Of a DNA stretch of 45,510 nt, positions 1 through 45,510 are shown one piece after another. Below the pieces are notes generated by a model. That model was given only the letters and a program-made list of their open reading frames with translations, did not search any database and was not told the origin of the DNA. The DNA lies in IMG/VR virus record IMGVR_UViG_3300017934_000064, positions 1-45,510 of that record, one strand, 5' to 3'. Source of the stretch: a virus. Position 1 is the stretch's first letter, and the number at the start of each line of letters is the position of its first letter. A program made the translations under genes and the position numbers.

Positions 1-2
1 CG

Positions 3-584
3 GTCACCCCGCTGATCGCCATCGACGGCATCCTGGCTGGCTACGATGACGGCACCAACTATACCTCCTACGGGGGCATCACGCGCTCGGCCATCGCCTC
101 GGGAGCATCCGCTGGCATCAACGGCTACTACTTCGGCAACGTCGTGGGTTCCCCGCCTGCCGCCGCCAACTGGCCGTTCTCGCTGCAGCAGCTCCAAGTG
201 GCCTTCGGGCAGGCGACGTTCGGGCCGAGCCAGCCCAACTTCATCGCCACCACGCAGTCCATCTACAACGCCTTCTGGGCGAAGATGCTGCCCATGCAGC
301 GGACGTACGAGACCGACCCCGACCTGCAGGGGGCAGGGTTCCGGTCGTTCAAGTTCAATGGCATGTCGGTGGTGGTCGATCAGTACTGTCCCGCCGGGTA
401 CGTGTTCGGCATGAACACCGACTACATCGACGCCTACGTTTCGGAAGATCCGCGCTTCGGGTTCGGGTTTACGGGCTTCAAGGAACTGCCGAACTCGGTG
501 GACATGGCGGGCCAGACCCTTTACGGGGGAAACGTCGTAGTGACCGCACCGCGGCTAGGTTTTATCCTGGCCAATGTCCAATAG
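3..584 (+). CDS. Phage major capsid protein, C-terminal part (5' end outside window)
   Basis: The frame is open from the first bases to the stop at 582-584, giving about 193 residues of a protein that begins upstream. The C-terminal half carries a segment typical of HK97-fold capsid proteins of many metagenomic phages: a conserved PNFIATTQSIYNAFW stretch, then GFRSFKFNGMSVVVD, a YCPAGYVFGMNTDYI strand and a final beta-rich tail. These correspond to the axial domain and P-domain strand that end such coat proteins. It would form the icosahedral head shell. It stands first in a run of virion genes, which supports the call. A GTG at 144 is an internal codon, not a start. The family assignment rests on recognised sequence style, not on a search. 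Confidence 0.7.
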   Translation, partial: VTPLIAIDGILAGYDDGTNYTSYGGITRSAIASGASAGINGYYFGNVVGSPPAAANWPFSLQQLQVAFGQATFGPSQPNFIATTQSIYNAFWAKMLPMQRTYETDPDLQGAGFRSFKFNGMSVVVDQYCPAGYVFGMNTDYIDAYVSEDPRFGFGFTGFKELPNSVDMAGQTLYGGNVVVTAPRLGFILANVQ

Positions 585-620
585 CCCGTAAACTGTTGAT
601 TTGAAAGGATTTAATTACAG

Positions 621-1319
621 ATGAAGGGTAAGGGTTCAATCAAGACTGGGGCGGCTGGCGTATTCCGCATCATGTCGGAGTTGATTTTGCGAGGCTACTC
701 CCCTTACCTCCCGGGAGCTGATGATCATGGGGTGGACATCATGCTCAGCGACGGCACGCGGATTCAGGTTAAGACCGCCCATCTGAGTGATGAAAAGAGG
801 TCGTACAAGTACAGGGGGGAGGTTCAGATATCTCCTTCTCGCCTATATCACTTCAACTTTGGTACACGGAGCGGGTATCGGAAGAATCTACCAATCACTA
901 CTTTGCGTCGGGAGAAACGGTGCAGTGAGGAAATCGATTTCATGATCCTGTTTGGCATCGAGGAATCGAGGTTCTGGGTCATCCCCAGTTTTCTTCTTGA
1001 CGGCTCGATGGGTGTCGTGTTGAAAGGGCAACTTGAGCTTGGGCCTGCTCCGCTGCCAAGCCGTGAGAAAGTGCGGGAGCTGGCGGCTCAGGGAAAAGGG
1101 CTTGAGGAAATCGCGACAGAGCTTGGCGTCTGCCCAGTGACTGTATGGAATTACAAGAACAAGGACGGGCAGCGCGGCAGCTTTATTCGCTCGGTTCGTA
1201 TGTGCGAGAACCGTTGGGATTTTCTGGCATCCCCCCCAACATCCAGAGATGATGCTTTGGCTCGTATTGAGTCCGCGATCAAGGACGTACAAGTCGAGCA
1301 GTTGGAGAGTATGTTGTAG
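621..1319 (+). CDS. PD-(D/E)XK-type homing endonuclease with C-terminal HTH
   Basis: A 232-residue protein between two virion genes. The N-terminal half looks like the PD-(D/E)XK nuclease fold used by I-Ssp6803I-type homing enzymes: helix with Glu20, then DDHGVDIML (Asp39) and a strand with TRIQVKTA, giving Gln49-x-Lys51 as the variant catalytic half-motif. Residues about 148-182 form a helix-turn-helix (KGLEEIATELGVCPVTVWNYK) for DNA recognition. The ATG follows an AAAGGA at about 602-607. It would cut DNA at a cognate site and spread by repair. By eye the gene is less GC-rich than the virion genes around it, as expected for a mobile insertion. Other members of the fold (restriction or Holliday-junction enzymes) cannot be fully excluded. 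Confidence 0.65.
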   Translation: MKGKGSIKTGAAGVFRIMSELILRGYSPYLPGADDHGVDIMLSDGTRIQVKTAHLSDEKRSYKYRGEVQISPSRLYHFNFGTRSGYRKNLPITTLRREKRCSEEIDFMILFGIEESRFWVIPSFLLDGSMGVVLKGQLELGPAPLPSREKVRELAAQGKGLEEIATELGVCPVTVWNYKNKDGQRGSFIRSVRMCENRWDFLASPPTSRDDALARIESAIKDVQVEQLESML

Positions 1320-1374
1320 GGTTGCGGGGCAAATTTAACGCCGAGCCAAGTGCTTGGCCAGTGGAGAAAACGAC

Positions 1375-2040
1375 ATGCTGACCACCGAATTTGCAAATAT
1401 CTCGTCGAACCTGTCGTCCGGCTACGGCCTCTACGGCACCGCCGACCCCTACACTACCTCTGGCCCATACGCCTCCAACGCCGGAGCGCGTAACCCTCTG
1501 GGGGCCGTCTACTGGCAGCCTGCGCAGTCGGTCTCGGGCGGCGGTGTAGGAGGCTATCTGTCGGGCGCGGGCTACGGCGCCGGGCTGATCGTGAAATATG
1601 TAAAATATTTGGACTCGGCCAAGCCCGCCATGAAGTCCGGCCCTGCGCCCGTCTATTGGGCCGACAACACCTTCACCGTCGTGCAGGGCACCTTTGCCAC
1701 GGCGCTGGTGAACTCCAAGTCGGTGTCGGTGGCTGGGTGGCTGTTGCCCAACACCGGCACAGTGGCCAACGTCGGCGTGGGCACGGCGGTCTCGGCGACC
1801 ATCCTCGACAACGCTGGCCTAGGCAGCTACGTGTTCATCGCCCTTGCTGGGTTCGTCAGTTCAGCCTACGTGGGCACGCAGACCGCAGGCTACCGTCTGT
1901 ACGGGTCGGGCGACTTCGCGGTGACCGGCGTGGCTCCGGACGGCGCGAGCACCTATTCGGACTTTGCGTTCTGCGGCTGGGCGCTCGCAGCCAGTTCGTC
2001 CTCGATCGCCCACATCATGGCCACCTGCCCGCTCATCTAG
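1375..2040 (+). CDS. Putative virion structural protein (221 aa)
   Basis: Unrecognised protein rich in Gly, Ala, Ser, Tyr and Thr, with alternating small and hydrophobic residues typical of beta-structured virion proteins. No signal peptide, catalytic motif or coiled coil is visible. The ATG at 1375 is chosen over the upstream TTG at 1354 because a GGAG lies at 1362-1365 with good spacing and the upstream residues look non-native. Its place just after the capsid gene suggests a head decoration or head-completion role (inference). The homing endonuclease at 621-1319 has been inserted between the two. Confidence 0.6.
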   Translation: MLTTEFANISSNLSSGYGLYGTADPYTTSGPYASNAGARNPLGAVYWQPAQSVSGGGVGGYLSGAGYGAGLIVKYVKYLDSAKPAMKSGPAPVYWADNTFTVVQGTFATALVNSKSVSVAGWLLPNTGTVANVGVGTAVSATILDNAGLGSYVFIALAGFVSSAYVGTQTAGYRLYGSGDFAVTGVAPDGASTYSDFAFCGWALAASSSSIAHIMATCPLI

Positions 2041-2111
2041 GCAGTGGGTGACGGAAGCGGTGACGTGGGCGGTAGCGGCAGTGGGAGCGGCTTAGGGAAG
2101 GAGACTGAATT

Positions 2112-2543
2112 ATGGCTCTACCGGCGTATCTACCTACCGTACAGGGCAGTCATTACCTGCTGGGCTCGGACGCCGGTCAGGTGCAGTCGTTCCTCGTCAA
2201 CCCTGGCTCGGCCGACTACGTGGTCGGTGGCTACTCCATCAACAACATCATGGTGCGGGCGCGGCTGATCTGCGAGGCGCACGTGGTTGGCATGAACGCG
2301 CAGGCCTCTGGGTTCTGGCCGGAACTCATCTTCCCCATCGAGCAGTTGGCGAGCACCATTCTGGCCGGTGGCGCCGGGGTCGGCCCGCCCTATTCCCAGA
2401 CCCTCGGCGCTGGGTACACCGGCTACTCGTCGTTCAACTTCAAGGTCTACGAGAACAACACCACCAGCGGTCGGTTCCTGGAGTTGAGCACCAACTACGA
2501 CCTGATCGGGACGGTGTGGATGATCCGTGTGCGCTACGTGTAG
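2112..2543 (+). CDS. Putative small virion protein (143 aa)
   Basis: Beta-rich small protein without recognised domain. A strong AAGGAGA ribosome-binding site at about 2098-2104 precedes the ATG. The C-terminus (TVWMIRVRYV) and central Gly/Tyr-rich part resemble capsid-associated proteins. It is the last gene before a rho-independent terminator, so it probably closes the capsid transcription unit. The position fits a decoration or head-tail completion protein, but the function is not shown by the sequence. Confidence 0.55.
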   Translation: MALPAYLPTVQGSHYLLGSDAGQVQSFLVNPGSADYVVGGYSINNIMVRARLICEAHVVGMNAQASGFWPELIFPIEQLASTILAGGAGVGPPYSQTLGAGYTGYSSFNFKVYENNTTSGRFLELSTNYDLIGTVWMIRVRYV

Positions 2544-2573
2544 ACAAGGGCCGAGGTGAGTGCCCTTCCATCG

Positions 2574-2616
2574 GGCCGGGCGGCGGTGACAAAAGCGGCC
2601 TGGCCTTTTTTATTTA
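2574..2616 (+). terminator. Rho-independent terminator after the capsid genes
   Basis: An 8-bp GC-rich stem (GGCCGGGC at 2574-2581 pairing with GCCTGGCC at 2598-2605, one G-T wobble) with a 16-nt loop is followed directly by six T and then ATTTATT. It lies between the small virion gene ending at 2543 and the HNH gene starting at 2650. It probably ends or attenuates transcription from the capsid genes. This is the only clear intrinsic terminator seen in the window. Confidence 0.75.
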
Positions 2617-2649
2617 TTGCGGCGATATCGGATTGGGTGACAATAGAGC

Positions 2650-3330
2650 ATGACACGCCATAGGGAACGCATTCCAAAAGTATGTTTCGTTTGTCATGCC
2701 GAATTTACTGTTCCGTACTGCTTTCGTCATCAGCGTGCATGCAGCGCCTCATGCGGCGCGGTTCTTCGTCTAAAACCCAAAAAGATACGTAGTTGCCTTA
2801 GTTGCCACAAGACGTTTTCCGTGCGACCTAGCGATCCCAAGGTGTATTGCTCTCGAAAGTGTATGTACGTTCGCGTTCGAGGCAGTAATCATCCTCACTG
2901 GGTTCCTCCGCAAACAAACTCCTGTGACAATTGCGGAGAGAAGTTCTCCGCTAAAAAGAAGTGGGAGCGCAAAAAGAGATTTTGCGGTACAAAGTGCCAG
3001 CGCGTTTGGTTTAAGTTATACCCCGGACCTCGTTCATCTCCTATTGGAAGTGTCCGCCAAGATGAGCAGGGCTATCGCTACGTCAAGCGGGCTAGGGGAC
3101 TGTGGGTACCCGAGCACAGAATAGTAGCTGAGAAGATGTTGGATAGAAAATTGAAATCCACTGAGAGAGTGCATCACAAGAATGGACAGCCATCGGATAA
3201 CCGCGAAATTAACCTGCAGGTTGTGACTAACTCGGAGCACGCTTCTATTCACTATTTGGCTGAAAGAATAGGCTTGAGTGTTATGGCATCGGAGGCTTGG
3301 ACTCCGTCTATTGAAGGAATGGCTTGCTGA
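2650..3330 (+). CDS. HNH homing endonuclease with three Cys-pair zinc modules
   Basis: 226 residues. Three successive four-Cys zinc-binding modules are visible: C12-x2-C15 with C31/C35, C49-x2-C52 with C67/C71, and C92-x2-C95 with C112/C116. They are followed by an HNH nuclease core at about 155-200 (PEHRIVAEKML, then VHHKNGQPSDNREINLQV and a final SEHASIH). Enzymes of this kind make single- or double-strand cuts to home into intergenic phage sites. The TGA at 3328-3330 is followed after one base by the ATG of the next gene, and the GAAGGA serving that gene lies inside this one, so the insertion keeps the operon translatable. A weak TTGCGG...GACAAT pair at 2617-2644 might be its own promoter. 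Confidence 0.8.
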   Translation: MTRHRERIPKVCFVCHAEFTVPYCFRHQRACSASCGAVLRLKPKKIRSCLSCHKTFSVRPSDPKVYCSRKCMYVRVRGSNHPHWVPPQTNSCDNCGEKFSAKKKWERKKRFCGTKCQRVWFKLYPGPRSSPIGSVRQDEQGYRYVKRARGLWVPEHRIVAEKMLDRKLKSTERVHHKNGQPSDNREINLQVVTNSEHASIHYLAERIGLSVMASEAWTPSIEGMAC

Positions 3331-3331
3331 T

Positions 3332-4354
3332 ATGCCTGTGCCAGCTTCTATCTCTGGACAGATTACTCCTAGTGGGGCGCAACCCTACGCCAACGCCCAG
3401 AACTACGGACAACTTTTGGGCGAGGTCTCGCTCTACGCGACGCACGCTGGAATTCCTATAGTCCAGAATCTGGTGAACAACGCCGTCCGCCAGTATTATG
3501 ACCGCCGCCTGTGGTACGGCCTGATGACCAAGGGCCAAATCGTGACCCCCGGCTACTACGCGACCGGCACCGTCACCCTGACCTTGGGCTCGCCCATCGT
3601 GCAGGGTAACAATACCAACTGGACGGCCTCGCTCGGCGGCCAGTCCATCACCAAGCAACAGTTACGCGTCGGCTTCATCGCCCCTATCTATAACATCATC
3701 GGCTTCAATCAGAGCCTGCAGCAACTCACGCTGGAGTTGCCGTGGGGACTGCCCTCAATGGCCAGTACGGGCTACTTCATCACGCAGTACTACTATTCCA
3801 TCCCCAACATCAAGTACATCTACTCGATGAAAAATCTGCAGTTGATGTATCGCCTGTGGACGAACATGCCACAGGCTTTCATCGAAAACGTAGACCCGGC
3901 TCGGCTGCAAATTCTCTATCCTCGGCTGGCTGCGACCATGCCGCCGGACAAGGACGGCAATTACCAAATTGAGTTGTGGCCGTCGCCCAATACGCAGCAG
4001 GCGCTGCCCTACCTGGCCTACGTGCAGCCTTCCAACTTGGTCAACGACTCCGACAATCTGCCGCCCTACATCCGCGCCGACATCGTCAAGGCCAAGGCCA
4101 TCGCCGACGTGCTGCTCTATCGACCCAAAGCTAATCCTAACTATTCGGAGGCAACTTGCGTTACCATCGCGCAGGAGAAGCTCAAGGAGTTTGAGCGCGA
4201 GTTGCAGTGGGCGGAACAGATGGACGAGAACCTGTGGCGACAAAACGTGGTCATGTTCGCTGAACAGTTCCCGTACATTGACCCCTATACCGGGGCGATA
4301 CCGGGCGGGGCGTTTCTCGCGGCAATGACGCCAGCTTCTTCCGACGATTACTGA
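3332..4354 (+). CDS. Head-to-tail adaptor-like virion protein (340 aa)
   Basis: The ATG at 3332 has a GAAGGA at about 3313-3318; a longer in-frame reading from 3278 would run through the endonuclease and is rejected. The N-terminal half has a beta insert (residues about 65-140) and the second half is helical, with a region rich in charged helices (KAKAIADVLLYRP, then EKLKEFERELQWAEQMDEN). A helical bundle with long beta insertion and a C-terminus facing the tail resembles podovirus adaptor or connector proteins such as the P22 gp4 type. The sequence also shares style with the proteins at 10830 and 11996. The role would be to join portal and tail. No catalytic motif is visible. The adaptor call is an inference from order and architecture. 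Confidence 0.5.
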   Translation: MPVPASISGQITPSGAQPYANAQNYGQLLGEVSLYATHAGIPIVQNLVNNAVRQYYDRRLWYGLMTKGQIVTPGYYATGTVTLTLGSPIVQGNNTNWTASLGGQSITKQQLRVGFIAPIYNIIGFNQSLQQLTLELPWGLPSMASTGYFITQYYYSIPNIKYIYSMKNLQLMYRLWTNMPQAFIENVDPARLQILYPRLAATMPPDKDGNYQIELWPSPNTQQALPYLAYVQPSNLVNDSDNLPPYIRADIVKAKAIADVLLYRPKANPNYSEATCVTIAQEKLKEFERELQWAEQMDENLWRQNVVMFAEQFPYIDPYTGAIPGGAFLAAMTPASSDDY

Positions 4355-4355
4355 T

Positions 4356-4916
4356 ATGGCCATCTTCGAGCAGCGTTGTAAACAATGCGGTCACCGCTTC
4401 GAGGTCATCGCAATCGGCAAGCGCTGCCGTCGCGCCTGTCCGAATTGTGGCTCCCGACGCGTCGAGCAGTTGGCATCGGTGTTCGTGTCCCGCACCGCCG
4501 CTCCCGGCCCGTCGCTGTCGATTGACAAGCGCGGTGCCGCTCACAATCCGTTCGAGAACCTGACCCTGCGCCATGTCCGCGACGAACACGGTCGGCCCGT
4601 TACTGTCAATTCGGAAAGGGAGTTGCGCGCGGCAGAGAAGAAGTGGGGATTCATACACGCTGCTTCATGGGGACTGGCTGACCGACCGCCCGTTCACGAC
4701 CCTGGTGCCGGGGACATCACGCGCAATTATAAGCGCAAGTGGAACCATGACCCCGACGCCTACAAGCCAGAGAATGTCACCGGGGTCTCGGCAGGCGTCA
4801 CTCCCGAGCGCACAGCCAAGCAGTTGGCCAAGGGCACGCGGGCGGCGCCGTCCAAGCAGCCGGAGATGCCGCCAACGTTGCCCGGACAAACGAAATCGAG
4901 GTTAATCCATGTCTAG
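4356..4916 (+). CDS. FmdB-like zinc-ribbon protein
   Basis: 186 residues. The first 40 form a zinc ribbon of the FmdB/CxxC type: MAIFEQRCKQCGHRFEV, then CPNCGSRRVEQL, i.e. two C-x2-C pairs. The middle (about residues 65-110) contains a conserved-looking block ending ERELRAAEKKWGF, and the rest is Lys/Pro-rich and probably disordered. The start follows the previous stop directly (TGATATG). Phages often have such a protein in the structural region; its job is unknown, but a small DNA- or protein-binding assembly factor is possible. No catalytic residues are visible. Confidence 0.6.
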   Translation: MAIFEQRCKQCGHRFEVIAIGKRCRRACPNCGSRRVEQLASVFVSRTAAPGPSLSIDKRGAAHNPFENLTLRHVRDEHGRPVTVNSERELRAAEKKWGFIHAASWGLADRPPVHDPGAGDITRNYKRKWNHDPDAYKPENVTGVSAGVTPERTAKQLAKGTRAAPSKQPEMPPTLPGQTKSRLIHV

Positions 4917-5124
4917 CGATGACAAAAGCCGAGAAAACAAACCAAGACTGGTGGATACGCGTTTACGCGAAGTGCCGGGTAAAAACTATGCGCTGCAAAT
5001 GGCGCGACGCTACGGGGATACCCGTACTGCTGAAGAGATGAGCCGTTTGGCCACCGCCGACAGAACCGGTCGCGGAGGCAAGCATCGCCGGGGTAAGCAC
5101 GGCAGAAGTCGTTATAGGAGATAG
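4909..5124 (+). CDS. Small, very basic protein (71 aa)
   Basis: Starts with an ATG that overlaps the end of the zinc-ribbon gene by 8 nt. The protein is dominated by Arg and Lys, above all in its last 20 residues (RGGKHRRGKHGRSRYRR), which suggests nucleic-acid binding or packing inside the virion. No known domain. Its tight overlap with the neighbours makes it likely to be translated. The function is unknown. Confidence 0.5.
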   Translation: MSSDDKSRENKPRLVDTRLREVPGKNYALQMARRYGDTRTAEEMSRLATADRTGRGGKHRRGKHGRSRYRR

Positions 5125-5129
5125 ATTGT

Positions 5130-5552
5130 ATGGTCAAATTCAAGCAACGTCGTCCCCGCGATCCTGAATCGTCGGAAGCCTACTCGCATCTCCAGTCCCG
5201 CGGCTCGCGCGACCTCGGGCGCACCCGTGACGGTGAGCGCCACGAAATACCGTCATCCACCTACCGCACCTTGGAGTCGGTCATCCCCGCCTCCTCTCTC
5301 CGTACGCGCGAGCGCTACGACTACAATCCGCGTACCGGCAAGGGTCGCATGGTGGAGGAGCAGATGGACGTGCTCACCAATGCCCGAGAGCGCATCAACA
5401 GCCTGCGTATACCGGTCGTGACCGACCGCAACCGCCAGCGTCATGAGCAGCAGAAGGGCCTGGATGCCGACCCGCATGACCGCCTCGGTTACGGCCCGCC
5501 GCCCTCGCCGGTGCCAACGACGGTGGACAAGAAGAGGACACGGAGGTACTAG
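5130..5552 (+). CDS. Hydrophilic basic protein of unknown function (140 aa)
   Basis: The ATG follows an AGGAG at 5116-5120. The sequence is strongly charged with many Arg, Glu and Asp residues and a C-terminal Pro-rich tail ending KKRTRRY, suggesting a mostly helical or disordered protein. No domain is recognised. It sits between two other basic or structural proteins in the virion operon, so a minor capsid-associated or scaffold-like role is possible but not shown. Confidence 0.5.
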   Translation: MVKFKQRRPRDPESSEAYSHLQSRGSRDLGRTRDGERHEIPSSTYRTLESVIPASSLRTRERYDYNPRTGKGRMVEEQMDVLTNARERINSLRIPVVTDRNRQRHEQQKGLDADPHDRLGYGPPPSPVPTTVDKKRTRRY

Positions 5553-5554
5553 CC

Positions 5555-6181
5555 ATGGCCTTTAGAACGACGGCCCTTTTGCAGGTGCAAAGCAATACCA
5601 AGCCGCAGCCCTTGATCGGTTCATGGATCACCGCTGGCATCGGCGGTCCAGCGAGTCAGCCCATCACCGTGACTCTAGGCTCAGCCGCTGTTGGTTCCTC
5701 CGTCGCCTATGACGCGGAGGCACTTTTTCGTTCCGGCGACCCCGTGTGGTTGCTCAACCCTGATGGCACCGGGGGCGAGCCCGCGCAGATTTCGGCCCTT
5801 CCCGGCGGCAATCGGGTCACGCTCGGCCAGCAGCAGGGTTCGCCGCAAGGGGTCAACAATCCCGTTACCCTGAATTCGCACGTCTCGGGCGCATTCGGGG
5901 TCGGCACCTTCATCCTGCTGCACCAGTTGGTCAACAATTTCTTTGTGCAGGCTGAGGACGGAAACGCCGGTACTTTCCTCTACATCGGCGACGCCTATAA
6001 CTTCACCGCTACTTGGCGCCGTATCGCCAAGCTCGCCAAGGTCGGCACGGGCCAGCAGCCCTACAGCTACAACGCCGCCGAATACAGCGCGCTCAATCCG
6101 TTCCTGACCTCGGAGTTGTGGATATTGGGAGGCACGGGCGTGAACGCCGATGGCTATACGCCGACCGCCTGCGTCATTTAG
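5555..6181 (+). CDS. Beta-rich virion protein (208 aa)
   Basis: Strong GGAGG at 5542-5546 before the ATG. The sequence is Gly/Ala/Thr-rich with beta pattern. Residues about 37-115 (from PITVTLGSAAVG to SGAFGVGTF) resemble a module also seen in the adaptor-like protein at 11996 and the nozzle-like protein at 14021: small strands, a GDPVWL turn, an E-x-x-Q-I strand and an H-x-x-G-x-F ending. This suggests a virion protein built from a shared beta domain. No enzymatic motif. The exact place in the particle is unknown. Confidence 0.5.
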   Translation: MAFRTTALLQVQSNTKPQPLIGSWITAGIGGPASQPITVTLGSAAVGSSVAYDAEALFRSGDPVWLLNPDGTGGEPAQISALPGGNRVTLGQQQGSPQGVNNPVTLNSHVSGAFGVGTFILLHQLVNNFFVQAEDGNAGTFLYIGDAYNFTATWRRIAKLAKVGTGQQPYSYNAAEYSALNPFLTSELWILGGTGVNADGYTPTACVI

Positions 6182-6218
6182 ATGTGGGAGTGGAGAGCGG
6201 GGGGAAGGAGATATCCTG

Positions 6219-7736
6219 ATGCGTCGGTTCACCATCCTGTCAGTGTTCTTATTGATGGTCTCGCTGTCCCAGGCTCAAGTGACCGGCGGCGGTGGGCAGT
6301 CGGTCTCGGGCGGCCCCAACGGCGCACCCTATGCCGGATCGGGAGCGGCGGTGCCAGGGTCGTGCTCACCCGATGGTCTGTTGTTCTTCAAGACCACTGC
6401 GCCGATCGGCTATCAACAGTGTACGAGTGGAGTCTATGGATCGATCGGGTCTGGTACGGTAACAAGCGTCAGCGGCACTGCCAACCAGATCACTGCAACT
6501 GCTGGAGCCACTCCTGTCTTGGCACTAGCCAACCCGCTGACCACGCCCGGCCCAGTGAACGTCACTGGAGGTACGCTCACCACGGATGTGCAGCCGCTAG
6601 CTGTGACATGGACGTACAATGCTGCTGGGACTACCTTTGGCGGCATCAAGTTCACGCTCACCAATACCGCGTCGCACTCTGGTAGCTACGCCGTGCAGGT
6701 GCTAAGTGGGGCCACTCCGCTGTTTCAGATTGACCCAAGCGGCAACGGGACATTCGGGGGCAGCGTGTCTACGACCGGGCCGGGGGGCGGCGTAGGCAGC
6801 GGTGTGGAGATGGTAGAGGGCACCATCCCGACGGGGTGTAGCGCAACTTCCGTGGGTTGTCTCTATGCCAACGGCGATCACACCATCCACCATGTCTCCA
6901 ATGCCGGCACGGAGGACATTGTGCTCACCGCCAGCGCCAACACAGCGGCTGGCATTGTCGGCAAATTCTCCTCCTGCTCCGGGACGCAGTATCTGGGAGC
7001 GGATGGAGCCTGCCATACCGCTTCGGGCGGCAACCTGTTTCTCGACCCCACGCAGGGGCGGTGGCTCCTAATCGTCGCCGACCCAAATGGCACCGCAGTA
7101 CGGGGCACGCCGTACACCGCCGCCAACACCAATTCCACCGGCACGGTTAGCTGGACTAACGCCACTGCAACCTCGGGGCCGCTGCAAAACTTTGCCACCG
7201 CAGGCGGGGACAATTCCCCAGCGGGCGAAAACTTCGACCACATCGACAACTTCATATTCGGTGAGCAACTGCACTATGTCTGCCGAGGCTGCACGCTGAG
7301 CGCGGTGACCGATGTCGCCTTCTTCTTCGGTCTCACCGACGCCACGCCCCAGAACGCTTCTACGAGATCGACCGGCCCGACCGGGGCCATCAACATCGCT
7401 GGTTTCTACGGTTGCATCGCCACCACCACGCCGGTGAACTGCAACGGCAGCGCGAACAACTCTAATTATTGGTGCCTGCTGCGGGACGCCTCGACCAGCG
7501 CCTACGTAGACAGCGGTGTTGCCGTAGACACGAGTCAGCACACGTTCGAGGTCATCTCCGCAGCTAGCGGGGCGAGTTATACCTTCAAGATCGACGGTGT
7601 AGCGAAGTGTGGCACCATGAGCAGCCACGTTCCGACCTCCGGGGCCGCTTCCTATATGACGATCGCGGCGACGAATACAAAGGCGGCTGCGGTCACAGTC
7701 TCGTGGTCGGTGCAGTTCTTGAATTCGGTGCAGTAA
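6219..7736 (+). CDS. Exported tail-fibre-like protein with Sec signal peptide
   Basis: 505 residues from the ATG at 6219, which has a strong GGGGAAGGAG at 6201-6210; a longer in-frame reading from 6150 lacks such a site. Residues 1-20 form a Sec signal peptide (Arg-Arg, hydrophobic core LSVFLLMVSLS, cleavage after SQA). The next part contains GSGTVTSVSGTANQITAT, a pattern common at the start of phage tail-fibre and tail-tip repeats. The C-terminal half (about 280-500) is a beta-rich globular domain with several Cys (CRGC, GFYGC, YWCLL), which could form disulphides outside the cytoplasm. It is followed by two more signal-peptide proteins. It could be a host-surface or adhesion protein made by the phage, or an exported virion part. 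Confidence 0.55.
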   Translation: MRRFTILSVFLLMVSLSQAQVTGGGGQSVSGGPNGAPYAGSGAAVPGSCSPDGLLFFKTTAPIGYQQCTSGVYGSIGSGTVTSVSGTANQITATAGATPVLALANPLTTPGPVNVTGGTLTTDVQPLAVTWTYNAAGTTFGGIKFTLTNTASHSGSYAVQVLSGATPLFQIDPSGNGTFGGSVSTTGPGGGVGSGVEMVEGTIPTGCSATSVGCLYANGDHTIHHVSNAGTEDIVLTASANTAAGIVGKFSSCSGTQYLGADGACHTASGGNLFLDPTQGRWLLIVADPNGTAVRGTPYTAANTNSTGTVSWTNATATSGPLQNFATAGGDNSPAGENFDHIDNFIFGEQLHYVCRGCTLSAVTDVAFFFGLTDATPQNASTRSTGPTGAINIAGFYGCIATTTPVNCNGSANNSNYWCLLRDASTSAYVDSGVAVDTSQHTFEVISAASGASYTFKIDGVAKCGTMSSHVPTSGAASYMTIAATNTKAAAVTVSWSVQFLNSVQ

Positions 7737-8842
7737 TGAAAAAGCCGATGCGCAAATTAATCTGTGTCCTCATCGCCTGCGCAGCGCTTGCCTATGGACG
7801 GCAGAACGGCGTCATCAACAATGGTGACCACATCGATACCTGCAACGATGGAGACTTCATCAAGTACGTTGCGGCCAGCAAATCTTTTCAGTGTGTAGCA
7901 CCGAGCATGAAATCCGGCATGGTCGTCTTCATTGACACAGGTTCTTGCCCTAGCGGCTGGACCGAAGTGGCGCAGGCTGGCAATTATCTTCTGCTGACGG
8001 TGGCAGCGAATGGCGATGCCGGAGGTACGGGCGGATCAAACAGCTACACTCCGGCTGGCACAGTGACGGCCCCGACTCTGAGCGGTTCAACAGCTTCTGA
8101 ATCCTCCCACACTCACTCAGTTACCAGCAATGTCGCGCAAAACGTATTCACCAACCCAACTATCGCTTGGCCCGCAGGCGTTCCAACAAATGCAAGCGGT
8201 GCGTTTAGCGAGGGCGCGATTTCATGGCCCGCCGGAGTACCGACTAATACAGGCGGGTCGTTTACCGAAGGGGCTATCAGTTGGCCAGCGAACGTACCAG
8301 CATTCAACGGCTCTAGCACAACAGTTCCGGCCTTGGGAGTCGGCACACTAGCTGCTCCGGCACACACGCATACGATTACGCAATCAGCATTTACGACAAC
8401 GAAGTTCACTACTAATAGTTCCGGTTCTGCGGCCCATACTGGTGGCGGTGTCGTAACGACCCCCTCGGGCGGGGCAAGCTCGACCACAATCACAGGGTCA
8501 ACTGCTACGGGAACACTTACCCCTCTCGGAACGGTCGCATGGCCGGTGAATCCGCCAACCATTGCGGCGGGTTCATTCACGCAGGCCACGATTAGCTGGC
8601 CCGCAGGCGTTCCGACAATCGGTGTCGGTTCCTTCACCCAGCCAACGATTTCTTGGCCGACGGGTGTCCCTACGGCAAGCGGCGGCTCAGTATCCCTGAC
8701 GAACAATGCAGTGACGAGCGGTACGGGAAGTGCACATTCTCATGGGGTAGGAACGCTAGTCGCTTCAGCCCCAGCATTCTCTGGTAGCGTAGCAACCTTG
8801 CAACCGACTTACTATAGGCTGATTGCGTGCAAGAAGAACTGA
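7736..8842 (+). CDS. Exported tail-collar-like protein with SWPAGVPT repeats
   Basis: 368 residues from ATG 7736, which overlaps the previous stop by one base (TAATG). An N-terminal signal peptide (MKKPMRKLICVLIACAALA) is followed at about 62-110 by a phage collar-like segment: GMVVFIDTGSCPSGWTEV, then GNYLLLTVAANGDAGGTGGS and an HTHSVT, as in tail-collar proteins where a ...CPSGW... strand is followed by GG and HTH. Residues about 144-315 contain six units ending in [AS]WPxxxPx separated by Gly/Ser/Thr-rich linkers, probably a repeated beta or fibre shaft. A second HTHT and a HSHG occur further on. The protein is likely a fibre that displays at a surface. A signal peptide on a tail-type protein is unusual. 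Confidence 0.6.
   Translation: MKKPMRKLICVLIACAALAYGRQNGVINNGDHIDTCNDGDFIKYVAASKSFQCVAPSMKSGMVVFIDTGSCPSGWTEVAQAGNYLLLTVAANGDAGGTGGSNSYTPAGTVTAPTLSGSTASESSHTHSVTSNVAQNVFTNPTIAWPAGVPTNASGAFSEGAISWPAGVPTNTGGSFTEGAISWPANVPAFNGSSTTVPALGVGTLAAPAHTHTITQSAFTTTKFTTNSSGSAAHTGGGVVTTPSGGASSTTITGSTATGTLTPLGTVAWPVNPPTIAAGSFTQATISWPAGVPTIGVGSFTQPTISWPTGVPTASGGSVSLTNNAVTSGTGSAHSHGVGTLVASAPAFSGSVATLQPTYYRLIACKKN
8165..8674 (+). repeat. Six SWPAGVPT-type coding repeats
   Basis: Inside the collar-like gene, six eight-residue units of the form [AS]WP[AVT][GN][VP]P[TA] recur in two clusters of three (8165 to about 8300 and about 8538-8674). Within a cluster they are spaced about 20 residues and joined by SFTEG/SFTQ-type linkers. 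DNA of the units is partly conserved. They look like a fibre-shaft repeat rather than a DNA regulatory repeat. Confidence 0.6.
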
Positions 8843-8843
8843 G

Positions 8844-8987
8844 CTAGCGCATGTTGAGGATGCGTGTCAGTGTCGGAGACCACGAAATGGCGCAGGTCAG
8901 AATGACGGTGAGCAGCGGGATGACGACTAGGGCGCCAAGGAAGAATTTCAAGTCGCGGGTCATGGGGCGATTCAGCGGGCGCAACAT
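8844..8987 (-). CDS. Possible antisense small membrane protein (47 aa)
   Basis: Read on the minus strand, the interval between two + strand genes encodes a 47-residue protein (or 39 residues from the second ATG at 8963). It has a Lys/Arg-containing start and one clear transmembrane helix, FFLGALVVIPLLTVILTCAI, then SWSPTLTRILNMR. Third codon positions are strongly G/C, like the true genes here, whereas the + strand reading of the same bases is unpersuasive and Met/Arg/Ser-rich. No good ribosome-binding site is visible, which lowers confidence. A small membrane protein such as a holin or toxin-like peptide is possible; the function is unknown. Confidence 0.4.
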   Translation of the reverse strand: MLRPLNRPMTRDLKFFLGALVVIPLLTVILTCAISWSPTLTRILNMR

Positions 8988-8988
8988 A

Positions 8989-10749
8989 ATGCGCAAGCGT
9001 AGCACAATCTGCGCCTTCGTCAAGCTCTCCGTGGTAACGCTGGTCCTGTTACTCGCCAGCGCCCAGCTATCGGTCGCTCAATCCCCGCTTGGTTTGGCTG
9101 ACGATCAAGCCAGCCATCCACCTCCGGCCACCGGCACCTACGCCTACAACACCTTCATTCCGACCAACACGCTGGGCTGGACTTATGTTGACCCCATCTT
9201 CGGCACGACTGTCGAGCGCGTGACCACCGACCACTACAATGATGACATCTACGCCAAGAACGGCTGGTGGAGTGCCGATGGCACGCGCTACCTGCACCGC
9301 TATTCTTCCTCCAACATGGAAGTCATCAACGTGGTCTCGAACACCATCGAGTACACCGGCATTGCCTGCGGCGATGTGCAGTGCGCTGACGCCTCTTTTG
9401 ATCCCGTTAACTCGAACGTGGTCTACACGCTGACCACCACCAAGATTGTGGCGTGGACGCTCACAGGTGGGAGCAGCCCGCCGCCCTCAGCGACATGGTT
9501 CACTCCTCCAAGCGGAGTCATTAAGACCTTGGGCGGCTCGATCAACTGGATGGATGCGGCAGGGGCGCACTTCGTGGTGCGCTATGGCAATGAGCCATCA
9601 GTACACTTGTACGACATTTCAGGTGGCAACCCCAGCGGTTCCGCTTACGCCAACCCGGTCGACGGCTCGCTCACCATTGACCAAGGGTCGTATGTTGGCA
9701 TCACGCCTGACGGCAAGTATCTGGTTGGCTGGGATCACGCCAGCCCGGGCCCTAACGCTTACGGCATGGGCGCGAGCTGGCCGATTGATTCGGTGGGCAA
9801 GAGTATCGGCTCGGAAACTAACTTCTGGACACTCTGTGGAGACCATGCCTCGTTTATCTCGCCCTCGGACGGACGTGACTATGCCGTAACGACTGATTGC
9901 GACTTCAACCCTGGTGTGTGGCGGGTTGATATTACGAACAATGCTGCGCCTTACCAGACGCCTGCCAATCAAACGAATGAGGCTGCGGTGTTGGCGCTGC
10001 CGAACAACAAGAAGCTGATCTCTACCTCATGGGCGCAGAACGGCGGGCACTTCACCACGGTTGCTACTGGCGTGCTCTCCAGTTGGGCATTTTTTGTCTC
10101 CGAAGACCCCTCCGACACATTCAACAGCGGCAGCGACAACGGCTCGGGATACATCACGCCTTGGGAAAAGTACAAGCAGCAGATTATCGGGGTGAACGTA
10201 GTCAGCGGGGCGAGAGTGCTGGTGGTTCAACATCGGTCGAGAGGTCTTAACCCAAGTTACTACTATCGCTATCCCAGAAACTCTGTCAGTTGGGGCGGGC
10301 AGCGGATCGCTTGGTCATCGGACTTCAACCAGAGCAGCCCGCAACCAGACATCTACGCCGTGTCTCTGCTGGCGTCCGGCGCTTCGCTCAGTCCATCGAG
10401 CCTGACATTCAGCATTCAGGTTGTAAACACAACTTCGGCTGCCCAAGCTGTGACACTGACCAACAACGGTAATGCAACTCTGAACATCAGCAGCATCGCT
10501 GTCACCGGGGATTTCGCGCAGACCAATAACTGCGGCGCTACGGTGGCAGTGAACGGCACCTGCGCTATCAACGTCACCTTCACGCCTACAGTGGCCGGAA
10601 CGCGCACAGGCACATTGACGGTCACTGATGACGCGCCGACCAGTCCGCAGACTGTTTCACTATCAGGGACGGGCAGCGCGGCTGACGTGCTTGCCGGAAC
10701 ACAATTGACGGCAGGTACAGCGATTAGCCCGGGTACAGTAATTAAATAG
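8989..10749 (+). CDS. Exported beta-propeller protein with C-terminal ASH (choice-of-anchor D) domain
   Basis: 586 residues from ATG 8989. This start gives an ideal signal peptide: MRKRS, hydrophobic core VVTLVLLLASAQL, cleavage near SVAQ. An ATG at 8851 would add 46 residues that look like antisense of the small ORF above. Residues about 35-470 show propeller-style units (GWWSADGTRYLHR, GITPDGKYLVGWD, RIAWSSDFNQ). The last 115 residues form an Ig-like ASH/choice-of-anchor-D domain: SPSSLTFSIQVV, then NNGNATLNISSI, CAINVTFTPTVAGTRTG and the terminal SLSGTGSA. Such domains abound in Acidobacteriota surface proteins, so this may be a gene taken from a host. It would act outside the cytoplasm, perhaps in adhesion or surface alteration. 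Confidence 0.6.
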   Translation: MRKRSTICAFVKLSVVTLVLLLASAQLSVAQSPLGLADDQASHPPPATGTYAYNTFIPTNTLGWTYVDPIFGTTVERVTTDHYNDDIYAKNGWWSADGTRYLHRYSSSNMEVINVVSNTIEYTGIACGDVQCADASFDPVNSNVVYTLTTTKIVAWTLTGGSSPPPSATWFTPPSGVIKTLGGSINWMDAAGAHFVVRYGNEPSVHLYDISGGNPSGSAYANPVDGSLTIDQGSYVGITPDGKYLVGWDHASPGPNAYGMGASWPIDSVGKSIGSETNFWTLCGDHASFISPSDGRDYAVTTDCDFNPGVWRVDITNNAAPYQTPANQTNEAAVLALPNNKKLISTSWAQNGGHFTTVATGVLSSWAFFVSEDPSDTFNSGSDNGSGYITPWEKYKQQIIGVNVVSGARVLVVQHRSRGLNPSYYYRYPRNSVSWGGQRIAWSSDFNQSSPQPDIYAVSLLASGASLSPSSLTFSIQVVNTTSAAQAVTLTNNGNATLNISSIAVTGDFAQTNNCGATVAVNGTCAINVTFTPTVAGTRTGTLTVTDDAPTSPQTVSLSGTGSAADVLAGTQLTAGTAISPGTVIK

Positions 10750-10793
10750 TCCAGCGTGGCGTAAACAGCATCATGTGCCGGATAGGCAGCATT

Positions 10794-10822
10794 TTGACGA
10801 TGCTGATACTGTAAACTACAAC
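10794..10822 (+). promoter_or_regulatory. Predicted sigma-70-type promoter, leaderless start
   Basis: TTGACG at 10794-10799, a 17-nt spacer and TACAAC at 10817-10822. The ATG of the next gene is at 10830, only 7 nt after the -10, so the transcript would begin at or next to the start codon. The -35 lies in the loop of a hairpin CAGCAT (10787-10792) / ATGCTG (10800-10805), which might bind a regulator. There is no ribosome-binding site in front of the gene, which agrees with leaderless translation. Confidence 0.45.
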
Positions 10823-10829
10823 TACCACA

Positions 10830-11531
10830 ATGGCCGTCCCCATCTCCAATCTAGTGCCGCAAGTCCAATCCCGGTTAGAGGAATTTGCTGGACCAACAGG
10901 GGACGGTGAGTTCTGGTCTATCCAGTGGGAACTGCGCACTGCGCTGATCGAGGCCATGAACGATTTGCTGCTGCTCATTGGTCGTCCGACGCAGACGGTC
11001 AATCTGCCGTTCAATCTCACGCCGAACACGGTCTGGCAAACGGTGCCTAAGGGCCTGTTGCTCATCACCGATATCTGGGGATGGGGTAGCCGACTACGCA
11101 AGTGTGATTTGCATTCGCTGGATTACGTCATGGCGAACTGGACACCCGAGTGGGAGAACGATACCGACCCGGCGGGGCCGACCAAGTGGGCACCGCTCGG
11201 GTTCAATATGTTCCTCGTACACCCCGCCACGTCTGTCCCGCAAACAGTCACGCTTACGGCCATCGCTTATCCGGTAACGGACACGTATCCTTACACGGGC
11301 GCGGAGACGATTCCATACCACGATGAATGCCTTGCCGCCCTCGAAGCCTATGCCGCACATTACTGTAGGCTCAAAGAGTCCGGCAGTGAGGCTCAGCAGT
11401 CGCTCCAACTCTACCGCGATTATCTTGCGGTCGCCGAGAGGCTCACCCAGATCGAAAGCCGCCGCGACCCGGTCATCTTCAGCAAGTCGTTCGGTGCCGC
11501 TGCCGGTCTGGATTCGCTTGTAAAACGCTGA
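10830..11531 (+). CDS. Head-to-tail adaptor-like protein (233 aa)
   Basis: Helical N-terminus (ISNLVPQVQSRLEEF, then ELRTALIEAMNDLLLLIGRP), a central beta part with several Trp, and C-terminal helices (ECLAALEAYAAHYCRLKESG, then QQSLQLYRDYLAVAERLTQI). This layout, a four-helix bundle with a beta insertion and a long C-terminal tail, is that of podovirus adaptor proteins that ring the portal. It follows the exported-protein cluster and is preceded by its own predicted promoter. It would help attach the tail to the head. The call is by architecture and context. Confidence 0.5.
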   Translation: MAVPISNLVPQVQSRLEEFAGPTGDGEFWSIQWELRTALIEAMNDLLLLIGRPTQTVNLPFNLTPNTVWQTVPKGLLLITDIWGWGSRLRKCDLHSLDYVMANWTPEWENDTDPAGPTKWAPLGFNMFLVHPATSVPQTVTLTAIAYPVTDTYPYTGAETIPYHDECLAALEAYAAHYCRLKESGSEAQQSLQLYRDYLAVAERLTQIESRRDPVIFSKSFGAAAGLDSLVKR

Positions 11532-11588
11532 CCTTTGCGGGTATGCTTGTCCCGTTCAACGACGGAAAGGGTAGAAAGGCGGTTCACG

Positions 11589-11972
11589 GTGGCTACCATC
11601 CAAATCAACGACAACACGATGGACTTGCGGCAATACAAAGGCGCGGTTGAGCCCTGCAAATACTGTCGCCCGGAGGAGACCATCCTTGGTCGCGCCTGCC
11701 AGTGGTGTATGTCACAGGGATATCTGGCGGCGTGCCTCAACTGCAAAGGAACCGGCAAAGTGACGGCGGGCGCAGTCTGGGACGGCGGGAGGTCGCAGCA
11801 CACCAGCACTTGCCATCCATGCAGCGGCAAGGGATTCTTTCCGGCCCGTGAGCGTGACTACTTGGCGCAACAGCAACCCGCACCGTCCATCTCCTCACCG
11901 GTTGAGCCCCCGCCGCTGCCCAAGGTGGTGCGGCCGATGCGGGAGTTGCACATCAATCGGCATACGGGCTAG
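11589..11972 (+). CDS. DnaJ-type CxxCxGxG zinc-finger protein
   Basis: 127 residues from GTG at 11589, preceded by GAAAGG at about 11574-11579; the upstream TTG at 11535 has no such site. Eight Cys form the pattern of DnaJ zinc-finger repeats: CKYC and CQWC in the first half, then CLNCKGTGK and CHPCSGKGF, the last two matching CxxCxGxG. The C-terminus is Pro-rich. Such fingers bind unfolded protein in DnaJ, but no J-domain is present, so it is a free zinc-binding protein, perhaps an assembly helper or RNA/DNA binder. It lies between two adaptor-like genes. Confidence 0.6.
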   Translation: MATIQINDNTMDLRQYKGAVEPCKYCRPEETILGRACQWCMSQGYLAACLNCKGTGKVTAGAVWDGGRSQHTSTCHPCSGKGFFPARERDYLAQQQPAPSISSPVEPPPLPKVVRPMRELHINRHTG

Positions 11973-11995
11973 ACGGCTGACAGGAGACGGCGAGG

Positions 11996-13144
11996 ATGGC
12001 CAATCCCGGCGCTGGCTACAGAACTGTCGGAAGCCTTGCCATCGAAATCTCCTTTCATCTTTTGCAGCCTCTAGTGGTCACGTCGCTGACTCAAGCTATC
12101 TCCTCCGGCTCGAACGTCGCCGCCCCCGTTGTCTCTACGCTCAATATGTATGCCGGGGCCTTGTTGCTGGTTGACCCCGGCGCTAACCAGGAGGTGGTCA
12201 CCGTCATTTCGCTCGGGGTCGGTGGTTCGCCTCCCACCCCGTCCGCATTTTATGCTAACTTCTCGCTCCCTCACAGTTTCGGTGCCCAGGTCATCGCTGC
12301 CACCTTTCCGTTGCAGGCCGCTACCGATGCTCTGTATACTCAGGCCGAGGTCTTGCAATACATAGCCCGCGCGCAGAACCAGTTCCTCATGGACTGCCCC
12401 TGCGTCTACCAGTTGACCGAGCAGAACGTCGCCTACGCACAGATCATTCAGCTCTCCCCGCTCAATATGGTCGAGATAGAACGTATCGCTTCGTCGGCGC
12501 CAAACACAGCTCTCACGTCGCTCACCCGCAGCGGCAATGTGGTCTCGGCTGTCAGCGTCTCGCCGCACGGTCTCGTGGCGGGCCAGAAGTTCTCCGTGTT
12601 CGGGGCCAGCGATGTCAGTTTCAGTGGGGCATTCTCGGTGGGCACCGTAATCGGCTTGAACACGTGGACGTATGCGCAGGTGGGCACCAATGCCTCCGCG
12701 ACGGGCGGCAACGCTGGGTTGTGGTCACGACTATATGAGTTGACGCAGGAGGAGTTGTCGGCGCAGAACCCGACATGGCGGTCGCAGCACATCACGCATC
12801 TGTCCAGTTTTTATGAAGACCGTACAGGATCGTACAGTTTTGGGGTAAACGGTATACCCGCTTCGACGTTTCCGGTAGAGATATTGGCCTCAATTCGTGA
12901 TAGCGACACACTAGCTTTAACCGACGGTTTCTTAGTACCAGATGTCTGCCTCCACGGGGTGAAATACAAGGCTTTGGAATTTTGTTTTTTGAAGGAAGGT
13001 GAAATGCGCGATCCTTTGCGTGCGAGCTATTGCAATATGAGGTACCAGCGTTTAGTGCTCGCTGTTCGCAGATGGATGGAGGGGATGGGGATCATAGTTG
13101 ATACCGTCGGTTTAAGCCAGTTAGCAAGCGAGAGGCGCAGATGA
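11996..13144 (+). CDS. Adaptor/neck-like virion protein with two shared beta modules
   Basis: 382 residues, ribosome-binding site CAGGAGA at 11979-11985. Residues about 27-101 form a beta module (TSLTQAISS, then LLLVDPGANQEVVTVI and PHSFGAQV) that resembles the nozzle-like protein at 15888-16110. Residues about 120-160 are helical (YTQAEVLQYIARAQNQFLMD). Residues about 178-243 form a second beta module (RSGNVVSAVS, then FGASDVSFSGAFSVG and NASATGGN) that recurs in the fibre-like protein at 18855. The C-terminus is helical, ending in LAVRRWMEGMG. Modules inserted in a helical frame suit a neck or adaptor protein that contacts several tail parts. No enzyme motif. Confidence 0.5.
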   Translation: MANPGAGYRTVGSLAIEISFHLLQPLVVTSLTQAISSGSNVAAPVVSTLNMYAGALLLVDPGANQEVVTVISLGVGGSPPTPSAFYANFSLPHSFGAQVIAATFPLQAATDALYTQAEVLQYIARAQNQFLMDCPCVYQLTEQNVAYAQIIQLSPLNMVEIERIASSAPNTALTSLTRSGNVVSAVSVSPHGLVAGQKFSVFGASDVSFSGAFSVGTVIGLNTWTYAQVGTNASATGGNAGLWSRLYELTQEELSAQNPTWRSQHITHLSSFYEDRTGSYSFGVNGIPASTFPVEILASIRDSDTLALTDGFLVPDVCLHGVKYKALEFCFLKEGEMRDPLRASYCNMRYQRLVLAVRRWMEGMGIIVDTVGLSQLASERRR

Positions 13145-13146
13145 GC

Positions 13147-13941
13147 TTAGCCGTTAGGGAAGTTCAGAACGGCGAAGTCTCCGCGCAATCTACGGGCTTC
13201 GCAGTCGTATGCGAGTGCTGCTTCCTTAGAGGTATCGAATGTGCCGAGATAGCGGTTCCTCCCGTCATTTTGTATTTGAGCGAAAAACCTGCCGCTGGCG
13301 AGCTTGCACACTCCGATAAACCCTGTGGTGTTGTCACTTCTTTTTTTAGTGTTGGCGGCGCTCTGTTTTGGGGTAGCCGTGCGCAGGTTGCTTTCGCGGT
13401 TATCCAAACCGTTGCCGTTTCGATGATCTCCCTGCTTAGGGCTTCGCAGCAACCCCAGAATCATTCTATGCATACGGACGGTGCGTTTGAGTTTTGCTAT
13501 ATAAGCGACAGCGTAGAACCGATGGTCTGGCCCAGACCAGTGGAGATGCCATGGAAACTTCATAAGCCATATGTAGTTGCGTGCGTCTACGATGGCGTAG
13601 TAGCCTCGTGTCAAAGGTATCTTTCTACAAGGCTCTCCTTCCAGATAGAAAATCTTGTTCAAGATAGGTGGGCGTTTCTCTATCCGTCGGCAGTTCCTGC
13701 ACTTTATAGATTCTTTTTTCTTCCAGTTACCACACTGCGAGCAAGCGTCGAAGCCGTAAGGATGGTCAGTTTTTATCGTCTTAAAGTGACATTCTCGACA
13801 CCTCTTGGCCTTCATCACTTTCCAATTACCGCAGCGGCAGAGTGTGTACATCTCTGGATGTCTGAGATTGGGCTGGGTGTGGGACTTCTTGGTAGAATGC
13901 TCTCGCGGCGACTTCGCAACCTGTTTCAGCAGGTGCTTCAT
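13147..13941 (-). CDS. HNH-AP2 homing endonuclease on the minus strand
   Basis: 264 residues from the ATG at 13941, chosen because GAGGAG lies just upstream on the minus strand (13948-13953). The N-terminal part holds three Cys-pair zinc modules (CRCG...CREC, CSQCG, CRNC). The centre has HNH features: [12 protein letters not shown], then [20 protein letters not shown]. The C-terminus is an AP2 DNA-binding domain ([18 protein letters not shown], ending in [16 protein letters not shown]). It closely resembles the enzyme at 33198. A TATAAT on the minus strand near 13989-13994 may drive it. It is transcribed against all neighbours, so it probably has its own promoter. Its stop lies 3 nt from the end of the adaptor-like gene. 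Confidence 0.85.
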
Positions 13942-14020
13942 GGCAGTCTCCTCTGTCAGAAGCGACGCGGGGTCGCCTCTTGTCCTATTATAGCGCAGTT
14001 GATGGGCAGCGGGAGGGCGC

Positions 14021-17000
14021 GTGGCTGATACCAAGTACCGAGCGTTCCCTTTCATCTTCGCCTCCAAGGGCCTGATCGCCCGTCATGCTCTTGATCGCCC
14101 GCCCAACGATTCTTTTTTCCTCAATATGCTCGGTTGTTACGAGCGTGCGGAAAATGCGGTCAGCACCCGCTATGGCTCCGTAATAATTAATAGGGACAGT
14201 CTCGGCGTGGGCGTCAGCAACTACCTGTTCACCGCCCCACCGGTCACGCTCGCCCGTCTCAAGAACTCATCCGGTACCTTCCGTTACGCTGGTCTCTCCG
14301 ACGGCTCGCTCTGGCGACGGGCAGGGGACACGCAAGGCCCTTACTCCAGCATCCTCGCTGCCACGGGTTCTCCTCCCGTCTATCCGCTCTCTGGTCAGCC
14401 CTTTTCCGCGCTGGTCAATACCTGCTTTGCCTCCGCCGCGCCGTGGCTGTTTATCTATGACCGCAAGGCCATGTATAAGGACAATGGCACGGGCACGCCC
14501 TCCCAAATCGGTATCTCGCCACCGGCTCGACCTGCGACTACCCAAGCCTACGCGCCTAGAATTCAGCTATTGGAAGTGTTCAGTAATTCCGCGGGCTATA
14601 CGGTCACCGGCGGGTTGACGGTTGCCGCGCTGGAGAATGCCTTCACTTCCGCGGGGATATCCGGTAGCTCTCAGTTAGGAGGTAACTACGAGCGCTATAC
14701 CGGTTCCGATGCAGGCGTACCCAATCATTGGTGGGAGCCCCTCAACGGTATGGTCGGCGCCAGTGTACAACTCCCTGATGGCGCTTGGCGCGTGAAGTTC
14801 GCAAGTTTTTTGACAGGTGTCGTAGCGGGCGCTCAGACGGGCACGTTTGACGTATTATCGCTCAACAATTCCTATGCTGCGGCAGACCATTTCCAGTTTC
14901 CCGACGTACGCACGACCGTTGCCTCCAACTCGATCGGTACCATCGGCAAGACCTTCGCTTCTCCGCTCGACCTTAGCGCCTATGAGACGGCTGACCTGTT
15001 CGTGCTGGCCGTCAAGGTGGCGTCCCCGGCGAATGTGCAGGAAATCCGCATCCAGTTCGATATCAACAACAGCGGCTACACCACCAGCTATTACACGAAG
15101 ATGCTCATCCCGGCCAGCTATCAGGCTTATCTGAACAATCCGCAGGTCAGCAGCAGCGTCGCCTCCTTGGCCAGTGCGCTATTCCAACAGGCGGTCATAG
15201 CGTCTGGCGACGTGGCAGTGGTACAGGGCGGGGTGGATACCAGCGCCAGTGGCGGCGCTGGGGGACTTGACCCGGCGCAACTCACGACCGGTCTGGGTTC
15301 ATGGTCGGTCATCTACATCCAGAAGGGCGACTTTCTACCCGTCGGTAACGCGGGCCAGACTGGTCTGGACTGGTCGGCGATTACGGGCTGGCAAATTCAG
15401 GTCACGACCACTACGGGCGGCTCCAGCGATGTATCCTTCAACTCGTTTTACGTACAGGGCGGCAGTGTCGCCGGGTCGCCGCCTGTGCCTGCCAGCGGGC
15501 CATCGAGTTTCGGCGGCGTCGGGTACGATCTGCGCTATACCTATTACAATGCCAACACCGGTACGGAATCCAACGCCTGTCCGCCGCAGGTGTTCTCCGT
15601 CACGCCGACCAATCCGGGCGGCACGTCCACGCTCATCGTATTGCGTCAGGCCATCAACGCCACTGGCCAATATTCAGCCGACCCGCAGGTCACGCACGTC
15701 CGCGTCTACGTCCGTGGCGGCTTGTTCGGTACCAACTGGTTTTACGCCGACCAGTTCGCCAACGTCACGGGTAGCGGCACATTCAGCTACAAATACACGC
15801 TGCCCGATACGGCACTGGAGCAGGGGAACGTCCTCAACTTGGCCAATGACGTACCCGTGACCTCGACACTGACCAATCCCATCACCACTTCTCTGACGCA
15901 AGCGCTTTCCCCTTCGCCTACCTATACGAACACGCCCTCCTTGGTGCATGTCATAGTGGCTGATGGGACTGCGGTGTTTGTGCCCTATCAGGTCGTTTTC
16001 ATCGGTACGCCAGACAACCTAGAAGAGGTTGTAGTCACCACTGGCGGTAATGCCAACTTTAATGCTTGGATTCAGGCTCCCCACAACGCTGGTGAACCCG
16101 TCTATTCCTACGCCAAGCCCGCACAACCCCTTTATCTTGCCGCTCAAGCCTATAGACAGACTTGGCTGGCAGGCGACCCGGCCAATCCCCACTATCTCTA
16201 CTACACTAATCCTGGGTATCCGGAGAACTGCGCGCCGCAGAACTACATTCCGGTAGGTACCGCCGCTAATCCGATTGTCATGGTGGTGAATACGCGCGGG
16301 GTGTTGTTTGTGTCTACGCTATCCAACACCTGGTATCAGATATTCCCCGGCACGCCGCCGTACGCGCAATCCACGGGTTCGGCGCACGGTGCCGCCGCCA
16401 GTTTCGGTTGGGCATTGGGCGAGAACGCCATCCTCTATCAGGCGTCGGACGGTATAAGAGAGTGGCACGGCACTGACGGCCCTTATCTTTCGCTCATCAT
16501 CGAGTGGCTGTACCGCATGAATCCGTTGACGCCGGTGACACTGGTCGACCTGACCAAACTGTCATCGGTGCTGGCGGCCTTCAAGAACAACACCGCCTAT
16601 TTCGTCTACACGGGCATCGACGGCAAGGCCCATCGACTGCTTTACCACACGCTCTATTGCGTACCGGAAGAGGCAGAAGCCCTGACTAGAGATGGGTGGA
16701 AGCGCCATAGCGAACTTTTGGAGGGAGAGGAGATACTAGCCTATGATGCTGAGTCCACGAGTTGTAAGTGGACGCCAACGGAGCGCATCAATGTATTTCC
16801 CTATGAGGGTGAAGTTTTTTCTTGGTCTGGCGGTAAAAATCGAAAGAAGTTCAACGTCGAGTGTACGCCTAGTCATACGTGGATTCATCGTTGCGATAAC
16901 CAGCGCGGTGGTAATCCAGAGCGTATGCGGCCAACTTACGAGATACACGCCTCGGGGGAAATACGACTGACTGCCCGTTTGGACGACGAGGAAAATCGCA

Positions 17001-18511
17001 GTCTATTAACCCCGAGAGAAGCTGCGATCTTGGGATGGTTAGTTACGGATGGCACTATTACCGTCAATTCGGGAGGAAAAAATCGTTCGAGCAGAATTTC
17101 TCAGAAACCTTTCGGCAAGTATGCAGATGAGATACGAGAACTGTTGGGTTCAGATTGCACCAGTGAGCATACCCGGGAGGTAGCGTGTCGGCTGAGGGCT
17201 AGAAAGATACCACCTAATCTTATAACGGTATTTCTGATTTCCACATCGTTCACCGAAGCGTTATTGCAAAAAGCCGGTTTCCGCGATCGCGGCGACCTAT
17301 GTCGCATCGCTGCCTCTCTTGATCGCAGTAGCGCATCCGCTATGCTCCGCGCCATGATGCAAGCTGACGGGCATAACGGCAGACAGATGACGTTCTTTAA
17401 TAATGACAAAAGAATAAGCGAAGCTGTACGCATTCTTGCCGCTTTGTGCGGCATGAGCACGTCGATTTATCCACACGGGGCGGAGGGTATGTACAACGTG
17501 TGTGTCAGTAAGCTGACGCACATTGATTGTGCGGCGATGGATCGTCGGGTCACTATACATAAGGGTCGTGTGTGGTGTCCGACGACACGCTACGGCACTT
17601 GGCTGATGCGCTATAAGGATACAGTTACTCTTACGGGTAACTCGCGCTGGCGCAATGACGACGTACAGGTTACGGCTCAACTTCTCGAAACCGACACCAA
17701 CACCCTCATCTACGCCAAGCCCATGACCATTGGCGGAGTCACGGGCTGGGCCGTCGTCTACGACTCGCTCACCCAGGACTATGACGATGGCGGCTGGGTA
17801 GGGGGCATGCTCGTCCAACTCCCCATCCCCATGACCTTGCAGACCCCATATCTCGACCAGGGGGCACCCAACAACCAGAAGCAGTACAACGTGCTGACCA
17901 TCGACGCCAATCCCAACGGGCAGACGATTACACCATTGCTGCTGTTCGACGATAACAACGGCAACGTCGCATCGGTCGCGCCATCGCCCGCTACCTTCAC
18001 CGGCAGTAATCGAGCCAAGTTTCAATTCCAAGTCAACGCCGGACAAGGCCAGCAAGCCTACCGGATATCGTTGCAGCTGTCGTCCTCGGTCGTGGCGGCC
18101 CCGGAAATCTACCAGGCCGATATCTACGCCGCCGTGCTGGCCGACGTGCGCTCCAGCTACGATACCTACCTCATCAAGGTCGCTGGCGACGAGTCCGGCA
18201 TTGTGAAGCAGGGATTTTTCGACTATACCTCTACCGCCGCCATCAATGTCGCCCTCTACGCCGACGGCAGCACCACTCCGTACTTTACGTTTACCCTCCC
18301 CCTCAACCCTACGCGAATGGAGGTGCCGATGCGCGTCCGCTTCAGCCGCAACGACGGCGCAATCGGCGTGCAGTCCATGCGCCTGTTCCGTTTGATAGCC
18401 ACCAGCACGGACACTTTCCAGTTGTGGCAACCTATCACCATTGAGGTAAAGCCTCTGCGTGGAGGCCCCAAAGGCTACACCAAGATGGTACTCGGAGATA
18501 CCGCGCCATGA
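14021..18511 (+). CDS. Very large tail-nozzle-like protein with an intein
   Basis: 1496 residues as encoded, starting with GTG at 14021 behind GGGAGGG at 14012-14018. Removing the intein (residues 880-1207) would give a 1168-residue product. The N-terminus resembles podovirus tail-hub or nozzle proteins: [12 protein letters not shown], then [20 protein letters not shown], where many such proteins carry a short RxG segment that anchors at the neck. The remaining extein is beta-rich with propeller-like and Ig-like parts. Residues about 623-697 match the shared beta module of the 11996 protein. The C-terminal extein after the intein continues with [13 protein letters not shown]. It would form the tail tube end next to the adaptor. 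No lysozyme or depolymerase motif was recognised. Confidence 0.6.
16658..17641 (+). mobile_element. Intein with LAGLIDADG homing endonuclease inside the nozzle-like gene
   Basis: A 328-residue in-frame insertion. The splice start is Cys880 ([14 protein letters not shown]), block A-like; block B is present as [11 protein letters not shown] with the catalytic Thr-x-x-His. Two LAGLIDADG helices are seen: [11 protein letters not shown] and [11 protein letters not shown], as in DOD-type homing endonucleases. The C-terminal blocks F and G read [13 protein letters not shown] and end TLTGN, with Asn1207 as last residue and Ser1208 as the first extein residue. The usual penultimate His is replaced by Gly, a known variation. 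After splicing the exteins join as HTLY-SRWR. It looks complete and probably active. Confidence 0.85.
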
Positions 18512-18852
18512 CCGCCACCCCGCTCACGCTGTCCCGCGGCAACGGCTATGGTCGCGGCTGCATCTTCACCATGTCCCGCAAGCCCGCCTCCGCGTCGCCC
18601 AGCTCTCCCTATCCGCCTTGCAATCGGCAGGTGACATGGCGCATCCACGGCAAGGGTGATATGTGCTCGTTCCATTACGAACAGTACGTGGTGAGCCATG
18701 ACGTGGATATAGCCCACATTGAGCGCCTCTCCGACGACGAGAGCGACTTCGTGGTCAGATGCGAACCGGGCAAAGGCCACAGCGGTCACCACAGCGGCCA
18801 TCACAATCACTCCAATCACCGATCGCGTACGCAGCGTTCGCAACGAGCATAA
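18508..18852 (+). CDS. His-rich small protein (114 aa)
   Basis: ATG overlaps the stop of the nozzle-like gene (ATGA). The first 60 residues contain four Cys among Gly, Ser and Pro; residues about 60-85 are acidic. The end is a His-rich run (GHSGHHSGHHNHSNH) followed by Arg-rich residues, which could bind metal or the negatively charged DNA. No domain is recognised. Close coupling with the nozzle gene suggests a tail-assembly or virion role. Confidence 0.5.
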   Translation: MTATPLTLSRGNGYGRGCIFTMSRKPASASPSSPYPPCNRQVTWRIHGKGDMCSFHYEQYVVSHDVDIAHIERLSDDESDFVVRCEPGKGHSGHHSGHHNHSNHRSRTQRSQRA

Positions 18853-18854
18853 CC

Positions 18855-19871
18855 ATGGCTCTCCCTCCATCCACGTCGCCGCCGTCGCCGTTGCCCACTT
18901 CTCCTTTGCAGCACATCATGGTGACCGCCGAGGATCTCAAAGACCCGGTGCAGGCGGCGGCGCTGCTCAACAACATCCACCAGAACTTCACCCAGATGAT
19001 TAACACCTTGCTGGGTGTCAGCGGTTCGGTACCCATCCGCGCCCACATGGATCTGCAGGGCAATCGCGTCATGAATGTCGCTGCCCCGGTGGCCTCCAGT
19101 GATGCGGTCAGCAAATCAGCGGCCGATGCTGCCTATTCGGCGCCTGCGCTCCGTCCACAGTTGGAAGCCAACGGCCTGTTCCCGCTGCTCAGTTATCGCC
19201 AGTTGTCGAACCCGTTCCAGCGCGAGATGAACTCCTCGTGGCTGAACCTTTTGGCCTCGACCGCCCCCTCGGCCAATACCTCGACCGTGACCTTCGGCGT
19301 ACCAGCCGGGGGTTTTACGCCCGTCACTATCTCGGCTGGTATCTTCACGCGTGCCGACGGCTCCTCTACGCCCTACAGCCAATACAATGACTCTCTCGCC
19401 GCACCTGGCAACTTCACCATCGCTACTTTGTCGCGATCAGGCGGCGTGGTCACCGGAGCCACCACGGGCGCCAATACCCTGTCGGCGGGCGAGACCGTCA
19501 TCATCACCGGCGCGGGCGACGCCAGTTTCAACGGTACTTTCCTGCTCACTTTTGTCGGTCTCTCCGGGTCGCCGCCCGCTCCGGTGTTTATGTTCAACCA
19601 AGGGGCACCCAATGCCTCGACCACGGGCGGCAACGTATCGCTCGCCGGAGTCTATTACTACTGTCTCTCGTCGACGACGGGCAAACTCTTCCGTATCGGC
19701 CCCTACACGACGGATACGCCAGCCAATCGCATCAATGCCCAAAAGGACGGTTCGATGATAGTGGCGGTGGCGGTGATGAACGGCTCGGGCGGGGATACGA
19801 CTAACAGTGCGGCGGGCGGGACTTCCCCGGCGGCCAACGCGGGTTCGCCATCGCGGCTGATACCCGTATAG
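18855..19871 (+). CDS. Tail-fibre-like protein (338 aa)
   Basis: ATG 18855 is preferred to the upstream in-frame codon at 18759, which lies within the previous gene. After a Pro-rich start, residues about 65-100 have the hallmark of phage tail fibres: HMDLQGNRVMNVAAPVAS followed by DAVSKSAADAAY, equivalent to the common M-x-G-x-x-I-x-N-V-x-x-P-x-x-x-x-D-A-x-x-K motif. Residues about 191-257 are a beta module also present in the adaptor-like protein at 11996 (RSGGVVTGA, GAGDASFNGTF, NASTTGGN). It would bind the host surface or link fibres to the tail. The C-terminus is Gly/Ala/Ser-rich. Confidence 0.7.
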   Translation: MALPPSTSPPSPLPTSPLQHIMVTAEDLKDPVQAAALLNNIHQNFTQMINTLLGVSGSVPIRAHMDLQGNRVMNVAAPVASSDAVSKSAADAAYSAPALRPQLEANGLFPLLSYRQLSNPFQREMNSSWLNLLASTAPSANTSTVTFGVPAGGFTPVTISAGIFTRADGSSTPYSQYNDSLAAPGNFTIATLSRSGGVVTGATTGANTLSAGETVIITGAGDASFNGTFLLTFVGLSGSPPAPVFMFNQGAPNASTTGGNVSLAGVYYYCLSSTTGKLFRIGPYTTDTPANRINAQKDGSMIVAVAVMNGSGGDTTNSAAGGTSPAANAGSPSRLIPV

Positions 19872-19888
19872 AAGGATTGGAGAATTGG

Positions 19889-20164
19889 ATGCTGAAACTG
19901 GAGATTATAGAGACCGGCAAGGACGGAACGACAGGGCACATGACGGTTAGCGCCCGCATCGTGGACGAGGATGACCCGGTGCATGGGGTCGGGGCCATAG
20001 AGACCACTGGCATTGAGTCACTGGAATTGCAGACGCGTTACGGTGGCAACGTGGAGGCGTGGCTGCGGGCTGTGGGCAGGGACATGGCCAGACGGCACAG
20101 GTCGCGGGTGGCCGGACATGTGGATTTGGGCAAGTGGAAAGGGCAAAAGCTGGAGATTGAGTAA
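19889..20164 (+). CDS. Unrecognised small protein (91 aa)
   Basis: ATG 19889 has a GGAG 6 nt upstream; an upstream TTG at 19877 is an alternative. The protein begins with strand-like LKLEIIETGKD, has TVSARIVDED and ends in a basic stretch MARRHRSRVAGHV. No domain is recognised. It closes the fibre cluster, just before an intergenic region with a promoter. Confidence 0.45.
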   Translation: MLKLEIIETGKDGTTGHMTVSARIVDEDDPVHGVGAIETTGIESLELQTRYGGNVEAWLRAVGRDMARRHRSRVAGHVDLGKWKGQKLEIE

Positions 20165-20181
20165 AGGCTAAGACTGGCGGT

Positions 20182-20204
20182 AGATATCTAGCCCGTAGAT
20201 ATCT
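20182..20204. promoter_or_regulatory. Tandem AGATATCT boxes (candidate operator)
   Basis: Two copies of the palindrome AGATATCT at 20182-20189 and 20197-20204, each preceded by GT, lie 15 bp apart, directly upstream of the -35 of the RHH gene. Tandem 8-bp palindromes are the form of operator bound by MetJ-type ribbon-helix-helix repressors. Since the next gene encodes an RHH-like protein, autoregulation is a reasonable inference. Confidence 0.5.
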
Positions 20205-20207
20205 TTC

Positions 20208-20237
20208 TTGACATCCCCTGGGGCACCGCTGTATAAC
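20208..20237 (+). promoter_or_regulatory. Sigma-70-type promoter with predicted leaderless transcript
   Basis: Perfect TTGACA at 20208-20213, 18-nt spacer and TATAAC at 20232-20237 (5 of 6 consensus). The ATG at 20247 lies 9 nt after the -10, so the expected transcript starts about 2-3 nt before it and there is no room for a ribosome-binding site. The promoter overlaps what would be the N-terminus of a longer reading from 20208, which makes that start unlikely. Confidence 0.7.
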
Positions 20238-20246
20238 CCTCACTAT

Positions 20247-20495
20247 ATGCCCGCCGCCCCACACAAGGCCAAGACGAGACCGAAGAAGATGGTCAAGAAG
20301 TCGGTCAAGAAGGCCGCCAGAAAGGTCGGCATGACCATCGCCGCCGGGAAGGTGGCCATCCTGCTGCGCATCCCCGAGACGATGAATAAGGTGATTGTCA
20401 GAATGGCCAGGAACAAGCGGCAGAGGGGTGGTGTGCTGTCGCGGCAGGAGATGATTGTCCGGTTGCTGGAGACCCATCCGAAACTGGCTCAGTAA
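20247..20495 (+). CDS. Ribbon-helix-helix-like DNA-binding protein
   Basis: 82 residues. Residues 1-30 are very basic (PHKAKTRPKKMVKKSVKKAA). Residues about 35-77 fit a ribbon-helix-helix fold: strand KVAILLRIP, helix ETMNKVIVRMARNKRQ and helix LSRQEMIVRLLETH. RHH proteins dimerise and contact tandem operators with the strand. The gene has its own leaderless-type promoter with AGATATCT boxes next to it, so it may repress itself and perhaps the similar promoter at 36774. ATG 20247 was chosen because the promoter lies immediately upstream. A rather basic N-terminal extension is uncommon for this family. Confidence 0.6.
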   Translation: MPAAPHKAKTRPKKMVKKSVKKAARKVGMTIAAGKVAILLRIPETMNKVIVRMARNKRQRGGVLSRQEMIVRLLETHPKLAQ

Positions 20496-20509
20496 AGCGC
20501 AGAGTCCAA

Positions 20510-21691
20510 ATGCCCGACGCCGACCACATCCCCTCTTACGCCGATATCAACGCTACCACGCTGGGTTACGTTCATCGCAGTTACCTGCCGCCAAAGCAAA
20601 AGTCAGTGTCAGTGCCGGAACCTGAAGTCTGCATCGGCTACGTAGAGGGTTGGCGATGGTTTGATATTGGCTGCGAGGATGAGGGTCTTCAGCCTGTCAG
20701 TGTCAACCAACCCTACGTTTGGAAGTGGGGCGAGAACGTAGCGATGAACGCATTGTGGACTGAGTTGGTTAGGCCTTCGCTGATGAACTCGTTTGGCTTT
20801 TATGCCTACAAATCTGATTGGATTGCCGCGCATAAAGCCGCAACTTTTGGGCGTGTTGCCCTCTACGGCGACGTAGTCGAACACAAGTTTGGTTATCGCG
20901 CTGAGAAGGCCCGCATCCTCGACCTTTGGTGCTCCGAGCACGATTGGCCAGCATTGTCCGCGCAGCCTCAAGTCAAAGGCGTCTATCGCCTGACACCTGC
21001 ACGGCTTCTCAACGCTGACGGCGTACTGGGAGGGTATCAATGTCTAACATTGGAGAACCGCAGAGAATTACGAGGTACGAGCCTCTCGAATGGCCCGACG
21101 GTGACCATGCTGGTCGACCGTTCGAGACCGAGCGACCCGAGCGCCAAGGACTGGAGCAACCTGAGCGTGAACCTGCCCATGCCTGCATACGATGAGGATG
21201 GCGCATTCCTGTACACGGACGGTTTGTGCTCCCCGATAGATATGCGCGGTTACCTGTGTCCGCGCATTGAGCGCCTACAGCCGCTGTGTCCGGTGTGCAA
21301 CGGCCACATTCAGAAGTCGCACGTGGTCGCCGTTCAGTGGGACATCAGCGCATTCCTCGGCAATCCGGCAGCGGTGAGGAAAGGTACGGCGCTGAAGCGC
21401 AAGATTGCCCATCTGCATTGTCTGAAAGATCAGTGGCCGTGGTGGTTGATGGAAGGGGAGACAGCGGTAACTTGGGTTGGAGTAGATGAGGCGGCGAAAT
21501 TTTCTCCGCCCCCCACACTACCCCACTGGGTCTGGGAGATTATGCAATACTGCAGCGTGGCCGCCGATCTCGTGTCTGGTACGTGTTTGACGCCTCTTAA
21601 TCGTAGTCCATTCGCGGTCGGTGACCCCAATGATGACGAGTCTATTGCGCGCTGTCTCTCGGCGGCGTCCCAACTCTACGGGATATCTTAG
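20510..21691 (+). CDS. Protein with GYRAE-type domain and a C-x2-C site (393 aa)
   Basis: Residues about 40-155 show a pattern familiar from many actinobacterial and phage proteins of unknown function: GYVEGWRWFDI, then a line with FGFYAYKS, and GRVALYGDVVEHKFGYRAEKA. Further on there is CPVCNGH (about 262) with a second Cys/His near CLKD, possibly a zinc site that may contact nucleic acid or protein. There is no signal peptide or membrane helix. The start has only weak ribosome-binding context (GCAGAG). It sits between the RHH gene and the genes for the membrane and ejection proteins. A role is not known. Confidence 0.5.
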   Translation: MPDADHIPSYADINATTLGYVHRSYLPPKQKSVSVPEPEVCIGYVEGWRWFDIGCEDEGLQPVSVNQPYVWKWGENVAMNALWTELVRPSLMNSFGFYAYKSDWIAAHKAATFGRVALYGDVVEHKFGYRAEKARILDLWCSEHDWPALSAQPQVKGVYRLTPARLLNADGVLGGYQCLTLENRRELRGTSLSNGPTVTMLVDRSRPSDPSAKDWSNLSVNLPMPAYDEDGAFLYTDGLCSPIDMRGYLCPRIERLQPLCPVCNGHIQKSHVVAVQWDISAFLGNPAAVRKGTALKRKIAHLHCLKDQWPWWLMEGETAVTWVGVDEAAKFSPPPTLPHWVWEIMQYCSVAADLVSGTCLTPLNRSPFAVGDPNDDESIARCLSAASQLYGIS

Positions 21692-21702
21692 GAGTTCGAT
21701 GT

Positions 21703-22080
21703 ATGGCTGAAAACGGTTCTGAAACTTCCGCCACCACCGCTGCCAACGACTCTACTGAGTCGGCTAAGGAGTCTTCGCGGCTCGGCGTCCGTGAGACCAT
21801 CTTCGTACCCGACGACGACCTCACCGAGACCGAAGTCCTCCGTATCGCCCGTCAGATCGCCAAGGTGGCCAATGCCCTCGGCGGCAACCTGATGCGCCAC
21901 GCCGCGCTCAGCCGGGCCGAGAACGCTTCCGGTGCCGGTCACCCGGTGTGCGCTGCCATTCTCAACTGCGCCGGACAGGCCGACAACGCCTCCGCCCAAC
22001 TGGATATGCTGATGCGGCAGCGGGCGCAGATAGTGCCGGGCACGATGGCCGTGGTCAAGGGCCGACCTGGCAGGGCATGA
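21703..22080 (+). CDS. Unrecognised acidic-to-helical protein (125 aa)
   Basis: TAGGAGT ahead of the ATG. The first 35 residues are Ser/Thr/Glu/Ala-rich and likely disordered. Residues about 40-110 form helices (TEVLRIARQIAKVANALGG, then ADNASAQLDMLMRQRAQ). No domain is recognised. It precedes a membrane protein and the ACP gene in a tight + strand series. Confidence 0.5.
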   Translation: MAENGSETSATTAANDSTESAKESSRLGVRETIFVPDDDLTETEVLRIARQIAKVANALGGNLMRHAALSRAENASGAGHPVCAAILNCAGQADNASAQLDMLMRQRAQIVPGTMAVVKGRPGRA

Positions 22081-22093
22081 GGAGCACACGAAC

Positions 22094-22552
22094 ATGAGCG
22101 AAACCGTGAAGGCCCTAGCGGTGGTCATCGCGTGGCCGACTTTGCTGTGGACGGGCGGCATGGCCCTGTTGCACGGTCGCTGCTTCGAGATGGACGCCCA
22201 TGCCCGTTACTCGTTCTACGCCATCCTCGCCCTCTATCGCCGCCTGTCCTTTACCCTATTCGGCGTCGGCGTACTGGTAGGCTTGGAGTCGGCCTATCTG
22301 CGGCTGGTCACCGTCACCATCGCTACGCTCTCTGCCGCCATCTACTCGCTGCTGTTTCAGGTTTGGCTGACTTGGTGCTACGAACTCTACCTGCACCAGC
22401 GCTATCGGGAAGGCCCGAGCGGCACGCTCGTCTCGCTGGTGAGTTCCTATACGGGATTTCAGTACGCCGTCACTCTGGCACTGGGGTTGTCGGCGCTCGT
22501 GCTGTTCATCGTCGGACTGGTCGGGTTTGCGTGGGCTTTGCTCACCAGATAG
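22094..22552 (+). CDS. Four-helix membrane protein (152 aa)
   Basis: GAGGAG at 22079-22084 before the ATG. Four hydrophobic stretches at about 7-25, 53-72, 72-92 and 120-148 (for example LALGLSALVLFIVGLVGFAWALL) mark a multi-pass inner-membrane protein with a Tyr-rich loop ARYSFYAILALYRR. It could be a holin-like or a membrane partner of the ACP/GNAT pair that follows 7 nt downstream. Holin assignment is only a possibility, since most holins have fewer residues and no lysis enzyme lies beside it. Confidence 0.55.
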   Translation: MSETVKALAVVIAWPTLLWTGGMALLHGRCFEMDAHARYSFYAILALYRRLSFTLFGVGVLVGLESAYLRLVTVTIATLSAAIYSLLFQVWLTWCYELYLHQRYREGPSGTLVSLVSSYTGFQYAVTLALGLSALVLFIVGLVGFAWALLTR

Positions 22553-22559
22553 CTCTGAT

Positions 22560-22829
22560 ATGCCTGACACCACCGTTTATGACCGGGTCGCCGTGGTCAT
22601 CGCCGCCCGCGCCGGTATAGATACCTCCATGGTCACTCCGATGTCTAGCTTGGTTGATGATTTGGGTTTGGACTCGCTCGACCTGCTCCAATTGGGGCTG
22701 GAGTTGGAGTCCGAGTTCGGCCTGACCATTGGCGATGAAAGTTTATCGCGGCTGGAGACCGTCGGCGATATCGCGGCGTACATCACGTTGAGATCGGCGC
22801 CTGCGTCGACAGTGGAAGTACATCCGTGA
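22560..22829 (+). CDS. Acyl carrier protein
   Basis: 89 residues, ATG in a TGATATG context 7 nt after the membrane gene. The sequence has the ACP fold pattern: helix I RVAVVIAARAGI, the loop then LVDDLGLDSLDLLQLGLELE with Ser39 in the DSL motif, which is the phosphopantetheine attachment site, acidic helix II (recognition helix), and the final helix TVGDIAAYI. It is a little longer than typical 78-residue ACPs through a Ser/Thr/Val tail. It would carry an acyl group on the prosthetic arm, supplied by the host holo-ACP synthase. Its stop overlaps the GTG of the next gene (GTGA), so the two are probably translated together. Confidence 0.85.
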   Translation: MPDTTVYDRVAVVIAARAGIDTSMVTPMSSLVDDLGLDSLDLLQLGLELESEFGLTIGDESLSRLETVGDIAAYITLRSAPASTVEVHP

Positions 22830-23530
22830 TTACTGAGGCCCCGGACACCTCCGGCACTGCGGTTGACGTATTGCAGGCCCTTGCCGATGACGACTACCGC
22901 ATGGGCAACCTGCAGGCTATCCCCTACAATTCACTTCTTCGCAACGATGACCATCCGCTGTTCGAGGACAACTTCCTCTCCACGCTGTACGCCGATTCTA
23001 AAGCCGCTGGCATTCTCCCCCGCACCTTCTGCGGCATGACCAACCTCAGCCACGACGCCATTGTCTCCTACCTCGCCTCCAAGAAGGTCGTCGCACTGGT
23101 TGAGTGGGGCGAGAGGGACACGATAGCCGAGGGTACGTTCGTCATCGCCGGTTACGCCTTCGTCGTCGCTTGGGTCGGAGTGGCTCCTCCTGAACTCGGG
23201 CCGCGGTCGGCCTTCGCTGCCTACGCCTATCTGCCTGAGTATTGGGGCCTGCCCGCCGCCGAGACCCTCGGGATGCTCGGATTGGCCCACTTATTCCACG
23301 TCTATAAGTTGCAATCCATCTTCGGCCAGCGGTACGCTGATAACGCGCTCACCGCCCGTTTCATGGCCCGCTACGGCTCCCATGACATCGGGACTATACC
23401 CGGGTTCATCTTGGACAAGGGCGAGCGCGATGGCCAGCGCCGGTTGATCGACTGCGTGCTGTCGCGGCTGACGCGGGAAGATTTCGTCAGCTATGTAGAG
23501 CGGCGACTGCTAGCGATGATAGAGCGATAG
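22826..23530 (+). CDS. GNAT-like acyltransferase or gp13-type internal virion protein
   Basis: 234 residues from GTG 22826, overlapping the ACP stop by 4 nt. The second half has the order of a GNAT domain: strand TFVIAGYAFVVAWVGVA, a helical block PAAETLGMLGLAHLFH, strand KLQSIFGQRYADNALTARFMARYG and a C-terminal strand pair with GTIPGF. The canonical R/QxxGxG/A acetyl-CoA loop is not obvious, so it may use another donor or be non-catalytic. The place directly before three or more ejection-type proteins matches T7 gene 13, a GNAT-related protein needed for internal protein assembly. The coupling to an ACP, not present in T7, suggests acyl-ACP as partner (inference). Confidence 0.5.
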   Translation: MITEAPDTSGTAVDVLQALADDDYRMGNLQAIPYNSLLRNDDHPLFEDNFLSTLYADSKAAGILPRTFCGMTNLSHDAIVSYLASKKVVALVEWGERDTIAEGTFVIAGYAFVVAWVGVAPPELGPRSAFAAYAYLPEYWGLPAAETLGMLGLAHLFHVYKLQSIFGQRYADNALTARFMARYGSHDIGTIPGFILDKGERDGQRRLIDCVLSRLTREDFVSYVERRLLAMIER

Positions 23531-23569
23531 GCGCAGTGGTAGGCGCAGCGGTGGACGTGGAGGCGACGG

Positions 23570-24175
23570 GTGGGCAACGGCGACGGCGGCAATATCGACC
23601 CCAAAGTCCAAGAGGGGATGCTTGCCAATCAGACGGCACTGACACAGATCGCCCAAGAGGTGGCCCAACGTGGTACGGATATTTACGACGTAACCGCTCC
23701 CGGTCTGGCCATCGCTGAGGGTAAGTATCAACGACTCTCCTCTGGTGACCCAGCGGCGATTGCTCAGGTACTCGCTCCCACTGCCGCCGCCGCCTCGGAA
23801 TCCGCTGCTGGGGCCAAGGCCAACATCCTTGCCAACGAACCCGCAGGAGGCGAGAAGAATCTGGCGCTGGAGGCCACCGATGCCGCCCGTGGCGCACAGA
23901 TAGCCAAGACCACATCGGCGGCTACCTTGGGCGCTCCGAATGCTCTCGGCGCATTGGCGGGCCAGGGCGCGGGTGAGTCCATCGCTGCGGCCGGTACGGG
24001 CATCAGCGGTTACAGTGCCGGAAGTCAAACGCTGCAAGGATTGGGCGGACTCCAATTGCAGTCGCAACAGATACAGGCCGAGGAGAAGGGCAACGTGTTG
24101 GGCTCTCTCTCCTCTCTAGCTGGCAGCGGCATGAACCTGTTCGGCACCTTGGCTACCGAAGGCGGTTGGGTCTAA
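23570..24175 (+). CDS. Ala-rich internal virion protein, T7 gp14-like in position and size
   Basis: 201 residues from GTG 23570 with GGAGG at 23558-23562. The composition is Ala, Gly, Gln and Ser-rich with long amphipathic helices and a Gly-rich C-terminus (LGSLSSLAGSGMNLFGTLAT), like small podovirus ejection proteins that go into the host outer membrane. No signal peptide. It lies between the GNAT-like gene and the two large internal proteins. The assignment is by context and composition; sequence identity to T7 gp14 is not claimed. Confidence 0.5.
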   Translation: MGNGDGGNIDPKVQEGMLANQTALTQIAQEVAQRGTDIYDVTAPGLAIAEGKYQRLSSGDPAAIAQVLAPTAAAASESAAGAKANILANEPAGGEKNLALEATDAARGAQIAKTTSAATLGAPNALGALAGQGAGESIAAAGTGISGYSAGSQTLQGLGGLQLQSQQIQAEEKGNVLGSLSSLAGSGMNLFGTLATEGGWV

Positions 24176-24177
24176 TC

Positions 24178-26163
24178 ATGCCTCAGCAGACAACGACTGC
24201 CGCCGCGACAACCGACACGCAGACCCCCCTCCCCTCGACTGCCTACGACCCCAATTCGTCCACGCCCTATACCCCTCCCCCTGTCGAGTTGCCGCCCGTC
24301 ACCGCCCCTCCACCCGCCGACCTCGCCTCTACATCCGCCCAGCGCAACGTCCGTCCCGTGTTCGGCACCGGAGGCAAGGCCGTCGCCGGTTCTATCGCCT
24401 ATCTCGGTGACTCCATCTTGCGCGGTTATATGCAGGGTCGTCAGCAGGCGCAGGCGGTGCAGGCCGACCGGGCGAACAAACTGGTGCAGGGTCTGCAACT
24501 GTCCTATCAGAATGACCGCAACAACTACCTCTCTCTACTCCAGACGGGCAAAGACCCGAACTCGAAAGAGGTAGTGGCGGCCAAGAACGCCGCCGACGCC
24601 AGCTACAAGGTGCTGATGACGATGTACTACAACGCCGTATTCGGCGGCACAAGTAAGGGCAGGAGTAAAGAGCGCGGGCATTTCACGGGGGCGGGCAAAG
24701 GCGGTGACGCAGGTGAGCAGCCCAACATCGCCGCCCTGCTCACGTCGAAGAACCCGCAGGAGAAGGCGCAGGGGATATTCTTGCTGACCCAGAAGGCAGG
24801 GGCACCGCACAACTACGACGCGCAGATGATACTGGCCCAGCGGCAGGCGCAGCAACAAGACCCTATGTTGCAGCACAAACAGCGCGTGGCCAGACTGGAA
24901 AACGATCTCAGTGTGCTCACGGCTTTGGGCGATAGGGCCACACCAGAACAGCAACAACAGAGAGAGGCCCTGCGGAAGCAACTGGAGCAGGAGAAGGAAA
25001 TATCGGTTCCCCTCCCCAAGCCGGTGGCTCCTAAGCCTCTTGCTGGCACCAAGCCTTACAAAGGCCCCGACGGTCGCTATTACCAGTCCATGCTGGTAGA
25101 CGGCATGGTCAGAGCCGAACCCATGCCGCCCGGGTACACGCCTCCCCCGGACAAGCAAAACCGTGACGACAAGTACATCGCCATCACGCAGAAACCGCCC
25201 GCGACGTGGACGGACGACGAGAAAGCCTACGTCGCCGCCTACGATACCTGGGTGCGCAAGACCAAAGTCGACCCCGGTGTGGCCCGCGCAGCGGCCTTCG
25301 GGGCTAACCGCTATATGCCGGTGCTCGACCCCAACGACCCCGAGAACGTCATTCTGATGCGGGTTGGCGACGCGGCGGCGGCGCACATTTCTACTCCGGC
25401 CTCCATCTCGTTCCAGATTGACAAGGCCATCTCGCGGGCCTTCACCAGCGGTCAACCGGCACAGACCATCAACTACTTCAACACCGCCGCCGCCCACATC
25501 AAATTGCTGGGCGAGACCGTCAAGGCCCTGCACAATAATGACGTGCAGGCGTTCAACAAGGCCGCCAATGCCGTCGCTACCGCCTTGGGTATGCCCGCGC
25601 CTACGGACTTCAATGCCGTGCGCAACGCCGTTGCCGGTGAGTTGTCCAAGACCTTTCGCGGCGCGGCGGCCACCGAAGAGGAAGTCCGGCTGGTCAACGA
25701 GACCATTAACAATGCGCAGTCGCCGGAGCAGCTTGCGCATGTCATTCACTATTATTCGACGCTGATGGGCAGCAAACTGGATGCGATGCGAGCGCAGTAT
25801 GAGGCCGGGAAGAGAGGAAAACCGGCGTTTCCAGAGCGGACAGAGCAAGCGCCGACGGAAGGCAAGACGCTGACGATGGCGCAGGTGGGGAAGGCCGCCA
25901 AAGACCACAATGTCAGCGTCGAGGCGGCGATTAAGCAGGCCGAGGGGCAGGGGTACACAGTGACCGGCAAGCCCGCTCAGGTCGCTGCGCCCGCTGCATC
26001 CAAGACCGTATCCGCTACCACTGCGCCGCCGTCATCCAAAGCTGCGACCGGTCGCAAAGTGCTAGACGAGGCCGCGGCGCAGAAGTTGCTGGATGAGGCC
26101 GGAGGCGACCCAGCGAAGGCCCGTCGGCGGGCGAAGGAACTCGGTTACGAGATACCCAAGTGA
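24178..26163 (+). CDS. Large internal virion (DNA-ejection) protein (661 aa)
   Basis: ATG 24178 follows the previous stop by two bases; an in-frame TTG at 24166 is an alternative. The first 60 residues are Pro/Thr-rich. Residues about 75-250 are helical, with Gln-rich and coiled-coil segments (ENDLSVLTALGDRATP, then EQQQQREALRKQLEQEKE). A central globular part follows, then an Ala/Thr-rich linker and a Lys/Arg/Glu C-terminus (EAAAQKLLDEAGGDPAKARR). This matches large podovirus internal proteins like T7 gp15 in size and character. No catalytic motif seen. Confidence 0.55.
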   Translation: MPQQTTTAAATTDTQTPLPSTAYDPNSSTPYTPPPVELPPVTAPPPADLASTSAQRNVRPVFGTGGKAVAGSIAYLGDSILRGYMQGRQQAQAVQADRANKLVQGLQLSYQNDRNNYLSLLQTGKDPNSKEVVAAKNAADASYKVLMTMYYNAVFGGTSKGRSKERGHFTGAGKGGDAGEQPNIAALLTSKNPQEKAQGIFLLTQKAGAPHNYDAQMILAQRQAQQQDPMLQHKQRVARLENDLSVLTALGDRATPEQQQQREALRKQLEQEKEISVPLPKPVAPKPLAGTKPYKGPDGRYYQSMLVDGMVRAEPMPPGYTPPPDKQNRDDKYIAITQKPPATWTDDEKAYVAAYDTWVRKTKVDPGVARAAAFGANRYMPVLDPNDPENVILMRVGDAAAAHISTPASISFQIDKAISRAFTSGQPAQTINYFNTAAAHIKLLGETVKALHNNDVQAFNKAANAVATALGMPAPTDFNAVRNAVAGELSKTFRGAAATEEEVRLVNETINNAQSPEQLAHVIHYYSTLMGSKLDAMRAQYEAGKRGKPAFPERTEQAPTEGKTLTMAQVGKAAKDHNVSVEAAIKQAEGQGYTVTGKPAQVAAPAASKTVSATTAPPSSKAATGRKVLDEAAAQKLLDEAGGDPAKARRRAKELGYEIPK

Positions 26164-26182
26164 TACAGGTGAGCCCTGACCA

Positions 26183-27571
26183 ATGCCAGATATCTTCGAC
26201 CGCCTCGCGGAGAAGTTCACCTTTGAGTCCGGTCGTCGCGGCGGAAAGCGTCATGGTCATGGACGCGGCACGGGCAGAGGTGACCTCTATGATGCCGACT
26301 ACGGTTTCGTTGACCCCGCCACTGGCGTACCGCTAGAGCCGAAATATACCGGTAATCCCTTCGACCCCTTTCCCGCTGGACAAGACCCCAGACCATCATC
26401 CGGTTTTGACGTGCAGCCTTCACGAGAACGTGATAACGCGACTGCGTACCTGACGGAAATATTGGACGTTCTGTACCGTCGCAGTCGGCCTTTGTCGGAG
26501 GAAGAGAAACGCGGCATGGGCGGACTCTTCAACGAGCAGATGCTGGAGAGCCTGAAGGTCTACCCCAGCAAGGTAAATGACGCCCTAGCCTACGCCTACG
26601 CTCTCCGTCCTTGGAGCATCCACGTCCAAGAGGGTATTCCTCATCCTGCTCCCAGCACGCTCGCCCATGAGACCGCGCATCTGGAGCAGTTCCGCCATCC
26701 TAGTCTGTCCAGCGGTACTCGCCTCAATCCGGCCACGTTAAAAAGGGAAAGGGCTGGCCCTCGCCTTAACCCGGACAACTACGATTACGGCGGCGTGGAG
26801 GGCTTGACCAGAGCGCAAAAGGCGGGGCGGCGGTTTGCCGATTTCGGCATCGAGCAGCAAGCCACTATCGTAGAAGATTTTCTCGACGAGGTGGATAGAA
26901 ACCGAGACCTGCGCAACAGGATATTGAGGGGGGAGAAGGCCAGCATTGGCGACTATAAGCACGCACTGGATGCTTCCAGTCAGAATATCCGCGTCTACGC
27001 ACCCTTCATCCATGAGTTCCAGCAGGCCACGGGGATGTTGGGCGGGCAACCAGAGAGTGGTGTAGCGGATTATGTTCGTAGTCTCGCAAAACAGGCCAGT
27101 GTGGCTAGTACGGAGAAGCCGCTACCGCCAAAGAGCAAAGGTCATGATATTTTTGACCGCCTCGCTGCCAAGCTCAAGTCGACCAACGGTAAGCCTGCTG
27201 GCGATAGCGGCGATATCTTTGACGCCCTAGCTAATCGGATTAGTCCCAGCAACACTGACCTTTACAATCGACCTCATGTCAAGGTCGACAACAAAACCGC
27301 TACCGTGCGCTCTATCGGTATCGGCACCGATCGCGGTTATGTCGTGATACCGACTGTGGCCGAAGACGGCAGCCGCATCTTGTCCAACGATGAGGCTATT
27401 GAGCAGTGGAAGCACACCGGCAAGCATCTCGGCATCTTCAAAAATCAGACGGCTGGCGATGCCTATGCTCGTCAGTTACATTGGGACTATGAGGCGGGCA
27501 AGTATGACAAAAGGCCTGCAACTCCAGCACCGGATATTTTTGACCGTCTGACTCGACAGCGACAGCAGTGA
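26183..27571 (+). CDS. Virion-associated HExxH metallopeptidase-like protein
   Basis: 462 residues. His162-Glu-Thr-Ala-His166 (LAHETAHLEQF) is a zincin active-site motif; a candidate third ligand downstream was not identified. Residues about 355-445 form a domain often seen in phage virion proteins: TVRSIGIG, then GYVVIPTV, NDEAIEQWKHTGKHLG and DAYARQLH. The peptide DIFDxL occurs four times: residue 3 (start), 322, 344 and 451 (end), and is spaced by flexible stretches. The motif may dock the protein on a partner. It lies between two large internal proteins, so it may be injected and cut a host protein or remodel virion proteins. Confidence 0.6.
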   Translation: MPDIFDRLAEKFTFESGRRGGKRHGHGRGTGRGDLYDADYGFVDPATGVPLEPKYTGNPFDPFPAGQDPRPSSGFDVQPSRERDNATAYLTEILDVLYRRSRPLSEEEKRGMGGLFNEQMLESLKVYPSKVNDALAYAYALRPWSIHVQEGIPHPAPSTLAHETAHLEQFRHPSLSSGTRLNPATLKRERAGPRLNPDNYDYGGVEGLTRAQKAGRRFADFGIEQQATIVEDFLDEVDRNRDLRNRILRGEKASIGDYKHALDASSQNIRVYAPFIHEFQQATGMLGGQPESGVADYVRSLAKQASVASTEKPLPPKSKGHDIFDRLAAKLKSTNGKPAGDSGDIFDALANRISPSNTDLYNRPHVKVDNKTATVRSIGIGTDRGYVVIPTVAEDGSRILSNDEAIEQWKHTGKHLGIFKNQTAGDAYARQLHWDYEAGKYDKRPATPAPDIFDRLTRQRQQ

Positions 27572-27623
27572 GTAAAACGTGATTCCCTACCCTATTCCGT
27601 TGTAGAGTGAACGTAGCATCGTT

Positions 27624-30053
27624 ATGGCCAACGGTACTGACAGCGCGACCGGTCAGCAGATCGACTTCAGCAAATACGCGGACGCCACCACGCCGCCGAC
27701 TTCGATCTCCAAGCGTGCCCAGCACCGCCAACAGAAGTCCAAGGAGACCGCACCAGTCATTGATTTCAGCCGGTACGCAGAACCGTCACCGCCGCCGAGC
27801 TCTACCGCCGCGACCTCCCCTTCCGCGTCGGATGACCGTACGGGCTGGACTTACGGTAGCACCGGCTTTGAATCCTACCAACCTGCGCCCGTTACCCAAG
27901 GACTGGTCTCACCCGAGGACGCTGCTCGTTTGGCCAGCCGCGTCCAGAGCGGTCGCAGTATCGGCGCGTGGCGCGACGACCTCAACCGGGCCTATCGCGA
28001 AATCTCCTCCATCGCCGCCAAGCCAGTCACACCCAGCTACACCGCTGAGCAACACGCCCGCGATATGGAATCGCAGATCGCCCGGGTGCACCAGATCGCG
28101 CAGGTCATCGGGCAGGATGAAACTATGGGACGCATTATCTCCGGCGCCTCTTCGCCCGCTGGGTTGGGCATGTTCCTGTTGTCATTCATCAACCGACCGG
28201 CAGCGGCTATCACAGGCTTGGGTATGTCGGCTTCCCAACTCGGCTCGCGTCAGCCCCACGAATCCTCGGCGGACTACCTCGAACGTGTACTGCTGGGGCT
28301 GTCCGGGGTAGCGGGTTCGGCGGCGCTGGGAGCGTCATGGGCCAAGGATGTCATACCCACGACGGAAACCCTGCGCGTGAAGTTTCAGGAGACCCTCGGG
28401 GCCGGGCCGAGGGTAACTGGCCAGATTGCGGAGCGGCTGGAGAAAGCGCAGGCAGTGCACGCCGGCAAAGTGCGCGAGGTCATCCGCCGCTACGCCGACG
28501 ATGTCGCCAAGCACGAAAAGCAGGAGGCCCAGCTACAGGTCAAGCACGAGGCTGAAATCGAGGAACTGGAAAAGCGATACGCCGACGACGTGACCAAGCG
28601 CGACGCCGAGATCACCAAGAACCAAGCCGCTTACGAAAAGAAACTGGCTGCGGCGCAGAAGGCAGGCCGCGACCTCGCCCGTCGCAAGGCCATCACCCAA
28701 CTGCAGGACGCCCACGCCCGCGCCATCGTAGACAACGTCAAAGAGGTGTACAGGTCGGTCAAGGAGGCGCTGGATGCTCGCTGGGAGGCCAATCGCAAGA
28801 CCGTCGGCAACGATTATCCGATAAAGGGGCTTGGCGCGATTCAAACCGCCATTGAAGAGGGCCGTGCGAAACTAGCGGGCGTACCCGACAGCCTCAAAAT
28901 CCTCGACCAGATCGAGAGCCGAGTTACGCAGGAGAAAGAGTTCATCGACTCCACCACCGGCAAAGATCGTCTCCAGCGTGTACCCAAAGACGAGATTCCC
29001 TACTCGGACGCCCGCCGTCAATTTCACGAAATTGGCAGACAGGCATTTGCCGTTCCCGACCGCACCACCCGCGCCGTTCTATTCAGCATCCGCGACGCCT
29101 ACGATACGCTGCTCACCGGGGTCAACAAAGCGGTAGACAAGGCGCACGGATTGCCCCCCGAGCAACAAGGCGCAGCCTACGCGAGGCTGAAAAGCGACTG
29201 GCACCAGTTCGAGCAGGACTGGAACGATACCAGCAGCATGCGTACCGCCGGGGGCCACGAAGACCCGCTGCGCGCCATCCCAGGAAGCCCCTTGGCCCAA
29301 CTGGTGCGCATGTCTGCCGACGCACCACAACCAGTACTGCAACTCGTCACAGGGCCTTACGGGGAACGTCTCCTTAGCACGCTCACTCGCTATAAGCCGG
29401 AGGGGGCCAATGTGACCCTGCCGTCCGAGATGCGTGCGCTTGCCGTCGAGGGTAAGGAGTTGCCGCGCGTCAAGCCCGAAGCTACTGTCGAGCCACCGCA
29501 ACCGGAAACTCCGTCGCCCGTGGCTCGTCCCGTGGCACCTCCGCGCAAGACTCCCGCCGAAGCGCCGAAACTGGAGTTGCCCGAGGACGTTGAGGTACCC
29601 AACATCAGCAAGGAAAAACAGGCTCTCATCCGCGACCGCCTTGCCACTTTGAAAATGTTGCGCCCTTGGGACTGGATTATCGTTACCGGCGGGCCGCTGC
29701 TTTACATTCTGGGACACCGCATGATTGGCACTGCCGGGATAGCCTCACTAGGCGTCGAGAAGGCGCTGATTGGCTGGATGGATGAACCCAGATTCATCGA
29801 GTGGCTGGCGGGGAACAGCGAACGCGATTTGACGGCCATGAGCCATTTGCCTGAGGATGTACAGGCGCCGTTAAGGGAACAGATCAATCAGTACATCAAC
29901 GAGAAAGCGGCGGCGGGCAAAAAGCCGCAGGTAACGAAGCCGCTGATGCAGTGGCTGGCGAGGGGCACGGCGACCACTGGGGCGACGGCAAAGGGGAAAG
30001 AGAAGCCGACGCCGGAAGCGCTGCCGATGCCAGCGGCGATGATTGCCCCCTGA
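27624..30053 (+). CDS. Very large internal virion / DNA-ejection protein (809 aa)
   Basis: ATG 27624 with only weak ribosome-binding context. IDFSKYA occurs at residues 13-19 and IDFSRYA at 46-52, within a Pro/Ser-rich N-terminal tail, so another short motif is repeated. A membrane-like segment lies near 175-215. Residues about 240-400 form a long charged coiled coil (Glu/Lys/Ala-rich, e.g. EKQEAQLQVKHEAEIEELEK). A second hydrophobic segment WDWIIVTGGPLLYILGH is found near 680. The protein ends in a Pro/Ala/Thr-rich tail. Size, coiled coil and membrane segments resemble ejection proteins such as T7 gp16, but no lytic transglycosylase motif was recognised. Confidence 0.55.
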   Translation: MANGTDSATGQQIDFSKYADATTPPTSISKRAQHRQQKSKETAPVIDFSRYAEPSPPPSSTAATSPSASDDRTGWTYGSTGFESYQPAPVTQGLVSPEDAARLASRVQSGRSIGAWRDDLNRAYREISSIAAKPVTPSYTAEQHARDMESQIARVHQIAQVIGQDETMGRIISGASSPAGLGMFLLSFINRPAAAITGLGMSASQLGSRQPHESSADYLERVLLGLSGVAGSAALGASWAKDVIPTTETLRVKFQETLGAGPRVTGQIAERLEKAQAVHAGKVREVIRRYADDVAKHEKQEAQLQVKHEAEIEELEKRYADDVTKRDAEITKNQAAYEKKLAAAQKAGRDLARRKAITQLQDAHARAIVDNVKEVYRSVKEALDARWEANRKTVGNDYPIKGLGAIQTAIEEGRAKLAGVPDSLKILDQIESRVTQEKEFIDSTTGKDRLQRVPKDEIPYSDARRQFHEIGRQAFAVPDRTTRAVLFSIRDAYDTLLTGVNKAVDKAHGLPPEQQGAAYARLKSDWHQFEQDWNDTSSMRTAGGHEDPLRAIPGSPLAQLVRMSADAPQPVLQLVTGPYGERLLSTLTRYKPEGANVTLPSEMRALAVEGKELPRVKPEATVEPPQPETPSPVARPVAPPRKTPAEAPKLELPEDVEVPNISKEKQALIRDRLATLKMLRPWDWIIVTGGPLLYILGHRMIGTAGIASLGVEKALIGWMDEPRFIEWLAGNSERDLTAMSHLPEDVQAPLREQINQYINEKAAAGKKPQVTKPLMQWLARGTATTGATAKGKEKPTPEALPMPAAMIAP

Positions 30054-30059
30054 CAAGAA

Positions 30060-30122
30060 TGCACACCTGAGGACGCGTCTCGTGTGCAGTGACCCGATGG
30101 GCGTTCATGGCGTCCGCCGGGT
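30060..30122. other. Structured non-coding segment with two hairpins
   Basis: A perfect 7-bp inverted repeat TGCACAC (30060-30066) / GTGTGCA (30082-30088), with inner GAG/CTC pairing, is followed by a second hairpin ACCCG (30092-30096) / CGGGT (30118-30122) with an internal GGGCG/CGTCC pairing. The whole 145-bp gap 30054-30198 has no gene. There is no T-run, so this is not a standard terminator. It may be an attenuator, a small RNA or a packaging signal. A TTGACA at 30177-30182 stands alone without a convincing -10. Confidence 0.4.
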
Positions 30123-30198
30123 CTGGTTGAGTTCTATGCTTCTCTCAAGCACTGTGACAAAAGAAGCAAATTCATATTGACAGTAGGCGGCTTATTCG

Positions 30199-30924
30199 AT
30201 GGCGAACGCATTGCAAGTTAGCGTAATCATGCCCGTCCGGGGCCGACGCAGTCTGGTCGCCGCCGCCTTACGCAGTTACTGCCAGCAAACTTGGGATTGC
30301 CGGGAAATCGTGATCGTCGACGACTCCGACCCCGAGGATGACCTCTCCGATTTGTTCAGCAATATCCCCAACGTGGTCTATATCGTCCCCTATATCAAAC
30401 TAGGCGACGAGCGCTTGAGCATAGGCAGTAAGAGAAATCTGGGCATCGAAGCCTCCCATGGGGACATCGTCACCGTTTGGGATAGCGACGATATCTTCGC
30501 GCCGGAGCGCATAACGCAGCAAGTCTATACCTTGCTGAAAACGGAGCGCATGCTGACGGGCTATTTCGCCATGAGCTTGTTCGATCTGACCAATTTCAAA
30601 GCGCACAGGTATTTCCTAAACCGACAGTATGCGTGCGGGGCCTCCATGAGTTTTCAAAAACAGTGGTGGAGAGACCATCCGTATCCAGACCAAGATATCG
30701 GGGAGGATTTGGACTACGCGACCGGGCATCCCGCTGAATTGGCGGCGACCGATGGCACCAGCATGATGGTCTGTCTGCTCCATGACTCCAACGTGAGCAG
30801 CCGCGACCAGGTCGCCCGCCATCCCTGCCAGTTCCCCGAGATCCCGCTCGCCCGATTGCCGGACTATTGTTTTAGATATCTCAACGAGGCCGGGATAGTA
30901 TACAATCCATCCGCAGTTTGTTGA
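30199..30924 (+). CDS. GT2-family glycosyltransferase
   Basis: 241 residues. GT-A fold signature: VSVIMPVRGRRSLVAAAL, EIVIVDDSD, GSKRNLGIEASHGDIVTVWDSDD with a DSDD (DxD-type, Mn-binding of the sugar nucleotide) motif, and ED at about 173 (GEDLDYA) as candidate catalytic base. It would transfer a sugar from a nucleotide donor to a glycan. It is the first gene of the glycan locus that follows the virion genes. No membrane helix is visible, so it is probably cytoplasmic. Confidence 0.85.
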   Translation: MANALQVSVIMPVRGRRSLVAAALRSYCQQTWDCREIVIVDDSDPEDDLSDLFSNIPNVVYIVPYIKLGDERLSIGSKRNLGIEASHGDIVTVWDSDDIFAPERITQQVYTLLKTERMLTGYFAMSLFDLTNFKAHRYFLNRQYACGASMSFQKQWWRDHPYPDQDIGEDLDYATGHPAELAATDGTSMMVCLLHDSNVSSRDQVARHPCQFPEIPLARLPDYCFRYLNEAGIVYNPSAVC

Positions 30925-30949
30925 TATTCGGAAGGAGCCTGCTAAACTT

Positions 30950-31618
30950 GTGACGAAGAGTCTGCACCTATCCTCTTTTGAACGAGGTAGGAGAACGTCA
31001 GAGGGTAGGAGACTGGCACGTATCGCTCGGGGGTGGACGGAACCCCCGCCCGGTATGAAAGTGTGCAGCAAGTGCAAAATCTGCAAGTCCATAAGCGATT
31101 TTGGTGCAGACAGGAATCGCCCAGACGGCCTGAAATATAACTGCAAAGAGTGCACCCGTGTCTACAACAGACAGCATTATCCGAACTACCGCGATAAGAA
31201 TTTAGAATGGATACGGCTGCATCCAGAGAAAACAGCTGAATACCGTAAGCGCTACATGGCAAAACGTGGAGTGTGGAAGAAAATGCAAGATCGCAATGGT
31301 CGCCTATGGAGCGATTATGGGATGACGCGGGAAGACTACGATATGCTATTGACTCTCCAAGAGGCTCGATGTGCTATCTGCGGGAACCTCTCGAAGAGTA
31401 CTCTACACGTGGATCACGATGCGACCACTGGCGGCGTTAGAGGGCTGCTGTGCGGTAGCTGCAATCGGGGTATAGGGATGTTCAAGCACTCTTCCGCTAC
31501 TGTACGAAAGGCAATGGAGTACCTCAATGAGAATACTGGTGACGGGAAGCAATGGCGTTTTAGGCAGAGCGCTTGTAGCAGAACTGCGAAACAGGAACCA
31601 CGAGGTTTGGGGATGTGA
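30950..31618 (+). CDS. Endonuclease VII-type homing endonuclease
   Basis: 222 residues from GTG 30950, with AAGGAG at about 30932-30937. The first half has a zinc module (CSKCKICKS, then CKECTRVYN). The second half is the Endo VII/HNH core: YGMTREDYDMLL, ARCAICG, LHVDHDATTGGVRGLLC and CGSCNRGIGMF. T4-type Endo VII enzymes cut branched DNA, whereas relatives such as this one occur as mobile genes. Its C-terminal 30 residues are read from the start of the next gene in another frame (overlap 92 nt), so the natural C-terminus appears to have been lost on insertion. Confidence 0.8.
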   Translation: MTKSLHLSSFERGRRTSEGRRLARIARGWTEPPPGMKVCSKCKICKSISDFGADRNRPDGLKYNCKECTRVYNRQHYPNYRDKNLEWIRLHPEKTAEYRKRYMAKRGVWKKMQDRNGRLWSDYGMTREDYDMLLTLQEARCAICGNLSKSTLHVDHDATTGGVRGLLCGSCNRGIGMFKHSSATVRKAMEYLNENTGDGKQWRFRQSACSRTAKQEPRGLGM

Positions 31619-32498
31619 CCTGTTCCACTGTGATGACGCGTACTATATACGTGCGGATATCTCTGACGCGCAACAATTAGATAGAGCGTTTTCTATAGCA
31701 TCACCCGCGTTGACTTATGGCCTAGCTGCGGAATTTGGTCGTCTTAACGGTGAAGCGTATCCTCGACAGCTGTGGACTAGTAATTGCCTAGGGCTATCCA
31801 ACACCATTGATCTCTGTCTTAAATATGCGTCTCGGCTGGTATTTGCCTCGTCAAGTGAAGCATACGGTGACCTAGCCGACCGTCACGACATCCTGCGCGA
31901 AGGCCTGCTGCGCGACGAGGTGCCCAACTTTCACTGCGAATACGCGCTCAGCAAGCTCGTGGGCGAACATCAACTCCAAATTGCGCGAACCAACAGTGGT
32001 CTGAAGGCGGTGGCGCTGAGATTTTTCAATTGCTATGGCATGGAGCCCTACACGCCGTACAGGTCAGTCGTCTGCAACTTTATCTACCGCCTGCTCCACC
32101 GTCTGCCTATCACCGTCTACGCCCAGTGCCACCGCGACTTCCTCTACATCAGCGACTGGGCTCGCACAGTGGCCAACGTCGCCGACCGCTTCGACCAACT
32201 CCGCGAATCGGCCTACAACATCGGCGGCAACGACTACCGCTCTATCCGAGTGTTAGCGCAACTGGTGCTCAAGGCCTGCGGTTACGACCCCGGTCATGGC
32301 TCCTGGGACGGCCTCGTGGAGATGAAGGACGTGGAGCCCGCCAATATCCAGAACAAGCGGCCGGACATTGCGCTGGCCGTCCGCGACCTCGACCACGCGC
32401 CACGGGTGAGGTTGGAAGAGGGCGTCGAGTTGACGGTCGCGTGGATGCGGAAACGCTACGGCCTGCAAGATGGCCTGCAAGATGGCCCACAAGGTTGA
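31527..32498 (+). CDS. NAD-dependent sugar epimerase/dehydratase (extended SDR)
   Basis: 323 residues. N-terminal Rossmann motif MRILVTGSNGVLG (GxxGxxG), catalytic YALSK (YxxxK), and a preceding FASSSEAYGD strand with the conserved Ser. Such enzymes change nucleotide sugars, for example 4-epimerisation or 4,6-dehydration. The exact reaction cannot be read from the motifs. The C-terminus ends in a tandem repeat LQDGLQDGPQG encoded by a duplicated GCCTGCAAGATG. The start overlaps the Endo VII gene by 92 nt, with a GGAG inside that gene as ribosome-binding site. It would supply a modified sugar for the neighbouring transferases. Confidence 0.8.
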   Translation: MRILVTGSNGVLGRALVAELRNRNHEVWGCDLFHCDDAYYIRADISDAQQLDRAFSIASPALTYGLAAEFGRLNGEAYPRQLWTSNCLGLSNTIDLCLKYASRLVFASSSEAYGDLADRHDILREGLLRDEVPNFHCEYALSKLVGEHQLQIARTNSGLKAVALRFFNCYGMEPYTPYRSVVCNFIYRLLHRLPITVYAQCHRDFLYISDWARTVANVADRFDQLRESAYNIGGNDYRSIRVLAQLVLKACGYDPGHGSWDGLVEMKDVEPANIQNKRPDIALAVRDLDHAPRVRLEEGVELTVAWMRKRYGLQDGLQDGPQG

Positions 32499-32505
32499 TA
32501 CCTGC

Positions 32506-33201
32506 ATGTCTGCCAATCCACCTCTCCCGCTTGAATTCAGCCGCTATAACCAACTCGGTCTCTCGGGGTTCACCCACGTGGCTATCACCGCCGCGCTGGA
32601 ATACACCTGCGGCCGTGTGGGCGGCGACTACTACGAGTTCGGCCTCTATGCGGGCTCCAGTTTCTACCATGCCCAGCAGGAAGCCCGCCGTCTTGACCTA
32701 TCCGCGATGAACTTCTGGGGCTTCGACTCTTTCCAGGGTCTGCCCGCAGTCACCGCCAAGCCGGACATCGGCCGCTTCGTCCCCGGCCTGTACACCTGTT
32801 CACTGGAGACCGTGCGGCTACTCCACAACTGTTTCGGCGTGGACTGGCGGCGCACACACCTCATCAAGGGTTGGTACGAGGACACGCTGAACGCTACGCT
32901 GGTCAAGGAACGCGGTATGGCCCCGGCAGCGGTAGTGGTCGTGGATTGCGATCTATACACGTCCACGGTGCCAGTGCTCCGGTTCATCGCGCCCTTGCTA
33001 CAACCGCGAACGGTCATCATCTTTGACGACTGGCATCAGGGCGGCGAGCAGCAGGCATTTCGGGAGTGGCTGCCAAGGTATCCGCAGTGGGGGGCGAAAG
33101 AGTATCGGGTGAAGGACATGGACTATCATCAGAAGATGTTCATCATGTACGAGGCCGAGGCGGGGGCGGAGGTGCGGTCGAGGAATGCAAGAACTCTATG
33201 A
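32506..33201 (+). CDS. TylF-like class I methyltransferase
   Basis: 231 residues from ATG 32506 (alternatives at 32470 and 32482 lie within the previous gene's repeat). SAM-binding strand YYEFGLYAGSSF; WGFDSFQGLP resembles the region after motif II in TylF/MycF macrocin O-methyltransferases, while VVVDCDLYTST and TVIIFDDWHQGG match the metal/catalytic stretches of that family. It probably O-methylates a sugar. It lies between the SDR and an HNH enzyme whose ATG overlaps its stop (ATGA). Confidence 0.75.
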   Translation: MSANPPLPLEFSRYNQLGLSGFTHVAITAALEYTCGRVGGDYYEFGLYAGSSFYHAQQEARRLDLSAMNFWGFDSFQGLPAVTAKPDIGRFVPGLYTCSLETVRLLHNCFGVDWRRTHLIKGWYEDTLNATLVKERGMAPAAVVVVDCDLYTSTVPVLRFIAPLLQPRTVIIFDDWHQGGEQQAFREWLPRYPQWGAKEYRVKDMDYHQKMFIMYEAEAGAEVRSRNARTL

Positions 33202-33881
33202 AAAAACATCGGTCGGGTGATTGTCAGTGCGGCTGTGGCAAGAAAACGACCCTTGCCAAGGAAACTCGGCGCGGTGCTGTCGCCGGGGAGCCTAATAGGT
33301 TCATTCGCGGCCACAGTTCTTGTCACCCTCGTGGGACTAGCCGAATGGTCGTCATCGACGGTGCTCGCTATAAAACCGTTCCCCTAACTCAGGATAAAGA
33401 GGCTATCGTAAGCGCCATTGATTACGTCTGGATATCGCGTCATCGATATAGCGCCTACAATCATAACGGCACGTGGTACGCACATCGCAGCGTGACGCAG
33501 TCAAACGGAAAACGGAAAGCTATTGGTATGCATGTGGAAATTCTTGAGCGCATGTTGGGGGTGAGAACCAATCACCATCAACAAGCGGATCACGCAAACG
33601 GGGATGGATTAGATAATCGACGTTGCAATCTCAGAATTTCAACCCCTAGTCAGAGTTGTGCGAATCGGCCTAAATTCAAGGAAAGTACCCCCTTTAAAGG
33701 GGTATCCATCTCCCGGCGCAGATACAGGGCGTCTATCGTTCATATGGGAACGAGGCACTACCTCGGGTCGTTTGAATCCTCGATACAGGCTGCGCACGCT
33801 TACGACGAAGCCGCACGCTCATTCTTTGGCAAATTTGCCTGCGTAAATTTCCCCCGTAAGGGAGAGCGTGGATGCCTCTAG
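33198..33881 (+). CDS. HNH-AP2 homing endonuclease
   Basis: 227 residues. ATG 33198 overlaps the methyltransferase stop (ATGA). The N-terminus has a Cys module (DCQCGCGKKT) shared with the enzyme at 38951. The centre has HNH features (MHVEILERML, then ADHANGDGLDNRRCNLRI). The C-terminus is an AP2 DNA-binding domain (FKGVSISRRRYRASIV, YLGSFESSIQAAHAYDEAA). It is a close relative of the minus-strand enzyme at 13147 but has another N-terminal zinc module. Its end overlaps the next gene by 10 nt. Confidence 0.85.
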   Translation: MKKHRSGDCQCGCGKKTTLAKETRRGAVAGEPNRFIRGHSSCHPRGTSRMVVIDGARYKTVPLTQDKEAIVSAIDYVWISRHRYSAYNHNGTWYAHRSVTQSNGKRKAIGMHVEILERMLGVRTNHHQQADHANGDGLDNRRCNLRISTPSQSCANRPKFKESTPFKGVSISRRRYRASIVHMGTRHYLGSFESSIQAAHAYDEAARSFFGKFACVNFPRKGERGCL

Positions 33882-35236
33882 CGGAACGCCAAGTTTATCC
33901 TTTAGATCATGCGACCCATCTGCCGATTCTTATCGGTCTCGGACTCAAAATTTCTATCATCCGCGTTCTCGAATTGGGCGCAGGTTCGTACTCCACGCCC
34001 CTGTTCGTTAACCGTGACGTATTCCCTGATCTAGTTGAGCTAGTGTCTGTCGAACATGATCCAGAGTGGAGAGAACGCATCCGTGGAGGTGAGGGTAATG
34101 GCCGCATCGTGCTTACGGATACCCCTCCGACCGACCGTTCCCGGTTCCATCTGATTTTCGTTGATAGTGCCGATGCTGCCTCCCGTACTGCAATCCTACG
34201 ACTGCTACGTGAATCCGAGTCTCAACCTGCTCTAATTGTTGTTCACGATTCTGAGAACGAGTGGTACCACGAAGAAATCGAGAAGTTCCCTAAGCGTCAT
34301 CACTTCGTTGCTTTTAATCCAGAAACGAGTGTGATCTGGCGAGCCGATGACCGAGAACCGGAAATTTATAAAGCGATCATGGAAATTGACGCAATTACGC
34401 GGCTTCATGCCAATGATCGGCCCGATGATATAGCTAAGTGGATTGAACTGTTCCGAGCGGGAGTGTCGCCCGCGCCCCCATCGCATCCGCTTACCGTTTC
34501 TGTCGATATGGTGACATACCGACGGGTGCCGCAGATGCGAAATACGCTCGAAACGTATCTCATTCAGACCCGCAAGCCTGATGAGTTGATCGTGGTCGAG
34601 GATGGCTATGACGGCGGGGAGACTGAGAGCCTTTGCAAAGAATTTTCTGATCGGCTACCGATCAAATACGTTTGCCGCCGCAACCGTCCGGACGTTCCAT
34701 TCTCTAACGCCGCGATTCCCCGCAATATCGGCATCCGGCAGGCCACAGGCGATATCATTGTCCTTCACAACTCCGAAGTACGCTTCACCAAGCCGACCGA
34801 TTTTGCCAACATTGTCGGGCCTACTGAGGCTGACCCGATGATTTGTACATGTGCACCGTGCGAAGCGCTTAACCCGGATGGTTCCCACAAACAGTGGTAT
34901 TGCGATCCCCACCTCTGGAATTTTTCCCACTTCTGCGCGGCCTACCGGAGAAAGGCGATTGTTGAGGAATTAGGCGGGTTTGACGAAGCGTATCGCCGAT
35001 ATGGCTGGGAAGACATGTCTTTCAATATGCGAGCGAATCGCGCCGGTATTGTCAGCATATGGGCTAAGGACGTTGTAACTCAGCATCAATGGCATGAAGT
35101 GAGGTCGAGTCCGCAGGATAGAGAAGCGCAGGAATTTAATATCAGATACAGCACTCAAGAAATGGAAGATATCTTGAGCGGACGGCGGACGCTGGAGGCC
35201 AACCTCGGTAAGCCATGGGGAGATCTGTCGTCCTGA
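33872..35236 (+). CDS. Fused methyltransferase-like and GT2 glycosyltransferase
   Basis: 454 residues. The first 150 have a SAM-methyltransferase-like Rossmann pattern: IIRVLELGAGSYSTPLF (motif I), ELVSVEHD (acidic end of motif II) and HLIFVDSA. A charged linker is followed at about 209-430 by a GT2 domain: VSVDMVTYRRVPQ, ELIVVEDGYDG, PRNIGIRQATGDIIVLHNSE and a galactosyltransferase-type end GGFDEAYRRYGWEDMSFNMR. The fusion links methylation to sugar transfer, as in some O-antigen and capsule enzymes. The HNN motif replaces the usual DxD in the GT part, so metal use is uncertain. Confidence 0.75.
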   Translation: MPLAERQVYPLDHATHLPILIGLGLKISIIRVLELGAGSYSTPLFVNRDVFPDLVELVSVEHDPEWRERIRGGEGNGRIVLTDTPPTDRSRFHLIFVDSADAASRTAILRLLRESESQPALIVVHDSENEWYHEEIEKFPKRHHFVAFNPETSVIWRADDREPEIYKAIMEIDAITRLHANDRPDDIAKWIELFRAGVSPAPPSHPLTVSVDMVTYRRVPQMRNTLETYLIQTRKPDELIVVEDGYDGGETESLCKEFSDRLPIKYVCRRNRPDVPFSNAAIPRNIGIRQATGDIIVLHNSEVRFTKPTDFANIVGPTEADPMICTCAPCEALNPDGSHKQWYCDPHLWNFSHFCAAYRRKAIVEELGGFDEAYRRYGWEDMSFNMRANRAGIVSIWAKDVVTQHQWHEVRSSPQDREAQEFNIRYSTQEMEDILSGRRTLEANLGKPWGDLSS

Positions 35237-35255
35237 AAGTGATAAGATATCTGGT

Positions 35256-35882
35256 ATGGGGTTGTCCTATCCTAAACCGCTGCCAAACACTGATAACTTA
35301 GTTGAACTGCGTACATGCCGATTGTGCGGTGTTGAAAAATTGCTAGCTAAATTTGTCGGCGTCACTAGGGGGCGACGTTCGCAGATATGCAGTAAGTGTC
35401 ATTCCCGTCGAGTCAATGAGAGGGCTAGAAGTAAAGACCTCAGCCCTGAACAGTTGGAAAAAAGACGTGTGAAATGGAGAGAGTATGACGAAAAGCGCCG
35501 TGAGATAAAAAGAGAACAAGCAAGACAACGACAGCGGGAGAAGAAAAAGGAATACTTGTCAAGTTGGTATCAGCGCAATAAGAATCCTAACGTAGCGCGT
35601 GCAAAACTTAAACAACTGAAGGCAGAAGTGCTTGCGGCTTATGGAGGGAAGTGCTATTGCTGCGGCGAGACTGAGATCAACTTTCTTACTCTGGATCATC
35701 CCAAAAACGACGGGGCTACCCATCGGATTGCGAACGGCGGTAATCCTTTCTATAAGTGGCTTCAAAGGAATGGCTATCCTAAAGGGGTAGTAAGGGTGGC
35801 GTGCTGGAACTGTAACTGCGGAAGACACGTAAACGGAGGCATTTGCCCCCACAAAACTAAAAGGAAAAGCCCAAACCCGTGA
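35256..35882 (+). CDS. Zinc-binding HNH-type homing endonuclease
   Basis: 208 residues. The first 50 have a zinc module (CRLCGVEK, CSKCHSRR). A highly charged Arg/Lys/Glu helix (about 60-105) follows. The second half is an HNH core: YGGKCYCCGETEINFLTLDHPKNDGATHR, here described by its key residues C-x2-C, LTLDH and HR, then a CWNCNCGRH module. By eye it is AT-richer than the glycan genes, as for other mobile enzymes here. The stop overlaps the next GTG (GTGA). An AGATATCT lies at 35245-35252, just before its ATG. Confidence 0.75.
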   Translation: MGLSYPKPLPNTDNLVELRTCRLCGVEKLLAKFVGVTRGRRSQICSKCHSRRVNERARSKDLSPEQLEKRRVKWREYDEKRREIKREQARQRQREKKKEYLSSWYQRNKNPNVARAKLKQLKAEVLAAYGGKCYCCGETEINFLTLDHPKNDGATHRIANGGNPFYKWLQRNGYPKGVVRVACWNCNCGRHVNGGICPHKTKRKSPNP

Positions 35883-36754
35883 AATTCAGTTACGTGGTGG
35901 GCACGCGCCCAAACCTAGTCAAGTTGGCCGCCCTCTATCCCCACCTCCCCGGCACCATCTACCACACCGGTCAGCACTGGGGGGCCATGTCCAACCCCTT
36001 TCTCTACGAATACCGGCTCCCTCAACCCCTGCCGCTACGCGAACTGTCGGGTGATGTGGCCATCGTATTCGGCGACTGCCGCTCCACCTTGGAAGGCGCC
36101 GACGCCGCCAAAAAATGGGGGATGCGGCTGGCCCATGTCGAGGCCGGCCTCAGGTGCGGCGACCTGACGATGGAAGAGGAGCGGATACGGATAGAGGTCG
36201 ACGCCATGTCGGACTGGCTGTTCGCGCCCAGCCAGGACGCGGTCGATAACCTGCGGCAGGAGAAAGTGCGAGGCGAGGTCTATCTGGTAGGCAACGTGGT
36301 CATGGATACCTTGACCCGGTACGGGCTGCTTACTCTGCACCGGCCGTTCAACGTCGACGACCACGCCAAATTGCGCGCCATTGTCGAGGCCGTGGGAGCC
36401 TCGGGACTGGCCTTTCGCTGGCCGGTACATCCGCGCGTAGAGCCGCCGATAATTGAGGGCGTGACGATTGAGCCGCCGCTGGGACGCGGATTGTTCATTG
36501 AGCTATTGCGCGGGGCCGTGGTGGTGGTGACGGACTCCGGCGGCGTGCAGGAGGAAGCAGCATGGCTGGGCCGACCGTGCATCACCGTCCGACCATCCAC
36601 TGAACGACCCATCACTTTACAATATGGCAATCGGCTGACCGACGTGGCGGGGTTGACCGAGGTGATACGGGCGGTGGTGCCCCAAATCCCTCTTTGGGAT
36701 AGCCACGCGGCGGAGAGAATCGCCGCTATTCTCAAGGCCGTAACCGCGACGTGA
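35879..36754 (+). CDS. wecB: Compact UDP-N-acetylglucosamine 2-epimerase-like protein
   Basis: 291 residues from GTG 35879 (GTGA overlap). Family motifs: VVGTRPNLVKLAALYP, HTGQHWG, HVEAGLRCGDLTMEEERIRI in which the key residues H, E and R are kept, then VVTDSGGVQEEAAWLGRPC near the end. These are the active-site segments of WecB-type epimerases that make UDP-ManNAc. The protein is about 80 residues shorter than typical WecB (~375). It may make an N-acetylmannosamine donor for the cluster. A non-hydrolysing role is likely; the substrate is inferred from the family. Confidence 0.75.
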   Translation: MKFSYVVGTRPNLVKLAALYPHLPGTIYHTGQHWGAMSNPFLYEYRLPQPLPLRELSGDVAIVFGDCRSTLEGADAAKKWGMRLAHVEAGLRCGDLTMEEERIRIEVDAMSDWLFAPSQDAVDNLRQEKVRGEVYLVGNVVMDTLTRYGLLTLHRPFNVDDHAKLRAIVEAVGASGLAFRWPVHPRVEPPIIEGVTIEPPLGRGLFIELLRGAVVVVTDSGGVQEEAAWLGRPCITVRPSTERPITLQYGNRLTDVAGLTEVIRAVVPQIPLWDSHAAERIAAILKAVTAT

Positions 36755-36773
36755 CCGCCGACGTAATCTTCCA

Positions 36774-36802
36774 TTGACAGACAGATATCTGCGGTATAGT
36801 AT
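36774..36802 (+). promoter_or_regulatory. Strong sigma-70-type promoter with AGATATCT in the spacer
   Basis: TTGACA (36774-36779), a spacer of exactly 17 nt and TAGTAT (36797-36802, 5 of 6 consensus). The spacer contains AGATATCT at 36783-36790, the same 8-bp palindrome found in tandem by the RHH gene at 20182. A protein bound here would block RNA polymerase. The ATG of the small zinc protein lies 8 nt after the -10, so the transcript is predicted to be leaderless. Confidence 0.7.
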
Positions 36803-36810
36803 GACCCGCC

Positions 36811-36981
36811 ATGAGACGAACTAGCGACCCACTGTGGATGAACGCCAAGTACGACGGCGAGTGCGCTGAATGCGAGGCCGATATCGCCGTAGGTGACCGC
36901 ATCGTGTACGACCCTGATGAGCGCAAGGCATACTGCGATGTGTGCGGGCCTGAAGTCGCAGGCGATGATCCAGTAGGCTGA
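36811..36981 (+). CDS. Small zinc-ribbon-like protein (56 aa)
   Basis: Two C-x2-C pairs (CAEC at about 18-21 and CDVC at about 44-47) with an acidic middle, GDRIVYDPDERK, fit a short zinc ribbon. Promoter elements lie directly upstream and the ATG is 8 nt from the -10. The downstream gene begins only 10 nt after the stop, so it could share the transcript. Function unknown; a small regulator or protein-binding adaptor is possible. It is below the usual length limit of gene callers and easily missed. Confidence 0.6.
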   Translation: MRRTSDPLWMNAKYDGECAECEADIAVGDRIVYDPDERKAYCDVCGPEVAGDDPVG

Positions 36982-36991
36982 TGATATTCAG

Positions 36992-37969
36992 ATGCTTACG
37001 GTAAACCTTATCGGCAACCCCCACAGCCTCGGCCTGCGCCGCGACGCCGAAATCCTGCGCACACAACTGGAATCGCACGGGGCCACCGTGCGCGACGTGG
37101 ATATGTTCACCCTCCGACCGGACGAAAGCGTGCGCGGGGCCGATATCAACCTGTTCCTTGAGTCCCTCCACGACGGTCGCTATCTGCGCGGATATGCCTC
37201 GGCCAACTGGCTGCTGGTGAACAGCGAATACTATTTTCCCGAGCAGTGGGACCGCCATCTGCCGCTGATATCGCTGGTCATGGTCAAGACTACGCACGGT
37301 CACAACGTCTGGCGCAATCGGCTGGGTGACAGTCGCACGCTCTATACGAGCTTTGCCTCCCGCGACCTCCATCAACCGGGCATCGTCAAGACCGGATGGT
37401 TTTTGCACAGCCCGGGGAAGTCCATGGAGAAGGGTACGGAGGCCGTGGCCGGGGCTTGGCGTGCGGGCATCCCTCACCCTCTGACGGTAGTCACCAACGC
37501 CGCCAACCCACTCGACCGCCAAGCCGCTCACCAGTTGCAGGCCATGTTCGCCGGTATCTCCAACGTCCGCCTGCTGCACGACATCTCGGATGAGCAGATG
37601 ACCATCGAGATGAACCGCAATCGGTTCTTCCTCCAGCCGTCGCTATACGAAGGTTGGGGCCACAGTCTGCACGAGGCCCTGAGCGCCCGCGCTGTTGTGC
37701 TTACGACTGACGCGCCGCCCATGCGCGAGTTTCCAGGTATAGACAGCCGGATGCTGATACCCATAGAGAGAGTGGAGCCGCGGACGATTATCCAGTGGCA
37801 TTACGTCGGCGTGCAGGGGATAAGGGAGACGGTGGAGAGGGCGGTGGGGTTGGCCAAGCGCGAGTTGGAGTTGGTCGGCGATAGGGCGCGGGATGGTTGG
37901 GAGACGGAGCGGGACAGGTTTCGGGAGACGTTCGGGAAAGCCATCAGTCAGTGGTATTCATGGATATGA
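36992..37969 (+). CDS. GT4-like glycosyltransferase
   Basis: 325 residues. Second Rossmann half with the typical E-x7-E region: LQPSLYEGWGHSLHEALSARAVVLTTDAPPM (here given by its key parts FLQPSLYEGWG and ALSARAVVLTTDA). The first half is reduced but has ADINLFLES and a NWLLVNSEYYFP segment. GT4 retaining enzymes use activated sugars and add them to glycans or lipids. No membrane helix is seen. It sits downstream of the predicted promoter at 36774, after the small zinc gene. Confidence 0.75.
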   Translation: MLTVNLIGNPHSLGLRRDAEILRTQLESHGATVRDVDMFTLRPDESVRGADINLFLESLHDGRYLRGYASANWLLVNSEYYFPEQWDRHLPLISLVMVKTTHGHNVWRNRLGDSRTLYTSFASRDLHQPGIVKTGWFLHSPGKSMEKGTEAVAGAWRAGIPHPLTVVTNAANPLDRQAAHQLQAMFAGISNVRLLHDISDEQMTIEMNRNRFFLQPSLYEGWGHSLHEALSARAVVLTTDAPPMREFPGIDSRMLIPIERVEPRTIIQWHYVGVQGIRETVERAVGLAKRELELVGDRARDGWETERDRFRETFGKAISQWYSWI

Positions 37970-38901
37970 AACGACCTTGCACCTACCGCGTGATAGTTCT
38001 GGGCAACGCGCGTGCCCCATTTTCGACAGAAAGCGACCTCATCTGGACATTTTCCCAGTTGGGCTGGGGGGTCATCCCCCTACAGGAGGACACCTGCGAC
38101 GCCTCCGAGTGTCTCGCCCACGACGTTGACCTGTTCTTTTGGGTACACACCCACACCTGGGAACCGCGCGGGATGGCCATGATCGACGTGCTGGACGTAC
38201 TCAAGCAGCGCGGCGTCCCCACCGTCGGCTACCATCTTGATAAATTCGTGGGCCTGCGTCTGCTCGATGACCGCGAATCGCGCGTGGGTGTACATCCATT
38301 CTGGAAGTGCGATACGGTATTCACCGCCGACGGTGGCAACCAAGAATTCTTTTCCAGCCGTGGCGTCAATCACGTTTGGCTCCCGCCGGGGATATGCCTG
38401 CGCTACTGCTATGTCGGACAGTCCAAGGACGAGTACAAGGCCGACGTGGTGTTCGTGGGCAGCAAACACTATCACCCCGAATGGCCATTCCGACAGCGGT
38501 TGGTAGAGTGGTTGGATGAGCCGCACCCGTGGACGTTCAAGCGCTGGGGTGGCGACCGACCGGGAGCACGGGAGGAGTTGAACGACATCTACGCCAGTTG
38601 CAAGGTTGTAGTGGGCGATAGTTGCCACGCGGGAAGCGATTATTTTTGGAGCGATCGCGTGACCGAAGTGCAAGGTCGCTGCGGCTTCCTCGCGCACCCT
38701 GCCAGCAAGGGTATGGACGTAACGGGGATGGCCGACTATAGACCTGCTGACTTGGTCGACCTCAACAACGTCATTCTCTATTATCTGGAGAATGAGAACC
38801 AGCGCCGCGAGATGCAAGTAGCTGGGTATGAGTATACGAAGCGGAAGCACACTTGCCACAACAGGATACTGGCGATTTTGAATAGACTGGGATTGAACTA
38901 G
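37966..38901 (+). CDS. CgeB-like glycosyltransferase-like protein
   Basis: 311 residues from ATG 37966 (ATGA overlap with the GT4 stop; 37960 is an alternative). An N-terminal strand VIVLGNARAPFSTESD is followed by LAHDVDLFFWVHTH and VPTVGYHLDKFVG. The C-terminal part YKADVVFVGSKHYHP, then DIYASCKVVVGDS and RCGFLAHPASKGMD matches spore-protein CgeB / GT-B proteins where a conserved G-x-G-F-L and a Glu come near the end. It is probably a transferase with GT-B fold. The substrate is unknown. Confidence 0.6.
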   Translation: MKRPCTYRVIVLGNARAPFSTESDLIWTFSQLGWGVIPLQEDTCDASECLAHDVDLFFWVHTHTWEPRGMAMIDVLDVLKQRGVPTVGYHLDKFVGLRLLDDRESRVGVHPFWKCDTVFTADGGNQEFFSSRGVNHVWLPPGICLRYCYVGQSKDEYKADVVFVGSKHYHPEWPFRQRLVEWLDEPHPWTFKRWGGDRPGAREELNDIYASCKVVVGDSCHAGSDYFWSDRVTEVQGRCGFLAHPASKGMDVTGMADYRPADLVDLNNVILYYLENENQRREMQVAGYEYTKRKHTCHNRILAILNRLGLN

Positions 38902-38906
38902 AGATG

Positions 38907-38912
38907 TATAAT
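38907..38912 (+). promoter_or_regulatory. Perfect TATAAT, possible -10 for the HNH gene
   Basis: TATAAT preceded by TG (TGTATAAT), 38 nt before the ATG of the HNH gene at 38951. No -35 hexamer is visible at standard spacing. Because homing genes often carry their own promoter, this may drive the enzyme or the GT47-like gene behind it. Confidence 0.3.
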
Positions 38913-38950
38913 GAGAGCGCCTCACCAACTGGCTTTCGAGGAGCCCGTCA

Positions 38951-39688
38951 ATGAACGGTTTGCATGAACAAGCCGCTGCGCTCTCATCGGAAACAACTCT
39001 AGCACAATCTACCCCTCTCGGTTATTGTCGTTGCGGTTGCGGCAATCTGACCAACATCGCTGACCACAATGATGCCCGTAAGGGATGGATTGATGGTCGC
39101 CCCCTTAAGTATTGTGCAAATCATCACAAGTTTCGCAACATCACTGGAAAGAAATTCAACCGTCTAACGGCAATGTGGATAGCCGGTCGCCAGGGTATTA
39201 ATCCTAGGAAGAGCATAATGTGGCTTTGCTGCTGTTCCTGCGGTGCTTTAACACTTGCATCCACAGAGAACTTAGCGGCTGGTCGAGTGAAAAGCTGCGG
39301 CTGCTATCGGCGCGAGATTTGTATATCGAAAATTCGACATAGGCATACGGGGATTACAAATGACCCCCGATACGGCATCTGGCATTCCGCAAAATTACGG
39401 GCTAAACGTGCCAATTTACCGTTCGATATAAGAATGACAGATATCTTTATTCCAGCGAAGTGCCCGTTGCTCGATATATCTCTGAAATTTAACCGGAAGC
39501 GCGTTCAATTCAACAGCCCATCACTCGACCGAATTGTACCCGAGCTTGGATACACACTAGGCAACATTCAGATTATTAGCCACAGAGCCAATTCTATGAA
39601 ACACAATGCGACCTTAGAGGAGATGAAAACCCTTGTCGGGAATTGGGAAAGCATCGAGCGTGCCCGTCATCTGGCTGACGTATCGTGA
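38951..39688 (+). CDS. HNH homing endonuclease with two zinc modules
   Basis: 245 residues, GAGGAG at 38938-38943. The first 55 have a YCRCGCGNLT module related to the one in 33198, ending in CANHH. Residues about 66-125 form a second module typical of phage HNH proteins: TGKKFNRLTAMWI, then CCCSCGALTLAST and VKSCGCYRREI. The nuclease-like end has SPSLDRIVPELGYTLGNIQI, followed by SHRANSMK. It overlaps the next gene by 29 nt if GTG 39660 is the true start there. Confidence 0.8.
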   Translation: MNGLHEQAAALSSETTLAQSTPLGYCRCGCGNLTNIADHNDARKGWIDGRPLKYCANHHKFRNITGKKFNRLTAMWIAGRQGINPRKSIMWLCCCSCGALTLASTENLAAGRVKSCGCYRREICISKIRHRHTGITNDPRYGIWHSAKLRAKRANLPFDIRMTDIFIPAKCPLLDISLKFNRKRVQFNSPSLDRIVPELGYTLGNIQIISHRANSMKHNATLEEMKTLVGNWESIERARHLADVS

Positions 39689-40778
39689 GGGCGTGACGCC
39701 GAATCGCGGCTACTGGGACGATGCCATTCTGGAAAGCCTGTTTTCGCGTCGGATGTGGCGACCATCGTGCGCCTTCACGCTCACGCACGTAGAGAATTGC
39801 GGCGAGGTCTGTCCCGACGATGGCGCTATCGTCGTCCTGCCCGCACGGCACCACGCGACCGCTGAGTACGTTGACCGCTTGAACGCCGACATGGCGCGGC
39901 TACCTTGGGTCATCCTCATGCTCATAGGTGACGAGGAGTCAGCATTTCCCGTTCATCTCGTCCAACACCCGAACATCCGTATCTGGCAGATGATGGCGCG
40001 ACCGGACAATTCGCTGGTGCATACGCGATTGCTCAACGGTTGGACGCCGCATATCCGTCTGCTCGACAACCAGCCGTGTCCGGACAAAGATTATCCTGCT
40101 TTTTTTGCGGGCCAGATAACCCACGAGCGCCGCCGAGCCTGTACCAAGGCGATGGAGAACTTTCCGTGCCGAGTGGTGGGCACGCAGGGCTTCACTCAAG
40201 GTCTGCCGCCTGATGAATACGTGCGCGAACTGGCGAGGGCGAAGATAGCGCCTTGCCCTAGTGGTCCACAGGCACCTGACAGTTTCAGATTTTCGGAGGC
40301 CTTGGAAGCCGGATGCGTACCCATCGCCGACGCCCACGCCCCGGTGCCCTACCCGGATGGCTACTGGCAGAGCGTGCTGGGCGACCATCTACCCTTCCCC
40401 GTTATTGAGGACTGGGCGACCCTGCCCGAGGTCGTGAAGCGCGAACTCGCCGATTGGCCCAACAACGTCAACCGCTGCGGCGCATTCTGGATGCAGTATA
40501 AGCGCGATCTCGCTTACCGACTGGAACGCGATATCCGAGAGTTGAGCGGATGCCAGCTTGAGCCTCTATACTTGGACGACCAGATCGCCATCGATATCCA
40601 TACCGGTCGGACAACCGACGTGACGGCGGCGGTGGCGAGCGTGCGGTCGCATTATCCGCTGGCCGAGATAGCGCTCTGCTTTGACCCGGATGTAGAGCCG
40701 GAACAGGTGCGGCGGCTGATTTGGAAATGCCAGCGGGAGTGGCGGAACGTGCTGCCGATATTGGAGGAGAGCGAGTGA
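39660..40778 (+). CDS. Exostosin-like (GT47) glycosyltransferase
   Basis: 372 residues from GTG 39660; TTG 39633 with AGAGGAG upstream is an alternative start that would lie deeper in the HNH gene. The family pattern is clear from about 140: YPAFFAGQITHERRR, then GTQGFTQGLPPDEYVREL, KIAPCPSGPQAPDSFRFSEALEAGCVPI in its key parts (PCPSG, SFRFSEAL, GCVPI) and PYPDGYW. These match bacterial exostosin-domain transferases. A role in making a phage-specified glycan is inferred. It ends in a GTGA overlap with the next gene. Confidence 0.8.
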   Translation: MPVIWLTYREGVTPNRGYWDDAILESLFSRRMWRPSCAFTLTHVENCGEVCPDDGAIVVLPARHHATAEYVDRLNADMARLPWVILMLIGDEESAFPVHLVQHPNIRIWQMMARPDNSLVHTRLLNGWTPHIRLLDNQPCPDKDYPAFFAGQITHERRRACTKAMENFPCRVVGTQGFTQGLPPDEYVRELARAKIAPCPSGPQAPDSFRFSEALEAGCVPIADAHAPVPYPDGYWQSVLGDHLPFPVIEDWATLPEVVKRELADWPNNVNRCGAFWMQYKRDLAYRLERDIRELSGCQLEPLYLDDQIAIDIHTGRTTDVTAAVASVRSHYPLAEIALCFDPDVEPEQVRRLIWKCQREWRNVLPILEESE

Positions 40779-41233
40779 ATAACGAACAGGAATCCAAAGG
40801 GCTAGGCGAAACCGTGGACAGTCTCACGGCTGCCAAGAAGGTACTGGAGGACAAATCCGCTCAACACGGTGCGAAAGTGTGCACCTTGAAAGGCGAATTA
40901 CCCGACCCCGCCTATGCAGGTCTCGGCAGTGCGCCACAGCCGGTAGACCCCAACACCGGTATGCATAAGGACTACTACATTCTGTGCGATGAGGAGCGGG
41001 CCAAGGGGTTTGTTCAACCTGTACGTACCGCCTATAAGCATCTCAAGTGCGGCTCAGTGACCTACATGGGCATCAAGTTGGCCGAGACCTACGCACGAGA
41101 TCCCAAGTTTTACGGCGCGACGTTCTGCTGCGCCTGCGGTAGCCACTTCCCGCTGTTCACTGTCGACGGTAATCAATTTGTATGGGTGGTGGACGGCGAG
41201 ACGACAGATATTCCGGTAGGGGAACAGCCGTGA
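40775..41233 (+). CDS. Cys-containing phage protein of unknown function (152 aa)
   Basis: GTG 40775 overlaps the exostosin stop (GTGA) and has GGAGG upstream (40763-40767). The second half has HLKCGSVTYMGIKLAETYARD, then YGATFCCACGSHFPL and QFVWVVDGETTDIP, a pattern I associate with small zinc-binding phage proteins. C..C pairs (HLKC, CCAC) may bind zinc. It is followed by another GTGA-coupled gene. No function can be given. Confidence 0.5.
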   Translation: MNNEQESKGLGETVDSLTAAKKVLEDKSAQHGAKVCTLKGELPDPAYAGLGSAPQPVDPNTGMHKDYYILCDEERAKGFVQPVRTAYKHLKCGSVTYMGIKLAETYARDPKFYGATFCCACGSHFPLFTVDGNQFVWVVDGETTDIPVGEQP

Positions 41234-41496
41234 CACGCAGGCCAAGCGGGAAGATGAATCCCAATCATCCCGTGGTACAGGAGATGCGCGAACAGTGGTA
41301 CAAGATCGCGGCCATACTCCTTCGTCGTCTCGGCGGCGAGGCTATCATCACCGATGACGAAATAGCAGCCTTTGCCAGCGCGTCCAAACACAATATCGTG
41401 ATAGACACTCGCGGCAACACGAACCTCCGGCTCTCCTTAGTAGATGATGAAAAGGCACGGGAATTAGCGCGCAAGGAAGGGGGTTTGGCACACTGA
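41230..41496 (+). CDS. Unrecognised small helical protein (88 aa)
   Basis: GTG 41230 in GTGA overlap, with GGGGAA shortly upstream. Helix VVQEMREQWYKIAAILLRRLG is followed by IITDDEIAAFASA and a strand part (HNIVIDTRGNTNLRLSLV). Phages often have a similar protein of this size; no role is known. It is coupled to the preceding Cys protein. Confidence 0.5.
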   Translation: MTRRPSGKMNPNHPVVQEMREQWYKIAAILLRRLGGEAIITDDEIAAFASASKHNIVIDTRGNTNLRLSLVDDEKARELARKEGGLAH

Positions 41497-41500
41497 TACC

Positions 41501-42247
41501 ATGGCTATCGACGACCGAGTTACCGTCATCATCCCCACCTCCAGCGTCCCCTCGCACCCCTCGACGCGCATCATCGAACAGGTGCTGACCTCCATCGACC
41601 ACCACCTGCCCGGCGCGCCCATCCATATTCTCGTTGACGGTCTGCGTCCGGAGTACGCCCATCGTCATGAGCAGTACGCTGAGTACACGCGCAGGTTGGC
41701 CGATGTCGTTCCCGCCAATACCACCATCGTCGTACACAGTCAACACCTGCACCACGCCGCGACCATCAAGCTGGCGCTGGAAGATATCCGCACCCCGCTG
41801 ATGCTCTATTGCGAGCACGACATGGGCATCCTGCTCGATCGCACGGTGGACTGGCCGCTGCTGGCCGAGGCCATCACGTCGGGCAAATGCGACTTGGTCA
41901 GACTCATGTTGACCGAGACCATTCACCCGCTGCATATGTACCTGATGCTGGGCATGATCGATGGCTGGCCGCTGATGCGCAACCGCCAGTTCTCTGGCTG
42001 GACGCACTTGGCCAGCGTGGATTTCTACCGACGGCTGTTGGCCCCGTTCGACATGCGCGCCAAGATCATGGTGGAGAGATACGCAGCGTCGATTATTGAA
42101 CGCTCATCGTGGGAGCAGTGGAAGATGACCAGTTACATCCCTGACCCGGAGGCCAGCAAGCGGCTGTTCCACCTAGACGGACGGACGGGCGACGACGGAG
42201 TGAGGCAACCGAGTTATGAGGAGTTGGAAGTGTATCCGCCGCAGTGA
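41501..42247 (+). CDS. GT-A-like glycosyltransferase (248 aa)
   Basis: Start VTVIIPTSSVPSHPSTRII, then PIHILVDGLRPEY (GT-A strand) and MLYCEHDMGI, where EHD could take the place of a DxD. MLGMIDGWPLMRN and ASVDFYRRLLAPFDM follow. The fold looks like GT2 with a shortened C-terminus. It is translated 5 nt after the previous stop. The sugar and acceptor are unknown. Confidence 0.6.
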   Translation: MAIDDRVTVIIPTSSVPSHPSTRIIEQVLTSIDHHLPGAPIHILVDGLRPEYAHRHEQYAEYTRRLADVVPANTTIVVHSQHLHHAATIKLALEDIRTPLMLYCEHDMGILLDRTVDWPLLAEAITSGKCDLVRLMLTETIHPLHMYLMLGMIDGWPLMRNRQFSGWTHLASVDFYRRLLAPFDMRAKIMVERYAASIIERSSWEQWKMTSYIPDPEASKRLFHLDGRTGDDGVRQPSYEELEVYPPQ

Positions 42248-42253
42248 CCGCCA

Positions 42254-43036
42254 ATGGCTGACGATATCTTCATCCCACTGACTGATCCGCGCGCCTGCTT
42301 CGTCGACTACTTGCTCGGCGGCTACCATGTACAGGCTCCACGGTTTCTCGTCGAACGCCACCCGCGACCTTGCTGGGAACAAGCCAGATTTCAATCCATA
42401 GAAGCCCACCTGCGTCCGGGCGATATTTTGGTTGACGTGGGGGCCGAACAAGGTCAACAGTCTGCGATTTACGCCCGCTTCATAGGCGGCGGCGAGAACA
42501 TGGTACTGGTCGAACCCTGCCCAGACGTGTGGCCAAATATCATGGCGACGTGGCGGGCGAATGGGTTGGCGACGCCGCTGGCGACGTGGTGCGGGTTCGC
42601 TGGGGTCAAGACGGAATCAGCAGCGCAGGTGGACTTTGAGGATGGGTATCGCGACGGCTGGCCGCTATGCGCTTACAGAGAACAGTTGCTGGATGCTACC
42701 AAGTTCCGGTATCTGTCGGAGCAACAGAGTTCTACGCCGACCGTGAGTTTGGATGATTTTCTGGGCGAGCGCGGGATTGTCCCGGCGGCGCTGACCATCG
42801 ACGTGGAAGGGTACGAGCCGAGAGTGTTGGAGGGAGCGATTGAGACTATCAAAGCGGCAAGTCCGCTGATTTGGTGCTCTCTCCATGAATCCGAAAATAA
42901 TATTCTGCGACGACATGAAGGCGGCGATCCAGTGACGGACGTGCACTGGCTGATGCGCGAACTAGGTTATCAGGGAACGCATATCGCTACGGATCATGAA
43001 AGTCACTGGATTTTTCAACCAGTTGACAGGAGGTAA
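42254..43036 (+). CDS. FkbM-family methyltransferase
   Basis: 260 residues. Motif I ILVDVGAEQGQQSAIYA, motif II MVLVEPCPD, then VSLDDFLGERGI, LTIDVEGYEPRVLEGA and a SLHESENN end, all typical of FkbM enzymes that O-methylate sugars. It belongs to the glycan locus. Its stop (TAA 43034-43036) is followed after two bases by a probable ACG start of the next gene. Confidence 0.85.
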   Translation: MADDIFIPLTDPRACFVDYLLGGYHVQAPRFLVERHPRPCWEQARFQSIEAHLRPGDILVDVGAEQGQQSAIYARFIGGGENMVLVEPCPDVWPNIMATWRANGLATPLATWCGFAGVKTESAAQVDFEDGYRDGWPLCAYREQLLDATKFRYLSEQQSSTPTVSLDDFLGERGIVPAALTIDVEGYEPRVLEGAIETIKAASPLIWCSLHESENNILRRHEGGDPVTDVHWLMRELGYQGTHIATDHESHWIFQPVDRR

Positions 43037-43038
43037 TT

Positions 43039-43674
43039 ACGGCGCTCACCGATTTTTGGGAAGTCGATGTCAATGACCCGCAGGCTATCTGGCTGCGGCT
43101 CATCGGCCTGCCCGCCGAGGACGTTGAGGCCACCCAAGCCCAAGCCACAGTCATTCTGGATGTCCTCCCCGACGGCATCCCTGCGGGTGACCGTGCGCTG
43201 GAGATAGGTGCCGGTGTGGGCCGATTGATGAAGGCCGTGGATGACCGAGGGATATTCCGCGAGGTCTACGGCGTCGATATCAGTATCAGCATGTGTCTGG
43301 TCGGGCAGCGCTATCTGGAAGGCCGCGACCGCTGCAAGCTGGAGTTGACGGGCGGCACGGTGCTGGATTTTGGCGACCAGCAGTTCGACTTCGCATTCAG
43401 CTACACGGTATTCCAGCACATGCTGACCAAGGCCATCATCCATCGCAATCTGTGTGAGATTCACCGGGTACTCAAGCCGGGAGGATTAGCCCGCGTGCAG
43501 ACCGTGGCGTCGGGTGATAGTGACCCGCGCGACGCAGAGTTGTATGATGGGCGGGTGTTCAGAGACGGCGAGGAATTCTGGCGGGAGTTTGAACAGGTCG
43601 GGTTTGAGCGAGTGAAAGTGGAGACGGGGTTGACGCACGAGCGGCACATCTGGGTAACAGCAAGAAGACCGTGA
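43039..43674 (+). CDS. SAM methyltransferase with a non-standard start codon
   Basis: The frame is open from just after an in-frame TGA at 43024 to the stop at 43674, but has no ATG, GTG or TTG before 43183 or so. An AGGAGG at 43028-43033 fits ACG at 43039 (5-nt spacing); ATT at 43036 is less well spaced. ACG followed by GCGCTCACC would read M-A-L-T-D-F-W, as if an ATG had mutated. The product has RALEIGAGVGRLMK (motif I), FDFAFSYTVFQHM and EIHRVLKPGG, so it is a class I methyltransferase of the Methyltransf_11 type. An ATG at 43216 would remove motif I, so the longer form is right. 211 residues. Confidence 0.65.
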   Translation, partial: TALTDFWEVDVNDPQAIWLRLIGLPAEDVEATQAQATVILDVLPDGIPAGDRALEIGAGVGRLMKAVDDRGIFREVYGVDISISMCLVGQRYLEGRDRCKLELTGGTVLDFGDQQFDFAFSYTVFQHMLTKAIIHRNLCEIHRVLKPGGLARVQTVASGDSDPRDAELYDGRVFRDGEEFWREFEQVGFERVKVETGLTHERHIWVTARRP

Positions 43675-43681
43675 GGCGACC

Positions 43682-44059
43682 ATGTGGGTAAAGCTGGGCG
43701 ACACGTATTTTGAAACCGACCTCATCGCCGCCGTCCGACCGGCAGGGCTAGGCAAAGATTCGTCAGCGACCATCATCCACACCGCTGGGCAATCCGCCGT
43801 GGATTCTGGATACCTCATCGAAATGCCCATCGAAAAGGTGATGGACAAGCTGCGCGATGCGCGGCTGGACGAGATAGCGGAGATGATAATGGCCGAGCAT
43901 GAGGCCGAGGAAGAGGCCAACCAAGAGGGCGATGAGCAGGTAGTGGTGGAGTCCGCGCCGAACGTGCCTGAACCTACGGCCAGTGTGAACTGGAAACCCC
44001 GTCATGGCCCATATGACCGCCGCAGCCGCAGCCAGCACAGTCGCCGGGACGATATCTAA
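43682..44059 (+). CDS. Unrecognised acidic protein (125 aa)
   Basis: Begins MWVKLGDTYFETDLIAAV, with a beta part and then a long Glu/Ala/Asp-rich helix (AEHEAEEEANQEGDEQ). The C-terminal 25 residues are Arg/Ser/His-rich. No domain is recognised. Its stop overlaps the stop of the minus-strand gene by 4 nt in a convergent pair. Confidence 0.45.
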   Translation: MWVKLGDTYFETDLIAAVRPAGLGKDSSATIIHTAGQSAVDSGYLIEMPIEKVMDKLRDARLDEIAEMIMAEHEAEEEANQEGDEQVVVESAPNVPEPTASVNWKPRHGPYDRRSRSQHSRRDDI

Positions 44060-44697
44060 ACCGAGGCGTCCGCTTGGTCACCCTTGCCCTCGGCCATCCT
44101 CGCCAGCTTTTCCCACCACCGCTTGCCCTCTGGATGTCGCGTCTGCCCCGCCCACACCCGCGATTTCCTCTGCCCCAACCTCTTCACCGCCCCGGCCAGC
44201 GTGACCGCGTCCTTCACCCTTTCCATGAACTCCGTGGCCTCGACTGTCCGGGCAGGCTCCTCCAGCAGGGCTATCCTGTGCACCTCCATCTCCAGACGGC
44301 GCTCATAACCCCACGGCGACGACAATCTCAATTTGCGGCGGTTGAGTAACTTGACTTCCGCCTCCACACCGGCGAACCAGACTGCGAGCGACGCGCGGTC
44401 AAAGCGCAGTGGAGAAGTCAGCTCATATTGCCGCAGCAGGTAGTCGACCAGTTGCGGGATCTCGCCGATGGTAATCATCTGGCGGCAGTCGCCACGATGA
44501 CGGTGCTGGTTGTGGACGGAATATACCCTGACCCCAGCCGCCCGGCAAAGTTCAGCGACGATCACGACCACGCCGTTCTGCGACCAGGGGGCGCGATCGG
44601 CACGTTCTGAGCCGGCCTTGTGCCACCAGCGACGGGTAGGAGGAGGGGAATCGGCTGGGTCGGGGATATCTACGGGGCTTACCGTGTCGTCTGCCAT
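44056..44697 (-). CDS. Minus-strand protein of unknown function (213 aa)
   Basis: Starts at ATG 44697 (44715 is an alternative). After an acidic N-terminus there is NGVVVIVAELCRAAGVRV, then a helical part with QLVDYLLRQYELTSP, LEMEVHRIALLEE and a basic C-terminus. No domain is recognised, but the composition is more natural than that of the + strand readings, which are Pro/Arg/Leu-rich. It is divergent to the KTSC gene. It could be a regulator, but no HTH is clear. Confidence 0.5.
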   Translation of the reverse strand: MADDTVSPVDIPDPADSPPPTRRWWHKAGSERADRAPWSQNGVVVIVAELCRAAGVRVYSVHNQHRHRGDCRQMITIGEIPQLVDYLLRQYELTSPLRFDRASLAVWFAGVEAEVKLLNRRKLRLSSPWGYERRLEMEVHRIALLEEPARTVEATEFMERVKDAVTLAGAVKRLGQRKSRVWAGQTRHPEGKRWWEKLARMAEGKGDQADASV

Positions 44698-44723
44698 ACC
44701 CGCTGATGTTATCATTGGCCATT

Positions 44724-44963
44724 ATGGCCGTGGAACCGATATCATTCACGCCCAGCGCAAACATTCAGGCGATCACGTACGACGCGGATACGCAGACTCT
44801 CTTGGTGCGATTTCACCGCGGCGGCAGGCTCTACCGTTATGTCGAAGTGACGGGCGAAGAGGCGTACGGGTTCGGTCAAGCCCTTTCCGCCAACGACTAC
44901 CTGCAAACTCGAATCCTGCCTGCGCATCCCGGCGAAGCGGTGAACGAAAACACAAACGGCTGA
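44724..44963 (+). CDS. KTSC-domain protein
   Basis: 79 residues from ATG 44724 (44706 is an in-frame alternative). The protein is a KTSC domain: SANIQAITYDADTQTLLVRF, then GRLYRYVEVTGEEAYGF and ALSANDYLQTRIL with a Tyr-x-Tyr strand pair. The function is unknown, but it is common in phages. TATCAT (5 of 6 of TATAAT) at 44710-44715 lies 8 nt before the ATG, with no ribosome-binding site, so a leaderless start is again possible. Confidence 0.65.
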   Translation: MAVEPISFTPSANIQAITYDADTQTLLVRFHRGGRLYRYVEVTGEEAYGFGQALSANDYLQTRILPAHPGEAVNENTNG

Positions 44964-44987
44964 GTTCATCGTCGAGAGGAGGTAGCC

Positions 44988-45092
44988 GTGAGGCCAGACG
45001 ATGGCTTCAGCCGTCTGCTTGCCCTGACCCGATACCAGCCATACTGGGCGGGCTCCGTTCGATGGCCCGACAATATACCCCTACCCGATTGA
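44988..45092 (+). CDS. Small reading frame with perfect ribosome-binding site (34 aa)
   Basis: GTG 44988 has AGGAGG at 44977-44982 with 5-nt spacing, and 34 residues follow (LLALTRYQPYW, then SVRWPDNIPLPD). The strong site suggests it is translated. No domain or function can be given. Confidence 0.4.
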   Translation: MRPDDGFSRLLALTRYQPYWAGSVRWPDNIPLPD

Positions 45093-45121
45093 CCTGTAAA
45101 TAGAAAACCTCAGCGGTGGTG

Positions 45122-45130
45122 TGCTAGATT
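45122..45130 (+). promoter_or_regulatory. Extended -10-like element before the gene at 45139
   Basis: TGCTAGATT, i.e. TGn followed by TAGATT (4 of 6 consensus), ends 8 nt before ATG 45139. A good -35 hexamer is not seen at usual spacing, as expected for extended -10 promoters. The distance to the ATG matches other probable leaderless starts in this window. Confidence 0.35.
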
Positions 45131-45138
45131 TCGATTCG

Positions 45139-45435
45139 ATGCCCAGAGCCCATCGCGTCCGGTTCACCGTACCGCGTGCCCGTATGAATCCGCAACGGGC
45201 GAGGGCCACCAAGACCTTGGAAGGCGTCACATCTTACCGTCACTCCATGGCCGGACGGGCAGCGCGGGCCGAGCAGTTGGCCGAGCAGTGGCAACGGCAA
45301 AATGGGTTATGTCACCGCTGTCGGCAACGGGTCGGCCTAGGCGCGGCCAAGTTCGCGAACGCCAGGTTCAACATTGGCGAGGTCAATCACGTCGTCCACA
45401 AGGGCACGTGCCCGAAACAGGGGGTCGCGGCATGA
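45139..45435 (+). CDS. Basic Cys-pair protein (98 aa)
   Basis: ATG 45139 is preferred to the GTG at 45121 because the extended -10 element lies between. Arg-rich N-terminus, then a C-x2-C (LCHRCRQR) and a His/Cys region (EVNHVVHKGTC) that could complete a zinc site, reminiscent of a worn HNH core. A nucleic-acid-binding role is possible. It overlaps the next gene (ATGA). Confidence 0.45.
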   Translation: MPRAHRVRFTVPRARMNPQRARATKTLEGVTSYRHSMAGRAARAEQLAEQWQRQNGLCHRCRQRVGLGAAKFANARFNIGEVNHVVHKGTCPKQGVAA

Positions 45436-45510
45436 AGACCGGGATGAGGATATCTGCGCGCTGGTCGGAATGGCTGGGCTGGCTGGGAGTATTAATTGTC
45501 CTGTCCCTGC
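45432..45510 (+). CDS. N-terminus of a membrane protein, cut by the window end
   Basis: ATG 45432 overlaps the previous stop (ATGA). The 26 residues in the window have a charged start and then a hydrophobic stretch, WLGWLGVLIVLSL, the beginning of a transmembrane helix. A small phage membrane protein such as a holin or spanin is possible, but the rest lies outside. Confidence 0.45.
   Translation, partial: MKTGMRISARWSEWLGWLGVLIVLSL

Follow-up and report, generated by a model that had tools for sequence, protein, structure and literature searches.

A phage acyl carrier protein gene linked to a GNAT-fold gene at the T7 gp13 position, ahead of putative ejection-protein genes

Why would a phage place an acyl carrier protein (ACP) gene beside a gene for a GNAT-fold protein, immediately ahead of genes that probably encode ejection proteins? 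We found this arrangement in a 45.5-kb virus record, whose full length of 45,510 nucleotides is referred to here as the window, and in which the two genes are followed by four long open reading frames (ORFs) reaching to position 30053. On the plus strand, a small membrane protein gene (22094-22552) precedes the ACP gene (22560-22829; 89 amino acids) and the GNAT-fold gene (22826-23530; 234 amino acids). Next come a gp14-like putative ejection protein (23570-24175; 201 amino acids), a putative second ejection protein (24166-26163; an ORF of 665 amino acids) and two further putative ejection-operon proteins of 462 and 809 amino acids (26183-27571 and 27624-30053). The gp14-like gene starts with GTG and encodes the N-terminus M-G-N; an alignment of seven homologues gave identities of 33-63%. 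The order and position of the second ORF are common to four relatives (L002, L004, L007 and L009). Searches of Pfam and PHROG with the four long ORFs 3' of the GNAT gene (23570-30053) returned no significant family match; the assignment to ejection is based on their position after the tail genes and on resemblance. To that extent the earlier note was right to describe four ejection-type virion genes, although family matches to back the description are absent from both databases. The third of these ORFs contains a HETAH sequence (HExxH) at 26666-26680, possibly marking a zinc peptidase or lytic domain carried on an ejection protein.

The ACP gene runs from an ATG at 22560 to a stop codon at 22827-22829. 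Its product matched the Pfam PP-binding domain (PF00550; E 1.5e-12, with 48 bits passing the curated cut-off of 20.8) and the PHROG acyl carrier protein family phrog_5934 (7.8e-12), and its nearest solved structures were the ACPs of type II fatty-acid synthesis, with E values down to 3.9e-17. The phosphopantetheine serine lies in the motif D38-S39-L40 (Ser39 codon at 22674-22676), and the Asp-Ser pair was invariant across the ten phage ACPs aligned. The protein thus resembles type II ACP (AcpP; PF00550) in domain, DSL serine, length and acidic helix II, but it is encoded by a phage in a late operon, and no fatty-acid synthesis gene was found adjoining it. Judged by its sequence, it is a genuine AcpP-type ACP with the features of one that is modified. 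Two claims of the earlier note, that the window holds a full ACP with a DSL serine at position 39 and that this gene overlaps a GNAT-like gene by GTGA, were therefore borne out, the stop codon at 22827-22829 overlapping the start at 22826. The overlap was seen only in the window and two relatives (L004 and L030) and is not conserved: elsewhere the two genes were separated by a 36-base gap (L036) or by 368-569 bases that included other ORFs (L002, L007 and L019).

The adjoining gene starts with GTG at 22826 and ends with a stop codon at 23528-23530. Its product, searched alone, had no match in Pfam or PHROG; neither did tblastn searches of 50,697 phage records with the GNAT and ACP sequences, or a search of viral contigs with the single GNAT sequence, yield any match. 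We reached relatives by way of the long tail ORF and next with alignments built from GNAT and gp14-like proteins, which gave a homologue set of 23 diverse GNAT sequences, the window's own included. An AlphaFold2 model built from these 23 sequences had a pLDDT of 90.6 and a pTM of 0.87 and showed the full GNAT order of strands and helices; an earlier model from four sequences (pLDDT 63.6) was set aside in its favour. Foldseek returned 380 PDB matches to the model at E<=1e-3, and the 50 of these that were listed were GNAT-fold entries of the RimJ, SpeG and PseH kinds, the best (1e-8) being RimJ-like N-acetyltransferases. The phage protein resembles RimJ/RimL/SpeG-type acetyltransferases in its complete fold (best among the matches listed 1e-8) and, for the most part, in motif B; by contrast, identity to them is only about 10-19%, and the loop W(G/R)x(P/E)x stands in place of RxxGxG/A. 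As far as prediction can settle the matter, the second protein has a GNAT fold, as the earlier note had supposed. Long C-terminal extensions, absent from the window protein, were present on three GNAT homologues (L022, 4660-5934; L031, 3839-5053; L026, 4961-5914).

In all 22 loci that held a gp14-like gene, the GNAT gene lay 5' of it, on the same strand and no more than 1.1 kb away. The GNAT gene is therefore a core gene of these podovirus-like phages, where it follows the tail genes, precedes the gp14-like gene and so corresponds in place to T7 gp13. The slot is the same in T7, where gp13 (PF11090, internal virion protein A or probable scaffold) is encoded between the tail nozzle gene and gp14, and gp13-like proteins of T7-like phages, including one named "host specificity protein A", appeared among the weak structural matches of the GNAT model. 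However, the GNAT protein has 234 amino acids against 138 for T7 gp13, and no ACP is found among the annotated genes adjoining gp13 in T7. Sequence comparison gave an hhalign E value of 0.33 over 44 columns and no match to PF11090. The analogy with T7 gp13 that had been drawn from the window alone thus covers gene order and general fold and does not extend to sequence.

An ACP gene lay just 5' of the GNAT gene in seven loci (the window, L002, L004, L007, L019, L030 and L036). In a tree of the GNAT and gp14-like proteins, exactly these seven formed one clade (support 100/99), so that a single change of state accounts for the arrangement. GNAT identity within the clade ranged from 30 to 58%, and the ACP gene stayed in place even where an HNH gene (L002) or other ORFs (L007 and L019) lay between it and the GNAT gene. 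The simplest reading is that an ACP gene was placed 5' of the GNAT gene once, in the ancestor of the clade, and was kept by every descendant seen. ACP and GNAT identities across the clade were correlated (Mantel r 0.60, exact p 0.008), which is what joint inheritance of the two genes should produce. The ACP tree was poorly resolved and did not group the clade ACPs as one; because this tree is too weak, a single origin of the clade ACPs is unproven. A final expansion search for the clade added no new members.

What might the pair do? The reading that we tentatively favour is that an ACP made late and charged by the host assists the gp13-like GNAT in the modification of an ejection protein, the chemistry and the substrate being those that we infer. 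On this proposal the ACP would be made late in infection, host holo-ACP synthase would put phosphopantetheine on Ser39, and host fatty-acid synthesis would charge the phage ACP. The ACP would then act together with the GNAT while the ejection proteins assemble, either donating the acyl group or serving as a partner that bears it. The likeliest target would be the co-expressed gp14-like protein, with its conserved start-Gly N-terminus exposed after removal of Met. GNATs of phages outside the clade would rely on a donor from the host or need none.

Nearly as probable is a second reading, in which the ACP would be an independent auxiliary gene acting on host acyl metabolism, through lipid synthesis or ACP-dependent host proteins; it would have inserted among existing neighbours in the late operon, and its adjacency to the GNAT gene would be coincidental and kept by vertical descent. 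Five relatives carry an ACP away from the GNAT gene, right behind a DnaB-like helicase in three (L021, L022 and L026) and in other regions in two (L009 and L010), as such a reading would have it; an ACP can thus serve these phages away from the GNAT. None of the records carried an ACP at both places, and 11 of the 23, several of them fragments, had none; three records of more than 90 kb (those of L011, L033 and L035) also had none. An ACP therefore seems generally profitable to these phages, and it is in the window's clade that it seems to be tied to the GNAT. The slot also takes insertions (the HNH gene in L002; other ORFs in L007, L019 and L021), and phage ACPs have been described as auxiliary metabolic genes (PMC8224337, PMC11705849). 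Those so called in Alteromonas R22Y, Erythrobacter R6L and Rhodobacteraceae prophages are likewise single ACP genes; in R6L, the sole one of these with its neighbour checked, the ACP adjoins a RusA nuclease gene and not GNAT or ejection genes. That neighbour had been considered as a hidden GNAT and was rejected, and the neighbour of the ACP in a Manatee Spring phage matched no family. In another clade of relatives, the ACP gene was found right behind a DnaB-like replicative helicase gene and 5' of an integrase-like gene (L041, 5092-5346; L042, 4961-5197; L043, reverse complement, 5847-6095).

More widely, 48 viral loci held similar ACPs, in many contexts, and GNAT and ejection-gene neighbours occurred only in this clade, in an unrelated lineage represented by L076 and possibly in L068. 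In L076 the order was gp10-like, ACP, GNAT, gp14-like and gp15-like, the names being given by position and resemblance. The L076 GNAT is supported through its relatives, of which 14 of 14 scanned matched Pfam Acetyltransf_1 (E<=0.1, best 1e-12). Among the 79 loci of the L076 lineage, 21 had a GNAT of the L076 type, and only L076 itself had an ACP. We did not accept L068 as a third case: there an overlapping 156-amino-acid ORF and an ACP gene precede a gp14-like gene, but the ORF matched nothing in Pfam and nothing convincingly in the PDB. The recurrence in the same slot is suggestive, being a single secure independent case that came to light post hoc.

These occurrences weigh against an isolated cargo gene, a view under which the earlier note's pairing would have no conserved basis. 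The ACP-GNAT-gp14-like order, which that note had proposed looking for in other phages, has persisted in seven of seven clade members despite deep divergence (30-58% GNAT identity) and a turnover of neighbouring genes, and it recurs in the second, unrelated lineage; moreover, a site in a late operon is odd for a gene that changes host metabolism. The linkage exceeds in age and stability what chance cargo would show, yet the GNAT does not need the ACP. The original interpretation of the pair is partly supported: structure and linkage speak for it, and the asymmetry of the pairing, with the GNAT in every locus whether an ACP is there or not, speaks against it.

Does the GNAT itself look like an enzyme that takes acyl groups from an ACP? 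Motif A, the pyrophosphate loop R/QxxGxG/A that holds CoA, was degenerate in all 23 GNATs (YWGLPAA in the window), whereas Asn173 of motif B was present in 22 of the 23. By sequence, the degenerate CoA loop fits an acyl-ACP donor and equally fits a loss of activity, and it is common to the members that have no ACP. The Phe of a "GF" motif (position 185) was kept in 16 of 16 GNATs outside the ACP clade and lost in six of the seven inside it; since the seven form a single clade, the loss may be neutral and shared by descent. The 23-sequence alignment showed no Lys or Arg specific to the GNATs of the ACP clade, and hence no ACP-specific basic patch, and no invariant His of the kind found in HlyC. 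Precedents for an acyl-ACP donor do exist: HlyC uses acyl-ACP, and the related ApxIC adopts a GNAT fold in which the CoA-contacting elements are missing (PMC8339906), while the LuxI-type acyl-HSL synthases are GNATs that use acyl-ACP (PMC4234381). These RtxC acyltransferases (HlyC and ApxIC) and LuxI thus draw acyl groups from acyl-ACP with GNAT-fold enzymes, and the phage protein, which has no RxxGxG/A loop, is comparable to ApxIC in this respect. However, the phage GNATs have neither the catalytic His of RtxC enzymes nor a conserved basic ACP-docking patch like that of LuxI in the sequence alignment, and the locus offers no AHL or toxin context.

An unlikely alternative is that the GNAT has no catalytic role and serves in assembly or as a scaffold, in keeping with the role annotated for T7 gp13, and that the ACP, with or without an acyl arm, stabilises the GNAT or an ejection protein as a structural partner. 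ACPs do act as structural partners in other complexes. The degenerate loop in 23 of 23 GNATs would suit a scaffold, Pfam labels T7 gp13 (PF11090) a probable scaffold protein, and T7 gp13 is reported to be needed for infection, its location being unknown (PMC8811829). Conservation of motif B (N173 and the next helix) and of the whole GNAT fold is not obviously needed by a scaffold, and no homology to gp13 was detected by sequence.

If instead the pair acylates an ejection protein, as in the reading we favour, the gp13 position would gain an enzymatic role. The role and location of T7 gp13 are unsettled, and the same slot here holds a full GNAT fold and, in one clade, an ACP of its own. Phage ACPs would also gain a concrete job beyond "auxiliary metabolism", and phages would be seen to lipidate the proteins that build their DNA channel. 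In at least 18 of the 22 loci (20 when two ACG starts are counted), Gly followed the start codon of the gp14-like gene, and this Gly was conserved both with and without an ACP; in T7-like gp14 proteins, the N-terminus was Met-Cys in five of five compared. Since the start-Gly is conserved and RimJ, a protein N-terminal acetyltransferase, is among the nearest folds, acylation of the gp14-like N-terminus is one form that the modification might take. Specifically, the GNAT would N-acylate the N-terminal Gly from its private ACP and so aid entry into the host membrane, a phage counterpart of the myristoylation of virion proteins in eukaryotic viruses; we consider this version very improbable. In two distant phages, L002 (17924-17926) and L027 (5983-5985), ACG replaces ATG or GTG ahead of the GK with which gp14-like proteins conservedly begin, and the ACG in L027 has a good ribosome-binding site, so that ACG start codons are possible.

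The membrane protein encoded 5' of the ACP gene at 22094-22552 has about four hydrophobic stretches (a by-eye reading) and keeps FExD and YExYLHxRY motifs. It had been suggested as a possible partner of the pair, but it is not an obligate one: homologues lay 5' of the GNAT gene in 14 of 23 loci and were not found in two ACP-bearing loci (L007 and L030). The correlation between ACP and membrane protein was not significant once the tree was considered. A search of bacterial genomes for prophages gave one locus (L044), on a contig of a Verrucomicrobia assembly, which held the membrane protein, GNAT and gp14-like genes but no ACP. The membrane protein has thus neighboured the GNAT for longer, and more widely, than the ACP has.

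That the ACP donates acyl groups for phage glycan modification, with the GNAT as a sugar acyltransferase, is very improbable: a large glycan cluster does lie 3' of the operon (30199-43674), and the structural matches include the sugar GNATs PseH and FdhC, but in all loci the GNAT is conserved as a neighbour of gp14 and not of glycan genes. This region takes up almost one-third of the record and encodes glycosyltransferases, sugar epimerases (Epimerase and UDP-GlcNAc 2-epimerase) and methyltransferases (TylF, FkbM and class I).

Mobile endonuclease genes of the HNH/endonuclease VII-like kind were found in the window (2650-3330, 30950-31618 and 33066-33881) and in L002 (16549-17253). The long tail protein (ORF 14021-18511), whose L002 homologue is about 300 amino acids shorter, contains a probable intein at about 16650-17730 (residues ~878-1237). 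The putative intein region matched sequences inside unrelated phage proteins, namely terminase, portal, DNA polymerase, methylase and tape measure proteins.
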